From: Fimbriiglobus ruber
GTDB lineage: Bacteria; Planctomycetota; Planctomycetia; Gemmatales; Gemmataceae
Direction of reading: 5' to 3'
Assembly: GCF_002197845.1 (NCBI RefSeq)
Contig: NZ_NIDE01000010.1
Coordinates: forward strand, 124,001 to 188,000
Length of the DNA stretch: 64,000 nucleotides
In this document: piece by piece, positions 1 through 64,000 of the stretch
Layout of the letters: each line of letters starts with the position of its first letter
Position numbering within the stretch: the stretch's first letter is position 1
The notes under the pieces: model-generated
Databases searched by the model: none
What the model saw: only the letters and a program-made list of their open reading frames with translations
Told to the model about the DNA's origin: nothing
Position numbers and translations under genes: made by a program

Positions 1-2
1 GG

Positions 3-671
3 ATTGGGAAGAAGGAGTACGACAGGGCCATCCAAGACTTTAACGAGGCCATCAGACTCGACCCTAATGACACCAAGTTCTTTTACAACCGCGGTAGAAC
101 ATGGAAAGAGAAGAAGGAGTACGATAAAGCCATCCAGGACTACGACGAAGCCATCCGACTCGACCCGAAATCTACCTCTCCGCTCGTCAGTCGGGGTATC
201 ATATGGAAGGACAAGAAAGAGTACGACAAGGCTATCCAGGACTTCAACGAAGTCATTCGACTCGATTCCAAAAACGTCTTTGCTTACTTCAATCGTGGCG
301 ACACATGGACGAGCAAGAAAAACTACGAGGAGGCCATCCGGGACTACGAAGAAGCCATCCGACTCGATCCGATGAACGCATATTCACTCAACAAAGTAGC
401 GTGGCTGCGAGCAACCTGCCCGAACGCGAAATATCGCGATGGGAAACGGGCCGTTGAAGACGCCAAACGTGCCTGTGCGTTGACAGAATGGAAGTTCCTG
501 GGTTACGTAGACACACTCGCAGCAGCCTACGCAGAGTCAGGCCAATTTGATGAGGCAGTGAAATGGCAAAAAAAGCCACTCGAAAACCCTGGTTACGCAA
601 AGGCATACGGAGAAAAGGCTCGTCTGCGACTGAAATTGTACGAGGAAAAGAATTCATACCGCGAAGAGTAA
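3..671 (+). CDS. TPR-repeat protein, 5' truncated by window edge
   Basis: An open frame enters from the left edge and ends at TAA 669-671. It encodes about four tandem 34-residue tetratricopeptide repeats of the pattern [19 protein letters not shown], then a degenerate C-terminal repeat region rich in Ala and Lys. TPRs are protein-protein interaction scaffolds, and planctomycetes often fuse them to kinases or signal peptides, but the N-terminal part lies outside the window. The ATG at 372 is internal to the repeat frame and is not the real start. Function beyond scaffolding cannot be assigned. Confidence 0.8.
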
Positions 672-901
672 GAAGTCACTTTCGACCCAGACCCCGACTT
701 AAGCCGCCGGGTTTTTCCGTTCCAGAACGAGCTATAGGCAGCAGCTTGACCCAGCCCCGATCCTACACGGAGTCTCTTGCTTTACCGCACGATCAACAAC
801 GACCCGCCGATGCAGCAATTATTCACCGGCACGTTCCAGGCACGTCACCGACGGCCCGGTAAACTGCGCTGCTCGACCTGTAGCTACAAAACTTCTCCCA
901 C

Positions 902-2183
902 TCACTCCGGCCTCATTGCCAGGCGGCCGGCTTTGATGATGCCGCCCTGCATCACGGCAATGAATCGGTGGCGGTCTTCCAGAATCGAAATGTTCGCGGC
1001 CACATCCCCATCCACCACGAGGATGTCAGCGAGTTTGCCGGGCGTCAGTGTGCCGATCTCGTCGCCGCGGCCCATGATCTCGGCTCCCGTCCGCGTCGCG
1101 CACCGGATCACTTCGAGCGGCGACAGGCCGACGCAGTTCACGAAGAACGTCAGTTCCCTGGCGTAATCCCCGTGCGGGTTCCAGGCGAAGCCGTAGTCGC
1201 CGCCCATGCCGAGCCGGCCGCCCGAACGGAGAATCATCCGGGCGCTCTCGGCGCCGGCTTCCAACGTCTCTTTGTGCCCATCCACGACGCGCTGCGACAT
1301 GCCGTAAGCCGGGCCGTGTTCGATGCTGGCGAGTTCGAAGTAGAGGGCGGGGACGCACGGCACGTTTCGCGACAGCAGCAGGTCGAGCGCCTCGGCGTCC
1401 ATGAACGTGCCGTGTTCGATCGCGTCGTACCCGGCTCGTAAGGCGTTCTTGATCCCCTGATTCGCCCGGCAGTGGCCGGTCACTTTGAGCCGGTGGTTGT
1501 GAGCGGTCGCGACGACGGCGTGCATCTCCTCGAAGGTCATGCAGAGTGTGTGGTGGTCGTTCGCGTCCGGGGCCGCGGCGTCGCCGGTGGGGTACGTCTT
1601 CACCCACTCGACGCCGTCCTTGACCAGTTTTCGCACGGCCGACGGCCGCCCGTGCCTCGTCCGGACCGTTGACGAGGAGTACCAGACCGTCCATCCCGAT
1701 CGCGCGGAAGTCCGGGTTCCAGTCCATCAGCCCGCCTACCCCGCATACCTCCCGTCCGCTCGCGGCCAACCGCGGGCCGGGGATGAGATCATTCTCGATC
1801 GCCTTCTTGAGCCAAACGTCGATGTTGAACAGGCTCCCATCACTCCGGGCCGCCGTGTAGCCGCATTCGAGGGCGAGTTTGGCGTTTACGGTCGCGAGCA
1901 GGGTGACGTATTCGACCGGGTATTTGATGTCGAGGTCTTCGAGCGCGGCGACGTTGAAGTACGTCGGGTGGAAGTGGGCTTCGACCAGACCCGGCATGAT
2001 CGTGCCGCCGCGGGCGACGATCCGCGCCGCTCCCGGGTCGGTCGGCGGCGCCCCACGCGCGGCCCCGGCGTACTGGATCTTCCCGTCGTGAACGACCACC
2101 ACAGCGTCCGGCAGAGACGGGCCGCCGTTGCCGTCGACGAGCTGGCCGTTTGCGATCACGGTGGTGCCGGTGGCGGTTTTCAC
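902..2183 (-). pseudogene. amidohydrolase, frameshifted by a 7-bp tandem duplication
   Basis: Two overlapping frames together encode one metal-dependent amidohydrolase (imidazolonepropionase/prolidase-like, about 425 residues). The N-terminal part starts at ATG 2183 and carries the beta-strand-1 metal motif VEAHFHPT. The C-terminal part starts near 1636 and carries the barrel histidines (VTGHCRAN, DAIEHGT) and the closing GTLTPGKLADILVVDG. The frames are separated by the heptamer ACGGCCG present twice in tandem at 1635-1648. Removing one copy joins the text as DEARAAVRKLVKDGVEWVK, so the break is a simple duplication. It lies 33 bp downstream of an alpha/beta hydrolase gene on the same strand, which suggests one operon. 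Substrate unknown. Confidence 0.85.
1635..1648. repeat. 7-bp tandem duplication (ACGGCCG twice)
   Basis: Direct heptamer repeat at 1635-1641 and 1642-1648 inside the amidohydrolase frame. It adds 7 bases and shifts the frame by one. One copy restores the family sequence exactly, so this looks like replication slippage or an assembly artefact. Confidence 0.85.
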
Positions 2184-2216
2184 GGGAGCGACTCGGCAAG
2201 AGGTCGTCGGGAGAGG

Positions 2217-3068
2217 TTAGATCGAGTCGAGAAAGCCGAGGGTCAGCCGAAGGAAGGTTTCCGGCCGGGTGCCGTGAATCAGGTGGGCACAATCGGGCAG
2301 GTCGACCCGCGCGCAGTCGGCGAGCCGGGCCGCAAAGGTGTCCGCGTCCGCGGGTGGAATCATGCCGCCCTGGGCCGGGTCGGCAGCCAACAGCAGGGCC
2401 GGGCAGCGGACACGGCTTGCCGCGTCGAACGGGTCGTAGCCGTCGAGCCAGTGACCGTTCAGGACCGGGTCGAGAACCGCCGGGTCGAGGTCGGCGAGGC
2501 AGCGGGCCATGAATCGCAGGGCGGCCGCGTCACGGCGGTCGCCGAGCTTCACGCCACCCGGCAAGGTGACGTTGGCTAACGCGCGGGCGGTCTCGCCGAC
2601 GGCCGGATTGCCGGCGAGTTGGCGAATAGCCTGGAATTGCGCACCGTAAGCCGTCTTGTCGAGGTTCGCGAGAAAGCCTGGAGACGGCGGGTCTTCGAGG
2701 ACGATCCCGCGTACCAACTCCGGTACCTCGGCCGCGACCCCGAGCGCGACCAAGGCGCCGAGAGAATGGCCGACGACCAAAGCCGGCTCGCCGATCTCGT
2801 GGAGGAGGGCCACCGCGTCGGCCACATAATCGGCGACCAAATACCGGGCCGCCCGCTCGGAGCGGCCGTGCCCACGGTGGTCGACCGCCGACACCCGCCA
2901 CCGGGTCGACAGTGCGGCCACGACGTAGCCGAAATCCTGCCAGCGCCTGCAAACCCCGTGAAACAGGACGAGGGGCGGGCCGTTATCCGGGCCGACCGCC
3001 ACGTTCAACCGCGGGCGGCCGATGCTTGTTGTTGTGCGCTCCGGGAACACGCGGCCTCCCGCATTCAC
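2217..3068 (-). CDS. alpha/beta hydrolase
   Basis: About 283 residues with a classic alpha/beta-hydrolase fold: oxyanion segment LVLFHGVCR, nucleophile elbow VVGHSLGALVAL (Ser), DHRGHGRS strand, an Asp in LLLAADPAQGG and the catalytic His in PDCAHLIHG. This matches esterases and C-C hydrolases acting on small substrates in the cytoplasm. The listed start is GTG at 3068. A second GTG at 3050 has GGGAGG just upstream and may be used instead. The stop is 33 bp before the amidohydrolase start, so the two were probably co-transcribed. Substrate unknown. Confidence 0.85.
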   Translation of the reverse strand: MNAGGRVFPERTTTSIGRPRLNVAVGPDNGPPLVLFHGVCRRWQDFGYVVAALSTRWRVSAVDHRGHGRSERAARYLVADYVADAVALLHEIGEPALVVGHSLGALVALGVAAEVPELVRGIVLEDPPSPGFLANLDKTAYGAQFQAIRQLAGNPAVGETARALANVTLPGGVKLGDRRDAAALRFMARCLADLDPAVLDPVLNGHWLDGYDPFDAASRVRCPALLLAADPAQGGMIPPADADTFAARLADCARVDLPDCAHLIHGTRPETFLRLTLGFLDSI

Positions 3069-3194
3069 TGAAGAAGGGAACTGCGCCGGCTCGCCCGACG
3101 GATCAAAGTTGACTGGTTTGAAATGTCGCCGGTCTTCGGCGCGTTGTCAAGCAACAGACGAAGGAGCCGGGTGTCGTCTCCAGTGATTCCGGCC

Positions 3195-4592
3195 TCATCC
3201 CACCATCACGACCCATGCTTTTCTAAGAGCGTCCGGCAACCCGTAGAAATCGAGGGCGGTAATCAACACGGCCGACAGCCACCCCGCACCTAATAAAAAC
3301 CAGCCGTTGCGAAACTGGCCCATCCGCGCCCGCGAACTGGTGAAGTGCAGCAAGGGGAACATGGCGAGGGGCAATTGCAGCGCGAGGACGACCTGGCTCA
3401 AGACGAGCAGATCGGTCACGCTCCCGTCGCCGCGTAGACCAATGATCACGATCGCCGGTACGATGGCGACGGAGCGCGTCACGAGCCGCCGGACCCACGG
3501 CCTTAGCCGCCAGTGCATGAACCCTTCCATCACCACCTGCCCGGCGAGCGTCCCGGTGATCGTGCTGCTCTGTCCGCTGGCCAGCAATGCGATCGCGAAC
3601 AGCGTACTCGCCGCGGCCGTGCCCAGTAGCGGGGCCAGGGTGAGGTACGCCACCCGAATCCAATCGGTCTCTTCGCCGAAGGTGAACGTCACCCCGTCGC
3701 GGACGGTCACGCCGTCCCGACCGTGGAAGACCATCGCGGCCAGAACCAGAATCGCCGCGTTGACCAGAAACGCGACCGAAAGGGCCGCGACCGTGTCCAG
3801 CGAGTTGAACCGGATCGCCCGCCGGATCGCGGGTGCGTCGGTGTTCACCCGACGGGACTGAACGAGGGCCGAGTGGAGATAGAGGTTGTGGGGCATGACC
3901 GTGGCCCCGATGATGCCAATCGCGAGCACGACCATGCCGTCTTTACCGAGGGTCGGCGTCAACATCGCGCGGCCCATGTCCAGGAAGTCCGGCTGAGTCT
4001 GCGGCAGCACGAATATCTCGACCGCGTAACACCCGCCGATGGTGCCGACGAGAACCAGGATGACGGCCTCGATCATCCGCATCCCGAGCCCCTGGAGGGC
4101 GAGGAGGAGCAAGACGTCGAACGCCGTGATGATGACCGCCCAGAAGAGGGGGATGCCGAAAAGCAGATTGAGGGCGACGGCACTCCCGAGGACTTCGGCC
4201 AGATCGCATGCGGCGATGGCGGCCTCGCACGCCAGCCAGTTCGGCCACCGCGTCCACTTTGGGTAAAAGTCCCGACACGCTTGAGCCAGGTCTTTGCCCA
4301 GAACGACCCCGAGCCGTGCCGCGATCAACTGCATGACAACGGCCATCAGGCTCGCGAGCGCGACGACCCACAAAAGATCGTACCGGTAGGTCGCGCCGGC
4401 CTGGAGATCGGTGCCCCAATTGCCCGGGTCCATGTAGCCGACGCCGACGAGAAATGCGGGTCCGGAGAAGGCCCGCCACTGCCGCCAAAATCCGGCCGAA
4501 GCCGGCGGAACAGGTACCGAGTGGTGGAGCCCGTCCAACGATGGCGAGCCGTTTAACCCCGTAACATCTGCCACGATACTCACGTCACTCAT
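3195..4592 (-). CDS. mntH: NRAMP-family divalent metal (Mn2+/Fe2+) transporter
   Basis: About 465 residues with 11 or so hydrophobic segments. The NRAMP metal-binding motifs are present: DPGN at residues 55-58 (transmembrane segment 1) and ATVMPHN at 230-236 (segment 6), holding the Ala and Met ligands typical of bacterial MntH. It imports Mn2+ or Fe2+ with protons across the inner membrane. The frame is open to 4676, but the Met at 4592 (MSDVSIVADV) gives the usual family length. Two perfect inverted repeats 147-202 bp upstream are candidate operators. Confidence 0.93.
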   Translation of the reverse strand: MSDVSIVADVTGLNGSPSLDGLHHSVPVPPASAGFWRQWRAFSGPAFLVGVGYMDPGNWGTDLQAGATYRYDLLWVVALASLMAVVMQLIAARLGVVLGKDLAQACRDFYPKWTRWPNWLACEAAIAACDLAEVLGSAVALNLLFGIPLFWAVIITAFDVLLLLALQGLGMRMIEAVILVLVGTIGGCYAVEIFVLPQTQPDFLDMGRAMLTPTLGKDGMVVLAIGIIGATVMPHNLYLHSALVQSRRVNTDAPAIRRAIRFNSLDTVAALSVAFLVNAAILVLAAMVFHGRDGVTVRDGVTFTFGEETDWIRVAYLTLAPLLGTAAASTLFAIALLASGQSSTITGTLAGQVVMEGFMHWRLRPWVRRLVTRSVAIVPAIVIIGLRGDGSVTDLLVLSQVVLALQLPLAMFPLLHFTSSRARMGQFRNGWFLLGAGWLSAVLITALDFYGLPDALRKAWVVMVG

Positions 4593-4738
4593 CCAACATC
4601 GCCCCAGGAATTTGACCTGCCGATTTATCAGCAGGTCATTTCGACAATTTTCGTACAGTTTGAAAAGCCATACCATCGACCTTTTGGCGTGATCAAACTG
4701 TGGCTATTGTCGAAATTCACAACTCCAACGCCCGTTTT

Positions 4739-4756
4739 GCTTAATTCAAATTAAGC
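4739..4756. promoter_or_regulatory. inverted repeat upstream of mntH
   Basis: GCTTAATT at 4739-4746 and its exact complement AATTAAGC at 4749-4756, with a 2-bp spacer. It lies in the AT-rich leader of the metal transporter and next to a longer palindrome. A dimeric repressor site is plausible. No factor is identified. Confidence 0.45.
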
Positions 4757-4766
4757 CGGCGCAAAC

Positions 4767-4794
4767 CCATCAATTAGTCTAGACTAATTGATGG
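4767..4794. promoter_or_regulatory. 28-bp perfect palindrome, possible DtxR/MntR-type operator
   Basis: Every base from 4767 to 4794 pairs with its partner about the centre at TCTAGA. The core AATTAGTCTAGACTAATT has the TTAG...CTAA half-site arrangement of DtxR/IdeR/MntR operators. It is about 175 bp upstream of the NRAMP start, where metal-dependent repression would be expected. The assignment is inference from symmetry and context. Confidence 0.55.
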
Positions 4795-4863
4795 ATTAGC
4801 TGAGCCTATCTCAAAACCCTCCTCGTGTCAACAGTCCTGTTCGGTTTCTGCGTTCAAAAAGCG

Positions 4864-4910
4864 AAACGGTCTGAGGGTGCCGCACTTGAAGCGGCACCCT
4901 CAGACCGTTT
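4864..4910 (-). terminator. rho-independent terminator of the caspase-like gene
   Basis: A perfect 20-bp stem (4864-4883 with 4891-4910) encloses a 7-nt loop. On the minus strand it lies 35 bp after the stop of the caspase-like gene and is followed by five T residues (A run at 4856-4860 on the plus strand). Confidence 0.85.
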
Positions 4911-4944
4911 GAAGACCACAAGATTCGTCTAAGGAATTCTAGTC

Positions 4945-7458
4945 TTAATCCTTGATGCCGGTGCCGGCCGCGGCAAATGCCTTCCAGTCCAGTCCGAGTG
5001 CGAGGACTTTGTTCCGGTGGGCGACGACACCCCACGGCGTGTCCTTGCTTTCCTTGGCGAGTTCCGCGAAGAGTTTCTTCGCGTCCTCGGCGAGATCCTT
5101 GACGTCCTTTTTGCTCTTCATCTTTTCTTGCGACACGAGTTGCAAGCCGGTCTGGCCCTTCTTCTCGTCCTTCATCGGCAGCGAATCCGTGCGGATGTTG
5201 CCGAGCGAAAGGTTGTACTCGTTCATGAAAGCGAGGCGGGCCTTGGCTTGGGCGAGCGTGTACTGGAAGGTGGCCTTCCAGAACTTGGACTCTTCTTTTT
5301 CCAGGTCGCCCATGACCATCTCCATCGCCTTCACCCGCTCGTCGAGTTCGAGGATGATCCGGGCCGGTGTTTCCTGTTCGGCGATGATCTGCTTCTTGAC
5401 GGCGTCGTTGCTGTCGCCCGTGAACGTCTCGCGCAAACCGGAGGAGCCGTCTTTCGCCTGCGTCGCCGTCCAGACCTTGCGGATCGCCTCCAGAGTGTCC
5501 AGGGCCGCGATTCGCACCTTGTATTTTTCCGGGTCTTTCTTGATGTCTTCCTCGCTCATGTCCGTCTTGTAGTCCTTCATCGCCTCTTCGGTAAACGGGA
5601 TGAGCGTCTCGATCGGCTCCTCGTCCCCGGACGTGTTCTGGCGGATCGGCGGCAGGTCGATGATCTTGGTGATCTTGGCGATCTCGGTGGGCGCCAAACC
5701 CTTCGGTGGGGTCGGGAACTCGAACCGCTTCGCGGCGGCTTCTTCGGCGTTGAACGCGACGGCCGAGCCCGGTTCGGAGCCGGTGAGTTTCGGCACCTGC
5801 TCGCCCTTCATCGTCAGTCCGGCCACTTCTTTCATCCGCACCTTGGCGGCGTCCACCCACTGACCGATCGGCAGCGGGTCGTCCGGTGCGAGGGGTTTGG
5901 CCGGTTTGGCCTTCCCCTTGTCCGCGACGTACTTCATGGTGCTCAGGAACAGGCTCCCGATCACGTCCGCGGCGTCCTGCGGGTTGCGGCGGTATTCGAG
6001 GGCGTTCTGGCCCATCGAACAAGTCGTCACCACCTGCACGCCCGCGGGGGGAGACGTGAGCGCCTTCTCCAACCCCTCGGACAGGGCTTCGCTCCCCGGC
6101 CGGACCTGGTCGCCGTCTTCGTTCAGCCGGCAGACATCGAACACCACGACCTTTTGCTGGGCCTTGCAGTCTTTGACCTTCGCCCAGAAGTCGTCGAGCG
6201 GGACCAGCGTCGCGGCGTCGGACAGGTCGCCGTCGACGGGGACGAGGTACGCCTTGCCTTCCTTCTCGGTCGCGTGACCGCCGAAGTAGATGAACACGTG
6301 ATCCTGCGGGCGGCTCGTTTCGCAGAATTGTTCGTAGGTCTGCTCGATGATCGACTTCAACATCGGACGGGCCGTCTTGCCGGACGTGTCGTCAAGTACG
6401 AATAACTGGTTGTTCCCCGGATCTTGCGGCACGCGCCATTCAAATGCGAGCCGTTTCGCCACCTCGGAGACCTGGTCGCCGCCGGTGTGCGATTTACCGG
6501 CCGCAAGCGAGTTGCAGTACAGGTATTTGCTCGCGTTCATGACGAGCATGCGCCGCGGAAATTGAATCGACGCGCTCTTGATGCCCGTCCCGGCGCCGGG
6601 GCCGGCCGGCGCAGTCGATTTTTGCGTGCCCGGGGTCGTCGTGTTCCCGCCGTTCTCGCTGCCGGCAACCTGCTGGTCCGTCTTACCGAGAAAAGCGGTC
6701 TTCAGTCTGGTGAAATTTGCGGCGCACGCGATGGCAATGCCGACCATCACCACCCCGAAACCGGCCCACACGTATTTTCCGGAGCTACTACTGCCACGAT
6801 TTCGACGCTTGTTGGCCGAAGAGACGGGATTCGGCTCGCTGAAGCTACTCGGGAATTCATTGACCGGCGGCGGGGCGGGCGGTGCGCCATATCCCCCGGG
6901 AGCATGTGCCCCCGCGTACCCGTGAGGAGGTGCCTGGTGGCCGTAGCCGGGCGGTGCCATTTGGGGCGGGTAGCCCTGAGGAGCTTGCGGCGCGGGATAG
7001 CCGCCGTAGCCCGGTTGCGGGTAGCCCTGCGGCGCGGCGGGATAGCCGGCGGGCGGAGTAGCGTAACCGTAGCCGGGCGGCGGGGCACCATACGGGTAGC
7101 CCGGAGCGGCCGGATAACCCGGCGGTGGTCCGTAGCCGTAACCGGGCGCCTGCTGCGGGTAGCCCTGAGGCGGGTACGGATAACCAGGTTGCTGCTGCGG
7201 CGGCGCCGACGGAAAGCCCTGTGGCGGAGTCGCTTGATAGGGCGGCGCCGCACCATTCAGGTCCGGGACTGCGGTTGCCGGCGGCGGAACGTGGCCGTTC
7301 AGGTCCGAGCCGCCCAGCGGTGCCCCATTGGGAACAGGAGCTTTACCCTGAACGACCGAGCCGCATTTCTTGCACTTTACGGGCTTGTCGGCCCATTCCG
7401 CCGGTATCCGGAGGACGTTCTGACAACCGGGGCATGTCGCTCGGACCGTTGCGGCCAT
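4945..7458 (-). CDS. caspase-like (peptidase C14) protein with zinc ribbon and P/G/Y-rich linker
   Basis: 837 residues. Residues 9-32 form a zinc-ribbon-like CPGC...CKKC pair. Residues about 60-200 are low-complexity Pro/Gly/Tyr repeats (QGYP, PPGY). A transmembrane segment is at about 229-250. A caspase-hemoglobinase domain follows, with the catalytic His in YFGGHA (His395) and Cys in VVFDVCR (Cys443). The remaining 350 residues are charged and helical. The topology implies a cytoplasmic ribbon and linker with the protease on the other side, or the reverse. Metacaspase-like proteins are abundant in Gemmataceae; substrates are unknown. A strong hairpin terminator follows the gene. Confidence 0.85.
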   Translation of the reverse strand: MAATVRATCPGCQNVLRIPAEWADKPVKCKKCGSVVQGKAPVPNGAPLGGSDLNGHVPPPATAVPDLNGAAPPYQATPPQGFPSAPPQQQPGYPYPPQGYPQQAPGYGYGPPPGYPAAPGYPYGAPPPGYGYATPPAGYPAAPQGYPQPGYGGYPAPQAPQGYPPQMAPPGYGHQAPPHGYAGAHAPGGYGAPPAPPPVNEFPSSFSEPNPVSSANKRRNRGSSSSGKYVWAGFGVVMVGIAIACAANFTRLKTAFLGKTDQQVAGSENGGNTTTPGTQKSTAPAGPGAGTGIKSASIQFPRRMLVMNASKYLYCNSLAAGKSHTGGDQVSEVAKRLAFEWRVPQDPGNNQLFVLDDTSGKTARPMLKSIIEQTYEQFCETSRPQDHVFIYFGGHATEKEGKAYLVPVDGDLSDAATLVPLDDFWAKVKDCKAQQKVVVFDVCRLNEDGDQVRPGSEALSEGLEKALTSPPAGVQVVTTCSMGQNALEYRRNPQDAADVIGSLFLSTMKYVADKGKAKPAKPLAPDDPLPIGQWVDAAKVRMKEVAGLTMKGEQVPKLTGSEPGSAVAFNAEEAAAKRFEFPTPPKGLAPTEIAKITKIIDLPPIRQNTSGDEEPIETLIPFTEEAMKDYKTDMSEEDIKKDPEKYKVRIAALDTLEAIRKVWTATQAKDGSSGLRETFTGDSNDAVKKQIIAEQETPARIILELDERVKAMEMVMGDLEKEESKFWKATFQYTLAQAKARLAFMNEYNLSLGNIRTDSLPMKDEKKGQTGLQLVSQEKMKSKKDVKDLAEDAKKLFAELAKESKDTPWGVVAHRNKVLALGLDWKAFAAAGTGIKD

Positions 7459-7622
7459 GATCGCAGGTCTCTTTAGGAGTCTTTCCTAACAGTTGGATCA
7501 CATTCTACACCACAGAGTTCCCTTCAGCATCTAAGACGATGCTGGAATCAACTTTGGTGTGAAATTCTTCATTTTGACAAAACTTGGCCGCCCTGGACTG
7601 CATCCCCGACCAATGGCCCAGT

Positions 7623-8797
7623 TATTCTCGGACTCGCCTGAAGTGACACAAGTCGGCCTTGAGCAACCAGGCCTGGATAGCGGAGGATAGATCCTTCACC
7701 GATCCGTCTGCGGGAGGGCAAGGATGCGTCCCCAATATTCGTTTCCCGAACCCGTGGTCCAAGCGATCGCGGACGCGCGCTATCGGCACCCGGACCCGCG
7801 TGTCCAAGAGCGGATGGAGATTCTCTGGCTCAAGACCCGGAACGTGACGCACAGTCGGATCGCGGAGTTGGCCAACGTGTCGCGCTCCACGGTGCAGCGG
7901 ACCCTGCGGATCTATGCGGCGAAGGGTCTGGATGGGGTCCGATCGTTCGGCTGGAAGGGCCAACCCAGTGCGCTGACACCGCATCACGGGACGATCGAAG
8001 ACGCGTTTCGCCGGCACCCGCCGCACACGGCCCACGAGGCGGCGCGGCGGATCGAGGACCTGACGGGCGTCCGACGCAAGGCGTCGCGGGTGCGCCAGTT
8101 CTTGAAAGAGGATCTGGGGATGAAATGCCTGAAGGTGGCACCCATCCCGGTGCCGCCCAAGAAAACGGTCGACGAACACGCCCGCACGCAGGCGGATTTT
8201 TTAAAAGACGGAACTGGAACCGAAGTTGGCGGAAGCCCGCGACGGTAAGCGGACGGTGTACTTCGTGGACGCGTCGCACTTCGTCTTGGCGTCGTTCCTG
8301 GGGTGGGTGTGGTGCTTCGTCCGGTTACATGTCCGGGCCGCGTCGGGACGGCAGAGGTACAACGTGCTGGGTGCGCTGAACGCGGTCACGCACGAGCTGG
8401 TGACAGAAATCAACACGACGTACATCACGGCCACCTCGGTGTGTGCGTTGCTCCGCAAGATCGCGGCCCTCGGTGGGTCATTGCCGATCACGCTGGTACT
8501 CGACAACGCCCGCTACCAGCGGTGCGCGCTGGTGGAGCACACGGCCAAGGCACTCGGGATCGAGTTGTTGTTCCTGCCGTCGTATTCGCCGAACCTGAAC
8601 TTGATCGAGCGACTCTGGAAGTTCGTGAAGAAGGAGGCGTTGAACAGCCGCCACCATCAGGACTTCAAGAAGTTCCAGGAGGCCATCGACCATTGCTTGG
8701 CGGATCTGCCGACGAAACACCGAGAGAAACTGGCGACCCTGATGACCCACAAATTCCAGACGTGGGACAATGTGTCACTCCTGGACGCGTAAAGTAT
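7623..8797 (+). mobile_element. IS630-family insertion sequence
   Basis: About 1.17 kb. Imperfect terminal inverted repeats share AGTGACACA (left 7641-7649, right complement at 8771-8779). The ends abut TA dinucleotides, as expected for TA-targeting IS630/Tc1 elements. It lies between the caspase-like gene and the hydroxylase-WD40 gene and interrupts nothing recognisable. Confidence 0.75.
7724..8792 (+). CDS. IS630-family transposase, two frames
   Basis: The first frame (7724-8248) holds N-terminal HTH domains (HSRIAELANVSRSTVQRTL). The second (to 8792) holds the DDE catalytic core: YFVDASHF (first Asp), LVLDNARYQ (second Asp) and SPNLNLIERLWKFVKK (Glu). The frames meet at GATTTTTTAAAAGAC (8195-8209). 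A +1 shift after the Leu codon at 8201 restores ADFLKTELEPKLAEARDGK. The homopolymers (6 T, 4 A) fit either recoding, which IS630 elements are known to use, or an indel. The second frame alone could only start at TTG 8226. Confidence 0.85.
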
Positions 8798-9084
8798 AGA
8801 TCGTCAACGCGAGTCGCGGGGTTGGGCTTGCACTGGCGACTGCGGCGGGCTTGAGACTGGTCGAGATTTGGTCCAGCTGGGGACAAGCCTACTCGCTCGT
8901 ATGCCGCGAAGCGGCTCGTGGATGTCTTTCTTCGTTCGTATTCTTCGATGTTGATCTGCGAAATGGACGCCCCGCAATCGACCCGTTTTTGCAAAACGAA
9001 GCCAATTTGGTAGGGCACGCAATCGCGTGCCCTCTTGAGCGGAAATTCACCCGCGCCCAAATGGTAGTAAGGAGCGTTTTCCCC
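8798..9084. other. intergenic spacer with a short hairpin
   Basis: No credible gene. The only structure seen is the perfect 9-bp hairpin AGGGCACGC/GCGTGCCCT at 9012-9033 with a 4-nt loop. It lies 3' of the hydroxylase-WD40 gene and could assist termination, though no T-run follows. Confidence 0.4.
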
Positions 9085-11034
9085 TTACCGCTGGGCGGGA
9101 ACTGCAACAAGTCGTTTCGCCGGTAGGGACGAACTCGTGGGCACTGAAAGCGTGTGCGTTCTGATCGTCCCATCGCGGCTACAAGAAACGACCCGCGAGC
9201 CGTCGGCTGTGACCGCGACGCCGGTGATCGCGTCGGTGTGGCTGGTTAAGCTGGCGACTTCTTGCCCGGTCGCGACATCCCACACGCGAACGGTGCGGTC
9301 GTTACCGCCCGAAGCGAGGAGGCGCCCATCGCCGCTGAACGCCACGCAGTAAACCCGTCCGGCGTGGGCGAGTGACCGCACCTCTTTTTGCGTTTGCGTG
9401 TCCCAAAGTTTGACCTGTCCGTCGAAGCCCCCAGTGGCGGCGAGGTGACCGTCCGGGCAGACCGCCGTCGCGTAAACCAGGTCTCGGTGTCCCTGGAAGT
9501 AAGCCGCCTTTTGCGAGCGCAAATCCCACCGTGACGCCCCCTTTGCGTCCGCCTGCGTCACGTCGCCGGTCGCGATCATGCCGTTCCCGGCGTCGTCGAT
9601 CGCGATACTCGTGACGGCGCCCGCCTGCTTCATCTCGGTCTGTTCGTCATTGCCTTCAGCAACCCAGACCTTGATCGATCCGTCGACGCCGCCGGAAACG
9701 ATCTTCCGCCCATCAGATGTCACGGCAACGGACAGGACGGCGCCGTTGTGGCCCCAGAGTGTTCGTTTTTCGTGGCCGTCCGCGTCCCACACTTTGACGA
9801 TCCCGTCCGCACCGGCCGAAATCAACTGCGAACCGTCTTTCGTCATGGCGACGCCGGTGACGCGAAGACGGTGGGCAGGGAATGATCGTTTCTCGCGGCC
9901 GTCGCCGTCCCACAGTTTGATCGACCCGTCTTCGTGTCCACTCAGGATAGACCGCCCGTCGGCCGAAACCGCGACCGACGTGACGGCGATAGCCGGGGGA
10001 GCGAGGAGAGGTATTTCGGGGATCGGAATCGGTCCGCCCGCTTTTCGCAGATCCTCGTTAGCGATTGCAACCGGCCATTCGTTCGGGTCCGGCTGCGCGT
10101 CTGCCATCGCTAGCTGGGCTTGCTGTTCGTTCCAGGCAACCGTCAGGGCATCGCAGTAGGCCAGCCCCGACAACAAGACTCCTATCCCCAGAATACCCGC
10201 GGCGTACCCCACTACCGGCCGCCGACCGACCCAGCCGGCCAAACGAGTGTTCCGAACCGGGTAAACGAATTGGCCGACGAACGACCCGGGCACGTCCGAC
10301 TCGCTGGTACCGTACACCTCGGGGCGCTTGCCGGCCGGCATGTAGAACGTGCCGAAGATCAGGTCGAGGAACGGAAACGTCGAGGCGAAGTTCTTGTCGC
10401 GGCCTTCCATCTCGGTCGTGTGGTGCCAGCGGTGAAAGACCGGGCTCGCGAACACGTAGCGGAGCGGGCCGAAGGTCCAGTTCAAGTTGGCGTGGACCAT
10501 CGCGGAATAAATCGTGTTGAGGGGCGCGAGGGCGAAGAGGGCGGCCGGCGGGAAGCCGAGAAGCATCACCGCCACGTCGACCAGAGCGAATTCCAGAATG
10601 TGGTTGAGCGGGTGGAAGCGCGCCGACGCCGTCCAGTCGAGCGTTTCAGGCGAGTGGTGAATCGCGTGAAACTTCCATCCGGTCCGGCTGTGGAAGAGCC
10701 GGTGAATCCAGTACAGCATCACATCCTGGATCAGCAAAATCGCAACTGCCTGCAGCGCGAGCGGCCAGCCGATCACCGGCGCGGGCGGGGGATCTTCACC
10801 GCCGAACAGCAGGAGGACGCCCCCCATCAGCATCAGCATCCGGCTGACGAGAAAGAAAAGCGGCATGCCGAACCAGTACACCACGTCGGCGCGAACGGCC
10901 CGGCGGTCCTTCCACCAGAACATACCCGGGTTGCAGGGAAAGACCCGCGTCAACACCGCGAACACCGTACCCAACCCCAGCAGCCAGACGAGGGTGGCCA
11001 GCCAGATGTCGCCAAGTGTCGAGATCCAGTGCAT
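9085..11034 (-). CDS. fatty-acid hydroxylase (sterol desaturase family) fused to WD40 repeats
   Basis: About 649 residues from the Met at 11034 (the frame is open to 11166). Residues 10-180 hold several membrane helices and the eight-His di-iron signature of the hydroxylase family: HRLFH (111-115), HAIHH (123-127), HPLNH (141-145), HRWHH (201-205). Residues about 285-325 include another membrane helix. Residues about 355-649 are six or seven WD40 blades (KLWD, KVWD, RVWD ends). The hydroxylase acts on membrane lipid acyl chains; the propeller probably binds protein partners on one membrane face. Fusing these two domains is unusual. Confidence 0.85.
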   Translation of the reverse strand: MHWISTLGDIWLATLVWLLGLGTVFAVLTRVFPCNPGMFWWKDRRAVRADVVYWFGMPLFFLVSRMLMLMGGVLLLFGGEDPPPAPVIGWPLALQAVAILLIQDVMLYWIHRLFHSRTGWKFHAIHHSPETLDWTASARFHPLNHILEFALVDVAVMLLGFPPAALFALAPLNTIYSAMVHANLNWTFGPLRYVFASPVFHRWHHTTEMEGRDKNFASTFPFLDLIFGTFYMPAGKRPEVYGTSESDVPGSFVGQFVYPVRNTRLAGWVGRRPVVGYAAGILGIGVLLSGLAYCDALTVAWNEQQAQLAMADAQPDPNEWPVAIANEDLRKAGGPIPIPEIPLLAPPAIAVTSVAVSADGRSILSGHEDGSIKLWDGDGREKRSFPAHRLRVTGVAMTKDGSQLISAGADGIVKVWDADGHEKRTLWGHNGAVLSVAVTSDGRKIVSGGVDGSIKVWVAEGNDEQTEMKQAGAVTSIAIDDAGNGMIATGDVTQADAKGASRWDLRSQKAAYFQGHRDLVYATAVCPDGHLAATGGFDGQVKLWDTQTQKEVRSLAHAGRVYCVAFSGDGRLLASGGNDRTVRVWDVATGQEVASLTSHTDAITGVAVTADGSRVVSCSRDGTIRTHTLSVPTSSSLPAKRLVAVPAQR

Positions 11035-11223
11035 GCGATTTACGCTCTGCGGACGGGCTCGGGATGCGTTCTGCGGGAAGACGTAATAGCCTTTTCCCAA
11101 CTTTCGCGACAGACCAACTCCCGCACGACCAAACCTCGTCCGGCGAAGGTTCACTTGAGGAGGCACGGGGCAGAACTCTTGTCATCGCATGGCGTGGGGG
11201 TAAAATAATGAAATCGTTCGCCC

Positions 11224-11274
11224 AACGTGCGGGACGACTCCACGTTCATCAATTCCGGTAGGGACGACCCTGCC
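11224..11274 (+). promoter_or_regulatory. guanidine-II (mini-ykkC) riboswitch candidate
   Basis: Two tandem hairpins, each with an ACGA loop. P1 is 11224-11246: 9 bp with a bulged C11230 and loop 11234-11237. P2 is 11257-11274: 7 bp with loop 11264-11267. They are joined by 10 nt. The next Shine-Dalgarno-like AAAGGTG (11284-11290) is 10 nt after P2 and precedes the ATG of a guanidinium exporter. Twin ACGR loops ahead of the ribosome site are the defining features of mini-ykkC RNAs, which turn on translation when guanidinium binds. The downstream gene matches the class exactly. Confidence 0.85.
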
Positions 11275-11294
11275 ACTAACGCCAAAGGTGCGTT

Positions 11295-11612
11295 ATGGCG
11301 TGGGTCTATCTGTTGGTCGCCGCCCTGTTTGAAATCGGCTGGGCCGTCGGCCTGAAATACTCGCAGGGCTTCACAAAATTCTGGCCGAGCGTGCTGACCA
11401 TCGCCGCAATGGTGCTGAGTCTCTTCTTCCTGGCTGTGGCCGTGCGGTCCATCCCGGTCGGCACGGGCTACGCCATCTGGACGGGCATCGGCGCGGTCGG
11501 GACCGCCACTCTGGGCATCATTCTGTTCGCGGAGCCGGTCACGGCGTGGCGAGTGGGCTGCCTGCTCCTGATCCTCTGCGGAGTTGTCGGACTGAAAATC
11601 GCGGCCCCGTGA
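11295..11612 (+). CDS. gdx: SMR-family guanidinium exporter (SugE/Gdx)
   Basis: 105 residues with four transmembrane helices. Glu13 in FEIGWAVGLKYSQGF is the essential SMR glutamate, and the GWAVGLKY and YAIWTGIGAVGTA signatures mark the Gdx (SugE) subclass rather than EmrE. It works as a dual-topology dimer exchanging protons for guanidinium across the inner membrane. The upstream riboswitch candidate and AAAGGTG ribosome site indicate ligand-controlled translation. It is monocistronic. Confidence 0.93.
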   Translation: MAWVYLLVAALFEIGWAVGLKYSQGFTKFWPSVLTIAAMVLSLFFLAVAVRSIPVGTGYAIWTGIGAVGTATLGIILFAEPVTAWRVGCLLLILCGVVGLKIAAP

Positions 11613-11662
11613 TGGCAGACGAGGGGGAATGATCGAAGTTGATGTAGACCGATCTGCTTTGG

Positions 11663-11783
11663 TCAGTCTGAAGGACTGACGGTTCTCAGCCCAGGGCAAC
11701 GCCCTGGGAACAGTTGGATAGTCTGACCGCCTCATGACCCAGGGCGTTGCCCTGGGCTGAGAACCGTCAGCCTTTCAGGCTGA
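11663..11783. repeat. long inverted repeat (33-bp perfect core)
   Basis: Arms 11676-11708 and 11738-11770 are exact complements and extend imperfectly to 11663 and 11783. Each arm contains a smaller hairpin CCCAGGGC/GCCCTGGG. The 29-bp spacer has no gene. It lies downstream of gdx and resembles the CCCAGGGCGTTGCCCTGGG repeats I know from planctomycete intergenic regions. It could be a REP/MITE-like element and may also end gdx transcription. Confidence 0.75.
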
Positions 11784-11980
11784 AAACCGGGCTTATCACC
11801 CGAATTGTTGGAACTCTGAGCCCGACTTTGAAAGCTACCGATTACTCGTCGCAGCAGCCGAGTGAGGTTTTCCTCGCAGACCTGGAAGCCTTCGTCGACA
11901 CCACGAACGACCCACCCCCGCCGCAGGCAGCCCGCATTTCCGATTTCAGTAGTTCAAAATTGGAGGTGGTCTTGAAAAAA

Positions 11981-12042
11981 ACGCATGTTTCGGCTCCATA
12001 GTGGGTTAGCACGACCTAGCCATGGAGTGGCGAAACATGCGT
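11981..12042 (+). promoter_or_regulatory. hairpin masking the transposase start
   Basis: Arms ACGCATGTTTCG (11981-11992) and CGAAACATGCGT (12031-12042) pair perfectly. CTCCAT (11994-11999) pairs with ATGGAG (12022-12027), so the start codon itself is base-paired. Such leader hairpins protect IS transposases from read-through transcription in IS10 and IS50. The same arrangement is seen in the related element at 63.3 kb. Confidence 0.6.
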
Positions 12043-13178
12043 TCTGCCAAGAAGCCTAAACTGTGTTCCCGGCAAATTCAAGATCGGGCTGCGGAACTGA
12101 TCTCTCCGATCTTCAGACCATCGAGTTCGCGCAAATGTTCTGCGCCGGTTCTGCTCCAGGTCGTGTTGACGGCTGCGGCCAACATCATCTCGTTGTTCGG
12201 GGCCTGCCTTCGTCTGGGTACGATCTCCGATCAGACGGCGCGCAGCGAATTGAAGTCGCGTCTGCCCAAACAGCGCAAGCCGCTCGAAGCCAAGCTGAAC
12301 CACGCCTTGCGCGAACCGCTGCCGCCGAACACGCGCCGCCGGTCTCGGGATCTGGCGATCGATTACCACGAAATTCCGTATCACGGACACGGTCCCAAGA
12401 ATCACGTCCGGGGCAACAAGCCACGCTCGGGACGACCACGTTTTTTACCTACGCCACCGCCTGTCTGATTCATCATGGGCACAGGTATACCCTGGCGTAC
12501 ACGTGGGTCCGGGCGGAAGACTCGACGGTCGAGGTTCTGCAACGACTCCTGACCGAGGTCGGGAACAGCGGCGTGAGGATTCGCAAACTGCTTCTGGATC
12601 GGGGGTTTTTCAGCGTCGCCGTGATGCAGTTTCTCCAGGAGCGCAACTGTCCCTTCCTGATGCCCGTGGTGATGCGCGGGCGGAAGCCGCGTCGCGGGAA
12701 GAAGTCCACGGGATGGCGGATGTTCCGGCGCAAGCCCGCCGGCTGGTATCGTCACACGCACCGTCACAAGGGTGAGGAGGTGACCGTGAGGGTCTGTGTG
12801 AGTTACAAGAGCTACCGCCACCACCGGACGAACAAGCGGCGGGCCAAGACGTTGGTATTCGCCAGCTGGCGTGTGTCGGGTGCACCGAGGGACGTGCGTG
12901 ACGCGTATCGCACACGGTTCGGGATCGAAAGCAGCTATCGGCAACTCGGTCAGGCGCGAATCCGGACCAGTACCCGGAACCCGATCCTGCGATCGTTCTT
13001 CGTGGGTCTGGCCCTGTTGCTGCGAAACCTTTGGGTGTGGTTTCAGGCGCTCTGGTTCGGGGAGGACAGGCACCCGCGAGTGCAAGCGGCATCGAAACGA
13101 TTCCAGTTCAGGTGGATGTTGGCCGTACTTGCTCAAGGAAATAACGACAACGAAACGCTTTCTGATACGCGAACATAA
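12022..13178 (+). CDS. IS4-superfamily transposase, frame interrupted
   Basis: The first frame from ATG 12022 (end 12468) contains LAIDYHEIPYHGHG. The second frame carries TYATACLIHHGHRYTLAYTW, LLLDRGFFSVAVM (second Asp) and YRTRFGIESSYRQLGQ (Glu, Y-R-E region). The two join if one base is restored after TCGGG near 12433, giving NKPRSGTTTFFTYATA. No obvious slippery heptamer is present at that point, unlike the relative at 63.4 kb, so this copy may be inactive. Confidence 0.8.
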
Positions 13179-13501
13179 CTGTTTAAAGAATAAAGGGTTT
13201 CACTCACGGGGATTTTGAACTACTGGATTTCGTCAGTGACGTCTGGGTCACGCGTCGTTTCCAGAGCTGGCCCGGGTATCAAGTCGCAATCCGCCGCAGG
13301 GTCCGCTGTGGGGACTGGCTATCCCGAGCGGTGTTCCCACCCCCCAATCTGGCGCCGCACCGCGGGGCGTTCGAAATAGCCGGTCCGCACAGCGGACCTG
13401 ACACGAGAAATTCCGAACGCTCCGGTCACGGTGTTCAAGCGCCCGGGGAATGCGATCGCTTCGTGGCTCCGGAAAAGTTTCCCAAAAAACGAAAATTGGT
13501 C

Positions 13502-13549
13502 TTGACTAGCAGTCTGGCAAGGGCAATTATCGTTCTTGTTCGAACAAGA
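13502..13549 (+). promoter_or_regulatory. promoter and palindromic operator of the GntR gene
   Basis: TTGACT (13502-13507) and AATTAT (13525-13530), spaced by 17 bp, resemble a sigma-70 promoter. Just downstream, TCTTGTTCGAACAAGA (13534-13549) is a perfect 16-bp palindrome with the GT...AC half-sites of FadR/FCD-type GntR operators. Its position over the likely start of transcription fits autorepression. Confidence 0.6.
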
Positions 13550-13589
13550 TCGATCGCGATCGAACGCAACACCGGAGTGCCGACCCGCC

Positions 13590-14291
13590 GTGCAAGAAAC
13601 GTTGTCGGAAAAAACCTACCGCGAACTCCGCCGCAAGTTGCTCGCCGGGGAGCTACAGGCCGGGTCGCAGCTGGTCAACCGGTCGCTCGCCCAGGAGATG
13701 TCCGTCAGCCTGGCCCCAGTCCGCGAGGCGATCAACCGGCTGGCCACCGAGGGGTTGGTGGAACACGTCCCCGGGGCCGGGGCGTTCGTCCGCAAGCCGA
13801 GCCAACAGGATCTGGACGAGCTGTACGTGCTGCGGGAGGCGGTCGAGAGCTGCGCCGCCGCCGAGGCCGCCCGGAACATCACGCAGCGACAACTGGACGC
13901 GCTGGACGAGGTCCGCCGGGAGTTCGACGGGTTGGTCGCGGACATCCGCCGGCTGAAGGGGCAGACGGCCACCGACGCGGTGCTGGACCGCTGGCTCGAC
14001 TGCGAGGAACGGTTCCACTCGGCCATCGTCGCGGCCGCCCGCAACCGGCTGCTGGCCAAGGTGATCGACGACTACACGGCCCTCGGTCAGGTGTTCGGGG
14101 TGCAGCGGCAGCGGGCGGCGATCCTCACCCTGGCCGTCGCCGAACAGACGTGCGAGGACCACGCGGCCATCGTCGACGCCCTCCGCCGGCGGGACGCGGA
14201 CGCCGCCCACAAGCTGATGAGTACCCACATCCAGAGGGGCCGCAAGATGGTACTCGACTACATGCGGGATCACCGCGGCAACGGCGGGTAA
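13590..14291 (+). CDS. GntR-family (FadR/FCD) transcriptional regulator
   Basis: About 233 residues. An N-terminal winged HTH (YRELRRKLLAGELQAGSQL, SLAPVREAINRLATEGLV) is followed by an all-helical FCD ligand-binding domain (ELYVLREAVESCAAAEAA, ERFHSAIVAAARNRLL, DHAAIVDALRRRD, with the acid/His positions that bind a metal or carboxylate). The frame opens at TTG 13536, but that codon lies inside the palindrome; GTG 13590 starts the domain directly and is preferred. No catabolic operon follows, so its effector is unknown. Confidence 0.88.
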   Translation: MQETLSEKTYRELRRKLLAGELQAGSQLVNRSLAQEMSVSLAPVREAINRLATEGLVEHVPGAGAFVRKPSQQDLDELYVLREAVESCAAAEAARNITQRQLDALDEVRREFDGLVADIRRLKGQTATDAVLDRWLDCEERFHSAIVAAARNRLLAKVIDDYTALGQVFGVQRQRAAILTLAVAEQTCEDHAAIVDALRRRDADAAHKLMSTHIQRGRKMVLDYMRDHRGNGG

Positions 14292-14387
14292 CCCGGTGCC
14301 GGGGGTGGCGTAAACTCGCATTCGCCACCCCCGAAAGTGACTTTCGGTCGGTTCGGAATTCTTCATTTCTCGTTCGGAGGTCGGCGT

Positions 14388-15278
14388 ATGAAGACTCGTC
14401 GCGGTGGGTTTACGTTGATCGAGCTGTTGGTGGTGATCGCCATCATCTCGATCCTGATCGGGCTGCTGCTCCCGGCGGTGCAAAAGGTCCGCGCGGCGGC
14501 CGCCCGGACCAAGTGCCAGAACAATTTGAAACAGATCGGTTTGGCCCTGCACAACTACCACGACGCCAACGGCGCGTTCCCGGTCGGTGCGGGGGTCGCC
14601 AACGGGCTGAGCTGGCGGGTGTACGTCCTGCCGTACATCGAGCAGGTTTCGCTGTTCCAGCAGTTCAACCTCGGCGCCGGGGCCTGGAACGGGCCGAACA
14701 AGTTGGTGTACGCCCTCAACCAAATCCCGAACTTCAACTGCCCAAGCGTCCCGAGCGTCTTGGCGTCGAACGGATCGAGCCTGGTGAACGGGCAGCAGAC
14801 GTTCACCTCCGACTACCACGGGGTGGCCGGGCCGATTGGAACCAACCCGGCCACCGGGCAGGCGTACCTGGTGCAAGCCAACCCGTCCGGGCAGGGGGGG
14901 TTCGCCCTCGAAGGCATCCTCACCCTGGGGGACGCGACGACTAATTTCGCCAGCATCACCGACGGCACCTCGAACACCCTGATGGTCGGGGAGGTGTCGG
15001 TCCCGTGGAACGGGGGCATTCTGGCCAGCGACGGGGCGGACTGGGTCCGCGGGGTCGGGTTGGGCAACGGGATGGCCTCATGCCGGAACGTGCAGTACGC
15101 GATCAACACCCCGTACAACGGGATTTACAACGACATCAGCTTCAGCAGCCAGCACACCGGCGGGGCCCAGTTCGTCATGGGCGACGGGTCGGTCCGGTTC
15201 GTCCAGGCGTCGATCGACCTGGTGGTGTACAAGTCGACGGCCAGCATGAACGGCGGAGAAGTGCAAGTCGCCAACTGA
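14388..15278 (+). CDS. DUF1559 prepilin-like secreted protein
   Basis: 296 residues. A type IV pilin-like N-terminus, MKTRRGGFTLIELLVVIAI, has the G/F cleavage site and Glu5, then KCQNNLKQIGLALHNYHD, the hallmark of DUF1559, a family expanded in planctomycetes. The C-terminus carries the H-X9-DG motif (SSQHTGGAQFVMGDGSVRF). Start chosen at ATG 14388 with GGAGG 8 nt upstream. Likely processed by a prepilin peptidase and displayed at the cell surface; the exact role is unknown. Confidence 0.93.
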   Translation: MKTRRGGFTLIELLVVIAIISILIGLLLPAVQKVRAAAARTKCQNNLKQIGLALHNYHDANGAFPVGAGVANGLSWRVYVLPYIEQVSLFQQFNLGAGAWNGPNKLVYALNQIPNFNCPSVPSVLASNGSSLVNGQQTFTSDYHGVAGPIGTNPATGQAYLVQANPSGQGGFALEGILTLGDATTNFASITDGTSNTLMVGEVSVPWNGGILASDGADWVRGVGLGNGMASCRNVQYAINTPYNGIYNDISFSSQHTGGAQFVMGDGSVRFVQASIDLVVYKSTASMNGGEVQVAN

Positions 15279-15370
15279 CCACCCGCTGGCGAACCGGTGG
15301 CACCGGCATCCCGCCGGTCCGCCGGCGCCGGTGAACACGATCCACGGACCCATCGCCCCGAAGGAGTACC

Positions 15371-15802
15371 ATGCCGCCCTCTCGTTTCTGGTCCCGGCCG
15401 GCGGCCGGGATGCTATTGGTCGTCGGACTGGCCGTCGCCGGGTGTGGCGATTCGATGCCGGCGAACGTGGTCCACGTCAGCGGGACCGTCACCGTGGACG
15501 GTAAGCCACTGCCGCTCGGGATGATCGTGTTCGAGCCGGACCCCGCCAAGGGGAACCGCGGGCCGCAGGGGCACGCCGACATCAAGGGCGGGCGGTTCGA
15601 CACCAAGCTGTCGGCCAAGGGGGTCGCGGTCGGCCCGCAGATCGTACGGATCACCGGCGGGGACGGGGTCAACCCGGAACCGTTCACCCCGTTCGGCAAC
15701 CAGCTGTTCGAGCAACACGTCGTTCGGGTGGACGTGGCCAAGAATCAGCCCGCCCTCGAACTCGACGTACCCGGCGTGAAGGGAAAGAAGAAGGCGAAGT
15801 AG
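15371..15802 (+). CDS. small lipoprotein paired with DUF1559 gene
   Basis: 143 residues with a lipoprotein signal ending in the lipobox LAVAGC (Cys25), so it should be membrane-anchored in the periplasm. The mature part has the VSGTVTVDGKPLPLGMIVFEP motif of carboxypeptidase-regulatory-like beta-sandwich domains and a Lys-rich tail. GGAG precedes the ATG. It lies 92 bp after a DUF1559 gene, a pairing repeated across planctomycete genomes. Confidence 0.88.
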   Translation: MPPSRFWSRPAAGMLLVVGLAVAGCGDSMPANVVHVSGTVTVDGKPLPLGMIVFEPDPAKGNRGPQGHADIKGGRFDTKLSAKGVAVGPQIVRITGGDGVNPEPFTPFGNQLFEQHVVRVDVAKNQPALELDVPGVKGKKKAK

Positions 15803-15970
15803 GGTTGCGGCCGGACGCCCGACAATCCTAAGGGAACGTGAGCGGACCTACGCGTTGCTCGGGAGGAATGCATCGAACACGTGTCGTCCGCGCTGCCTTT
15901 GTATTACCGTTTTATGGAAATGAACGCGGAGATAATCGACGACACGCGCCGCCGAGACCCTTCAAAGAAA

Positions 15971-16366
15971 CTACTCGTCGCAGCAGCCGAGTGAGGCTTT
16001 CATTGCGGTCCTGGTACCTTTCGTCGAGACCGCATACGTCGCGCCCCCGCCGCAGGCCGCGAGCGCTTCCGACTTCGTCAACGACGTCTGGGCCAGGGAC
16101 GCTCCGCCCGTGCAAGCCGCCACGGTTTCGGACCGGCTCGTCGAAGCCGCCTGGGGACATTGGGTGTCGATGAACGAAATCGATTGGGGCGCGGTCACAC
16201 AGCAGGCGTGCTGCAAGGTCGGGCAGGACGGAGATTCCGATTTGGCGAACGATTCGACCCGGATTTCCGGCTCGTTCGAAGGCGTGCCACCCGAGAACGC
16301 GACGAACACGCCCGCGCCCGTAGCCAGCAACGCGGCAACGATTCCCACAAGAATTTTCGTCAACAT
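15971..16366 (-). CDS. Cys-rich secreted small protein
   Basis: 131 residues with an N-terminal hydrophobic segment (KILVGIVAALLATGAGVFVAF) acting as signal peptide or anchor. Cysteines are grouped as CPTLQHACC, AACTGG, AACGGG and a terminal CCDE. GGAG lies ahead of the ATG at 16366. A fragmentary paralogue with the same ending sits at 11.8 kb. No known domain; repeated paired cysteines suggest disulfides or metal binding outside the cytoplasm. Confidence 0.75.
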   Translation of the reverse strand: MLTKILVGIVAALLATGAGVFVAFSGGTPSNEPEIRVESFAKSESPSCPTLQHACCVTAPQSISFIDTQCPQAASTSRSETVAACTGGASLAQTSLTKSEALAACGGGATYAVSTKGTRTAMKASLGCCDE

Positions 16367-16537
16367 GGTCCGCTCCTCGGTGCGTCATCCGCTGGGTCCG
16401 CTTAAAGCGGATTGAATGGAGTTCCGTGAACTCCCAATTCCTTCCCTACTGTAGACGCCCGCGCGGCGGTTTTCCTTAAAAGAATTATGAAACCCTGGGG
16501 GCTCGCCAAAACCCGGCCGCCCGGCCGACGATTACCT

Positions 16538-18265
16538 CTATCGACCGGCCCCGATTTCCACGGCCTGTTTCTTGGTCAACGGTCGCTCGCCGAGACTTTC
16601 GGCCGAAAGGCTCATCTGAAAGAACGCCTGCCCCGCAGCCTCAGCCGTATACGACAAGCTATAAGTCTCACTCTTGCCGGGCGACAACACGAGCGCGTCG
16701 AACGCGACGCCACCCTTCAGGTCTCGATTCGCGGGAACCGCTTTGTCGACCCGAATCTGAGGGGGCAGTTCCACCTGGAGCCGCACGTCCTTCGCCACCT
16801 CGGTACCCTGATTAGTGACGCGGACGGTCAGTGTACCCTTGCCGCCGACGGTGAGTGAAACCGGGTCGACGGAAGCCGTCCATTGCAGTGCGGCGGCGCC
16901 CTGGAAGGTCGTGACCACCTCGCGGCTCCGCTCCAACCCGCGGCCGGCGTCGGCCGTGGCGCGGACGGTGCGCGTGCCCGGGGTATTCGTCTTCAACCCG
17001 AACCGGACCATGTAAGACTGCCCCGGCTTCAGCGGGCCGCCCTCGCGGTCCGGGATGTCCCAAACGAGTTGGTCGCGGAACCGTCGTCCGCCGGTCGTCA
17101 TTTTCGTGACCGTGCAATCTTCCGGCACGGCGGCCGCGATGCGGATTTCGGCGAGGGGGAGAGTCCCGGTGTTCGTAATCTTGATCGCGTAAGGGGCGGG
17201 TTCACCCGCGCTGGCCTTGGGCGGACCCTCGAATTCCAGGGTCATGTCACCCTTGAGAACCTTGGTCGTACTCTCGGCGAGGTCGACTTCGGCCACTTCC
17301 GCACTCGTCACCTTCGACGTGGCGTACAGGTCCCCAGCCTCTTTCGCGGTGAGGCGGTATTGCACGTCGCGCTTCTCGCCGGCCCGGAGGGTGCCGATCT
17401 TCCAGATTCGCTGCTGCGGGCTCACACCCGCGTCGCTGTCCGGGTCGGACGCGAACTCGAAGCCCTTACTCACGTCCTCGACCAGTTTCACGTCCGAGAC
17501 AGAAACTCGACTCGTGTTGGTGATCTCCACTTTCACCACGAGCGGGTCGGTCTGGGCGGCCTGTTTCGGGGCGGCCTTGCGCACGACGAGCTTCGGCTTG
17601 TCCACCCGGGTCAGCACCGCCTGACCGTGTTCGAACGAAACGAACGCCTTGTTGCTGATTTCCTTGGCGTCCGGGCTGGTATTCAAAATCAAGTCAATTT
17701 CCTTCCGTTCGCCGGCCCGGAGCGTACCGATGTGCCAGGTCAACTCTTTTGGCAGGGGCGTCGCCGCCGCCGGTCGCTCCGGAACCGCCGCCGGTCGCTC
17801 CGCCGCCGCTGCTGGTCGCTCCGCCGCCGCTGCCGGTCGCTCCGGCTTCGTCATCGACAGTGCCGACGACGTGCCTTCCGCCTTGTCAGGCTTCGGATCG
17901 GTCTTGCCGCCGACACTCACCACCCCCGCCGGGATGGGGTTGCGAACGGTCACACGGTACGCGTCGGCTTGCGACGTGTTGGTGACGATGATCTTGTAGG
18001 CGACGTCTTTGCCCGGTGCGATGTGGGACGGCACGCGGACTTGAATTCGCACGACGGGTGTGGGCGGGTCGGCGACCGCAGCCGGGGGCGGCTCGTTTTG
18101 TGCGGGGCCAGCCGCCGCGGGGCCGCGCGGCTGAACGAACTGCGCGGGCATCACTTCCGGATCGACGCGCGACGGCTCGGACTCTTGCCCGAGCCCGCGT
18201 GCCGGCGAGAGTACCGCAACACCGATCAGAATCACGAAGCCGAGAGCCCGTCGCGGTTTGGTCAT
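16538..18265 (-). CDS. secreted protein with DUF11-like repeats
   Basis: About 575 residues. A signal peptide (RALGFVILIGVAVLSPARGLG) is followed by four beta-sandwich repeats of the DUF11/CARDB type, each with a NTS or TNTG motif before a DV segment (IVTNTSQADAYRV, EITNTSRVSVSDV, KITNTGTLPLAEI, RVTNQGTEVAKDV). A tandem ERPAAAA linker sits at about 143-170. Start chosen at the Met at 18265 with AAGGG upstream rather than 18286. Probably an extracellular or outer-envelope scaffold. Confidence 0.85.
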   Translation of the reverse strand: MTKPRRALGFVILIGVAVLSPARGLGQESEPSRVDPEVMPAQFVQPRGPAAAGPAQNEPPPAAVADPPTPVVRIQVRVPSHIAPGKDVAYKIIVTNTSQADAYRVTVRNPIPAGVVSVGGKTDPKPDKAEGTSSALSMTKPERPAAAAERPAAAAERPAAVPERPAAATPLPKELTWHIGTLRAGERKEIDLILNTSPDAKEISNKAFVSFEHGQAVLTRVDKPKLVVRKAAPKQAAQTDPLVVKVEITNTSRVSVSDVKLVEDVSKGFEFASDPDSDAGVSPQQRIWKIGTLRAGEKRDVQYRLTAKEAGDLYATSKVTSAEVAEVDLAESTTKVLKGDMTLEFEGPPKASAGEPAPYAIKITNTGTLPLAEIRIAAAVPEDCTVTKMTTGGRRFRDQLVWDIPDREGGPLKPGQSYMVRFGLKTNTPGTRTVRATADAGRGLERSREVVTTFQGAAALQWTASVDPVSLTVGGKGTLTVRVTNQGTEVAKDVRLQVELPPQIRVDKAVPANRDLKGGVAFDALVLSPGKSETYSLSYTAEAAGQAFFQMSLSAESLGERPLTKKQAVEIGAGR

Positions 18266-18412
18266 AGCCGTGCCCTTCACGTTCACCGCCGCGGGTCATG
18301 CCAGCCCGCGAGCGGGGATGGCATACCACGACGCGGTAAACGGGGTAAAGAGCAGTTCAAAATCTCCCGGCGCGTACTTGCGTAAAGTGGACTTCCGCGA
18401 CCGCGACAAGCA

Positions 18413-18446
18413 AAGAACCGCCGCGACTCGAGTCGCGGCGGTTCTT
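18413..18446. terminator. 34-bp perfect palindrome, bidirectional terminator-like
   Basis: Self-complementary across 18413-18446 around ACTCGAGT, ending AA/TT on both sides. It is 50 bp downstream of the 503-residue protein gene (minus strand), so it probably ends that transcript. Confidence 0.7.
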
Positions 18447-18496
18447 CGTGGTTCGACTCGTGTCGTCCGACTGGGTTCAGTTGCCGCCGCGGGGAT

Positions 18497-20008
18497 TCAA
18501 TTTGTACTGGGCGTTGTCGTTGTACAGACTGCGGGTTGGATCTTTGGGGTGTTTTGCGCGATCCAATTATTCAGCCGATCGATACTCGGGCGGGCGCCGA
18601 CGCTCTCCCGTTCTATGGGAGCAAGGACATCGCCTATGATGACGCCCGCCAGCCCTCCTACCATGCCACCCTGGGGCCGGAGTTGCAAGTTCGTCAGTGA
18701 CAATTTTCTCATTCCCGCGAGCGCGAGATTGAGCCGCGCCGCGTACACCTTCCACGGGACGGTTTTGTCCCCGATCCCGGCTAGCTTCTCGCGGACGAAC
18801 AACACCGTTCCCCGTGCGATCACGCTGAGCAATTCGTCGACGTTGAGGGCACCGGTTGGGTACAAGCTGGCCAGGCCGATGACGGCGTCGCCGATTTCCG
18901 CGGTGGTCGGGATAAAGTCGAGTGAGGCGTCGATTACGGCGATCCGGGCCAGAGTCCACGCCGGCCGAACCTCCGGCAACCCGCCCTGGCCGCCGATAAC
19001 GTCGAACCGCACCTTCGCCAGGGCGCGGATGGCCTGCCGGCGGTAATACGTCACGACGACTTCCTGGTCGTGCGTCAACGGAGCGGGGGCCGCATCGAGC
19101 TTGCCCATCGGTTGGTCGGCATTCGGAGCCGGTTGGACCGGCGGAACCGCCCCGCCCATCGGATCCTGCACCGCGGGCGCGACCGGCTTCGGCTTCGTAC
19201 TGGCGTTAATAATCGCGGCCTTGTCCGCGACGGGCGGACCCTTCAATACCAACAGTTCCAGAACCTGAACGAGCGAGATCAGATCGCGTTCGGGAATGCT
19301 GTGTTTGCCGGCGGTCAGGCCGGCTTGGGGAACCCGGATGTCGTACGCGGCGAGCAGCCCTTCGGCCGATTTCAGGGCGTAAAAGAGTAGGTCTGGTGGG
19401 GTTTCGACGGCCTTGCCACCTACTTTGTAAAACTGGTTATTGAGTATGGTCAGGACGGTCTTCGCGATCGCCGGCGCGCCCGAGCGGGCGACCTTCGCCA
19501 TGAACCGCCCGGCGTTCACGCGGATGATCGTCGGGGTTCCGGGTTTCCCGGTGAGGACCGTAACCAGCGCCTGGTCCAGGGCGGCACCGAACCCGTCGAC
19601 GTAATCCGCCTGGTCGAGGGTCAGTCGGTTCGTCCCGTCCGGAACCAACAGGTAGTGGTCAATGTCCGAGAGAACGGAGTCGAGGTTGTTGGACGCGGGC
19701 CGCGGCTTGAGTTCGCCGGTGTCGCTCGTCTGGTAATATTGAGGCTGGGTGACGGGGTAAATCAGCAACTGGGCGAAATGCTTAAACACTTCCTTATTCT
19801 TGGCCGCGTCGGGGCCGACGGTTCGGAGTTTGCCGTCGTGCAGGTCGTTCATCCGCTGGGTGTCGTCGCTGTTCGGCTGGCGGGTTTCCAGCATGAACGG
19901 TTTTAGGTCGATATTCCCGCCCTGCCCCCGCGCCGTGGCGGCGACCGCGAAGCAGGACGCGAGAATCCCGAGTGGGAGCAAAATTGGCCGGAAGGACAAG
20001 CGGGTCAT
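18497..20008 (-). CDS. secreted protein of unknown function
   Basis: 503 residues with a clear signal peptide (MTRLSFRPILLPLGILASCFAVAA) and a mostly helical body with a Pro-rich linker at about 275-310. No catalytic motif recognised. The last 14 codons look out of frame: shifting back one base at CCAAAGATCC near 18549 gives a longer, more natural tail (DPTRSLYNDNAQYKLNPRGG) ending at 18477. The ATG at 20008 is followed at once by the signal peptide. Confidence 0.75.
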   Translation of the reverse strand: MTRLSFRPILLPLGILASCFAVAATARGQGGNIDLKPFMLETRQPNSDDTQRMNDLHDGKLRTVGPDAAKNKEVFKHFAQLLIYPVTQPQYYQTSDTGELKPRPASNNLDSVLSDIDHYLLVPDGTNRLTLDQADYVDGFGAALDQALVTVLTGKPGTPTIIRVNAGRFMAKVARSGAPAIAKTVLTILNNQFYKVGGKAVETPPDLLFYALKSAEGLLAAYDIRVPQAGLTAGKHSIPERDLISLVQVLELLVLKGPPVADKAAIINASTKPKPVAPAVQDPMGGAVPPVQPAPNADQPMGKLDAAPAPLTHDQEVVVTYYRRQAIRALAKVRFDVIGGQGGLPEVRPAWTLARIAVIDASLDFIPTTAEIGDAVIGLASLYPTGALNVDELLSVIARGTVLFVREKLAGIGDKTVPWKVYAARLNLALAGMRKLSLTNLQLRPQGGMVGGLAGVIIGDVLAPIERESVGARPSIDRLNNWIAQNTPKIQPAVCTTTTPSTN

Positions 20009-20263
20009 GGAGCCACCCGGGGTGAACGGTTTCGGTCCCTAATAAGCAGAACGTGAACCCGGGACCGGCGTTGGATACGGCGAACGTGTTTTGGGCACAA
20101 AAACCGGATATTGGGTTAGAGGCTAGCAGCGGGCCACTCGTGAAGCAAGGGTCGGACTGTTCGGAGAGTGGGAATTCCGCGGGGGAGGGACGTCACGCAC
20201 GAACATGGTGGAAGTGCGGTTGTCAGCCGCCGCCCGTCCCGATACAAAGATGACACGACGAGA

Positions 20264-20338
<75 letters not shown>

Positions 20339-20372
20339 CTTTTAAGTCGATACCCCGTCAGTAGTTAGGGAA

Positions 20373-20406
20373 CCCTGACACCCCCCACACCAAGGGGGTG
20401 TCAGGG
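20373..20406. terminator. 13-bp stem hairpin between tRNA and integrase
   Basis: CCCTGACACCCCC (20373-20385) pairs exactly with 20394-20406 around an 8-nt loop. No T-run follows on the plus strand. It could be a terminator for the tRNA or an arm-type site for the integrase. Confidence 0.5.
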
Positions 20407-20469
20407 AACTCTGTCAGGAAATCACTTCCCTGGGCGTACAATGGCTGTTCCTCCACACGAGGAGACGTC

Positions 20470-21498
20470 ATGGCCCGTCCGCACAAGCCTTGGTATCGTG
20501 CCCCCCGCCAGACTTGGTACGTCGAGGTCGACGGCAAGCAAATCCCCCTCGCCAAAGGGCCGAAAGCCGCGACACAGAAGGAAGCCTACGCCGCCTTCAA
20601 CAAGCTCATGGAACACGTGGACGCTCCAGAAGGAAACGTCCGCCAAGATTCGATGATCTCGATACTCGGGCGATTTCTCGGTTGGACCAAGAAGCACAAA
20701 GCGCCCGCCACTTACGATCAGCGCCGATACTTCCTGAAATCCTTCGTCAAGTACAAGGGAGCGAGCAAGTTCCGACCGGAGAGGGTCACCGTCGATTTCG
20801 TCGAAGACTGGCTCGATTCCCATCCCAAATGGAAAGCATCTCGCCGCCACGCAATCCTCTGCCTCACCCAGGCGTTCAACTGGGCGGTAAAACGGGGAAA
20901 GCTTGCCAAGAACCCCATCACCGGCATCGACATCCCGACCCAAACGCGGACGCTCACTTACCTCACGGCCGCACAACGGAAAACCATTTACGAGGCGACC
21001 AAGGATATCGCTTTTAAGCGGCTTCTGACGGCCATGCAAGAAACCGGCTGTCGCCCGGGCGAGCTGTCCGCAGTGGAGTCGGCAAACGCCAAACTTGAAA
21101 TCGGTGTGTGGGTTCTCCCGCAACATAAGACCGGGAAGAAGACGGGTAAGCCGCGGACGGTATATTTGACCGCAGTGATGGTCGAAATGACCAGGGAACT
21201 CGCCGATAAGAACCCGACCGGACCGCTATTCCTCAACTACCGAAAGAAGCCTTGGAATCGGAACTCGATCCGGTGCCGCTTCCGCACGCTCAGGAAGCAA
21301 TTCCCCGAGTTCGGCCATTTCACGGCTTATAGCTTCCGCCGTGCATTCGTAACCGACGCCTTGGAACGCGGCGTCGACATTGCCCAGGTTGCGGAACTCG
21401 TTGGCCATACTTCGACCGATATGGTCATGCGCCATTACAACCAACTACAAGAGCGGGTCGCCCACATGCGAGAAATGGCCGAGAAGGCCACAAAATGA
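20470..21498 (+). CDS. int: tyrosine recombinase (integrase)
   Basis: 342 residues. N-terminal SAM-like core-binding domain (about 50-160), then the catalytic domain with the first Arg in QETGCRPGELSAVE, a Lys-containing hairpin, the box-II segment YSFRRAFVTDAL, GHTSTDMVMRHYNQL with the last His and the nucleophilic Tyr. The usual H-x-x-R reads Y-S-F-R, so the first His is Tyr. The ATG at 20470 follows GAGGAGA; the frame upstream to 20398 runs through the hairpin. It should integrate the island at the adjacent tRNA-Pro. Confidence 0.92.
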   Translation: MARPHKPWYRAPRQTWYVEVDGKQIPLAKGPKAATQKEAYAAFNKLMEHVDAPEGNVRQDSMISILGRFLGWTKKHKAPATYDQRRYFLKSFVKYKGASKFRPERVTVDFVEDWLDSHPKWKASRRHAILCLTQAFNWAVKRGKLAKNPITGIDIPTQTRTLTYLTAAQRKTIYEATKDIAFKRLLTAMQETGCRPGELSAVESANAKLEIGVWVLPQHKTGKKTGKPRTVYLTAVMVEMTRELADKNPTGPLFLNYRKKPWNRNSIRCRFRTLRKQFPEFGHFTAYSFRRAFVTDALERGVDIAQVAELVGHTSTDMVMRHYNQLQERVAHMREMAEKATK

Positions 21499-21508
21499 AA
21501 AAGCATAA

Positions 21509-21526
21509 GGGGCGAATAAACGCCCC
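21509..21526. terminator. convergent terminator hairpin after integrase
   Basis: GGGGCG (21509-21514) and CGCCCC (21521-21526) with an AATAAA loop. It lies in the 41 bp between the stops of the integrase and the convergent HTH gene, so it can serve both. Confidence 0.55.
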
Positions 21527-21539
21527 CTGCCTTCCCGAC

Positions 21540-21854
21540 TCAAGAGAAGTGTTCGGCAAATGTCTGCTCATCGTCTCGGGAATTTTTCTTGAGATATGCG
21601 TCGGCGGCCGCCTCCAAAATTCGGATTGTTCCCCGACCGAGGCCGACTCTGATGCTTGGGAGTTGCCCCCCTGACACGAGCGCATAGATAATCGAACGGC
21701 TCACTCGCCAGCATGCGGCGAGCTGAGCGACGGTCAGGTATGTCGGCAACTGTTTTTGCCGTTCCGTGTTCTCGTCAGTGTCGCCCTTCGGGGTCATAAT
21801 TTTAGCCGAACTATCTGCCCCGATGACGCGGCTGTACTCTTGTTTCGCTGACAA
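21540..21854 (-). CDS. excisionase-like helix-turn-helix protein
   Basis: 104 residues. The C-terminal half has the HTH_17/MerR-like fold of excisionase-family DNA-binding proteins: YLTVAQLAACWRVSRSIIYALV, then a wing region with LPSIRVGLGRGTIRI. It is convergent with the integrase, and such proteins set the direction of recombination. Start is a TTG at 21854 with GGAGG seven bases upstream. Confidence 0.75.
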   Translation of the reverse strand: MSAKQEYSRVIGADSSAKIMTPKGDTDENTERQKQLPTYLTVAQLAACWRVSRSIIYALVSGGQLPSIRVGLGRGTIRILEAAADAYLKKNSRDDEQTFAEHFS

Positions 21855-21966
21855 AATAGGTCCTCCAAGTCAGACCACTCGCTCTCCCTGGCGTTCGTTG
21901 GCTCCATCCACGTCTCACCAACACTCATGAACTTCTGAAAGCCGAAGTCCGCCTCGGCTCATCGGC

Positions 21967-22260
21967 CTATCTTTCCATGTCCCAGTCACTTTCCTTGGTG
22001 CTGTCCACCAACGTGAGTTCCACCACGTTGTCTTTGGAAACGGAGCGGGCGAAGTCGATCACGTCCCCCTCCAGGCCGTGCAGCACTTCGATGACCGGCC
22101 CCACGAACTCTTTCACTACCTCGCGAAACTCCGGTGTGAGGCCGTTCGCCTCAAGGAATTTCGAGAGCCCAACGGTGAGGTGTTCCTCGATGACGACGCT
22201 GCTGCTCAGGACTCGGCCGATCAGCTTCTCCCGCTTATCGGGAGCGGGGTTGTCGTTCAC
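21967..22260 (-). CDS. small acidic protein of unknown function
   Basis: 97 residues from GTG 22260, which overlaps the stop of the upstream gene as GTGA, implying translational coupling. Mostly helical and acidic, ending ESDWDMER. No family recognised. First of a run of small leftward island genes. Confidence 0.55.
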   Translation of the reverse strand: MNDNPAPDKREKLIGRVLSSSVVIEEHLTVGLSKFLEANGLTPEFREVVKEFVGPVIEVLHGLEGDVIDFARSVSKDNVVELTLVDSTKESDWDMER

Positions 22261-22454
22261 TTCTTCTCCCCGGTTAGTGCTGACACGAGCCATTCCGGAG
22301 GCTTGTTGAGAATCGAGCGCAAGCAGGTGAAAATCACCATGCTTAATTCGCCGTGAAGATCGGTCCCCGAGAGGGATTTAAGTTCCTCGGGGATCGCGCG
22401 AATGAGCCGGTCGGAAATTGCTTTGGCCAGAACTTCCAGCCAATCGGTGTTCAT
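22257..22454 (-). CDS. small protein of unknown function
   Basis: 65 residues, helical, with a central amphipathic stretch (ISDRLIRAIPEELKSL). Its stop overlaps the next gene by 4 nt. No recognised family; the coupling and coding pattern support it being real. Confidence 0.55.
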   Translation of the reverse strand: MNTDWLEVLAKAISDRLIRAIPEELKSLSGTDLHGELSMVIFTCLRSILNKPPEWLVSALTGEKK

Positions 22455-22476
22455 CCGAGATACCTCACGAAGTAGG

Positions 22477-22677
22477 CTAATTCGCGCTTGGTTGCGGCGG
22501 AAACGACGGCGTGGGCGTTTGTTCGATGTACGCGTAGATGCAGGTCTGAAGGTGTTCGCGGATGCGATCGTACGCCTGGGGTGCCGGTAGCATCATCAAG
22601 TTCGGCAACATGTGAAGCAGAAGAGACGCCGAGGAAGCGGCTGTGTTCTCGGCACGCTTCTCGTCGAACAGGTTCAT
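22477..22677 (-). CDS. small protein of unknown function
   Basis: 66 residues starting at ATG 22677 behind a strong GGAGG. Helical, with a Leu/Met-rich middle (LLLHMLPNLMMLPAP) and a Pro-rich tail. No family recognised. Confidence 0.5.
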   Translation of the reverse strand: MNLFDEKRAENTAASSASLLLHMLPNLMMLPAPQAYDRIREHLQTCIYAYIEQTPTPSFPPQPSAN

Positions 22678-22690
22678 AGCAACCTCCGGG

Positions 22691-23206
22691 TTACGCCAGG
22701 CAGTAACCGAGACCGAGGAGCCCGTTGTCCCATGAGGTTATGAGCGATGCCATCGTTTCGAGCGTTTTGGCGAAACGCTGCGGCGTCATGTCGGAGGTTT
22801 TGCCGTTCCCGTCGATCACGATCCGCGTCGCGTCGTCCATGTCGACTGCGATCAGTGATAAACCATCTAGCCTCAAATTCGCGGCCTCCATCGCCTCGGT
22901 CACGTGTCGGGGAAGGCAAAGTCGCGGAAACTCAATGTTGCTAAACAGACCGACAGACGACCGGTGGCCTTGGAAGGCGAGAACAGCGACGTAGGGAATG
23001 CCGAGGTAACGGTACTCGAACGTGGCTTGAGCCGGGGCGAATGAAAGTAGGCGCAGGTTGGTCACCATCGAAAGTGACTTCACCAGGGATTCAAAATTGG
23101 GCGTAACGTTTGCCGATTGTAAAGCCACGGATTGGTCAACATGTTTTTTCGCGGCTATCTCAACAACCTTGTCTATCAGGCACATTAAAAAAAATTTCCA
23201 GGTCAT
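22691..23206 (-). CDS. protein of unknown function
   Basis: 171 residues from ATG 23206 (GGAGCAAAGG upstream; the frame is open to 23266). Mixed alpha/beta with a strand-rich core (RLLSFAPAQATFEYRYLGIPYVAVLAF) and an acidic segment DMDDATRIVIDG. No known domain. It lies 14 bp upstream of the 66-residue gene, so probably the same transcript. Confidence 0.6.
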   Translation of the reverse strand: MTWKFFLMCLIDKVVEIAAKKHVDQSVALQSANVTPNFESLVKSLSMVTNLRLLSFAPAQATFEYRYLGIPYVAVLAFQGHRSSVGLFSNIEFPRLCLPRHVTEAMEAANLRLDGLSLIAVDMDDATRIVIDGNGKTSDMTPQRFAKTLETMASLITSWDNGLLGLGYCLA

Positions 23207-23292
23207 CCTTTGCTCCCTACGCGAGGGGAAATGAGAGAATATCTCTTCAAAAACGGCCCGCCCCACGGATGGAGGCGGGCGGTATGGTTACA

Positions 23293-23466
23293 TCACAGCT
23301 TCTTCAAAAAGCCTCCAAGGATGTCGATCCCACCCTTCTGGACGGTCGGGCTACTGAACGCCTTTTCAAGCAGCCAGACCGCTCCGATGGCGAGCACGAA
23401 GAAACCGACGCATCCGAGTCCGAGGATCGATTCAGCCAAGGCACCGTACAACATGCGAAACTCCAT
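23293..23466 (-). CDS. single-pass membrane peptide
   Basis: 57 residues from the Met at 23466 (the frame is open to 23508). One transmembrane helix (ILGLGCVGFFVLAIGAVWLL) then a short tail ending GGFLKKL. No family recognised. It has the size and position of an island accessory membrane protein. Confidence 0.5.
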   Translation of the reverse strand: MEFRMLYGALAESILGLGCVGFFVLAIGAVWLLEKAFSSPTVQKGGIDILGGFLKKL

Positions 23467-23682
23467 GCGAAAGCACACGAAACATTTCCGGTTACACGCC
23501 GGAAGCAACTGTATGTAAACAGCATCCTTGCCGGTCGTTTCTCATCCATTAAAAACCGTTCGTGCTATCTCGGGATAGCTGAGACATTTAGGGCGCAGAC
23601 GGCATCACAAGTTAGCAATGCCGATCGCAGAATGATCATCACCAGGAGACAGGTAAGCATGGTTCGCCTCTTGCTTGCTATT

Positions 23683-23886
23683 TCAACTCTCCATATCCAG
23701 TTCCTTGTCGCCGTGCTTCTGTTCGTAGGTTTCTCGTGGAAGTTTGTTCAACGGGGCTCCTGGTTCCGGAGCGTGTTCCGGTGACCCGAAGTAGATTTCG
23801 TTGACAGTCTGTCTGATGTCTTTGATCCCTTCTCGCCCCATAGCCGCGACCTCTCCGATGAATTCTTTCCACTTGTCTGACGCCAT
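23683..23886 (-). CDS. small charged protein of unknown function
   Basis: 67 residues from ATG 23886 behind a consensus AAAGGAGG. Helical N-terminus (DKWKEFIGEVAAMGREGIKD), then charged and Pro-rich. It ends before an AT-rich gap and lies 18 bp downstream of the four-helix membrane protein gene. No homologue recognised. Confidence 0.6.
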   Translation of the reverse strand: MASDKWKEFIGEVAAMGREGIKDIRQTVNEIYFGSPEHAPEPGAPLNKLPRETYEQKHGDKELDMES

Positions 23887-23904
23887 GCGATCCTCCTTTC
23901 AGGG

Positions 23905-24468
23905 TTAGTGATTCGGCAAATTCTTCATCAACCACGCCTGCTCTTCTCGGGCGTCTTCCACTGCTTGAATGCGGGCATTTTCTTCCATCGCGGCGTACTG
24001 ATGGGCGATGACCAAGCACACGGCGGAGAATATCAACCAGGGGCCAAGGCCGTTGCCCTGGGATTTCACATAGAACCCGGCGAAAAGTACGAGCAGCGGT
24101 TCCCACAAACGTTTGGCGATGGCATCGCCGCCCAAGAATGAAAGCCCGCTTTTCCCCATGTACCGCGAGTGAGGTCTGTATTGCCAAACCCTCCGCTTGT
24201 AGGCGTGCTTGGCTTTGTGCAGCACGTACATAACCAGCGTCAGTAACCAGAAGAACATTACCTCCGGGTAGCCCGGCGCTAGGAACAGGTAATAGAGCAA
24301 CATGGCACCCATGCCAATCACGAACTGGACGCCGAGATACCCGCCACCCATCGACCCGCCGCAGCGCAGCCAGACAGCGATAAAGACTGCGATGCACTGA
24401 GCGAATCCGATTACAAAATTCACATTGCTTTTGAAATTTTGTAGCGGCTCGTGCTTTTGTTGAGTCAT
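23905..24468 (-). CDS. multi-pass membrane protein of the island
   Basis: 187 residues from ATG 24468 with AAAGGGG upstream. Four predicted membrane helices: about 15-35, 42-65, 68-85, and two shorter ones near 125-160. The C-terminus is a charged coiled segment (MEENARIQAVEDAREEQAWL). It is immediately downstream of the TraG-like ATPase, a position often taken by membrane partners of coupling proteins; that role is inference. Confidence 0.65.
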   Translation of the reverse strand: MTQQKHEPLQNFKSNVNFVIGFAQCIAVFIAVWLRCGGSMGGGYLGVQFVIGMGAMLLYYLFLAPGYPEVMFFWLLTLVMYVLHKAKHAYKRRVWQYRPHSRYMGKSGLSFLGGDAIAKRLWEPLLVLFAGFYVKSQGNGLGPWLIFSAVCLVIAHQYAAMEENARIQAVEDAREEQAWLMKNLPNH

Positions 24469-24570
24469 ATGCACCCCTTTCGATGTTGCTTCTGTGATTA
24501 CACCCAAACGATAGGTGTTGATTTTGAGTTTCTCAATATACAGTTCGGGAAACTTGCTTCGGGAAATTTC

Positions 24571-26016
24571 CTAGAAGCGCTGCCGGAACGAGGCCTTGAT
24601 CCAGGTCTTTCCGTTACTGGCGAAGCTCCGGCCGGATTGGAATACGTAAGCCTCGACGATTCCCCGGTGGCCCTTTGCAAGTCCAAGAAATAATTCTGAC
24701 GGTAGTGCAGGTCTGAAAGCTTGGCTCCAGCTTGCGGTTACGTTGCCCTGTTGTTGGCCGAGGAAGTCGCCCACGATGTCGTAGGGCTGACTAGAACCGT
24801 TCGAGCCACCGAAAGTGACCTCCTTCACTTCACCCGCGAAGCTGGACAGCAGCTTGTTTGTTTCAGGATCTGAATTTGCACAGCCTATAACTGTCGCATG
24901 ATTACTTATCCATGCCTGGACTTGGTGTCGTGCCGCTTCACTGCTGCCTAATGCAGTGACTGCAAGCGGGATATTTTGAATCACGTTGACGCAGATACAC
25001 TTGAATTGCCGGGACTGGCTCAGGAACATCGCGTCAAGTTCGGGAACACAGAAATTTGCCGCTTCATCCGTGTAAAAAATGAAGGGTCGGCATTCACCCT
25101 TGAGGCTTCGCCGCATCGCAGCGCGTTGGAATAGGAGCTTGACGGCTACCGCTGCCCATTGTGCGGGTGGTCCGAAAACAGCCCCCGGCACGTCGAAGAT
25201 GACCAGTTTCCCCTCCCTCAACGCTTCCTCGGCAGTGAACGTCGTGTCTCCGGTAATGAGATCCGCAAAGCGATTCGAGAGCAGCTTGTCGAGGGTATTT
25301 AGAGTCACCGACTGAATGATGCTACGCGTCTTTTCTGAAAGCTCGGGCCATTCGGTACTAAACCACTCCCAGGCCATTTTGAAGTTCCGGTCGTCCGCGT
25401 GATTGATCGACGCGGCCAGAACGCACTTCGCCGCGAAGGAAGATCCCCGCCACTTCGGGTCTTTGAGCTGCTCCGGGCTATTGGGGCAGGATTGGCAAAA
25501 TTCGAGTACCTCCTGAAATCCCACGACGAGACTGGCCATCTGGAGGATGGACATCGCGTAGCCCATCTGGCGTTCCGAAGACTCCGGCCAGTAGCTGTCT
25601 GAACTGGTCCGCTGTCGGTTCCTGTTTGCGGCTTCCATGATGACGCCGAGGAGGGCCTTCGCGCTCTCCACCCCACCCCCTTTCGCGTTGAGTTCGGAAT
25701 CCAGTAAATTCATCCGCCACCGACCACCGGGTGTCACGTGAATTACGTCAGACAGCCGACCCGTTTGGCGAGCGTAAGCGATGTGCCGAGCCCCCTCATC
25801 GGGTTTTTGACACAGGATTAAGGCACCAGGACGGGACGGATGGCAATAAAGCCCCAAGGCCAGGTTCGAGCAAATACCCGTTGTCTTTCCAGAGCCGATC
25901 ATCCCGCTGATGAAAATGTTCGAGCAGCATTGCGGCTGAGTGATCCAGTCTCGTGGGGTGAGCCGGAGGACTGCGTCACGTGGTCGGCTACCAGGAAGGC
26001 GAAAGAAGTCGAACAT
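24571..26016 (-). CDS. TraG/VirD4-like ATPase (putative DNA coupling protein)
   Basis: 481 residues. Walker A GMIGSGKTT (38-46), a Walker B-like FIFYTDEAANF about 270 residues later, and the all-alpha insert typical of VirD4/TraG and TraD ATPases (SDSYWPESSERQM). Coupling proteins are ring hexamers that move relaxase-bound DNA to a transfer channel. The N-terminal membrane anchor found in VirD4 is missing, so a separate membrane partner would be needed; the adjacent four-helix protein is a candidate. No relaxase was recognised nearby. Confidence 0.75.
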   Translation of the reverse strand: MFDFFRLPGSRPRDAVLRLTPRDWITQPQCCSNIFISGMIGSGKTTGICSNLALGLYCHPSRPGALILCQKPDEGARHIAYARQTGRLSDVIHVTPGGRWRMNLLDSELNAKGGGVESAKALLGVIMEAANRNRQRTSSDSYWPESSERQMGYAMSILQMASLVVGFQEVLEFCQSCPNSPEQLKDPKWRGSSFAAKCVLAASINHADDRNFKMAWEWFSTEWPELSEKTRSIIQSVTLNTLDKLLSNRFADLITGDTTFTAEEALREGKLVIFDVPGAVFGPPAQWAAVAVKLLFQRAAMRRSLKGECRPFIFYTDEAANFCVPELDAMFLSQSRQFKCICVNVIQNIPLAVTALGSSEAARHQVQAWISNHATVIGCANSDPETNKLLSSFAGEVKEVTFGGSNGSSQPYDIVGDFLGQQQGNVTASWSQAFRPALPSELFLGLAKGHRGIVEAYVFQSGRSFASNGKTWIKASFRQRF

Positions 26017-26084
26017 TGGATACCTCGGTGCGTGGGGGAACGGGGCCGCGCGGAGGCGGCCGTCGTTCGTTGATTGGGAATGTG

Positions 26085-27014
26085 CTACAGCAGTTTCTGG
26101 AGATCCGTGATCGGGCGTGTTTCCTTGCCTTCCGCTTCGAGCTTAGCCTCCCGCTCGAACTTCTTGAGCTGTTCGGCCATCCATCTTACGACCCGTTCCC
26201 ACCGCCAATCGCTGGGAAGGATCAGACTCGCACCGTCTTTGGTAGCCGTGGCAGGCCTTGACTTCTTGGCCTTCTTGCCTTTTATCTCGTTCGCGATCCG
26301 CTGGATGTTGTCCCTCTTGGCTTTCCCATGTTGTTTAATGTGAGCCAGAACGTGTTCGGCCAGTTGTTTCTGCTTCTCGGGCGTGGGCATAGTCGCGACG
26401 ATCCGGATCACGGCCTTGCTGATCTTTGGATTGTCCGCAAGCGTGCTTAGTTCTGGTAGGAGCCATTTTGAAGGTGCGAGAATTTTACTGACGTAGCTCG
26501 GGCTGATTCCGAAGAACTCGGCCGCTTGTTCCTGTGTATCCCCGGTTTCCGCGATGTGTTCGCGGATCTCGTCGGCGATTTGATCCGGACTCATGTGCTT
26601 ATGAGCATTGTTCGCGGCGACCCGGATGCGCCGGAGTTCTTTTTTGCTAGGCTGATGGTCTAGCACGATCGCCTGGAACGGGATGCCGAGGATACGGCAC
26701 GCCATTAACCGACGGTTACCATCGGCCGCGATATACTTCCCCGGCATCCCTGGGTGCGGATAGACGATTCCCGGGATCTGCTGCTTGAGTGCCCCAACGC
26801 TGTCTACCAGATCTTTCACATCGTCGATTCTTCCCGGTGAGTTGTCGGGATCGAAATTCACTTGGTCTGTATGAAACGAGTAAAATCGGCTGGGGTCGGG
26901 GGCGAGGATTGACATCTCGGGTGGAAGGATGCGTATTCCATCCGGCTTCGGTTGTGTCCGAGCCATCTCGGACTCGGCCGGTGGTGTGGCACTGGTGGGG
27001 ACTTGGGCTGACAT
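26085..27014 (-). CDS. ParB/Spo0J-family DNA-binding protein
   Basis: 309 residues. ParB N-terminal nuclease-like fold with IAADGNRRLMACRIL (the GxRRxxA nucleotide-binding box), then a KorB/ParB HTH (TQEQAAEFFGISPSYVSKIL) and a basic C-terminus. AAAGGAGC precedes the ATG. No ParA partner is in the window. In integrated elements such proteins segregate a circular form or regulate transfer genes. The ATPase gene follows 68 bp downstream on the same strand. Confidence 0.85.
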   Translation of the reverse strand: MSAQVPTSATPPAESEMARTQPKPDGIRILPPEMSILAPDPSRFYSFHTDQVNFDPDNSPGRIDDVKDLVDSVGALKQQIPGIVYPHPGMPGKYIAADGNRRLMACRILGIPFQAIVLDHQPSKKELRRIRVAANNAHKHMSPDQIADEIREHIAETGDTQEQAAEFFGISPSYVSKILAPSKWLLPELSTLADNPKISKAVIRIVATMPTPEKQKQLAEHVLAHIKQHGKAKRDNIQRIANEIKGKKAKKSRPATATKDGASLILPSDWRWERVVRWMAEQLKKFEREAKLEAEGKETRPITDLQKLL

Positions 27015-27085
27015 CGAAAATTGCTCCTTTGGGGATTGGGCATAAGTAGATCAACTCTCTCAGATCGCAAGGAACTAAAGCCGGG

Positions 27086-28180
27086 CTACTCGTCTTTGCT
27101 TAACATCTCGTTATCATATAAAATCGATTCTTGATATACGCCAACAACACACAACATGGTCCTGTATATTATTCTTTGTTCAAATGTCAGTTTTTCGGAA
27201 CCGTAACCGGGAGGTCTAAGTTCGATCAAATGGCACCGAGGACGAGGAGTTGTAATACCCGTTTCGCGAAAACCGTAAGTTTGACATCGGTTAATATTCT
27301 CGGGGTTGATAGCAGGCGCGATAAATATGGGCCTCTTACTCACCATATCCATTGGGTGGGAAAACGCTGCCATCTGATAGAGTATGCAATGTACCTGGGC
27401 CAGACTGCGTGCCCGAGTATTGGGGCATTCTGAAGGACGGACCTGAGTTATGGTTTGGAGATGTAGCCACTTACTCGGTCGCTCAAAATCCGGCGCAGTC
27501 ATATCGAACGCAGAGATGGCACCCCTGCTATACAAATTGTAAGCGTTCTCGGAAATGGGGAACACAATCGTCGCGCCGATTGGTTGCCCTTTAATCGTTG
27601 CCAAGAGAATAGTTAATGCATCAATTTCCCAAAACTGGCAAAGCCACTTCGCATATGACTGCCAGTCGATTTCATATTTTCGTTCACCATTCGCTAAGGC
27701 GACCTCCGGAGACAACTTGTCCCCGCGTGGTGTAATTTTTCTTCCGAGATTTTCTAGTGCCATTCGGGCGACCATTTCAATGTCGTTACGACTGCACATT
27801 GCCTCTTCGGGTAGTGTCAGCCGGCTTGGGAGATGTCCAAAGAGTGTACGCCAACCTCCACCGCGCCAAATATCTATTTTGGGTTGACCTTCATCCCTGG
27901 CCGATAACGGGATATGCTCGGCAAACTCTGCGTCATCATTCAATGACAGTCGAATTGGTGGGTTCCTCACTTTGCTCAGATATTCAATTAGTCCGTGGAC
28001 CAAAGATGAAGGCACCGACTCCCCACGTTTAAGAAATTTCCACCAATGAGGGGTAAGGGTAAGGCCTTCTGCTCTTTGAAACCACTTCATAAATGCGTCT
28101 CGACTGGGCCAAGCATTTTGATCGTTGATCATGGCCACCGTCTTGGGCTTCAACCGACGGCAGAGCGGCTTGGCAGCCAT
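27086..28180 (-). CDS. unknown protein, possible GNAT-like domain
   Basis: About 364 residues from the Met at 28180 (GAGG 8 nt upstream). The N-terminus looks like a small HTH-type segment (SRDAFMKWFQRAEGLTLTPHWWKFLKRGE). The second half has a strand pattern with ILLATIKGQPIGATIVFPI and, later, RPIFIAPAINPENINRCQTYGF, which resembles acetyltransferase motifs A and B. This is a weak match and no catalytic residue is certain. Lower GC than neighbours suggests acquisition. It precedes parB on the same strand. Confidence 0.55.
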   Translation of the reverse strand: MAAKPLCRRLKPKTVAMINDQNAWPSRDAFMKWFQRAEGLTLTPHWWKFLKRGESVPSSLVHGLIEYLSKVRNPPIRLSLNDDAEFAEHIPLSARDEGQPKIDIWRGGGWRTLFGHLPSRLTLPEEAMCSRNDIEMVARMALENLGRKITPRGDKLSPEVALANGERKYEIDWQSYAKWLCQFWEIDALTILLATIKGQPIGATIVFPISENAYNLYSRGAISAFDMTAPDFERPSKWLHLQTITQVRPSECPNTRARSLAQVHCILYQMAAFSHPMDMVSKRPIFIAPAINPENINRCQTYGFRETGITTPRPRCHLIELRPPGYGSEKLTFEQRIIYRTMLCVVGVYQESILYDNEMLSKDE

Positions 28181-28189
28181 TATTGGCAC

Positions 28190-28499
28190 CTCATCTTCGA
28201 CATGGTTATTAGCGGTTAATCAAAGAATATGCCGGGATATGGGGGATTTGCAAGGCTTCCGTTCCCGTTCTCTCGTGCGCGCGCCTTTGTCCAGGTACCC
28301 CGCTTGTCGACGACGCGTGCGTCCTGTCTCCCGGCTCTGAAGCAGCCCACAGCCTCCCGCAAGCAAAATGACGGCTCCTCCCGCGAGAGCGGGTGCCCTC
28401 CGCAATTTCGCCTGCGTGACCGCTATCGCTGGCTACGGTCCGCTTCCCTTTCGCCTCGTCAGGCCGCGTTGATGCGGTTAACAAGCGAAAGGTTCCGGT
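28190..28499. other. divergent intergenic region
   Basis: 310 bp between divergent leftward and rightward island blocks. No gene; it should hold both promoters. It contains the inverted repeat CTCCCGCGAGAG-like segment near 28377-28390 and the ribosome site AAAGG for the large rightward gene. No clear -35/-10 could be assigned. Confidence 0.4.
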
Positions 28500-31400
28500 A
28501 TGTCACAAGTCCAGTATTGTTTGCAGTTTCCGTCGATTCCGCCTACAAATGAGAGCGAACTAACTCATGTCCCTGTGATGGCAAAATCCAAGTCGACTCC
28601 GTCGCTTTTTGATTCCGAATTACCTCCGGAAGAACGGTCTCGCACGTTTGCTGAACGGTTTACGCCTCCCTCTGCCAAGCCATTCACGGAAAAGGTCCGG
28701 TCTTCCAGGCCCAGCCTGTTCGATGCGGTGAATGACGAACCGGAGATCCGCGAGGAACCGCTCGCGCTGCCGCCGCCCGCACAGCCAGTGCCACCTCGTC
28801 CAGTGCCAACCGTGGCCGCCGGCCCAATGGGCAAAGCAAAGGATCTTCTCGCCGCGATCAAGACGCTGAAGAAACTCGAACGCCTTCGCTGCATTCCCGA
28901 CGACGGCGAACGCGAGGTGTTGTCCAGGTTTTGTGGGTTCGGACCCGTCGCTTTGCACATCTTCCCTGACCCCGTTACCGGTAAGTACAAGGACGGCTGG
29001 GAGCAGATCGGCGAGGAACTCCGTGGGTTACTGACGCCCGAGGAATACGCTTCGGTCAAGAGAACCACGTTCAGCCAGTTCTTCACTTCTCCGGTCGTCA
29101 TGGCGGCCATGCACGAGGGATTGGCCCGGTTAGGGGTTGCCCCCGGCGCGACGGTGCTGGAGCCTGGGGCTGGGATCGGCCGGTTCATGAACCAAGGGGA
29201 TTACGCGTACATCGGCGTGGAACTCGACTCGATTACGGGGAGAATCGCGAGGTTGCTCCATCCCAAGGCCGATATCCGAATCGAGAGCGTTCAGGACACC
29301 AGGTTACCGCAACTCGATGCCGTCATTGGTAACGTCCCATTCGCCGACGTGAAGCTGGAACACAACGGGCAGCGGTTTTCCCTTCACGATTACTGCTTTG
29401 CCAAGTCAGTGGACTCACTGAAACCGGGTGGCGTGTTGGCGCTCGTCACCTCGCACTACACGCTGGATAAGCAGAACACGGCGATTCGCGAGTACCTTGC
29501 AGACCGAGCCGACTTCCTTGGGGCGATTCGGTTGCCGAGCGACGCCTTCAAGCGGGAAGGGACTTCCGTCGTCACGGACATCGTTTTTATGCGTAAACGA
29601 AGTTTAGATGAACCCCCAAGGCACGTTGACGAGTGGCTGAAGGCCGAGCCGACCGAGATCGAGGGTCGCTCGCTGCCGGTCAACGAATATTTCAATCGGC
29701 ATCCGGAAATGGTGCTGGGGACGTATAGCGGGAAGGATTCTCTTTACGGAGAAGGCTATTCGGTCCTCTCAAACGGCGACCTGGCTGAGCAGTTGAAGCG
29801 TGCGGTAGAGCGGTTGCCGGAGCTTAAAACCCCATCTCGACCCGATTTAGAGGCGAATTCTGCGGAAATCCCGCAAAAATCGGCCTTAGATACCTCGAAA
29901 GGCCAGTTTGTCCCTCCTCCTCCTGAAAAGCACATCTCCGAAGGCTCATTTTTCGTTCACGATTCTCGAATCCATCAGATGGTTGATGGGCAGACGGTTC
30001 CCGTGGTGTACGGCGGCTCCGAGCTTTGGGCGCACGGGGGATTGGTCGGACGGAGGATGGGTGCTCTCATCGGCCTCCGCGATCTCGCCAGGCGGGTTCT
30101 CCAGTCCCAGAACGAGGGCTGGCCGGAGTCCGCAAGGGTAGATGCCAGGAGGAAGCTGAACCACGCTTACGACGCCTTTAAATCCGCTTTTGGCCCCATC
30201 AACAAAACGACCGTTTCGGAAAGCAAGGACGGTACACAGATCCGCCGCATGCCCAATCTGGCCAAGTTCCGCGAGGACCCCGACGCCATGCTCGTCATGG
30301 CCCTGGAGGAATACGACGAGGCCACGGGTGAGGCGAAGAAGGCTCCCATCATGCAGCGGGACGTGGTCGGGAAGACGCCTCCGATCACGTCAGTCACGTC
30401 AGCCGAGGAAGGGCTTCTCGTTTCCCTCGATCAACGCGGGGCGGTTGACCTTCCCTTTATCGCACAGCTTTACGGGAAGCCTGAGGGGACGGTCATCTCC
30501 GAACTTGGCGACCTGATCTACTTCGACCCTCAAAAGGCCTGGCAAACGGCGGACGAGTACCTGTCGGGGAACGTAAGAGCCAAGTTGGCCGCTGCTGAGA
30601 AAGCCGGGGTCGAGCGGAACATCGAAGCACTGAAGGCCGTTCAACCGGAGGACGTGCTACCGGGTGATATCGACGCCAACTTGGGAGCGCCGTGGATTCC
30701 CGTCTCTGACATTCAGGCCTTTGCGACCGAGTTGTTCCGCGTGGAGCCAGATTCGATCACCATCGGGCATCTGGCCAAGGATGCCGTCTGGAGCGTTGAG
30801 GGAGACTATTCTGCGGAGCGGTCGGTTGCTGTTACGGCGGATTACGGGACTTCACGAGCCAACGGCATTTGGTTGCTCGGGCTCGCGCTCAACATGAAGT
30901 CGCCTGTCATTTACGACCCCGATCCTTCGGACCCGGACAAGCGGGTGGTGAACCAGGAAGCGACACTCGCTGCGAAGGAAAAACAGCGGGCCATCAAGGA
31001 GCAATTCAAAAGCTGGGTATTCTCTGATCCCGACAGAACGGAGCGTTTGGTTCGGCTTTACAACGACAACTTCAACAACTTACGGCCGAGACAGTTCGAC
31101 GGGTCGCACCTGGATTTCCCAGGGATGTCGCAGGCTCTCACGCTCCGCCAGCATCAAAAAGACGCGGTATGGCGGATCATGTCTGGAGGAAATACCCTTT
31201 TAGCTCATGCGGTTGGGGCCGGTAAGACCGGGGCATGCTCCGCGGGCGCGATGAAGCTGAAACAAGCAGGCTTGGCGAAGAAAAGTTTGATCGCCGTCCC
31301 GAACCACTTATTGGAGCAGTTCGCCCGAGAGTTCCAGCAGTTCTACCCCAACGCGAAGCTCTTGGTTGCGAGTAAAGACGACTTCACCAAAGAGCGGAGG

Positions 31401-33746
31401 AAGTTTCTCACGGCGAAGATCGCATCAGGGGATTGGGATGCGATTATCGTGACTCATTCGAGTTTTGAGAGAATTGGAATGTCCCGGGATTTTCAGGAGA
31501 AGTTCCTGCGGAAGCAGATTGCTGAATACGAGGAGTTGCTGTGTGACCGCGCGAAGGACAAGAATCGGAACATCATCAAGACACTCGAAAAACAGAAAGC
31601 AGCAAGAGAAGCCAAGTTGAAGGATTTACTTGCCCAGGACAAAAAAGATGATGGCTTGGTGTTCGATGAGCTCGGGGTTGACCACATATTTATTGATGAA
31701 TTTCAACAGTTTAAGAACATGGAGCTTGCCTCGAAGATGGATCGTGTCGCGGGGATTCAGACAGGTGGTTCTGAACGTGCTTTCGACCTGTTCATGAAAT
31801 CGCAGTACCTCCACGAGCAGCATCCTGGACACGGCCTTACTGGTGCTTCTGGAACTCCAGTCAGTAACTCGATGGTCGAACTCTACACCCTCCAAAAATA
31901 CTTCGATCCCGAGGGATTACGTGATCGGGGTATCGAACACTTTGACGCCTGGGCCGCCACGTTTGGGGAAGTCGTCGAGACGATGGAGATTTCGCCGGAT
32001 GGGCAAACTCTGAAGCCAAGAAGTCGCTTCGCGAAGTTCGTGAATCTTCCTGAACTCCAGCAGATGTTCCGGGCGTTTTCAGACGTGCAGACTACGGACA
32101 TGCTGGATTTACCACGACCCAAACTTGAAGGCGGTAAGGCCCAGGTCGTTGCGTGTCCGATGTCCGACGAGCAAAGCGAAATTCAGCAGAAGTTGGTCGA
32201 GAGATACGAACGCATCCGGAGTTCCAAGGTCGATCCCAGGGAGGACAACGCCCTGGCCATTACAACTGATGGGAGAAAGCTTGCTCTGGATGCCAGGATG
32301 CTTTCTCCGAATGCAGAGGACTTCCCCGGCTCAAAAATCAACGCGCTGGTGGAAAACGTCTTTGCAATCTGGGAGAAAACAGCGCCGACAAAGGGTACGC
32401 AGATGATCTTCTCGGACATCGGGGTGAATCCTACGGCTTGGGAGTTTTCCGCTTACGAGGAGGTCACCAAAAAGCTCATTGCGCGGGGAATTCCACGGGA
32501 ACAGATCGTTTCCATTGGGGAAGCTGATTCCGACGCCAAGAAGCAGGCGTTGTTCGAGAAAGTCAGAAATGGAACGGTACGGGTTCTTCTCGGGAGTACC
32601 GCGAAGTTAGGAACAGGAACCAACGTCCAGAAACGCTTGGTTGCGATGCACCACTTGGATGCCCCTTGGAAGCCGGCAGAAGTGGAACAGAGGGACGGGA
32701 GAATCCTCCGCCAGGGAAATCAGAATGAAGAGGTTTCGATCTACCGTTACGTCACTGAGGGAAGCTTCGACGCGTATATGTGGCAAGCGTTAGAAACAAA
32801 AGCACGCTTCATTTCTCAAGTAATGACAGGGGAATCTGGGGTTCGTAGAGCAGAGGACATCGGGGGACAAGAATTGAGTTACGCCGAGGTGAAGGCGATT
32901 GCTTCAGGAAATCCGGCGGTGCTGACTCTTGCAGAGGCAGACGCGGAGCTTCAGAAACTCGCGGTTCTTCGGCGATCGCATGCGGATGAGCAGTTCCTTG
33001 CAAGAAGAAACCTCCGGGAGCTTCCCCAGACGATTGAGAGGCTTGAGAAACGGCTGGAGGCGTTGACCGCAGATGCTTCGACGGTTGCCGCTTCAAAAGG
33101 GATGACGCCAGGAACCGAAGCGGCTCTCGGCCAGGCGTTGACCCAGATACCGGATGAAGTGGACCGGAGGAGGGTGTTTCCCATTGGAGAATACCGAGGT
33201 CTTGCGTTTGGGCTGGAACGACATCCAGGGGGATCGGCTGATGTTTACTTGGAGGGAAGAGGATACCGTACCGCGCCGTTGTCGAGGGAATCGCAAGGCC
33301 CACGAGCAGTAATGAACGCGCTGAACCGAATCGCCACAACTTACGACGAGCGGATCGAAGCCACGGGGAAAGAGCTTGTCGTGGTGCGAGGGCAGCTTGG
33401 GGATTACGAAGCACGACTGGGGAGGGTGTTTGCTCACTCAGGGTACATGGAAGAGCTTTCAGGGTTGCGGGATCGGCTGAAAATCGCGCTGTCAGGAACG
33501 CCGGCGGAGGGAGAACCGACAGCGGGAGAGTTGGCGGAGAAGATCAAGGCACTTCGGGAATCGCAAGTTGTGGAAGCACCTATGAGAGTAACGCCGAAGC
33601 CAAGAGCGGAAATTCGGAGACGGGTGGAGGAGAAGCCGGTGGAACCAGAGGCGCCGGTTGAGGAAGCCCCGCTTGAGGAGGTTCGTCCGCCGGAATCATT
33701 CCGCAGGAGGATCAATCGAGGTGGGGCACAGCAGACGCTGTTTTAG
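28500..33746 (+). CDS. giant N6-adenine methyltransferase-SNF2/DEAD helicase fusion (DarB-like)
   Basis: 1748 residues. Methyltransferase domain: motif I VLEPGAGIGRFM (219-230) and catalytic motif IGNVPFAD (276-283, N-V-P-F in place of N-P-P-Y/F). Superfamily-2 helicase: Walker A AHAVGAGKT near 902-910, DEAx-like FIDEFQQF near 1063-1070, motif VI RDGRILRQGN near 1397. The C-terminus is Glu/Pro-rich. No nuclease domain seen. The architecture matches phage P1 DarB and the large N12-class methylase/helicases of plasmids and integrative elements, which protect incoming DNA from restriction. Start ATG 28500 has AAAGG; Met at 28578 is an alternative. Confidence 0.88.
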   Translation: MSQVQYCLQFPSIPPTNESELTHVPVMAKSKSTPSLFDSELPPEERSRTFAERFTPPSAKPFTEKVRSSRPSLFDAVNDEPEIREEPLALPPPAQPVPPRPVPTVAAGPMGKAKDLLAAIKTLKKLERLRCIPDDGEREVLSRFCGFGPVALHIFPDPVTGKYKDGWEQIGEELRGLLTPEEYASVKRTTFSQFFTSPVVMAAMHEGLARLGVAPGATVLEPGAGIGRFMNQGDYAYIGVELDSITGRIARLLHPKADIRIESVQDTRLPQLDAVIGNVPFADVKLEHNGQRFSLHDYCFAKSVDSLKPGGVLALVTSHYTLDKQNTAIREYLADRADFLGAIRLPSDAFKREGTSVVTDIVFMRKRSLDEPPRHVDEWLKAEPTEIEGRSLPVNEYFNRHPEMVLGTYSGKDSLYGEGYSVLSNGDLAEQLKRAVERLPELKTPSRPDLEANSAEIPQKSALDTSKGQFVPPPPEKHISEGSFFVHDSRIHQMVDGQTVPVVYGGSELWAHGGLVGRRMGALIGLRDLARRVLQSQNEGWPESARVDARRKLNHAYDAFKSAFGPINKTTVSESKDGTQIRRMPNLAKFREDPDAMLVMALEEYDEATGEAKKAPIMQRDVVGKTPPITSVTSAEEGLLVSLDQRGAVDLPFIAQLYGKPEGTVISELGDLIYFDPQKAWQTADEYLSGNVRAKLAAAEKAGVERNIEALKAVQPEDVLPGDIDANLGAPWIPVSDIQAFATELFRVEPDSITIGHLAKDAVWSVEGDYSAERSVAVTADYGTSRANGIWLLGLALNMKSPVIYDPDPSDPDKRVVNQEATLAAKEKQRAIKEQFKSWVFSDPDRTERLVRLYNDNFNNLRPRQFDGSHLDFPGMSQALTLRQHQKDAVWRIMSGGNTLLAHAVGAGKTGACSAGAMKLKQAGLAKKSLIAVPNHLLEQFAREFQQFYPNAKLLVASKDDFTKERRKFLTAKIASGDWDAIIVTHSSFERIGMSRDFQEKFLRKQIAEYEELLCDRAKDKNRNIIKTLEKQKAAREAKLKDLLAQDKKDDGLVFDELGVDHIFIDEFQQFKNMELASKMDRVAGIQTGGSERAFDLFMKSQYLHEQHPGHGLTGASGTPVSNSMVELYTLQKYFDPEGLRDRGIEHFDAWAATFGEVVETMEISPDGQTLKPRSRFAKFVNLPELQQMFRAFSDVQTTDMLDLPRPKLEGGKAQVVACPMSDEQSEIQQKLVERYERIRSSKVDPREDNALAITTDGRKLALDARMLSPNAEDFPGSKINALVENVFAIWEKTAPTKGTQMIFSDIGVNPTAWEFSAYEEVTKKLIARGIPREQIVSIGEADSDAKKQALFEKVRNGTVRVLLGSTAKLGTGTNVQKRLVAMHHLDAPWKPAEVEQRDGRILRQGNQNEEVSIYRYVTEGSFDAYMWQALETKARFISQVMTGESGVRRAEDIGGQELSYAEVKAIASGNPAVLTLAEADAELQKLAVLRRSHADEQFLARRNLRELPQTIERLEKRLEALTADASTVAASKGMTPGTEAALGQALTQIPDEVDRRRVFPIGEYRGLAFGLERHPGGSADVYLEGRGYRTAPLSRESQGPRAVMNALNRIATTYDERIEATGKELVVVRGQLGDYEARLGRVFAHSGYMEELSGLRDRLKIALSGTPAEGEPTAGELAEKIKALRESQVVEAPMRVTPKPRAEIRRRVEEKPVEPEAPVEEAPLEEVRPPESFRRRINRGGAQQTLF

Positions 33747-33839
33747 GTGATGCTTGACCGGAACTACGTTCTGCGCTAGGGTCGGCTGACGCAAGGGCAA
33801 TGAAGCCCGATGGACAGGATTAACGGTTCAGGAGAGATT

Positions 33840-34034
33840 ATGCAGGTAAAAATCAAGGTGCTCATAAATTCTGATGGCAAATATTGCGGCTATGGCTATG
33901 AGGGCGCAAAACCCAAAGACTTGGACGATACGCTTTATGAGGTTGTCTACGGCGGCCAGCTGAAAGAATATTGGCTCACTGCCGACCTTCCTGTGCCTGT
34001 GGTGGATGAAGTCGCCGCAACTGTAATCGAGTAA
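33840..34034 (+). CDS. small protein of unknown function
   Basis: 64 residues from ATG 33840 with GGAGAG upstream. Beta-rich, with the motif YCGYGYEGAKP near the middle. Lower GC than its surroundings. No family recognised. Confidence 0.55.
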   Translation: MQVKIKVLINSDGKYCGYGYEGAKPKDLDDTLYEVVYGGQLKEYWLTADLPVPVVDEVAATVIE

Positions 34035-34049
34035 AGGCATGGTGATCTT

Positions 34050-34223
34050 ATGAGTGACGCATCTTCAGAAGCTAAAAATTATCTTGCCCGTGAATTGGGG
34101 AATCACCAGAGATTTCTGTATGAATATGGATATTCACAAATTGTCGATATTTTGGAAAATGGAGGGTTTTTGTGTATGCCTAAACCTATGTTTGAACCAG
34201 AACCAGATGAATTTGAGCGTTAA
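34050..34223 (+). CDS. 57-residue protein of unknown function
   Basis: ATG 34050 to TAA 34221-34223, 15 nt after the previous stop. Composition is low in GC. A helical middle (LGNHQRFLYEYGYSQIVDIL) is followed by an acidic tail ending EPDEFER. Position and spacing suggest the same transcript as the neighbour. Confidence 0.45.
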   Translation: MSDASSEAKNYLARELGNHQRFLYEYGYSQIVDILENGGFLCMPKPMFEPEPDEFER

Positions 34224-34256
34224 CCATCAACACCCTGCGAGGGATTCATATCCCGC

Positions 34257-34433
34257 ATGACCCCCTCCGAACTTCGCAGCATCGGTGAACGGCTATACGG
34301 CCCGCGCTGGCAATCAAAGCTGGCGCGGGTACTTCCCGTTTCTACTCGCTCTATCCGTCACTGGCTTTCCGGGAAACGGCAGATGCGGCCGGTGATCGCG
34401 GAGCGGATTCGCAGCCTCACGCCTGAGAATTGA
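34257..34433 (+). CDS. small helix-turn-helix protein
   Basis: 58 residues from ATG 34257. It starts MTPSELRSIGERLYG, then WQSKLARVLPVSTRSIRHWL, SGKRQM: a compact HTH of the phage-regulator type. A relative with the same Q-S-K-L-A-R...I-R-x-W-x-S-G pattern is at 58798. Probably a DNA-binding regulator of island genes. Confidence 0.65.
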   Translation: MTPSELRSIGERLYGPRWQSKLARVLPVSTRSIRHWLSGKRQMRPVIAERIRSLTPEN

Positions 34434-34531
34434 CATCATCTTCGTGTTGAGATACTCCTCGGTTCGCCTGCCTGCCGCTTCCGTTCGGTTGCCGGTGGGC
34501 AGGTATTTGCAACCGAACAAAAGGAGTATTT

Positions 34532-35101
34532 ATGGCCAAACGCGGTCGAATCGTTCCACAAGCCCCCACGGAAACAAAGGCAGAAACCTCAGCTACTTCA
34601 GCGGCAGAAACCACTTCCGAAACTACAACCCTTCCGTCCGAGACACTTCCCCCAGGAGCAACGGATTTTGATCCGGCTTCTTTCGAGCCCTCGGAGATCG
34701 TGAATCAGGTCGCGGAAGCCACGCGGATGCCGGAGAATGGCCGTCAAACCGAACAAGGTTCCCGTCAATTCACCCCGGCGCCGGACCCATTCGACATCCA
34801 GTCAGTCTTCACCGATGACAACGCGGTGCATCTGGGGAACAGCCACAGGCAGAGGGCGTATTTCGTACATTTCGATAGGAAACCTCCCCTTGGTCCGGAA
34901 GGGCAAAAGCATCCAGCGTTAGAAGCACTGCAAGAAGCAGGGTTTAAATGGAGAGAAGTGGGGGATGGGTCGTTTGCGTGGAAAAAGCCGTGGTCTGGAA
35001 ATCAGTTCAGTTACGTTGAAGAGCAGGATAATCGCAGGCTAGTGAATCAAGTGGGGGCTTTGCTCGGGCCGGTGAAGCACGAAGAGCGGGTTCCGGATTG
35101 A
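34532..35101 (+). CDS. protein of unknown function with disordered N-terminus
   Basis: 189 residues from ATG 34532 with AAAAGGAG upstream. The first 70 are Thr/Ser/Glu/Pro-rich and probably disordered. The folded part begins NAVHLGNSHRQRAYFVHFD and includes ALQEAGFKWREVGDGSFAWKKP, resembling short domains found in plasmid-borne proteins. The leader contains a 9-bp inverted repeat TTCGGTTGC (34484-34492) and GCAACCGAA (34509-34517). Confidence 0.65.
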   Translation: MAKRGRIVPQAPTETKAETSATSAAETTSETTTLPSETLPPGATDFDPASFEPSEIVNQVAEATRMPENGRQTEQGSRQFTPAPDPFDIQSVFTDDNAVHLGNSHRQRAYFVHFDRKPPLGPEGQKHPALEALQEAGFKWREVGDGSFAWKKPWSGNQFSYVEEQDNRRLVNQVGALLGPVKHEERVPD

Positions 35102-35114
35102 GATTAAGGAGGTG

Positions 35115-35203
35115 GTGGGCGTCTCGGTTTCGCCGCCGCCACCTCCAGCACTCCGCGTTCGCTGCGGTCCCTGCGGGACGTCTGCTTCCGGCGGCTGACG
35201 CTA
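35115..35203 (+). repeat. dispersed GGGCGTC repeat, copy a
   Basis: Begins TGGGCGTCTCGG after the stop of the 189-residue gene, includes CTCCGCGTTCGCTGCGGTC, ends GGCTGACGC. It separates two convergent genes. Same family and orientation as copies at 40.3, 44.5, 46.9, 55.3 and 58.4 kb. Confidence 0.65.
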
Positions 35204-35572
35204 TCCACGCTTCCGGCCATAGTACTGCCGGTGATACGCGTTCCGGCGCAATCTTCGCTCCTCCGCGGTCATGGTTGGGAGCCGTCCGCCCTGCCGCTGC
35301 ATCACTGATGCGGGGAGGCCGTTCTCGAGGACCTTGCGAGCTTTTTCCCGCACATAGTCCGGCTCGAAACCTGCCGCCCAGCACCACCACTCGAAATCGC
35401 TTTTGTCAAAGAACCAGCGGTGAGCCTCGTCAACAATGAACTGTTTCTTGCCTTCCTGTTTTGCCCCTAACTCTCGACATCTACCCGCAAGGCATTCCAG
35501 CATGACCGTGAGCTTCGCGATGGCGAGGCGCTGTTCGGGAGTTGTGTGAATCGAATGCTCACCCGAGGGCAA
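35201..35572 (-). CDS. unknown island protein, start unclear
   Basis: 123 residues from TTG 35572, but the frame is open upstream and continues with coding-like text (KRIERFLKERGATICPPAGE) to an ATA at about 35682 that overlaps the neighbouring stop as ATAG. The protein has a helical, Trp-rich core (FFDKSDFEWWCWAAGFEPDYV) and a basic C-terminus (RRLRRNAYHRQYYGRKRG) that could bind nucleic acid. No ATG or GTG exists in the extension. Confidence 0.6.
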   Translation of the reverse strand: MPSGEHSIHTTPEQRLAIAKLTVMLECLAGRCRELGAKQEGKKQFIVDEAHRWFFDKSDFEWWCWAAGFEPDYVREKARKVLENGLPASVMQRQGGRLPTMTAEERRLRRNAYHRQYYGRKRG

Positions 35573-35679
35573 CCAGAACTTGTCCGTATCGCCTTTCGCT
35601 GTGGTTACGTTTCGCTCTCCGGCTGGAGGGCAGATCGTCGCACCGCGTTCTTTGAGAAACCGCTCGATCCTTTTCTCGT

Positions 35680-36705
35680 CTATGTCGCGCTGCCCACCGT
35701 GGACAGCGCCCGGGCTTCCCCCAAGGGAGACTTTGCCTCCGCTCGTTTGAGATGGCTGGCGACGAACGCATCCAGGTCCTCGACGGGTATGTCGTAGTCG
35801 CTGGCAATGGACTCCCGGCTCTGGCCGCTGACTAGCATCTTCTGAATGTCGGACCAGTCATCTGGAGAGAGTGGTGAAGGCTTCCAGCGAGCGGCGGGGC
35901 TAATCGCGGTTACTCCACCGTCTACTGAGGTTTCTTCCATCGGGCGGTCAAGTTCCTGGTCGGAGCTATTCGGTTCCCCACGCTTCTCCAGCTTTTTCTT
36001 CTCCCAAAACCAGATACCGCTACACTGGCTCGCAGTTTTGCCGATCGCCTTTCCGATTTCCGCGTAGGATGCCCCCGCCTGCTTCATCTCGATCAGTTTC
36101 TGCTTCTGCCAAGGCTCCCACTGGTAGTTTGAACGAGGAACACCTTCCCGGGGTCCGCGGTTCTTTTCGATCCCGTGCTTTGCACGGAAACGGATAACGG
36201 TGTCACGACTGACACCGAGGTGCGTTCCGATCTCCTCGTCCGTCATGCTCTCAGCCAAGCGGCGAATCTCCTCGACTTGGTCATCTGAGATGGAAGTCGA
36301 CTTTTGAGGTGCCTTGGCCGTTACTGTCTGTTCGGGCTCCTCCCACGCTTGGTCCCGCTCCTCCTTGATCTCCGGGCGGACTTCCCGCTTGAATTCAGGA
36401 TTGTCTGCGAGCCTGGTGTTGAACGACCCGAGCTGCTTCAGGTCCTCAATGTCATTGAGGGCATCATTCAACAGGTAGGACTGGGCCTCGACCTCCTCAC
36501 GGAGTTGCTCCTCGCTTTTCCCGATCACGCCAAGCCCAAGGTCTTCGAGCTGCCTAATCGCCTGCTTAACCCGCTCAGGAATTTCTTTCTCGAAGAAGAG
36601 TGCCCAGCCCTTGATGATGCCGAGTTCGAGGTAAAACTGATTTTCGCTGGAAACTGTCACACGGCTTTCTCCCCAGCCCCTCGGCGCAACGGACGCGAAC
36701 TTCAT
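35680..36705 (-). CDS. multi-HTH DNA-binding protein
   Basis: 341 residues. Residues 1-110 are helical and coiled-coil-like. Three HTH segments follow: SISDDQVEEIRRLAESMTDE with IGTHLGVSRDTVIRFR, KQAGASYAEIGKAIGKTASQ, and SGQSRESIASDYDIPVEDL. They resemble Myb/GcrA-like or homeodomain-like HTHs. It is divergent from the overlapping small-gene operon at 36.9 kb and may regulate it; that is inference. Confidence 0.75.
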   Translation of the reverse strand: MKFASVAPRGWGESRVTVSSENQFYLELGIIKGWALFFEKEIPERVKQAIRQLEDLGLGVIGKSEEQLREEVEAQSYLLNDALNDIEDLKQLGSFNTRLADNPEFKREVRPEIKEERDQAWEEPEQTVTAKAPQKSTSISDDQVEEIRRLAESMTDEEIGTHLGVSRDTVIRFRAKHGIEKNRGPREGVPRSNYQWEPWQKQKLIEMKQAGASYAEIGKAIGKTASQCSGIWFWEKKKLEKRGEPNSSDQELDRPMEETSVDGGVTAISPAARWKPSPLSPDDWSDIQKMLVSGQSRESIASDYDIPVEDLDAFVASHLKRAEAKSPLGEARALSTVGSAT

Positions 36706-36842
36706 GCTGGTGAAACTGCGCCCGTTGCGCGGAGAGGCCGTCTAGAGATGATCACCAGCGGGGAGAGAGTAGTTCGGCAGAAGGCGAAGCGCAATATGGC
36801 AGATGTGCAACAGGCGAACATTCGAAGAAAGTGCTTTACAGA

Positions 36843-36868
36843 GAAATGCGTTTCGTGATATGCATTTC
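36843..36868. promoter_or_regulatory. inverted repeat before the small-gene operon
   Basis: GAAATGC (36843-36849) and GCATTTC (36862-36868) flank 12 bp just ahead of the ATG at 36871. AT-rich surroundings fit an operator or leader hairpin. A 36-codon frame at 36748-36858 overlaps it; whether that is translated is unclear. Confidence 0.35.
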
Positions 36869-36870
36869 AG

Positions 36871-37011
36871 ATGAACGCAAAAAAGCACATCGGTATCTGC
36901 AAAGATTGTGGGCGAGGTTTCAAGGCTGTAAGGGAATGGCAGCGTTTCTGCTCGGCGCTCTGCCGTCTTAGGGCCTATCGGAAGAGAAAACAGCAGGGAG
37001 GCAAGCCATGA
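36871..37011 (+). CDS. 46-residue zinc-ribbon-like protein
   Basis: ATG 36871 to TGA 37009-37011. CKDCGRGF and FCSALCRLRAYRKRK give a C-x2-C...C-x3-C pattern with a basic tail, like small MYM/treble-clef-type nucleic acid binders. It overlaps the next gene as ATGA. Confidence 0.65.
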   Translation: MNAKKHIGICKDCGRGFKAVREWQRFCSALCRLRAYRKRKQQGGKP

Positions 37012-37313
37012 ACCAACTCACCGACTGGAAACGCTGCTACGCGCTCTGGGGCGCCTGGATGTACCACGAGGCCGCGGAAAGCTGTTACGACGCCAGGGCT
37101 GCGGATGCGGCGAAGGAGCCCTACCTGAAAGAGAGCATTGCCTACCTGGAGAAATACGGGGTGCTGTTCAACCCTGAATGCGAGCCGGAGACGAGCATCC
37201 TGGAGGATATCGAGGAACTCGGCCAGCGGTTGCTTTATGGGAAGTACCTGGATAGCTGTCGGGGTCCGGCGGTGGAGTTCGAGGAGTGGGTGGCGTCTGG
37301 GGCAGCAGCATGA
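37008..37313 (+). CDS. unknown helical protein
   Basis: 101 residues, acidic and helical, with aromatic-rich N-terminus (WKRCYALWGAWMYHEAAE) and ILEDIEELGQRLLYGKYL. Four-nt ATGA overlaps at both ends place it firmly in the operon. No family recognised. Confidence 0.6.
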   Translation: MNQLTDWKRCYALWGAWMYHEAAESCYDARAADAAKEPYLKESIAYLEKYGVLFNPECEPETSILEDIEELGQRLLYGKYLDSCRGPAVEFEEWVASGAAA

Positions 37314-37447
37314 CCGGCGCGATAGCGACGGCCTGCTTTTGGATCCTTTTTAATCAGAAATACCCGGAGTCTTGGGTTGCGAACGCTGTCAAGGCTCTCT
37401 TCGCGGTGCTAATAATATCTGTTTTTGATGTGTGGTTTTCCCGATGA
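37310..37447 (+). CDS. 45-residue membrane peptide
   Basis: ATG 37310 to TGA 37445-37447, overlapping both neighbours by 4 nt. One long hydrophobic helix (AVKALFAVLIISVFDVWF) with a Trp/Phe-rich N-terminal segment. Function unknown. Confidence 0.5.
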   Translation: MTGAIATACFWILFNQKYPESWVANAVKALFAVLIISVFDVWFSR

Positions 37448-37677
37448 TCCCGATCCCCTACCCCATCATCGTTCCGCGAGCCACTCCGCCAACGACTCCT
37501 CCCGTTGAAGGCCATCTCGCCATTCTCCGACGCCTGTTCCTACGGTCCGAAGCGAAGAACGGGGTTCTGACTCCGCACGAGTCGCAACTCGGCCTGGAGA
37601 GTGTTGCGGCTCTGGAGCGGATGCTTGACGATAGACACGCTGAACAATTGAGGCAAGGAGGCCACAACCATGATTAA
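37444..37677 (+). CDS. small protein of unknown function
   Basis: 77 residues from ATG 37444 (ATGA overlap). Pro-rich start (MIPIPYPIIVPRATPPTTPP), then an amphipathic helical part (ILRRLFLRSE, ALERMLDDRHAEQL). It overlaps the next start by 8 nt. Confidence 0.55.
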   Translation: MIPIPYPIIVPRATPPTTPPVEGHLAILRRLFLRSEAKNGVLTPHESQLGLESVAALERMLDDRHAEQLRQGGHNHD

Positions 37678-37891
37678 TTACTCGTTGAAAACAAAGCACA
37701 AAAGCGCGGCGACACGACTCCTTGGGATTGGCGTTCCATTCTGCGGCTGGTTACTGCTTTCCTATGGGTTGGATCTCGATTTCTGCGTTGCGGCCGGTGG
37801 TTCGATTTTGGTTGGCTGGGTGATTGGCGGTATTCATTTCATCGTGCAGGAGCTGGATACGGCTCATGTCGTATTGCTCAAGGAGGACTGA
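37670..37891 (+). CDS. two-helix membrane protein
   Basis: 73 residues with two hydrophobic helices (LLGIGVPFCGWLLLSYGL and CVAAGGSILVGWVIGGIHF) and a short acidic tail. AGGAGG precedes the ATG. No family recognised; it resembles holin-sized accessory proteins only in topology. Confidence 0.5.
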   Translation: MINYSLKTKHKSAATRLLGIGVPFCGWLLLSYGLDLDFCVAAGGSILVGWVIGGIHFIVQELDTAHVVLLKED

Positions 37892-37895
37892 AGGC

Positions 37896-38093
37896 ATGAC
37901 TGAGTCGCTTTTGATTGCTTGGTACGCCTTTGGGTGGGTTGGGGTAGCGTGCTGCGCCATCGACATGGGCTGCGTTTCACTTTTTGGATTGCTCGGGTTA
38001 CTCGCGTGCGGACCGATCTCAGCCTTTACGGGCTTGATGATCTTGGCCTGCAATCACTTCTACCTTAACCCCATTCTTTGGCGGAAGCCGTGA
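37896..38093 (+). CDS. two-helix membrane protein
   Basis: 65 residues from ATG 37896, 4 nt after the previous stop, with AGGAGG in the preceding gene end. Almost wholly hydrophobic (two helices, three Cys), ending LNPILWRKP. Function unknown. Confidence 0.5.
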   Translation: MTESLLIAWYAFGWVGVACCAIDMGCVSLFGLLGLLACGPISAFTGLMILACNHFYLNPILWRKP

Positions 38094-38269
38094 GCGGATT
38101 CGTCGAACACCGCCTGATCCCTCAGCCTGACGGGAGCTTCATCGACTGGGGTAGGAACGCCACGATCAACGGGGTTCGGGGTTTTGGACCGGCACGGTAC
38201 TACGGCGGGGAGGCGGCGGAGGTTCTTCGTGTGCTGCTTCGATATTCGGGGAAGGAGTCAAGGGGATGA
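38090..38269 (+). CDS. small protein of unknown function
   Basis: 59 residues from GTG 38090 (GTGA overlap with the previous stop; an upstream TTG at 38078 is less likely). Sequence GFVEHRLIPQPDGSFIDWGR looks beta-rich. Coupled to the methyltransferase-like gene by ATGA. Confidence 0.5.
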   Translation: MSGFVEHRLIPQPDGSFIDWGRNATINGVRGFGPARYYGGEAAEVLRVLLRYSGKESRG

Positions 38270-38808
38270 GCAATAATGTGACAGACGACAAATCCATCAA
38301 GGAATTGCTTGATGAGCATTACAACGCTTTTGAAGGATGCGAAGCCCTGCACGAATATACGCAGCGGCACAACGTCCAGTCGCAGGCGGTCCTGACCATC
38401 GACACGGAAGAACGCGCTTTCCTCATGTCCGAGTATCTGCGCCCGCAAATCGAAGGGAAAACGGTGGTGGAAATCGGCGGCGGCATCGGGCTGCTGGCCA
38501 TGTATATGGGGCAAATAGCCAAGCGGGTGTATTGCATCGAGGCGAACCCCGTCTGGTCCTCAGTGTTCCTGGCTTGCCTGATAAAAGACAAGCCCAGGAA
38601 CGTGAGCTTCCTGTTCGGCGCGGCAGATGAGTTTATAGGGGATATCAGTGGCGACGTGGCCCTGTTCCTTACCCATTCCGGCGTGAACAGTATGAAGCTT
38701 GTAGCCGCCAACTTCGCGCCGATCGTGATCGACGTACATGGCCAGATGATTGCGGAGAATCCAGAGGCTTTCGACAAGTTTGCGAGCGAACTGAGGTTGG
38801 TAGCATGA
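38266..38808 (+). CDS. class I SAM-dependent methyltransferase-like protein
   Basis: 180 residues. Motif I VVEIGGGIGLLAMYMGQ at about 65-81, motif II acidic strand end RVYCIEANP, later VALFLTHSG and an APIVIDVHG strand. This is the Rossmann core of FkbM-like or tRNA-type methyltransferases; no substrate domain is visible. Four-nt overlaps on both sides. A distant decarboxylase-like or inactive role cannot be excluded. Confidence 0.7.
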   Translation: MSNNVTDDKSIKELLDEHYNAFEGCEALHEYTQRHNVQSQAVLTIDTEERAFLMSEYLRPQIEGKTVVEIGGGIGLLAMYMGQIAKRVYCIEANPVWSSVFLACLIKDKPRNVSFLFGAADEFIGDISGDVALFLTHSGVNSMKLVAANFAPIVIDVHGQMIAENPEAFDKFASELRLVA

Positions 38809-39194
38809 CCGAAAGATTACCTATCACGAACTCCAGCCAAGTCACTCCACTTTCCCCCGATCAGATCACCGCCTCTCGCGACCGGCTCGTCTCTGAAGGC
38901 TTCCATCCCTCGTCAAAAGCCGTGAGGGTTCATGACCAACTACTGGAGTTGTTCGCTACCCAGGAGGTGAATACCGAGGGAGCCGTGGCGTCGATTGGGG
39001 ATCTTCAGGATGAGTGCGAGAGGCTCCAGGGCCAGGTAGAGCGGTTGAAGAGAGCCGCGGTAACCGCTGTCGTTCCTCTGGAGGTGTTGAAGCTGTCCAG
39101 CTCGGTGAAGTTGCTGTGCCCAGGGTTACGGGAAGCGGTAGCCGAGGGGATTCAGGCAGTGAGAGAAGTAATCACAGAAAGTGAGGATAAATGA
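38805..39194 (+). CDS. coiled-coil protein of unknown function
   Basis: 129 residues. Central coiled coil (IGDLQDECERLQGQVERLKR) followed by an amphipathic C-terminal helix. Linked to both neighbours by ATGA. No family recognised. Confidence 0.55.
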   Translation: MTERLPITNSSQVTPLSPDQITASRDRLVSEGFHPSSKAVRVHDQLLELFATQEVNTEGAVASIGDLQDECERLQGQVERLKRAAVTAVVPLEVLKLSSSVKLLCPGLREAVAEGIQAVREVITESEDK

Positions 39195-39757
39195 CTGAAG
39201 CGTTCCCGTTAGCATGGCCCTCCGGAAAACCCCGGACCCGTAATCCCCAACGAAGCCGGTTTGATGTCTCGTTTGCCACGGCTCGCGACTGCCTTCTCCA
39301 TGAGATCCGGCTGCTCGGTGGAACCCTTCCAGTCCTATCCACGAACATCCCGCTTCGCCGCGACGGTTTGCCCTACGCGAATCAACCTCAACCCTCTGAT
39401 CGGGGTGTGGCGGTTTACTTCACCCACAAGGGCCAACAGATGTGCTTCTGCTGCGACCGTTGGGATTCTGTCGCAGACAACGTCCAGGCGATCCGAAAGA
39501 CGATAGAGGCGCTTCGGGGAATCGAACGTTGGGGAACCGGGGACATGGTGCAACAGGCGTTTACCGGCTTCGTCGCGTTGCCCAGTAATTCGCCGTGGGA
39601 CGTTTTGGGTCTGAAGGCAGGGGCAAATCGATCGGAAGTCGAAGTCGCTTATCGCGAGAAGGCCAAAAGTTGTCATCCCGACAGGCCCAGCGGCAGCCAC
39701 GAACAGATGGCTCGACTGAACGCGGCTCGGGACGTGTTGCTGAGGAGAGTGGGATGA
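39191..39757 (+). CDS. J-domain (DnaJ-like) protein
   Basis: 188 residues. The C-terminal 55 form a J-domain: WDVLGLKAGANRSEVEVAYR, HPD in KSCHPDRPSG, and ARLNAARDVLL. The N-terminal part has a small beta domain with QMCFCCDRWDSVADNVQAI. J-proteins recruit and stimulate DnaK/Hsp70; mobile elements use them for replication-complex remodelling. Embedded in the ATGA-linked operon. Confidence 0.82.
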   Translation: MTEAFPLAWPSGKPRTRNPQRSRFDVSFATARDCLLHEIRLLGGTLPVLSTNIPLRRDGLPYANQPQPSDRGVAVYFTHKGQQMCFCCDRWDSVADNVQAIRKTIEALRGIERWGTGDMVQQAFTGFVALPSNSPWDVLGLKAGANRSEVEVAYREKAKSCHPDRPSGSHEQMARLNAARDVLLRRVG

Positions 39758-40011
39758 CCGATCCAAACCCCAAATCAACCGAACACATCCCGCAAGACCC
39801 GGTTGTTGAGAACGCGCTCCTTCGAGCCGCATTGTGGCTGGCGACGAAATCGCTGAAACGATACCACGATGCGAAGCACACCAAGGTTGAGGCGGAAATC
39901 GATGGATCACCCCGTTTCCAGGTCATCGTGACGGAGGAAGCCCGGCAGAAGGCGGCGGACGCGATTGCGCGAGCGGAGGGAATGCTTCAGGGGAAGGGTC
40001 GAGGGTTGTGA
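39754..40011 (+). CDS. small protein of unknown function
   Basis: 85 residues from ATG 39754 (ATGA overlap; the frame also runs back to 39595 inside the J-protein gene). Helical C-terminus rich in Ala/Glu/Lys (EEARQKAADAIARAEGML). Overlaps the next gene by GTGA. Confidence 0.55.
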   Translation: MTDPNPKSTEHIPQDPVVENALLRAALWLATKSLKRYHDAKHTKVEAEIDGSPRFQVIVTEEARQKAADAIARAEGMLQGKGRGL

Positions 40012-40283
40012 CGCTGGCCTTCACCTCTCTCGGTACGTCACCGCTCACGGGGAAAGCCGCGGTTGATCAATGTATCGCGATGAAGAGGCAACTTCGGTCC
40101 GTCCTGCCGTTCATCGACGGAGCCTCGGCGATGATAGTAACGGATGCGGAGAGTCAGAGGTGTGAGGTGAGAGCGGTGTATGACAGGGGGGATAAATACG
40201 CAGTTGCGTGGGCCACGAGGGCCGCAGAGGTCTCGCCAGAGATATGGGAGACAATGGCGAAGAGGAGAAGGGAGAGGGAGTAA
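40008..40283 (+). CDS. small protein of unknown function
   Basis: 91 residues from GTG 40008. Contains a strand pair (SAMIVTDAESQRCEVRAVYD) and a basic tail (AKRRRERE). Last gene of the coupled operon; a dispersed repeat follows directly after the stop. Confidence 0.55.
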   Translation: MTLAFTSLGTSPLTGKAAVDQCIAMKRQLRSVLPFIDGASAMIVTDAESQRCEVRAVYDRGDKYAVAWATRAAEVSPEIWETMAKRRRERE

Positions 40284-40284
40284 G

Positions 40285-40374
40285 GTTTTGGGCGTCCCGG
40301 CTGGCGCCGTCGCGTCCTGCGCGGGTTCCGTCGCTGCGCGACCGCTTCGCGCCGCTACGACCGCTGACGCGAGG
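40285..40374 (+). repeat. dispersed GGGCGTC repeat, copy b
   Basis: TTTTGGGCGTCCCGGCT right after the stop of the operon, GC-rich palindromic middle, ends CCGCTGACGCGAGG. Its start and end carry complementary GCGTC/GACGC. Confidence 0.7.
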
Positions 40375-40428
40375 AAAACAAACAATGCCGATACCGTACT
40401 GCGTAGGGGTGCGATCTGGAAATAGGTC

Positions 40429-41493
40429 TCATTCCGGCTGCGTAACGGCCTCGAAGAACGTCCGCACCAGTTCTGGATCGAGTCCGCCCCCGGCTGCGTC
40501 GGCGACCATCACCTCCCGGCACCGTGCGTGCGGCATGGCCACGCGATACGGTCGGTCGCTCGCCAAAGCGTCATACACGTCGGCCACCGCCAGAACCCGA
40601 ACGATGAGCGGGAGCTGGCTGCCCGCAAGGCCGTCCGGGTATCCCTTCCCATCCACCCGCTCGTGGTGCCACCGGATCAGTGGGATCAGATCCCGGGCCG
40701 AGCGGAGCGGCTCAACGATGCGGGCCCCGTCCGCCGGGTGCCGCTTGATCAATTCGTACTCGTCGGGCGTCAGCCGACCGGGTTTGTCGAGCACGGCATC
40801 CGGGGTGCTGATCTTCCCGATGTCGTGGATGGCGGCCCCTCGGCGCAAGGTATCGACCTCGCATGCACCGAGCCCGAGTCGCTTCGCCAAGGCGTGGGCG
40901 TATCGGGCTACCCGGTCCGAGTGGCCCTGAGTGAAGGGGGACTTCGCCTCGATGGCCCGGGCCAGGGCAAACATCACGGACTCGGCCGAGTCGAGGGCGT
41001 CCACTAGCTCCTTCTGCCGCAGTAGGGACCGGCACCGGGCCGCGACCTCCACGTTCGGGAACGGCTTGGTCAGGAACTCATCGGCCCCGAGATCCCAGGC
41101 TCGCACGCGGGCGTCGGCGGCCCCAGTACCAGTCAGCACCAGGACCGGTAACAGGCGCGTGCCCGGGTCGGTCTTGAGCCGGCGGCACACCTCGAACCCG
41201 CCCATCCGGGGCATGTCGAGGTCCAGAACCACCAAGTCTGGGCGATGCTCGGCCACCTGGTCCAGCGCGACCTCGCCGTCGGTGGCGATCGCCACGTCGT
41301 GCCCCTCTGCCTCCAGCACCCGGCGGAGCAGGTCGGCGATCGCGGGCTCATCGTCCACGACCAGGATCAGGCGGCGCGGTCCGGCGTGCGTGGTGATGCG
41401 CGGCTCCCAGAAGTTAATGTTCGGCGCGGTCCGCGAGTTGCGGGCCGGTCCCAGCTTTAGAAGTGCCCGCTTCTGTAGCGTCCAACACCTCAC
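40429..41493 (-). CDS. response regulator with HD-GYP domain
   Basis: 354 residues. REC domain (LILVVDDE, phosphoacceptor in LVVLDLDMP, KPF near 125), then an HD-GYP phosphodiesterase: AAIHDIGKIS with HD, HHERVDGKGYPDGL with the GYP triad, DVYDALASDRPYR. It should hydrolyse c-di-GMP when phosphorylated. The kinase gene upstream overlaps the listed GTG start by 80 bp; no ATG exists closer to the REC domain, and an ATT or ATC start after 41415 is the alternative. The pair forms a two-component system. Confidence 0.9.
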   Translation of the reverse strand: MRCWTLQKRALLKLGPARNSRTAPNINFWEPRITTHAGPRRLILVVDDEPAIADLLRRVLEAEGHDVAIATDGEVALDQVAEHRPDLVVLDLDMPRMGGFEVCRRLKTDPGTRLLPVLVLTGTGAADARVRAWDLGADEFLTKPFPNVEVAARCRSLLRQKELVDALDSAESVMFALARAIEAKSPFTQGHSDRVARYAHALAKRLGLGACEVDTLRRGAAIHDIGKISTPDAVLDKPGRLTPDEYELIKRHPADGARIVEPLRSARDLIPLIRWHHERVDGKGYPDGLAGSQLPLIVRVLAVADVYDALASDRPYRVAMPHARCREVMVADAAGGGLDPELVRTFFEAVTQPE

Positions 41494-44254
41494 GTACCTT
41501 GAACGTGAGAGCGACGGGGGAGAATGGCTTCTGGAGGAAGTTTACCCCCTCTCGAAGAATCCCGTGGCGGATGACCGCGTCGTCGGTGTACCCTGACACG
41601 AAGAGCACCCGCACTTCGGGGTGTCGCTGAGTCACGCGCTCCGCTACGAGCAGCCCACCCGGACCGGGCATCACTACGTCGGTGATCAGCAGGTGGATGG
41701 GGGCAGCGCGGCCCGTCGCCAGTCTCACCGCATCGTCCCCTTCCGCCGCTTCGAGGACGGTGTACCCGCACTCGCTCAGCACATGACGGGTCAGGCCGCG
41801 AACCCCGTGGTCGTCTTCGACCAGGAGGATCGTTTCCGCACCTCGCGGCGAGACTCGGAGCCCACGAGCGATCATTGACCCGCTGGGCAGTCGCTCCGCC
41901 CGGGGCAGGTAGACCTTGAACGTGGTCCCGACCCCGACTTCGGAATATACGCCCACATGCCCGCCACTCTGCTTCACGATCCCGTACACGGTGGCCAGAC
42001 CGAGCCCAGTCCCCTTTCCGACCTCCTTGGTCGTGAAGAATGGCTCGAAGATGCGAGCAATAACATCGGGTGGGATCCCGTTGCCTGTATCCGTCACGCT
42101 TAAGAGTGCGAAAGGGCCAGAGCGAGCCTCCGGATGCGCCTGCACGTAGGACTCGTCCAGTTCCACGTTCCGGGTCTCGATCGTGAGCCGCCCACCTGTC
42201 GGCATTGCGTCCTGGGCGTTGACCGCCAGGTTCATCAGTACCTGCTCGACCTGACCGGGGTCGGCGCGGACCGCCCACAGGTTGGGGGTCAGGGTCGTAG
42301 TAAGCCGGACATCTTCCCCGAGCAGGCGGCGGAGCATCTGCTCGGTGTCGGTCACAATCTCGTTGAGGACAAGGACACGCGGGGCCAGCACCTGCTGCCG
42401 ACTGAACGCGAGGAGTTGGCGGGTCAGCCCGGCCGACCGCTCGCCGGCCTTGAAAATCTGGGTGACCATATGCCGTGACGGGTCGTCCAGCGGAAGAGAC
42501 TGGAGGAGAATCTCGCTGTACCCATTGATGATAGTGAGCAGATTGTTGAAATCGTGCGCGACGCCGCCGGCAAGTTGGCCGATGGCCTCCATCTTCTGGA
42601 CATGTCGAAACTTCTCCTCTAGTTTCTTCCGCTCGGTCACGTTCACCTGCACGCCCACGAAGTGCGTCAGAATCCCCGTCTCATCACGGACCGGAGAGAC
42701 CGATAGTTCGTTCCAGAACGGTGTCCCGTTTTTCTGGTAGTTCAGCACTTCGACCGTACACGGCTCCCCAGCACGGACCGCTTCGCGCACCCGGGCCACC
42801 GCCTCAAGGTCTGTATCCTTGCCCTGGAGGAATCGGCAGTTGCGCCCGAGGACCTCGCCGACTTTGTACCCGGTCATCTGCACGAAACCGGGACTTGCGT
42901 ATACGATCGGGTTGTCGGGCTGCTTCGGGTCGGTGATCAGGATGCCCTGGGTCACTGCCCCGATCACTCGGTTCCGCATCCAAAGGACGTCTTCCGTGCG
43001 TTTCCGCTCAGTGATGTCGCGGATGTTACACTGGATCACCCGATCCCGGCCCACGTCGTACACATTACTGACGAATTCCACTTGGATGGGGCGCCCGTCC
43101 TTAGTCGCGAGCGGGAGGTCGTCGTACCGAATGTAGCCCTTCTCCTGGAGCGTCCGGAACGCCGCCTTGTTCGATTCGACGTCCCGGAATAGGCCGATCT
43201 CCCATAACTCCTTACCTAGCAGCTCATCGTGACGGTAGCCGAGTAGGTTCGCGAGGAACGGATTCACGTCGAACACCTGACGCGACACCGCGTCGACGAT
43301 CAAAATCCCGTCCTGGGCCGCCTCGAACAGCCGCCGATATCTGGATTCGGTGGACGTCAGGGACTCTTCCATTCCCCTCCGGTCGTCGATGTCGGTGGAG
43401 ATCCCGACCCACTCCGTCCCCTCGGTGCTTTCCAGTGCCGTCCCCTGAGAGAGGAACCACCGGTAGACCCCGTCGGCCCGGCGCAATCGATACTCGATGG
43501 CGTATGGATCGCGGCTCGACTTGCACCGGTCCCAGGCGGCGATCGCTCCCGCCACATCGTCGGGATGGAGGGCGTCGTGCCAGTTGTCGGCCGCAACGTC
43601 TTTTGGGGTCTGACCGGTGTACTCGTACCACCGGCGGTTGTACAGCAGTGGCTTCCCGGTGGCGTCGTACATAAACACCAGAGCGGGGATCGACTCGATC
43701 AGTGTCCGGTATCGCTCCTCGTTCCGTTGCAGCGTCCGCTCCGCCCGCTTCCGCTGGCAGATGTCGCGGCCTATGTCCGAGATCCCCACCAGCCGACCGT
43801 CCGTGTCCAGGATCGGGGAGAAAGTCACCGCGACGTCGATGCGCTCGCCGTCCCGATGGATCCGGACCGTCTCGAAGTGTTCCGCGTGCTTTCCGGCGGA
43901 CAGCCGGGTGGTGATCCCATCCAACTCGTTGGCCTTCTCCGGTGGCACCAAGAAGGACTCGTGCCGGCCGATCGCTTCGGACGCGGTCCATCCATAGAGC
44001 CGCCCGGCCGCCGGGTTCCAACTCGTGAGCACACCGTCGAGGGTTTCGGAGAAGATGGCGTCGTCGGCCCATTCCACGACGGCGGCCATATTAGCCGACA
44101 TGCCCCGCGCATCCTCGGATAGGTTGAGCCTTTGGGACGGAATCTCGGGAGTTGAGGCGTCCTGCGGTTTCATGTCCAGTCCTCGGTGCGGATCGGCGTC
44201 CCGATCCCGCCCACGGCGAAACACTTCAGGAGAAGACGAGCCGCTTGTTGACAT
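41414..44254 (-). CDS. LOV/PAS hybrid histidine kinase
   Basis: About 946 residues from the Met at 44254 (a TTG at 44359 and a Met at 44173 are alternatives). Four PAS domains; the fourth is a LOV domain with GRNCRFLQG (flavin-adduct Cys about 473), [18 protein letters not shown] and FVGVQVNVT, covering the FMN-contacting Asn, Asn and Gln. Then HisKA ([11 protein letters not shown], His about 567), HATPase ([26 protein letters not shown]) and a C-terminal REC (LITDVVMP, Asp about 859). A soluble blue-light sensor kinase; the HD-GYP regulator downstream is its probable output. Confidence 0.92.
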
Positions 44255-44529
44255 GACGGACCCCGTGCGAAGGACAGTCAGATCACGAAGCAGATCATCT
44301 AAACTGGAAGGAATGATAAGGACGGAGTTGTCAGAACGCAAACGCCAATTTTTATGCAAGTGCCAATAAGCGAAGGGGAAGAGCAGAGAAGGGGGTCATT
44401 GAAGTCCCTGAATTCCAAGCGAATGGAAATCTCCGAGATATGTGCCCCTCCCGCTATAAAGCGGCAAGGAAGGAGTGAGGAGGAGTTGTCGGGCATGAAT
44501 GGTGATCTTGGGAAGGTTTGGGAACCTTT
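44255..44529. other. intergenic region
   Basis: No convincing gene. The plus-strand frame here has poor coding character. A hairpin GGGAAGGTT/AACCTTTCCC with one bulge (44511-44533) precedes a diverged dispersed repeat. Kinase promoter elements should lie here. Confidence 0.4.
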
Positions 44530-44590
44530 CCCTTTGGCGTCGGGTGCGCTTTTTCCGGTCCTACTGCCCCTACGACCGCTGACACAAGGA
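44530..44590 (+). repeat. dispersed GGGCGTC repeat, diverged copy c
   Basis: CTTTGGCGTCGGGTG at the start and CTACGACCGCTGACACAAGG at the end match copy b (CTACGACCGCTGACGCGAGG), with a shorter middle. Confidence 0.5.
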
Positions 44591-44692
44591 AGAATTAGTG
44601 ACGTTGTTGCGGAGGATTGAGGAAAGCACGCTCCGGGAAAAATCGTTCCCGTATAAAAGTAGGGCTGACCCAATAACCAGAGATTAAACGCG

Positions 44693-44974
44693 ATGATCGA
44701 GAAAGTCTATGTCGTAGGGGCGTATGTCTCGAACGAGGACCCGCTCCTGCGGGTTCATGCGTTCATCCCGCTGGTGACGGAACACAAAACCCTCGAAGAG
44801 GCCGTCGCGGCGGTCGAAGCGGATTACCGAAAGAGCCACGCGCCATCCGACATCACCTTCGTGGTCTACCGCTCCGAAAAGGGCGACGCCATCGTCGAAG
44901 TGAACCGTGGGGGTCCGTTCAACGACGACGGTTTCTACAAAGTCGCCCTGATCGAAGTGGAGCGGGTCGAATAG
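44693..44974 (+). CDS. small protein of unknown function
   Basis: 93 residues, alternating strands and helices (KVYVVGAYV, KTLEEAVAAVEADYRK, ITFVVYRSE, YKVALIEVERV), a compact ferredoxin-like pattern. No recognised family. Good coding composition; start at ATG 44693. Confidence 0.6.
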   Translation: MIEKVYVVGAYVSNEDPLLRVHAFIPLVTEHKTLEEAVAAVEADYRKSHAPSDITFVVYRSEKGDAIVEVNRGGPFNDDGFYKVALIEVERVE

Positions 44975-44995
44975 CGGCGACTCAAGTTACTTACT

Positions 44996-45349
44996 TTGCA
45001 AGGACGATCCTCTGTCGCGGTCGGATGGGGAGCAACCGTCAGGATTGTGGCACCCAAATTGCTCAAATTTGTCAATCGGTCAGACGGGAACCGTTCAAGG
45101 CCCGAGCATCTGTCAATGAGGCCAAGTGTGGGCAAAAAGTTCTTACTCATCACGAAACTCGGTTCACACCCGTTTTCGACCGAAATCATAAGCCTCACTC
45201 GTGCCGCAGAGATGGTTGCGTATTCAAATGCGGACCTTGAACTTGACAGTACCGAACACGCCTTGGTAGCGGCCAGAAACGGAGACTGTTTCTTTGCTCG
45301 ATACGGCAATCGTATTATCGTGGTACTCGAAGACACTATACCCGTATAA
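44996..45349 (+). CDS. hypothetical protein, start uncertain
   Basis: The open frame from TTG 44996 gives 117 residues; an internal ATG at 45116 gives a more natural protein (MRPSVGKKFLLITKLGSHPF) of 77 residues. Ends with strand NRIIVVLEDTIPV. No family recognised. Confidence 0.45.
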   Translation: MQGRSSVAVGWGATVRIVAPKLLKFVNRSDGNRSRPEHLSMRPSVGKKFLLITKLGSHPFSTEIISLTRAAEMVAYSNADLELDSTEHALVAARNGDCFFARYGNRIIVVLEDTIPV

Positions 45350-45407
45350 TTGCCAATGGATAGCGAGCAAGCCGGGCAGCGAATTTTGTTACCCGGCAGT
45401 TCCCTGC

Positions 45408-45887
45408 CTACGCCGCATCCGCCTTCACCGGTAATGCCGCACACCAAGCAATCACTTCGTCCAATTCTCTCACGGCCGCCGCCAGATCCTCGGTGGCCCC
45501 GCGTGGAACCGGCTCGGCTTCATTTTTATCTGCAATCCGGTCCGCCATCTGGTACACCTTCGCCATGACATGCGTCGGATCGCCCACTGTCGCCCGCCGG
45601 AACACGGCGCGGAGTAGCTTGCACCAGACGGCCAATCTGTCGGGTACGCTTTGGGTGGTTTCGGGAAACAGTTTCGTCCGGTATTTCTTGCTGTAATGGT
45701 CCCAGGCGTCCTGAAACTGATCATGGGCCTTCTGTCGAGCCCGTAGGTCAGTCCGTAAGTCCGGCCGCTGTTCCGGAGATGCGCAGAGATTTTCCCATCG
45801 GGCTTGCAGGTCCAGGATTTTTACCAGATTGGTTGCCTGTTCGGGGGAAAGTGCCTCGGCGACGTTTTCGGTCATCCGCATCATCAT
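45408..45887 (-). CDS. helical protein of unknown function
   Basis: 159 residues, acidic and wholly helical, with Trp-containing segments (DLQARWENL, DAWDHYSKKYRTKLF, DEVIAWCAAL). Triple ATG at the start with AGGAC upstream. No homologue recognised; convergent with the preceding gene. Confidence 0.6.
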   Translation of the reverse strand: MMMRMTENVAEALSPEQATNLVKILDLQARWENLCASPEQRPDLRTDLRARQKAHDQFQDAWDHYSKKYRTKLFPETTQSVPDRLAVWCKLLRAVFRRATVGDPTHVMAKVYQMADRIADKNEAEPVPRGATEDLAAAVRELDEVIAWCAALPVKADAA

Positions 45888-46056
45888 GTCCTAAAGGCTA
45901 AAAATTGGGGGCAGGCGCCTTAATTTCCGGACTATAACGAAGCTTGGGAAATCGGGAAAGGTCGGTCGGCGGGAGGCAAAAAGCAGGAAAGTGACTGGAT
46001 AGAGAGGGGCGTACGCCGCCCCGCGGAGTCTTGGGTTATCAGCAAAATCAGTCGGC

Positions 46057-46347
46057 TTACTTTTTCGCAGCGACCTTCTTGGCGCTCTTCTTGACCGCGG
46101 TCACAGCGGCCTTCGCTTTCTCGGGGGCTTTCGAGACGGCTTTCTTCACCTTCTCGACGGCCTCAGGTACTTCCTCCTTGAGGGAACTGACCTTCACCTT
46201 TGCACCCGATCCCGCAACCCCTCCGATTACGGCACCGACCGCAGCACCGAGGGGTCCGAGCAGTGACCCCGCCGCCGCGCCGGCCGCAGCGCCTCCCACC
46301 GCGCCAAGAGCCGAAGCCTCATTTCCCTTCGTTGGTTTCTTTGCCAT
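46057..46347 (-). CDS. glycine-zipper protein with histone-H1-like Lys/Ala tail
   Basis: 96 residues. Residues 13-48 are Gly/Ala zippers (GAVGGAAAGAAAGSLLGPLG) like those of membrane-inserting Gly-zipper proteins. The C-terminal 45 are Lys/Ala/Val repeats (KKAVSKAPEKAKAAVTAVKK) as in bacterial H1-like proteins. GGGAG precedes the ATG. Membrane association with a nucleic-acid-binding tail is possible; no catalytic role. Confidence 0.65.
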   Translation of the reverse strand: MAKKPTKGNEASALGAVGGAAAGAAAGSLLGPLGAAVGAVIGGVAGSGAKVKVSSLKEEVPEAVEKVKKAVSKAPEKAKAAVTAVKKSAKKVAAKK

Positions 46348-46446
46348 CGCAAGCTCCCGTATGGGTTCTGTTTACGTGCTGGACAAACACTCTAAAAGCC
46401 TGCAAAGTGCAATTTTGGTGCCGATAGTTCCGGAGGAAAAGCACGG

Positions 46447-46662
46447 ATGACTCACTACCCCAACGACCGCATTCACGGGCATGTCCACCTGACCAGCGAA
46501 GACTCGTGGATTACCTGCACTCGGCGGAATCGATTCGGGTGGTTGGTCTGTCACTGCCCTCGGCATCCCTCGGGAGACTGTGTTTCGGAGTGGTGGCAGG
46601 TTCTCCGGAGGGTCTTTCATAACTGCGAGATCCGGGCACTTGCTCACCGGATGAGGCCATGA
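46447..46662 (+). CDS. small Cys/His/Trp-rich protein
   Basis: 71 residues. His/Cys pattern in HGHVHLTSEDSWITC and GWLVCHCPRHPSGDC suggests a small metal site. Stop overlaps the next ATG as ATGA, so the two are coupled. Confidence 0.55.
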   Translation: MTHYPNDRIHGHVHLTSEDSWITCTRRNRFGWLVCHCPRHPSGDCVSEWWQVLRRVFHNCEIRALAHRMRP

Positions 46663-46883
46663 CCCCGCTCGACAGTGAAATCGTCTTCTACGCCTTCCGG
46701 TATTGTCTCGGGCGTCAGACGTATGCCGTTAGTACGTGTGCGGATTACCTCGTGGCTCGGTGGGGGGAGCTTCAGGAAAGGGATCGGGAGTTGATCGTGA
46801 AGGAGATCAGGAAAGCGTTAGCTGAAGGAAGGGCTGGGGCGGCTTGTGATGTGGAGAGCTGGGAGAAGGTGCTGAGGCGGTAG
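46659..46883 (+). CDS. small phage/plasmid-type protein
   Basis: 74 residues. FYAFRYCLGRQTYAVSTCADY resembles a short conserved protein common in phages and plasmids; a helical remainder ends WEKVLRR. Function unknown. A dispersed repeat begins 1 bp after its stop. Confidence 0.65.
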   Translation: MTPLDSEIVFYAFRYCLGRQTYAVSTCADYLVARWGELQERDRELIVKEIRKALAEGRAGAACDVESWEKVLRR

Positions 46884-46985
46884 GTTTGGGCGTCCCGGCT
46901 AAAGCCGTCGGTGCTTGCAGGACTCCGCGTTCGCTGCGGTCGCTACGCGACAGCTTCGCTTCCTTCCACCACCTAACGCGAGAAG
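46884..46985 (+). repeat. dispersed GGGCGTC repeat, copy d
   Basis: Starts GTTTGGGCGTCCCGGCT, contains CTCCGCGTTCGCTGCGGTCG, ends ACCTAACGCGAGAAGG. The clearest match to copy b at its left end and to copy a in the middle. Confidence 0.7.
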
Positions 46986-47016
46986 GAAGCCGTGGGTCGT
47001 TATTATTGAGCCAGGT

Positions 47017-47289
47017 TTACTCTTGATCGGTTTCTGCTTCAGGCCTGTCTTCTGCGTCGACAACCCGCTTCTTCAGTAAACCGGAGGACTGGATAGAAAA
47101 AAGCATCGCGTGGTTGCAGGTGGGACACATCAAAGCGCAGAAGAGAGCGGAAGCCTTTGTGTTTCCCACCGTTACCATAAAGGGATAATCAAACAGGCCC
47201 ATACCGTTTTGTTGGCAGGCCGGGCAAACCCGCTTGACGCCTTTGTTCTCCAGGTGCTTTTCACATGCTTGGCGTTGCGCATCCTGCAT
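47017..47289 (-). CDS. zinc-ribbon-type protein of unknown function
   Basis: 90 residues from ATG 47289 (GAGG upstream). Two C-x2-C knuckles (VCPACQQNG and LMCPTCNH) 35 residues apart, typical of a zinc ribbon, with strand DYPFMVTVGN between. C-terminus is acidic. Confidence 0.6.
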   Translation of the reverse strand: MQDAQRQACEKHLENKGVKRVCPACQQNGMGLFDYPFMVTVGNTKASALFCALMCPTCNHAMLFSIQSSGLLKKRVVDAEDRPEAETDQE

Positions 47290-47470
47290 TATTGCCTCGG
47301 TTCATTCGTACATTCATCAGGTGACACAATCAGTGATTATACCAGAAGGAAGCCGTTACAGGTGGCGGCACAACCGACATTTCTCCCGGATATCCATCTC
47401 GGTAATTGCCTTGCTCATCCGGCGGTGCTACTGTCTCCCCAAGCCGAATGGGCTTTGAAAGAGTGGGGGA

Positions 47471-47794
47471 ATGAGCCTAAACGTTTACCTAGAAAAAGTG
47501 CAGCCGACGACGATTTACGAGGCGAACATCACCCACAACCTCGGCCGCATGGCGAGGGAAGCTGGTATTTATGAGGCCCTATGGAGGCCCGAAGAAATCG
47601 GCATTACTAAGGCCGTGCAACTGATCGAACCGATGACCACGGGCCTCGCATTACTCAAGTCTGACCCGGCCCGGTTCGAGGCTTTCAATTCGCCGAATGG
47701 ATGGGGAATGTACAAAAACTTCGCCCCGTTCGTGGGAAAGTATCTCGAAGCCTGCCGGGAATGCCCGGATGCGACCGTGCGGGCGTCCCGATGA
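47471..47794 (+). CDS. unknown mobile-element protein
   Basis: 107 residues starting MSLNVYLEKV, then ANITHNLGRMAREAGIYEAL and GITKAVQLIEPMTTGLALL, a sequence type I associate with phage and plasmid hypothetical proteins. Good start with GGGGGA. Overlaps the nuclease gene start as ATGA. Confidence 0.7.
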   Translation: MSLNVYLEKVQPTTIYEANITHNLGRMAREAGIYEALWRPEEIGITKAVQLIEPMTTGLALLKSDPARFEAFNSPNGWGMYKNFAPFVGKYLEACRECPDATVRASR

Positions 47795-48110
47795 CTCGAC
47801 GCTTCCTCACCCTCATCCTCCTCTCTTCCCCGGCCCTGGCCGATCCATCGATCACCGTGGCGTTTTCGCCTCACGCGGGAGCTACCGAGGCCGTGGTCCA
47901 GGTCATTTCGGAAGCGAAACAAACAGTCCACATCGCAGCCTACGGATTCACATCCCGGCCCATCGCCCAGGCGCTGATCCAAGCCCACCAGCGGGGTGCC
48001 GAGGTCGAGATTGTGCTGGACAAGAGCAACGCCACCGCCAGGTACTCTGAATCAGAGAAAATCGTCGCGGCAGGCATTCCGGTCAGGACGACTACCAGCA
48101 CGCGGTCATG
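47791..48110 (+). pseudogene. phospholipase-D-like nuclease, N-terminal fragment
   Basis: Signal peptide (MTRRFLTLILLSSPALA), then SITVAFSPHAGATEAVVQVI and VHIAAYGFTSRPIAQALIQA typical of Nuc/EndA-like single-HKD nucleases. The frame slips near 48086: one missing base hides GAC GAC TAC CAG CAC (DDYQH). The gene stops at 48110 where a MITE begins. The catalytic H-x-K part is missing here and found at 52.1 kb. Confidence 0.8.
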
Positions 48111-48221
48111 GGTAGTGACCCATTGCCACTTATGTCATTCGTCAGAATGATCGCAAAATCCGAATTTGTAAAGACCTCTGCGAGCCTTTTGCCATACCAA
48201 GTCGCGCTGCGGGTCACGACC
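48111..48221 (-). mobile_element. MITE copy 1 (111 bp)
   Basis: Reverse-oriented relative of the copy at 52299. Ends GGTAGTGACCC and GGGTCACGACC. Inserted in the nuclease gene. Confidence 0.8.
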
Positions 48222-48270
48222 GTCAATTCGCCATCAACTATTCCCTTGGATTGCATCACTTCGTGTACCC

Positions 48271-51200
48271 TTACTTGCCTTTATCCGCGCGATCTAGCAC
48301 AACTCCAAGATCGTGCCACAGTGCGAGGTAAGCGATGCGTTCATCCGCAGGCAGCATTTCCAGTGCTGCAGGTTCGCGTATCCCCGTCAGGTCGGTGTCG
48401 TTTCGCCAGCGCGTAAGTGTTTGCTGAACCAGTTCACGGTACTTGGCGGGCTCTCTACGCATCGCTTTGTCCCATGCGGTTAAATCCTCCCTCAGCCACT
48501 GGTGCGCCTGCCTGCGCCAGAAACTTCGCTCTTCCAGTTCCTCCCCGAGTTCATCGGCATCCTTACCGCGGCCGCTGCCAGCCAGTGCGGCAAAACGGGC
48601 GGCATTGTAGCGGTGGCCGCCGCCGAGATCCTCTGCCAGGTGGGGCGCGGAGGCAAAGACATCGGAATAGAGGCGGGTCGAGGTGCGAGTGCGGTTTGTA
48701 AACTGGCAGACACCGAGCAGGGCGAGACGCTCGTCGTTGTCGCGGGGTTGGTACTTCCCGGCCAGGAAAGCCGACAGGTCCGGCACAATTAGACGCTCAG
48801 CCTCCCAGCGAAGCGCATGGCAAATCCAACCATCCTGGTCGCGTACCTGGTTAGCTCTCCAGTCGTAATCCAGGATGGCGCTGGCGAGTGTTTTCCGAGC
48901 TTCGGCCGTCCGTCCGTTGCGATGCAGAGCCATGGCGAGAACGAGACGGGAGGCCGGTCCACCTACCCGGGATGCCTCTCCGTTCATCGCCGCAATTGCC
49001 TGATCGAACCGCCCCTGGCGGTAATCCGCCAGTCCTTGAGCGAACAGAAAACTAGGGTAAACAGCCGCATATTTCGCGTTCTTGGCCGCTCCGGCGCGCT
49101 CGGCGAGAGCGACGGCCTGGAGCAATTCGTCTCCCGTCGCGGGCAGAAGCAAACACGCCCGACTGGTCCGCTCCGCGATGGAGGGATCAATGGTCCCTCC
49201 GAAGGTGGCGAGCAAGGCTTTCCGAGCGCGGTGGTATTCGTCCTCCCGACCCAAGAATAAGCACAACTCGGCGTACCCATACCAGGCATTGTGCTCGGCC
49301 GGTTTGGCTTCGAGAGCCGCCTGCCATGCGATTCGCGCATCGTCCACCTGTCCCTGCCGCATCAAGAAGGTCCGCAATCCTCTTTGAGACTCGTTATTTT
49401 TCGGTTCGAGAGTGACTGCTTGTCGGTGCTGAAGGAGCGCTTCATCGTGCCGGTCCTTTTTTTCAAGACAATAGCCGTGGATGGTATGGAGTATGGCCGC
49501 TTTGGGGTAGGAGCGACGTGCCACATCGATTTCGTGAATCGCTTCGTCATAACGACGCAGAGGTAGCAAAGCGAAAACTAGGTTGTAATGAATCTGCGCT
49601 ACCGAAGGTTCAAGTTCCAAAGCCCGGTAATACTGCTCTAGGGCTTCTTCGTTCCGTCCCAATCTATTTAACGACTGACCGAGATTGTTGTTCGCGTTGG
49701 CCGTTTCCGGTCGAGCAGCGAGCGCTGCTTGATAGTAGCGTATCGCCTCCACGTGATCATTCTTTTCTGCCAAAATGTAGCCGAGCCAAAAATTGACCCA
49801 AAAGTCGTTGGGATGCGCCTGCTGAACTCTCCTCATGAACGGTACGGGATCCTTGCCTTTGGCTCTCCAATACTTGGCTAGCGCCAGGAGCAAGGCTGCC
49901 GACTGTTCGTGGACCGGAGCCCTGTCGAGCAATTTGGCTAAGGCAACCTCATCCTTGCGGATGTCTGGATCCCGAGCAAGGGTACGCCACTCCGATCGGT
50001 CCGGGTCGGAATGTGCCGCCACCTTCAGTAGCCAAGCTTGGCGGTGCAGATCATTGGTGGAAGTACTCCAGTGATCGAGCGCTGCCACCAGCGCATTGCC
50101 GATGTGCGATTCCTGGACCTTTGCAACAATGGCTTGCGGGTTGTCGTGAAGTTGCCCGAACCCTGCCTCGCGGAATACGATTTCGTAGTTCTTGTCGGCC
50201 GGCGCAAAATCGAGGTATTCCCCAGACCTCGAAAACGCATTAAGGCGAATGGTTTCGAGCCGGGCCGCCAATTGCAAATCACGGGTACCCTGCTCCATGC
50301 GTTGGCAAAGGTCGGCCGAGGCACGATTACCCAGGCGAGCTTTTGCCCGCTCTAGCGCGGCGGTCGCCTGGGACCAGGAAGACTTTTTCATCCAGCGGAC
50401 CATGTCGCGCAAATCTTCGTCCGCAGCCCGCTCGGAAGCCGCCTCGTCTGCATGCGCCGCCCGCGTGGCGGCCGTGCGCTCCGAGATGAGCCACAGTCCG
50501 CCTCCGATCAAGGTAACCGCCAATACCGTGGCGACCGCGACTGCCCCCGAAAGTGCCGGTCGACGGCGGACCCGCCGGGCCAAACGCTCATATCGGTGTT
50601 CCGGTCGCGCCGCGATCGCTTCACCGCGAAGGAAATGTTGGAGATCCTCCCCAAGAGCGGCGGCGCTGGTGTAGCGTTGCTGTGGCTCCTTGCGCAGACA
50701 TTTCAGGCAGATGGTTTCCAAGTCCCGTGGTACCTTGCCGTTCAATCGCGACGGAGCCACCGGATCCTGAGCGATGACTTGCTGGATCGTTTCCGCCGCC
50801 GTCTCCGCTCGGAACGGCGGCCGGCCCGTCAGCAATTCGTACAAAATCGCCCCCAACGCATAGATATCGACGGCAGGTCCGACCGCGAGCGGCTCACCCC
50901 TGGCTTGTTCGGGTGCCATGTAGCTCGGGGTCCCGATTACGGAACCGGTCCGGGTGAGACCGTCCTCGCCGCCGAAGCGCCGGGCGAGCCCGAAGTCACT
51001 GATCTTGGGCGTGCCGTTGGCGGTGAGAAGGACGTTGGCTGGCTTAAGGTCGCGGTGGACGATTTTCCCCTGGTGAGCAGCCTGCGCGGCTTCGGCCAAG
51101 GTCGCCAGTAGAACGGCCGCCTGCCGAGCCGGATGGGGCGTGCCCGCCAGTTTCTGGGAAAGGCTGCCGCCCTCGACAAATTCCATCGTGAAGTAGGGCC

Positions 51201-51651
51201 GTCCTTCCGAATCCCCAACGTCGTGGATTTGCACGATGCTGGGGTGCTGTAGCCCCGCTATTGCCTCCGCTTCGCGCTGGAACCTCTCCCGTTCGAGTGG
51301 GCCGGCATATGCGCCGGTGAGAACCATCTTCAACGCGACGATACGATTGAGACGCAGGTGACGCGCTCGGAAAACGATGCCCATACCACCGCGGCCAAGC
51401 AACGCTTCGACTTCATAGCCAGGGATCTGAGGAAGGTCCGCTCCGTCATGAATGCTGGGCTCGACACCACAGCCCGAAGGCAGTCCCGCTGGAAACAAGG
51501 CATTCAGATGAGCATCCCACTGGCGTAGCCGCCGCCAGCGTTCGCAGACCTGTGGAAGCAACTCGGGAGAGTCGCGACACACGTCTTCGGGCGAATGAGC
51601 AGATTCCAGCAACGCTTCGAGCAGTTTTTGAACTCTCGGATCACTGGCCAT
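48271..51651 (-). CDS. Ser/Thr protein kinase with TPR domain
   Basis: 1126 residues. Kinase domain about 79-345: GRGGMG loop (87-91), Lys108, HRDLKPAN (199-206), DFG (219-221), APE (246-248). One transmembrane helix at about 367-389, then seven or so TPRs (for example AIRYYQAALAARPETANANN, ALEQYYRALELEPSVAQIHY) and a helical C-terminus. An acidic N-terminal stretch precedes the kinase, as in planctomycete PknB-type proteins. Membrane-anchored with an external sensor of TPRs. It lies inside a MITE-bounded segment. Confidence 0.93.
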   Translation of the reverse strand: MASDPRVQKLLEALLESAHSPEDVCRDSPELLPQVCERWRRLRQWDAHLNALFPAGLPSGCGVEPSIHDGADLPQIPGYEVEALLGRGGMGIVFRARHLRLNRIVALKMVLTGAYAGPLERERFQREAEAIAGLQHPSIVQIHDVGDSEGRPYFTMEFVEGGSLSQKLAGTPHPARQAAVLLATLAEAAQAAHQGKIVHRDLKPANVLLTANGTPKISDFGLARRFGGEDGLTRTGSVIGTPSYMAPEQARGEPLAVGPAVDIYALGAILYELLTGRPPFRAETAAETIQQVIAQDPVAPSRLNGKVPRDLETICLKCLRKEPQQRYTSAAALGEDLQHFLRGEAIAARPEHRYERLARRVRRRPALSGAVAVATVLAVTLIGGGLWLISERTAATRAAHADEAASERAADEDLRDMVRWMKKSSWSQATAALERAKARLGNRASADLCQRMEQGTRDLQLAARLETIRLNAFSRSGEYLDFAPADKNYEIVFREAGFGQLHDNPQAIVAKVQESHIGNALVAALDHWSTSTNDLHRQAWLLKVAAHSDPDRSEWRTLARDPDIRKDEVALAKLLDRAPVHEQSAALLLALAKYWRAKGKDPVPFMRRVQQAHPNDFWVNFWLGYILAEKNDHVEAIRYYQAALAARPETANANNNLGQSLNRLGRNEEALEQYYRALELEPSVAQIHYNLVFALLPLRRYDEAIHEIDVARRSYPKAAILHTIHGYCLEKKDRHDEALLQHRQAVTLEPKNNESQRGLRTFLMRQGQVDDARIAWQAALEAKPAEHNAWYGYAELCLFLGREDEYHRARKALLATFGGTIDPSIAERTSRACLLLPATGDELLQAVALAERAGAAKNAKYAAVYPSFLFAQGLADYRQGRFDQAIAAMNGEASRVGGPASRLVLAMALHRNGRTAEARKTLASAILDYDWRANQVRDQDGWICHALRWEAERLIVPDLSAFLAGKYQPRDNDERLALLGVCQFTNRTRTSTRLYSDVFASAPHLAEDLGGGHRYNAARFAALAGSGRGKDADELGEELEERSFWRRQAHQWLREDLTAWDKAMRREPAKYRELVQQTLTRWRNDTDLTGIREPAALEMLPADERIAYLALWHDLGVVLDRADKGK

Positions 51652-52014
51652 CAGATTTCTCCCAGCTTGTCTATTTGGCTACTGATCCGTAGGTAGACAA
51701 CCCTGTATGCAATTTTGCTTTCGAGTCCGATTTTCAAGCAGTTTCGTCAATGGACGCATAGCCGTAGGAGCCTGCGGGTCAGTAGGGTCTTGACACCTAT
51801 CCGGTTCGGCACTCGAACTCATGGTGCTAGTCTTTAGTGATACCTAAGCCGCTTGTGGCCAGAACCGTCCCCAACCCTTTGGTCAATTCCCTGACGGCCG
51901 GCCCTTCACCTAAGCGCCGAGCCAGGTCATTCCGCTCCCACCGCATGTGCCGGTTGGCCAGGACGAAGAATCAGCGCTAGCCAGAACGTACTTCGCGCAG
52001 GGCCTCGAATAACG
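51652..52014. other. upstream region of the kinase with a gene remnant
   Basis: A 39-codon minus-strand frame (51827-51946, MRWERNDLARRLGEGPAVRE start) is preceded by coding-like but stop-broken text, so this is probably the end of a decayed gene, perhaps a regulator that once preceded the kinase. Nothing else is seen. Confidence 0.4.
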
Positions 52015-52124
52015 GTAGTGTCCCGCAGCGCGGCACGCTATTGCAAATGACCCACAGAAATCTTGGCTGATTCAGACTTTGCGGTCGCTCAAGCGAAAGT
52101 TATTACGCGCAGCGAGTCACTAGA
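52015..52124 (+). mobile_element. MITE copy 2 (110 bp)
   Basis: GGTAGTGTCCCGCAGCGCGG at the left, GCGCAGCGAGTCACTA at the right with the outer CC lost. Same orientation as copy 3, opposite to copy 1. Confidence 0.8.
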
Positions 52125-52437
52125 CGATCATCCAGCACCAGTTCATGGTGGTGGACGGGGTAACGGTGGAAACGGAGTCGTTCAACTTCACGACCGCGGC
52201 CGAGGAGCATAACGCAGAGAATGCGCTGTTCCTACGGGACGCTGCCCAGGTCGCGGGAGCGTACGAAATGAACTGGGAGCGCCTATGGAGCGAAAGCCGG
52301 TAGTGGCCCGCAGCGCGGCACGGGATGGCAAACGGCCCGCAGAAGCACCTACAGGTTCGGACTTTGCGATCGTCCTGACGAAAGCCATCACGCGCAGCGA
52401 GTCACTACCCGAAAGCCAGCCGTGGCATAAGCCATGA
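52125..52437 (+). pseudogene. phospholipase-D-like nuclease, C-terminal fragment
   Basis: Frame reads QHQFMVVDG, VTVETESFNFTTAAEEHNAE, then EMNWERLWSESR before a MITE-supplied TAG at 52301. This is the HKD-to-C-terminus part of Nuc-like nucleases (H-x-K-x4-D, ETGSFNF, NAEN). The Lys of HKD is absent, as if one codon were lost. Removing MITE copy 3 extends the end to QPWHKP with stop at 52437, overlapping the next ATG. Confidence 0.8.
52299..52409 (+). mobile_element. MITE copy 3 with 8-bp target duplication
   Basis: 111 bp with 19-bp terminal repeats matching at 16 positions (GGTAGTGGCCCGCAGCGCG against the complement of the right end). CGAAAGCC occurs directly on both sides (52291-52298 and 52410-52417). 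It hits the last codons of the nuclease gene. Confidence 0.9.
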
Positions 52438-52541
52438 ACCCCTCGCCCCAGGACATTGCCAACGCTGCCCGTCGTTCTGAAATCTCGGGGTGGAAACTCA
52501 CAGAACTTGGGCGTCCAAAGGTGATCGAGGCGGCGAAGTGA
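52434..52541 (+). CDS. 35-residue peptide of unknown function
   Basis: ATG 52434 overlaps the restored nuclease stop as ATGA. Sequence begins MNPSPQDIANAARRSEISGW and ends KVIEAAK, a regular helical peptide. Likely a genuine coupled gene in the ancestral operon, now cut off from its promoter. Confidence 0.4.
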   Translation: MNPSPQDIANAARRSEISGWKLTELGRPKVIEAAK

Positions 52542-52634
52542 CAGGGACAACTGGCAACAGATCAGACGACCGGTAAACGCCTACGAGCGGCCGGTCGTGC
52601 GACTCGTAGGCTTGGACGTCGTTAACCACTTCCG

Positions 52635-53336
52635 TTACGGGCGGACCGGAACCACCAGACCCGCCGGTATCACGACTGGCACGGGCTTCTGCTTGCTCAT
52701 CTCCAACAGGCGCAGCTTTACGGCGTTAGCCAGCTTCTTTTCTTTCACTTGATTGGTCTGGGATATCGTGTTGCTTTCGCCGTTCGCGTGGATAGCGGCC
52801 CCTTCCAGCGACACACCAGCGAACAAGCCCCGGTTGCGTGAGTACGAGACGATCTCCGCTTCCAATTTGGCGTCCGTCGCCGCCGCCGCCATCCGACCGA
52901 GCGGTCCGGCAGCAACCGCCGCGTCCGCCCCGAGGGTGATCTTGACCTTGCCCTCCAGCAGCCGGTCCAAACTCTTGTGGCCTCGAAACACGAGCACCAC
53001 ATCGGTGGACTCGACGCCGGCTTGGAACCCGACGCTAGCCCCGCCCAAATCGACGAACACGGGATCGCACCAGTTGCCGTCTTTGTCCTTGGCCATCACG
53101 ATCCCATGACCGCCGCGGCCGCCGACGACGAACCCGGCTTTGATGACCCGTGGGATAACGGCCACGCCTTTTGCGTCCGCGAGGAGGGCGGCCGGGATAC
53201 TGTTGAGCGGAATCTTGTTTAAATCGTCAAGGACCTCGGCGGCGTCCTCCAGCGTCTTTTCGTTACTCGGCGGGAGAGCGACGGCGGGTGCAACAAATAA
53301 GGCGATCGTAAGGCCGGTCAGTAAATAGCGGCGCAT
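52635..53336 (-). CDS. SYLF (Ysc84-like) lipid-binding protein
   Basis: About 233 residues from ATG 53336 with AAAAGGAC upstream. Signal peptide (MRRYLLTGLTIALFVAPAVA), then the SYLF domain: AKGVAVIPRVIKAGFVVGGR, GGASVGFQAGVESTDVVLVF, DAAVAAGPLG, GLFAGVSLEGAAI. SYLF domains bind phosphoinositides or other acidic lipids; bacterial members are secreted and of uncertain role. Confidence 0.9.
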   Translation of the reverse strand: MRRYLLTGLTIALFVAPAVALPPSNEKTLEDAAEVLDDLNKIPLNSIPAALLADAKGVAVIPRVIKAGFVVGGRGGHGIVMAKDKDGNWCDPVFVDLGGASVGFQAGVESTDVVLVFRGHKSLDRLLEGKVKITLGADAAVAAGPLGRMAAAATDAKLEAEIVSYSRNRGLFAGVSLEGAAIHANGESNTISQTNQVKEKKLANAVKLRLLEMSKQKPVPVVIPAGLVVPVRP

Positions 53337-53671
53337 GTGGAAGTCCTTTTCACTCGCGAGGCGATTTGGCACGACGCAGATTGAGTAATGCAATTGTCAG
53401 GCCGTGTCAAGGCCGCCAGATGACAGATGAGGCGTGAGGAGCGGGACCATGCCCGGTCAGGTCGTGGTGGTGTTTGCAACCCTACAGTTGGCAACTTGGT
53501 GGATCTAGGCAACCGACCGTTTCCGAACCCAACGCGAAACCGCTCCCGTCCGCGTCTGGGGTGGGTAACGAATTGCACACCCCTGCGCATCCAGTTTCGA
53601 CTGCTGTCGCGATGACATTCTGGAGAGTAGCAGCGTTACAGCCGGAACCGCTCGATCTACCCGACGGCTAA
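53337..53671. other. intergenic region
   Basis: 335 bp without a credible gene. It should hold the SYLF promoter. No repeat or strong hairpin seen. Confidence 0.4.
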
Positions 53672-54001
53672 TTACCGCAACGCCTCAAGGTATCTGTAGT
53701 CGTACACCCACTCCCAGTCCGGCAGGTCGCTCAGTATGGCTACCCGGCCGCCAGCTAGGAACGCGAGTTTGAACACCTCCCACTCGGAGTCATTGATGTG
53801 GCCGACGTGGGACGTGGCTCCGCCCTCTTCCCATGTGATTGTTACCCCCCGCCCGTCATCCGCGTAGCTCCCGATCCCAGTCACGCGTCCGGAGTGCCAG
53901 ACGAACTGGGACCCGGCGGCTGTCGCCTGGGCCGCCTCCAACCCCTCGGGACTGGGGTCGTGGATCTGGTGCCCTTTGGCCGCCGCCTTTTTCTTCGCCA
54001 T
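53672..54001 (-). CDS. small protein of unknown function
   Basis: 109 residues from ATG 54001 (GGAGAG upstream; the frame runs on to 54154). Lys/Ala-rich start (MAKKKAAAKG), then a beta-rich part (SQFVWHSGRVTGIGSY, GRGVTITWEEGGATSHVGHI) and DWEWVYDYRYLEALR. No family recognised. Confidence 0.6.
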   Translation of the reverse strand: MAKKKAAAKGHQIHDPSPEGLEAAQATAAGSQFVWHSGRVTGIGSYADDGRGVTITWEEGGATSHVGHINDSEWEVFKLAFLAGGRVAILSDLPDWEWVYDYRYLEALR

Positions 54002-54131
54002 CAATCGCTCTCCGTGTGGCCGCCCCCGCAGGTCCGGTTCGAGCCGAATCTCGGGCGCTGGGTGTATCATACGAGAATCACGGCCCGATGGACGGGCTAA
54101 TTGATCGAAACCCAACTGGTCAGACACATAT

Positions 54132-54317
54132 TTGCTAAAAGTGGAGATCGTCAACTTCAGTCACCATTTGAAAATACTCCGTCTGGCCGAGATGGTCGAA
54201 GCCAAGAGCTTTGGGCGGCTTATGGAATACGCGCTGACCTCCGAATGGGCTTCGGATGACGGAGCGATCTCTGTGGACGTCGGGGTGTATCGTGTGGTAC
54301 TTCCAGCGATGGGGTAA
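54132..54317 (+). CDS. possible small protein
   Basis: 61 codons from TTG 54132. Helical start (VEIVNFSHHLKILRLAEMVEA), strand end (GVYRVVLPAMG). No ribosome site and a weak start, so doubtful. Confidence 0.3.
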   Translation: MLKVEIVNFSHHLKILRLAEMVEAKSFGRLMEYALTSEWASDDGAISVDVGVYRVVLPAMG

Positions 54318-54402
54318 CGCAATATCTGATTGCGGCAAGACCGAGTGCGTGCCATAAATGAAAGGACCCCGGCGAGATAATCCGCCGAGGTTCAAGTAGC
54401 TT

Positions 54403-55305
54403 ATGACCCTCGCCATCGCCCAGTATGTCACGTCCTTCGAGGCCCTCGACCGGCAGCTTGCTTACGAGAGCATTTCTGACGACCCTGAAAACTACCACCG
54501 CTGCGTCGCGAGAGAAAGAACCCTGGAGATCGAAGCCTGCCGGCAGGTCGGAATTCCATGCTTCCTGATCCTCGATACGCCAGAAACACAGCGCATCCGA
54601 ATGATCGGCCACGGCCAAGACCAGTTCCGGAGACACCTGCTCTTCGATTCTGAGCGGAACCCGGTTGATTCGCTGGCAGGGTACGAGGTTTTGCTGAGGA
54701 CCTGCGTGTCGCACGAGCAGTCACCGCTGGAATTCATTGAGGCGATGGGCGGGGTGAACGTCGCGGATTGGGCGTCCCAGGTGAAAACCCAGGAGTGGTA
54801 CAAGCACGTTCGGCCCGAGTACCTGAAACGGAAGATGGCCTGGTTCCCCCTGGATCAAGCGCCGGATCTCTCCGGGTTCAAGGTCGACGGCCAGTTCTTC
54901 GCGAAGACGAGCTTCAAGGCGATTTCAGGGGTGACGGACAGCCTTCTCTCGTTGCTGGGCTACGAAGTCGAGATGATGCCGCCGGGTACGGAAATAATCG
55001 TTTCGGAGCCGATCCGGTTGCCGACGGATGCTCGGGGGAAGCGAGAGTACCGCTGCTTCGTAGTGAGGAAAATCAGTTCGATCTCGCGGTACATCGACTA
55101 CGACACGGCTTACGAGATTCCGGGAGAGGTCGAGGAGTTTGCGACGGCGTTCATCGCCGATCACCAGGGCGTTTTGCCGGAGTGCTATGTGCTGGACGTG
55201 GCCGAGAGCGACCGTGGCTTGGTTGTCATCGAGTTGAATGGGATCGTGGCATCGGGAAGGTACGAGCGGAACTGCTTCAGGAAGCTGCTGGGAGATTTGC
55301 GATAA
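54403..55305 (+). CDS. R2K-clade ATP-grasp protein
   Basis: 300 residues. N-terminal alpha/beta part, then an ATP-grasp fold: FAKTSFKAISG, a strand TEIIVSEPI, EYRCFVVRKISSISRYID (nucleotide Lys/Arg segment), and the metal-site strand GLVVIELNGIVASGRY with E-x-N. ATP-grasp enzymes form amide or peptide bonds from a carboxyl-phosphate; R2K members are common on phages and islands and may tag proteins. A dispersed repeat follows the stop. Confidence 0.75.
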   Translation: MTLAIAQYVTSFEALDRQLAYESISDDPENYHRCVARERTLEIEACRQVGIPCFLILDTPETQRIRMIGHGQDQFRRHLLFDSERNPVDSLAGYEVLLRTCVSHEQSPLEFIEAMGGVNVADWASQVKTQEWYKHVRPEYLKRKMAWFPLDQAPDLSGFKVDGQFFAKTSFKAISGVTDSLLSLLGYEVEMMPPGTEIIVSEPIRLPTDARGKREYRCFVVRKISSISRYIDYDTAYEIPGEVEEFATAFIADHQGVLPECYVLDVAESDRGLVVIELNGIVASGRYERNCFRKLLGDLR

Positions 55306-55395
55306 GGCTTTGGGCGTCCCCCTCGGGTCACGTCCTGCTTGAGTGCCGCCCTGCGGTGCCAAAGGAAATTCTCGAGCGGCCTCACAGCGGCTTTC
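55306..55395 (+). repeat. dispersed GGGCGTC repeat, copy e
   Basis: CTTTGGGCGTCCCCCTCGGG directly after the R2K gene stop. The right end is diverged and not clearly defined. Confidence 0.5.
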
Positions 55396-55398
55396 GAC

Positions 55399-55950
55399 TC
55401 ATTGAACCTTTATGACCCCCTTTCCCATAACTGGTTCGCCAACATAACCACTCCCTCCGAAGTCGAACCCAATCTCTCCATTCCCATACTTTCCCGTAAA
55501 ATTTTGCTGGAATTTGCCGGACTTTTCCGTTTTGAATTTGATGGTGCCCTCTTTCCCGATCGGGGCGGTTCCCGTCACTTTCACCTCCCGTGAGCCTCCG
55601 TCCGTAATCGTAAGCTGCCCCTCGAAAGATGTCTTATTACGGCTGGTGATTTCCAGTCGCACTTGTTGTTTAGCATCGAAGCCGACAAAATTCCGGAACC
55701 CGACGAAGATTGTGCCCTTGGTGAAGGGGTCCTCCACCGTCAGTTTGTCGGCCGGTTTCTTGGCGTCTGCCTGGAGTTGCTTGTTCTCTGTTTCAAGCTT
55801 CTCCATCTTGAGTTTTGCTGCCTCCAATTTGGCTTCGAGGAGTTCGATTTTCTCCTTCAGCCGTTTCACCTCGTCCGAGTCCTGCCCGCGGGCATTCGAC
55901 GCCCCGGAAAGAACAAACAAGGCCACTACCAGCATCGTGAATCGTACCAC
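55399..55950 (-). CDS. secreted coiled-coil plus beta-domain protein
   Basis: 183 residues from GTG 55950 with GGAGAC upstream (the frame runs to 55998). Signal peptide (MLVVALFVLSGASNARG), a heptad coiled coil (VKRLKEKIELLEAKLEAAKL), then a beta domain with FGGSGYVGEP at the end. Likely periplasmic or surface. No named family. Confidence 0.7.
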   Translation of the reverse strand: MVRFTMLVVALFVLSGASNARGQDSDEVKRLKEKIELLEAKLEAAKLKMEKLETENKQLQADAKKPADKLTVEDPFTKGTIFVGFRNFVGFDAKQQVRLEITSRNKTSFEGQLTITDGGSREVKVTGTAPIGKEGTIKFKTEKSGKFQQNFTGKYGNGEIGFDFGGSGYVGEPVMGKGVIKVQ

Positions 55951-56198
55951 TGCTGTCTCCGCGATTCGGGGCTTCTGGGGCAACGACGTTAAGAACACGT
56001 TTTTGTGTAATTGCCGCCCACAGGAAATACGTGGTTTACCTGATATTCTACTCTACAGAATACCTCGTCCCCAAGCGAACTCGGATCGGATTATCGAAGC
56101 ATCCAGGTAGCCAAGAGGATACCGTAACCCATTGCCCTGTTAGATCTTGTGTCCCTCCTGGCTCACACACCGCTGTTAAATCGAAAGAGTCCCATTTA

Positions 56199-56831
56199 CT
56201 AATTTTTCCCCAAGCACCCGTCTACACACCAGCATCCCCTCACGTGAGGCCCCGGCCCCCGGCAGTGGCTCAGTACCTGGTCGTCGCAGCAGTTGGCATC
56301 CTGCAAGGCGTCGGCGAGGATCGGCATCGCAGAGAAGTCTCGGGAGTCATACATCTGCTGGGCGAGGGTGGTGACGGTGGAGGTGAGCCAGGAGGGGTCG
56401 AAGGAGACTGGACGGAAGGGGTTGCCGAAGATGCAATACAGAAGCGCGACCTGCACCCGATACTCTTTTTTTCGATTTCGTGTCGCGGTTGCTGTTCGTC
56501 TGCTTGATTCGATGGCTGAAGCCAATGGACTGCTGTCGGTACACGCGTAGGCCGAAAGAGCAGCGGCACGGAAGATTGGACCTCCGAGCCCTTTCTTGCC
56601 CCCGAGACTTGCGGACTTCCTGGCCTTGGCAAAGCCGCCGACATCTTCACCATCGACATACCGTTCAGCAGCAGTGACTCCCAGTTGACTACCTTCATGA
56701 ATGACTAGCTGCCAAATACGTCTGGTGCAGGCACATGCAAACAATCTAAATTTTCGGCCTCCTTCTTTTCCGCGAAGGAATTCGAGCATCGGCGATGGTT
56801 TTTCGCCTGCTAGCCATTCTTCTTCCGTCAT
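56199..56831 (-). CDS. Gemmataceae paralogous-family protein (MTEEEWLA family)
   Basis: 210 residues. Starts MTEEEWLAGEKPSPMLEFLR, RLFACACTRRIWQL, AERYVDGE, and ends NPFRPVSFDPSWLTSTV, MPILADALQDANCCDDQVLS, HCRGPGPHVRGCW. I recognise this layout from a large paralogous set in Gemmata and relatives; function unknown. GGAGTAAGCC precedes the ATG. A truncated relative lies at 58169-58330. Confidence 0.8.
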   Translation of the reverse strand: MTEEEWLAGEKPSPMLEFLRGKEGGRKFRLFACACTRRIWQLVIHEGSQLGVTAAERYVDGEDVGGFAKARKSASLGGKKGLGGPIFRAAALSAYACTDSSPLASAIESSRRTATATRNRKKEYRVQVALLYCIFGNPFRPVSFDPSWLTSTVTTLAQQMYDSRDFSAMPILADALQDANCCDDQVLSHCRGPGPHVRGCWCVDGCLGKN

Positions 56832-56948
56832 GGCTTACTCCAATTTGCTCCGAAAGTCCGTTTTTAAAACGAAATCCCATAGACGCAAACGGTCGTTCTC
56901 TTCCTGAAGAAATATTTGCGGAAAAGCACAAGAAAAAGACTTAAGCTT

Positions 56949-58142
56949 CTACCGTTGCAACGTCCGACTCAGTTGTTCGCGGGCGGTGGCGAGGAAGGGC
57001 GAAATACCGCCAAACGGTCGACCGTTTTGTTCCCAAAGCTCTACTGCAAGCTGCTCAACCTTTTCTCGGAACAATCGCTGCTGCTTGTCAGCTTCCTTCT
57101 CGTCAGCGCCCAGACCGGCATGGTCATCTCGTAAAGAATTGAGAACATCTGACGAAATGCCGTGATGCTGGCAGTAGTGTGTAAACCACCACGCGATCCC
57201 CTTGCCCACGTTTCTGATCTCCATCGCGCATTGCCACATCTCCGTCAAGAACAGCCAGACGAGAGCGGCACGCTTGCCGTTCAGTTCGGTGAGACATGCC
57301 TCAAACTGCCGCTGACGCTCCTCGTTTGGCTGGTGGGCATATTGGGTATAGAGGAATACGTCGATTAATAGCTCCGTGGCGAATGTGACGGTGGGGATCA
57401 TCGGCCGAGCATCGGGCGATGTCGTCAAATGTCGTTTGTATTCCTTGGCCGCGCCTTCAACCCACTTGCCGTAAGGATGATCGCCGATTGCCATCAGAAA
57501 AATCGGAACGACCTTGACGAAGCTGGCCGGGTCATGACGCCCCGTCATATAGAGGCGGCGGAAGATTGTGACGAAGGAGCGGATCTCGTCATCGGTAACA
57601 GCGGTTGTCAGGGTCGGGATAACACCGGAGGTCGTAAGCGTACCGGGACCGTCCCTCATGAAAGCCGAGTTCAGCATCTCCTGAAGGTCACGTACGAAGT
57701 AGCCTAAAAGCCGCGCCGCTTCCGGGGAGAGCGAGACCTCCGCCAGGGGGATCGGCTCCGGCTCGGCAAACATTAGATCGATGTCGTGCTGCCTGGCCCC
57801 CCTCGGGATGGCGCGGACGGTAGGGCTCCCGGTTACGATCTGAGCCATCTCGTCAGGCGTGAGTTCCTTGCCCGCTTCATCCTCGCAATAATCGATCAAA
57901 AAGACGGTGCTGAATTTGTCCCAGTCGTCGGGGTTGTCTCGGACATCCTCCAAGGAACCCTCGGTAAACAAATGCCGGAACTTCAGGATCTCTCGTTCCG
58001 TTCGGGAGGATTTGTTCTCGACGATAAGCTCGACAGCCGCCCGAGTCACTGGATCCAGTTTCTTGGTGTGCAGGTATAGGAAGCGGTCCTTGAACTGCTT
58101 ATCGGAGCGGTCCAAATAGCGAATTTTCCATAACAGCATCAT
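56949..58142 (-). CDS. helical protein of unknown function
   Basis: 397 residues, predominantly helical, acidic. AAGGAGCC lies 8 nt before the double ATG. Segments EEIxKF-like (REILKFRHLFTEGSL) and WFTHYCQHHGISSDVLNSL are distinctive. No catalytic motif or family recognised. It lies directly after the truncated MTEEEWLA relative on the same strand. Confidence 0.65.
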   Translation of the reverse strand: MMLLWKIRYLDRSDKQFKDRFLYLHTKKLDPVTRAAVELIVENKSSRTEREILKFRHLFTEGSLEDVRDNPDDWDKFSTVFLIDYCEDEAGKELTPDEMAQIVTGSPTVRAIPRGARQHDIDLMFAEPEPIPLAEVSLSPEAARLLGYFVRDLQEMLNSAFMRDGPGTLTTSGVIPTLTTAVTDDEIRSFVTIFRRLYMTGRHDPASFVKVVPIFLMAIGDHPYGKWVEGAAKEYKRHLTTSPDARPMIPTVTFATELLIDVFLYTQYAHQPNEERQRQFEACLTELNGKRAALVWLFLTEMWQCAMEIRNVGKGIAWWFTHYCQHHGISSDVLNSLRDDHAGLGADEKEADKQQRLFREKVEQLAVELWEQNGRPFGGISPFLATAREQLSRTLQR

Positions 58143-58168
58143 GGCCGGCTCCTTCTATGTGGCTTGCC

Positions 58169-58330
58169 CTAAAAGAGCAAAGACACTCCGGTTTCTTCGC
58201 AGGTTCGCGTTTTCGCCAGCACATCGTCTTGGTGATACTCCTCGTCTCGCTTCCGATCACTGGCCTTCCCCCGGAGGAATTCCAGCATCGGGGTGGGGTC
58301 GGTGGAGGAGAGCCATTCGGTTTCGGTCAT
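58169..58330 (-). pseudogene. truncated MTEEEWLA-family gene
   Basis: 53 codons from ATG 58330: MTETEWLSSTDPTPMLEFLR matches the start of the 56199-56831 protein, but the family sequence ends after RGKASDRK and unrelated text leads to TAG at 58169. It is probably a frameshifted or recombined remnant. Confidence 0.7.
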
Positions 58331-58356
58331 GAGGGGATTTTATCAGAGATTTGAAG

Positions 58357-58448
58357 GGTTTGGGCGTCTCCCTTCGGGCCGGTCCCTCCGCGGCTCGCTC
58401 GACGCTCGGCCGCTTCGCGGCTGAACCGCTCTGGCACCTGACGCAGAG
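58357..58448 (+). repeat. dispersed GGGCGTC repeat, copy f
   Basis: GTTTGGGCGTCTCCCTTCGG at the start, CACCTGACGCAGAGGG at the end, palindromic GC-rich middle. It lies just upstream of the start of a minus-strand gene, in the same orientation as the other copies. Confidence 0.6.
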
Positions 58449-58561
58449 GGTTCGAACGCTTCCAATTGCCCAGCAGATCAGGTTCGGATAACCTATCTTC
58501 ACGACCAATTCCGGTCGTTCCAGACATCCGGCATCGCGTTTGCCGCTAAGACGCACCAGTC

Positions 58562-58804
58562 TTGCCAATCCGAGTCGTGGTCCACGAGGACCGCCCCCTT
58601 AAGAAAGCTCTCGCGATTCTGCGGGAGCAGGTCCGTCGCCAAGCCATAGACGACCGCATCCGGCGAAATCGCTGGGGTGCGGAGCATTACGAAAAGCCGG
58701 GGTACGTCCGCCGACAAAAGAAATTCTTTGCCAAAGTGAGGGCAAAGCACACGGAAGACTTCTTCCGTGTAACCGGAGAGCGGTATCCGGTGGACCGATG
58801 GTAA
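58562..58804 (+). CDS. bS21-like small ribosomal protein homologue
   Basis: 80 residues from TTG 58562 (a stop lies 15 nt upstream). IRVVVHEDRPLKKALAILRE, then basic RRQAIDDRIRRNR, HYEKPGYVRRQKKFFAKVRA: this matches the bS21 pattern of an N-terminal strand and helix with a basic YEKP-x3-RR tail. Phages and mobile elements are known to carry bS21 homologues that enter host ribosomes. The poor start and absence of a close host comparison keep confidence moderate. Confidence 0.6.
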   Translation: MPIRVVVHEDRPLKKALAILREQVRRQAIDDRIRRNRWGAEHYEKPGYVRRQKKFFAKVRAKHTEDFFRVTGERYPVDRW

Positions 58805-58977
58805 AGCAGAATCCTTTTCCTCAGAAGAAGAGCAAGCGAATGGTCTACGGGCTGAAGTGTCAATCGAAGCTGGCCCGCGATCTCGTCCGCGAGCCCAGGA
58901 CCATCCGCCGGTGGAAGTCCGGGGAAAGCCCGCTACCGAAGGCGGTGGTGGAGTGGTTGAGGGATAGGCAGAGGTGA
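58798..58977 (+). CDS. small helix-turn-helix protein
   Basis: 59 residues from ATG 58798, overlapping the bS21-like gene by 7 nt. GLKCQSKLARDLVREPRTIR then RWKSGESPLPKAVV, a compact HTH like the gene at 34257 (WQSKLARVLPVSTRSIRHWL). Probably a DNA-binding regulator. Confidence 0.65.
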   Translation: MVKQNPFPQKKSKRMVYGLKCQSKLARDLVREPRTIRRWKSGESPLPKAVVEWLRDRQR

Positions 58978-59066
58978 AGTTTGCGGGTAAAATGAGAGGA
59001 GGGTAGAGTCTGAGGTAACAGCAGTCTAAATTAACCGAATCCGAAATTCGACGGCGGAGCGATGGC

Positions 59067-59564
59067 ATGTTCGAGAAAGTTAGAGTTCAGATAGATCCCT
59101 TGGCAGCTGATAACGACTGCTACAACAATTGTGTTGCCAAAAAAGTACGGGACGGTGGAGAAGTGGTAGTTGGATGGCGGCTCACCCCAGCGACTACTTC
59201 AAGTGCGCTGGGCCCACTCATTGCTAGCTTGGACCATCATGCCATCTGGCAAAGCCCCGATGGCGAATTAATCGACATTTCACCTCGCGTGGCTTTGAAG
59301 GGCGATCAGCTCCGCACCGGGATTGCAGATGAAAACGTCGAGTTCAAACGCGATCCAGAAGCCTCTTTCGACGCAAATGGCCGAGCGCGGTCTAGCAAAT
59401 ATGTTCCGCTTGCCTCTGATACTTTCGGATATTTACAAGAGGCCTGTGATTGGGCCAATCAGGCGGACAAATACGACGCGGCAGGAAACACGGGTCAATC
59501 CCTTTATGCCCAGAAGAGAGTCAAGGACTTCTTAGACAGGCATCTAACTCATTTCAAGAAGTGA
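59067..59564 (+). CDS. protein of unknown function with HHAxW motif
   Basis: 165 residues. Contains VVVGWRLTPATTS and LDHHAIWQSPDGELIDISP, a motif seen in small hydrolase-like or zinc-dependent proteins on mobile elements, and Cys14/Cys18 in NDCYNNCVAKK, so a metal site is possible. No catalytic claim is made. Lower GC than the backbone. Confidence 0.6.
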   Translation: MFEKVRVQIDPLAADNDCYNNCVAKKVRDGGEVVVGWRLTPATTSSALGPLIASLDHHAIWQSPDGELIDISPRVALKGDQLRTGIADENVEFKRDPEASFDANGRARSSKYVPLASDTFGYLQEACDWANQADKYDAAGNTGQSLYAQKRVKDFLDRHLTHFKK

Positions 59565-59966
59565 GGGCCGTGTCAGACCACACCTAACTAGTCCCGCTGA
59601 CGCGGTGGCAGGTATGTTCGCAATCTCGTCGCCAGAAATTGTATCGAAGCGATCTACCCAGGGATTCGGTCAAGTGAGATCGGGAGGAAGCACAGAAGTG
59701 GAACCAGTGAAGTGGACTGATGTAGTACAGGCTTTGGCGGCCAGTGGCACTCTCGTCATCACCCTTTGCGGATTAGTGATGGTCTACCATCAATTCCGTC
59801 AGGTAGAGCGGACGATTCGAGGTGGCACTTATGCAACCTTATGCCAGCAGAGTCTCGAAATCTTGAAGTCCATCGGATCTCGCAAGGAGTACTACCCGTA
59901 TTTTTACGAAAATAAACCACTGCTCGACGACGATCCGAATCGAGTCGAAATTCTTTGCTTAACTGA

Positions 59967-60917
59967 GAGCCTGTCCGGGAAGACTATTTTGATGCAACTC
60001 TATATTTAAACGGGGGATAACGCTCTTGTGGATCCATGCGATTGAGGATCAGCTGGATTGACCGCACACGAATCATGGATTCGCTGGAACTATTCAGTCG
60101 CTCATAATTACGACTTAACCGCCGGGCCCGCCCGAGCCACCCGAACGTCCGCTCGACGACCCACCGCTTGGGTAACAGGGTGAACCCCTTGACCCCGTCC
60201 GGTCGGCGGACGATGACGAGTTCCCATCCGAGTTCCGGGTGGCCGTCTTTCCACCCGTTCAGGGCATGGTTGTGGTACTTCCCGTCGGCCCACACGACCT
60301 TCAATCGCGGGTACGCGTCACGGTCCAACCCTTCGAGTACGGTCGGGGCCGCGGCCGCGTCGTCGACGTGCCCGGCGGTCACCGCCACGACCATCAGCAG
60401 GCCCAGCGTATCGACCACGATCGACCGCTTCCGGCCCTGGATTTTCTTGCCCGCATCGTACCCGTTCCCGCCCGCGTGTTCGGTCCCTTTGACCGACTGG
60501 CTGTCGATGCTCGCGGCACTCGGGGTCCGCTCGTGACTCGGGGCGTGGACTTCCCGATACCCCTCCCGGAGGACATCCAGGAGTTCTTGCCAGGTGCCAT
60601 CGTCCCGCCACTGGGCGAAGTATTCGTACACCGTACTCTTGGCCGGGAAGTCGTGCGGGAGCATCGACCACTGACACCCCGACCGGTTCACGTACACGAT
60701 CGCGTTCAGCACCTCCCGGAGGTCCACCGACCGGGGGCGTCCTCCGGGTCGGGCGGCCGGCAGGACGACCTGGATGATCTCCCATTGGAGGTCGGTCAAA
60801 TCGGTCGGATACGGTTTGCGAACGGTCGCATCCATGACTTCGCTCCTCGAGTACGAAGGAGCGACTAACTTACAAGAGACGCACAACTTACAGCAAGGTC
60901 ACTTTTCGGACAGCCTC
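59967..60917 (-). mobile_element. IS5-family insertion sequence
   Basis: 951 bp. Terminal repeats GAGCCTGTCCGGGAAG and complement GAGGCTGTCCGAAAAG. A 3-bp duplication TGA flanks it (59964-59966 and 60918-60920), the T-N-A pattern of the IS1031 subgroup. Confidence 0.9.
59984..60835 (-). CDS. IS5-family transposase
   Basis: 283 residues from the Met at 60835 (the frame is open to 60886). N-terminal DUF4096-like helix region (LTDLQWEIIQVVLPAARPGG, VNRSGCQWSMLPHDFP). DDE: SAASIDSQSVK (Asp), KVVWADGKYHN (Asp), KRWVVERTFGWL (Glu). Appears complete, so the element may be active. Confidence 0.93.
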   Translation of the reverse strand: MDATVRKPYPTDLTDLQWEIIQVVLPAARPGGRPRSVDLREVLNAIVYVNRSGCQWSMLPHDFPAKSTVYEYFAQWRDDGTWQELLDVLREGYREVHAPSHERTPSAASIDSQSVKGTEHAGGNGYDAGKKIQGRKRSIVVDTLGLLMVVAVTAGHVDDAAAAPTVLEGLDRDAYPRLKVVWADGKYHNHALNGWKDGHPELGWELVIVRRPDGVKGFTLLPKRWVVERTFGWLGRARRLSRNYERLNSSSESMIRVRSIQLILNRMDPQERYPPFKYRVASK

Positions 60918-61208
60918 TGAGATGGTTGCTAACTATCTTGATCTCGTAGCTCTCCAAAAAGATAATATGCCAACTTCTGTCTGGAATCGCTGGCGAAATT
61001 TTATCGAAGACGCGATCAAGAACAGTCAAATTATTCATCGGCATTTGTCTGAATTTGATCGTTGGTATTCGGAGGAGCTGAACAAAATTGCTTCTCAGAT
61101 AAAGACAACGAATGCGCAGGCAAAATAACCTTCCGCGATAGCGGAAACCGTATACCCATTGACTGTGCCAGACGCTATAAGCACCAGCCTACTTTTATGG
61201 AGAAGTTT

Positions 61209-61592
61209 ATGAGCAGTGAACTACGGTATCCCGTCTGGACCTTATTCAATACCGAGCTTACAAGCCTACCCTTTCCTCAAGGCGTAGCAACTATCACCAG
61301 AAGCGAATCCGGAAGAGGCGACAGGGCGCTCATGATCTTCGGCACGCAAGATTTAGCAAAGAAGTTCTTAGAGGCAATTCAAAAACCAAGACTGACGCCT
61401 TTTGCGCTAGAATATCCTCAACAGATTCTCGATGTGATTGATTACTGCGAAAGAGAAGGAGTCACTACTGTCGCAATTGATTTCGAGTTCGATGAAAAAG
61501 GTAAGCCTCCAAAAGGGACTGCTGCTTCACTTTCAAATTTTAGAATCGCACTACGAAAAAGCGTCAAATTTGCTCCTCCTTCTGTTAATTGA
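61209..61592 (+). CDS. small protein of unknown function
   Basis: 127 residues from ATG 61209 with GGAGA upstream. Begins MSSELRYPVWTLFNTELTSL, alpha/beta, AT-rich DNA. Contains RALMIFGTQDLAKKFLEAI. No family recognised. Confidence 0.55.
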   Translation: MSSELRYPVWTLFNTELTSLPFPQGVATITRSESGRGDRALMIFGTQDLAKKFLEAIQKPRLTPFALEYPQQILDVIDYCEREGVTTVAIDFEFDEKGKPPKGTAASLSNFRIALRKSVKFAPPSVN

Positions 61593-61605
61593 TCAATGTA
61601 TTTTC

Positions 61606-61755
61606 CTCACTGACCCGGCGAATAATAGGGAGGCTCGTGAGGGCAACACCGCCCTCTGTCCGAAGTGCGGGATCGATTCAGTGATCGGGACCGGATCGGG
61701 ATATCCGGTAACGGCTGAGTTCCTGGAGCAGATGTACGAGAAATGGTTTGGTTGA
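61606..61755 (+). pseudogene. C-terminal fragment of a CPKCG-type small protein
   Basis: Frame reads NTALCPKCGIDSVIGTGSGY then PVTAEFLEQMYEKWFG. This is the end of a widespread small cytoplasmic family with a C-x2-C knuckle and SGYP motif. The N-terminal part is missing, so this is a remnant. Confidence 0.6.
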
Positions 61756-62067
61756 CCGAGCGTCAGCACCGTGGCAGAATCTGAGGGCTGCGGCGGCGGG
61801 GAAGGACCCGCAGCGAAGTAGAAGGCGGAACGCTCACAGGTGACGGTTCGACTTCGCAGTGAGCAGCCGGTATCAAGCCCGGCCCGCAGCATCTCAAGAC
61901 CCGCAAGGGCCATCGGGGTTGATCGCCCGGTGTAGCTGACCTGAGTAGGAACAGTACACGGAGCTGTCCTTCGGGGCGGCTCTTGCTTTTTGAAGGCCGG
62001 GATAAGTGGACCGAGTCAGGGGAGTATCGCAACAGGAGTGAATCGCGCGAACGGTTTACGCTTTGTC
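61756..62067. other. intergenic region
   Basis: 312 bp with no credible gene or repeat seen. GC-rich, unlike the AT-rich genes to its left, so the island edge could lie here. Confidence 0.35.
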
Positions 62068-62458
62068 CTAGTGCGCACGAAAGCCCGCCTGAAGCACCTG
62101 TGCTTCGCCGTTGCCGAACGACCAATCGGCGGACCCGGTGTCGTGCAGGAGGATGAAGACGTCTTCGGGTCTAACGGCCGCCACCGTTAGGTTGTCGCCG
62201 ATGAAGCACTTGCTTCATCTCGTCCGAGCGGCCCTTGTGCAAGCTGATCTCCACAAACACGACCACTTCCGATCGCCGCACACCGAGGTACGATGGATCG
62301 GCAATCAGCCGCCCAGGGGCGACCACATGGACGACTTGGAACCGGTCCGCCGGCGGCACGTCTATAGTCTCGACCATTGCCTGATGGATGCCATCGGCGA
62401 TAGCTCGAACCTGGGTATCGCTCATCCCTTGGAGCAGTGTGATCCGAACAAACGGCAT
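62068..62458 (-). pseudogene. tautomerase (4-OT family), frameshifted
   Basis: First frame from ATG 62458: MPFVRITLLQGMSDTQVRAI with the N-terminal Pro2 base, ADRFQVVHVVAPG and SLHKGRSDEMKQVLHRR, then a premature TAG at 62171. The other frame continues VRPEDVFILLHDTGSADWSF, then NGEAQV, to a stop at 62068, the normal family end. A one-base insertion or two-base loss near 62195 explains it. It lies next to an enolase-superfamily gene, so both may have served one catabolic pathway. Confidence 0.82.
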
Positions 62459-62481
62459 GGCCCCTCCGGTTTAAGGATGCG

Positions 62482-63299
62482 TCAAACGACATAGCGCTGC
62501 ACGGCGGCCTCATCCCATTCCACGCCCGATCCAGGAGCGTCGTCGACGATCGCTATGCCGTCCACGACGCGTAACGGTTCCGCAAGGATCGGGTTCCACC
62601 AGTCTGCGTACTCAAGCCAGTGAGCGGTCGGTGTGCAGCACAACAATCGTGCGCTGATCTCAGGCCACAGGTGGCTGGACACCTGGAGGTTGTTCGCCTG
62701 TGCGAGAGTCGCAGCGCGGAGCCACCCGGTGACCCCGCCGATCTTCATCACGTCTGGCATCACAAGGTCCGACGCCCCCGCCTCGATCGCGTGTCTCATA
62801 TCGAGGATACCCCACCAGTTCTCCCCGCACTGGATGGGCGTGCGGGCCTCTCGCGATACCCGCGCGTGCCCGGCGTAATCGTGGGCAAGTGTCGGCTCTT
62901 CAACCCATACGAGACCTTCATCGTCGAGCACTCGCAACCGCGCGATTGCCTCGGCTGGCGTCAGGCACTGGTTGTAATCCACCATGATGGCGACATCCGG
63001 GCCGACGGCTTTTCGCATGGCTCGGACGACGTTTACGTCTTCCTTCACGGTGGCATAGCCGATTTTAGCCTTGACGCCCCTGAACCCTCGGGAAACGGCT
63101 CGCTCGGCGGCCCTCGCGGAACCTTCCTCGCCATCGAATCCCACAGGGCCGTAACAGCGGATAGGCTTTACAGACCCGCCCAATAGCCGCACGAGCGGCA
63201 AGTCATGGATGCGGGCCAGTGCGTCCCACATTGCCATATCGATAGCCGCGAGCGCCATGCCGACCAAGCCCTGTGTTCCGAGCAGTCGGAACTTCTTTG
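62482..63299 (-). pseudogene. mandelate racemase/muconate-lactonizing family protein, N-terminus lost to an IS
   Basis: Frame starts within the family text (FRLLGTQGL, MVGMALAAIDMAMWDALARI) and keeps the catalytic barrel: GVKAKIGYA (KxK), MVDYNQC (Asp and Asn), VEEPTLAHD (Glu), ENWWG, SSHLWPE. Normal members have a further 90-100 N-terminal residues; these are cut at about 63300 where an insertion sequence begins. The ATG at 63267 is internal. Acid-sugar dehydratase or racemase substrates cannot be told. Confidence 0.82.
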
Positions 63300-63324
63300 T
63301 TCAGTACTTTCCAATTGATCTAGA

Positions 63325-63390
63325 GAACACAGGCTCCATTCGGTAAAGGGTTTGCGCCACAAACCGCGTCCACGGAAGGAGCCTGTGTTC
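63325..63390 (+). promoter_or_regulatory. hairpin before the second IS4-type transposase start
   Basis: GAACACAGGCTCC (63325-63337) pairs exactly with 63378-63390, immediately before the ATG at 63392. It parallels the start-masking hairpin of the 12-kb copy. Confidence 0.55.
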
Positions 63391-63391
63391 C

Positions 63392-64000
63392 ATGCGAGTT
63401 TACACTCCGCCGCCACTTCGCGTAAGCTCCGTCAAAACCTTCTCCGTCGCCATCGAACATTGTCAGGCCGTGTTCCGGTTTGATGACGCGTGCGTCTGCA
63501 CGGCCCTCATGCTCTGGACCGCCCTCATCTGGGCCGCCTCACGCACCTCGTCACTCTCTCACGCGGTCGAACGACTTTACCCCGACGTCCAGGACCAGAC
63601 CTTCTGGAACCTTCTCCGTTCCAACTTGTCCCAGCAGGTGCCGGCTCTCGAACGACGACTCAACGAATTGCTTCGCCTCCCCGTCCTGCGCCCCCAATTG
63701 AAGGGCCGACGCCTCGACGTCGCCGTCGATTACCACCTCATCCCCTATTACGGCGCCCCAAAAAAAGTGACCGGGAACTGTATCGTTGCAAGCCCGAACG
63801 CGGCACCACGCGATTTCATGCCTATGCCACGGTCTGCGTGGTCGAGGCGGGTTGGCGTTTTACACTGGCGTTGACGTACGTTCGCAAAAAGGACAAGCCC
63901 ACGGAAGTGCTCACCCGCTTGTGGGCCGAGGTGAAACAACTCGAAATCGCCTGTAAAACGGCTCTTCTGGACCGTTACTTCTTCACCGTGCCGGTGATGA
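63392..64000 (+). CDS. IS4-superfamily transposase with apparent -1 frameshift, 3' truncated by window
   Basis: First frame from ATG 63392 to 63874 includes VAVDYHLIPYYGAP. The continuation in the -1 frame reads RCKPERGTTRFHAYATVCVV and ALLDRYFFTVPVM, homologous to the 12-kb transposase. The frames meet at a 7-A run (63760-63766, CCCAAAAAAAGTG), a classical slippery sequence for -1 recoding, giving KKSDRELYRCKPE. Confidence 0.8.

Follow-up and report, generated by a model that had tools for sequence, protein, structure and literature searches.

We propose that two adjacent genes in the window (the whole 64,000-nucleotide stretch of the Fimbriiglobus ruber genome that was analysed; Table 1) encode a blue-light two-component pair, in which a light-gated histidine kinase would act on an HD-GYP enzyme in the manner of RpfC/RpfG, with LOV as the sensor. 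We put the probability of this reading at roughly 0.6. Firm at the level of sequence are the domain make-up, the conserved motifs, the fixed linker length and the conserved gene partnership. The parts, a canonical LOV hybrid kinase and its conserved HD-GYP partner, are known and their combination is new; through it light may tune a second messenger in a planctomycete.

Table 1. Positions of the features discussed, numbered from the first letter of the window
Feature	Position	Strand	Basis or remark
Hybrid LOV histidine kinase	41414..44254	-	Pfam matches and start codons; PAS-PAS-PAS-LOV-HisKA-HATPase-REC
LOV domain	42632..42973	-	114 aa; GRNCRFLQG and intact Asn/Asn/Gln set
HisKA, phospho-acceptor motif HDFNN	42395..42580	-	Pfam; limits converted from residues 594-655
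HATPase_c domain	41897..42262	-	Pfam; converted from residues 700-821
Kinase C-terminal receiver	41498..41830	-	Pfam; converted from residues 844-954
REC-HD-GYP protein	40429..41397 (or 41493)	-	Pfam REC and HD_5, start codons, relatives
Structured repeat of ~105 nt	40273..40377	+	its end is 51 nt beyond the stop codon of the HD-GYP gene
Next full repeat copy	46873..46986	+	
Further repeat copies	35099-35208, 58345-58451	+	
26-nt, 88% match to the repeat 3' end	44566..44591	+	upstream of the kinase; weak
tRNA-Pro	20264-20339		GC drop follows it
Tyrosine integrase	20398-21495		after tRNA-Pro
Protein with TraG/TraD C-terminal domain	24574-26016		

The kinase comprises 946 amino acids from ATG 44254 to the stop at 41414, and its frame opens further up at TTG 44359; the open reading frame and start codons bear out the limits that the initial annotation gave the gene. 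Besides four PAS stretches, Pfam recognises HisKA, HATPase_c and, at the C-terminus, a Response_reg domain. The receiver, which that annotation had missed, shows the protein to be a hybrid kinase; the call of the fourth PAS domain as LOV was correct, with the GRNCRFLQG motif present and the Asn/Asn/Gln flavin-contact positions intact by alignment. An adduct Cys of the NCRFLQG type and the three flavin-contact residues are what a LOV photoreceptor is expected to show in its sequence. Among solved structures, the LOV sequence comes closest to a histidine-kinase domain (9vf7, E = 3.5e-40) and to the LOV domains of aureochrome and phototropin. Pfam detects no HPt domain in the kinase. The genome has five HPt matches, all within open frames of at least 1005 aa, and among them no stand-alone HPt protein was found.

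The top NCBIfam match of the kinase is PRK13557, a model of LOV-HK-RR hybrid kinases that covers LOV kinases of Pseudomonas. It matches residues 437-928 over model positions 42-537 of 540, in the order LOV-HisKA-HATPase-REC with which Pfam agrees, at 546.7 bits, below its cut-off of 631 bits. The window kinase differs in its three extra N-terminal PAS domains and in having an HD-GYP partner gene. Two CckA models also match the kinase core (451.8 and 385.6 bits), but the scores are far below the cut-offs of 1000, and the input here is LOV.

LOV hybrid kinases are common in the planctomycete family of the window, judging by sequence matches. LOV relatives 36-76% identical occur at E ≤ 1e-20 in 42 of 95 family genomes, its own counted, with 88 matches in sum. 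At E ≤ 1e-38, matches are found in 27 of the 95 family genomes versus 7 of 391 in an even sample of the phylum, two of the seven being family members. From regions around the strongest matches we assembled 62 distinct LOV sequences including the window, leaving out some 26 weaker ones. The adduct Cys is kept in 57 of them. It is replaced by Ala in L063, Pro in L040 (both from genome G094), Leu in L047, Trp in L039 and Ala in L085; in L063, L040 and L047 the other checked contact residues are intact. The LOV Gln lies exactly 31 residues from the His of HDFNN in 57 of the 62 sequences, the exceptions being three with another PAS domain in between and two without the motif. Fixed spacing and a retained Cys match what a working LOV-to-kinase junction should display.

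The sequences of relatives give the LOV-kinase/HD-GYP partnership independent and good support. Searching the 95 genomes gave at least 34 HD-GYP matches at E ≤ 1e-45 (up to 23 candidates scored per genome); among the matches listed, 16 (counting that of the window) are 50% identical or more, and all others reach at most 49%. The neighbourhoods of these 16 genes, some of which end at contig ends, were scanned with the domains of the window's own proteins. A clade of five HD-GYP sequences (support 100/98) unites the window, genomes G054 and G071, and two genes of G051. Four of these five genes adjoin a LOV-kinase gene, one of them interrupted, as against none of the 11 other members of the group; the remaining clade gene, the second G051 copy, has no kinase within the 12.5 kb scanned. 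The kinase precedes the HD-GYP gene in the window, in G054 and in G051, where it is the interrupted one. In G071 the order is reversed, with 15 nt between the stop codon of the HD-GYP gene and the opening of the kinase frame. The interrupted G051 kinase survives as pieces (PAS, an apparent LOV start, and an HATPase end with receiver) that flank a transposase-domain piece of the IS4/5 family, located at 11020-11469 of locus L103; what marks it as a LOV kinase is a short N-terminal piece scoring 9.5 bits. About 0.7 kb downstream of the adjoining HD-GYP gene, G051 also encodes an intact LOV protein, of a different kind.

The kinases were compared by a tree of their cores, as the LOV-domain tree has too few columns and is unresolved. 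Six sequences shorter than 250 residues were left out (L053_2, L076, L064, L084, L048_2 and the interrupted G051 kinase), and L066, which was kept, has a very long branch and an unsure placement. The window, G054 and G071 kinases fall into one group of nine with moderate support (86/91), its inner forks largely unresolved. A fourth member, the G011 kinase, is followed immediately on its own strand by what remains of an HD-GYP gene (L057, 4203-4295; 31 residues, 55% identity, E = 4e-5). For the other five of the nine, the fetched stretches, one of them a 6.5-kb contig, show neither a whole HD-GYP gene nor a remnant beside the kinase. Adjacency that persists through a change of gene order, with decaying traces elsewhere, argues for a working partnership.

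LOV is not essential to this HD-GYP group. The G063 HD-GYP gene adjoins a hybrid kinase without LOV, and the G087 gene has a kinase-like frame 1.7 kb away on the opposite strand. A wider scan for the clade gave 20 loci from 110 pattern matches. Seven reach at least 49% identity, all of them in Planctomycetota and six already in the sample; the new one, L111 from an Isosphaeraceae MAG, shows matches to HATPase and a receiver ahead of the HD-GYP gene and none to LOV. In view of the G063 and L111 pairs, LOV may have entered an older kinase/HD-GYP pair. In each of G088 and G071, the same-strand gene after a further LOV kinase encodes a protein that joins a Ser/Thr protein kinase, REC and HD_5 in one chain (L034 648-2966 and L084 6455-8812).

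The strongest competing explanation is that the LOV kinase is real and light-sensitive but works mainly through its own receiver or other regulators, the HD-GYP neighbour having a separate input. The hybrid architecture of the kinase and the unusual start codon of the HD-GYP gene (see below) favour it, as do the 56 of 62 LOV loci that have no intact same-strand HD_5 neighbour in the fetched stretches, some of which end at contig ends. Against the pair itself count three other strong LOV proteins in the same genome that lack an adjacent HD-GYP gene. Two-component genes cluster in general, which counts against reading adjacency as partnership. Against separate outputs stand the adjacency of four members of a single HD-GYP clade to LOV-kinase genes, in two orders, and the remnant in a further genome, and we regard the explanation as unlikely.

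Pfam confirms that the next gene on the same strand encodes a REC-HD-GYP protein, with REC and HD_5 found, the latter above its cut-off. The HD, HH and GYP motifs are all present, and their residues are invariant across the five-member clade. The start of the gene is less regular. Fourteen codons before the first receiver Asp, G054, G051 and G071 have ATG, ATG and TTG, and the window has ATC (41397), with GGGAG just upstream; the only standard in-frame start further upstream is GTG 41493, which overlaps the kinase gene. A sequencing error at the start codon is possible. As it stands, the ATC codon puts expression of the gene in question.

The HD-GYP enzyme probably breaks down a bacterial second messenger, to judge from its motifs. 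The initial annotation had putatively coupled the kinase to c-di-GMP hydrolysis; the relatives bear out the pairing, and c-di-GMP is plausible as the substrate, a claim weakened by the kinase's own receiver and by the closest solved HD-GYP protein. By sequence this is V-cGAP3 (5z7c, E = 4.4e-44), which is specific for 3'3'-cGAMP, ahead of 4mcw (E = 1.1e-32), which we take to be PmGH. The position aligned with the Glu that we take as the third-metal residue of PmGH is Phe in the window protein. A light-gated pair that hydrolyses 3'3'-cGAMP (or pGpG) in place of c-di-GMP would fit both observations. Similarity to V-cGAP3 does not fix the substrate, however, and the three GGDEF matches in the genome, alongside 11 HD_5, one PilZ and no EAL matches, make c-di-GMP synthesis likely; we consider the alternative substrates improbable.

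In the light-gated pair that we prefer, blue light would cause FMN in the LOV domain to form an adduct with the Cys of NCRFLQG. The resulting change would pass through the short linker of fixed length to the histidine of HDFNN and alter kinase or phosphatase activity, perhaps modulated by the three upstream PAS domains. Phosphate would move to the kinase's own receiver and then to the receiver of the neighbouring HD-GYP protein, directly or via an HPt protein in trans. The kinase's own receiver means that transfer to the partner may be indirect; with no HPt domain in the kinase, and HPt confined in this genome to very long frames, the route may be direct. Phosphorylation of the partner receiver would switch cyclic-dinucleotide hydrolysis, most likely of c-di-GMP and possibly of 3'3'-cGAMP. 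That LOV serves in life as a redox or flavin sensor rather than a light sensor is very improbable: LovK reportedly integrates light and redox, and three of the five Cys-less relatives keep the other checked contacts, but the usual photocycle needs the Cys that nearly all relatives retain. We counted against the pair the ATC start, the interruption in G051, the pairs lacking LOV, the kinase's own receiver and the LOV kinases without an HD-GYP neighbour.

The arrangement resembles RpfC/RpfG, where a hybrid kinase with a C-terminal HPt domain lies beside a REC-HD-GYP protein. The window likewise has a hybrid kinase adjoining a REC-HD-GYP gene, but its sensor is PAS/LOV and the terminal HPt is absent. 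In SL2 of Synechococcus elongatus, a LOV-GGDEF-EAL protein, blue light acts on c-di-GMP breakdown (PMC8846402). LOV-mediated action of blue light on c-di-GMP breakdown is also what we propose here; SL2 is one protein with EAL, whereas the window would use two proteins, a phosphotransfer step and HD-GYP. The literature searched, which includes the consulted parts of PMC8846402, PMC4844311, PMC8352920 and PMC6798134 and mostly leaves subscription journals outside, holds no description of a LOV kinase with an HD-GYP partner.

The region looks accessory, given a drop in GC, integrase and TraG/TraD-type genes, and no match to the pair in two genomes of the same genus. GC falls from ~0.64 to 0.52-0.59 between 20 and 39 kb, past tRNA-Pro; the kinase/HD-GYP pair itself lies at 0.62-0.66. 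These two genomes, of which 86 and 87% is covered, gave no LOV match and no HD-GYP match at the search thresholds applied. The tRNA-Pro, tyrosine integrase, TraG/TraD-type protein and GC drop, from 20264 to 26016 and on, have the appearance of an integrative element or island. A right end was sought as a copy of the tRNA-Pro 3' end, and none was found in the window or in loci L137-L141. A 1748-aa helicase (28500-33746, plus strand) matches DrmD, BrxH and comparable anti-phage helicases partially and weakly; the matches from NCBIfam are far below cut-off. Two families of direct repeats (54 and 57 nt), both with 285-nt spacing, occupy 52006-52412.

The pair had also been described as repeat-bounded. 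This holds on the HD-GYP side, where a full copy of a structured repeat of ~105 nt follows the gene; on the kinase side there is a 26-nt match that finds no support in the covariance model of the repeat (7.5 bits, E = 1.6), and the next full copy lies some distance beyond. The genome has at least 40 copies (40 scored, all matched), uniform in orientation on each contig and found also on contigs C1, C5, C14, C17 and C19. Matches occur in 11 of the 95 genomes. Compensatory changes on both sides are seen in 11 of the 16 predicted pairs. We considered and rejected two identities for the repeat. In a comparison with Rfam, nothing but the tRNA reached the gathering level in the window, L126, L127 and L131. 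Classical integron attC sites have the core sites RYYYAAC/GTTRRRY, and the consensus ends here are GGGCGTC/GACGC; nor are the copies close to an integron integrase (best R1 match near the integrase places on contigs C14 and C18, E = 0.82). A crude attC scan of five sources, run with no positive control, found none and is given no weight here.

In the self-similarity of the sequence, the 3' end of the repeat acts as a homology boundary. Ends of self-similar stretches, which are not independent of one another, fall within 8 nt of an element 3' end in 25 of 568 cases, compared with 1.27 on average and 4 at most in 200 random trials, and five lie near element 5' ends. Several copies have common left flanks and different right flanks; some share both. 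It is doubtful that the operon of LOV kinase and HD-GYP protein is carried by an undescribed mobile system of the cassette kind, with the 3' end of the ~105-nt element as recombination boundary. Three of 33 ORFs of at least 100 aa end within 30 nt of an element, no excess over the random 8.7%, which counts against cassettes. Copies of the repeat were not found beside the G054, G051 and G071 pairs, so the pair does not depend on it. If cassettes were nevertheless involved, light control of a second messenger would be an accessory trait that passes from one planctomycete to another in one piece.

The structured repeat is the more unusual by-product of this analysis. If the light-gated pair is right, planctomycetes would link blue light to the breakdown of a cyclic dinucleotide by means of two proteins. 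The family offers natural comparisons for this route: intact pairs, a pair in reverse order, a kinase broken up by a transposase piece, the remnant of an HD-GYP gene and Cys-less LOV domains, together with a short LOV-HisKA junction of one length across 57 proteins.
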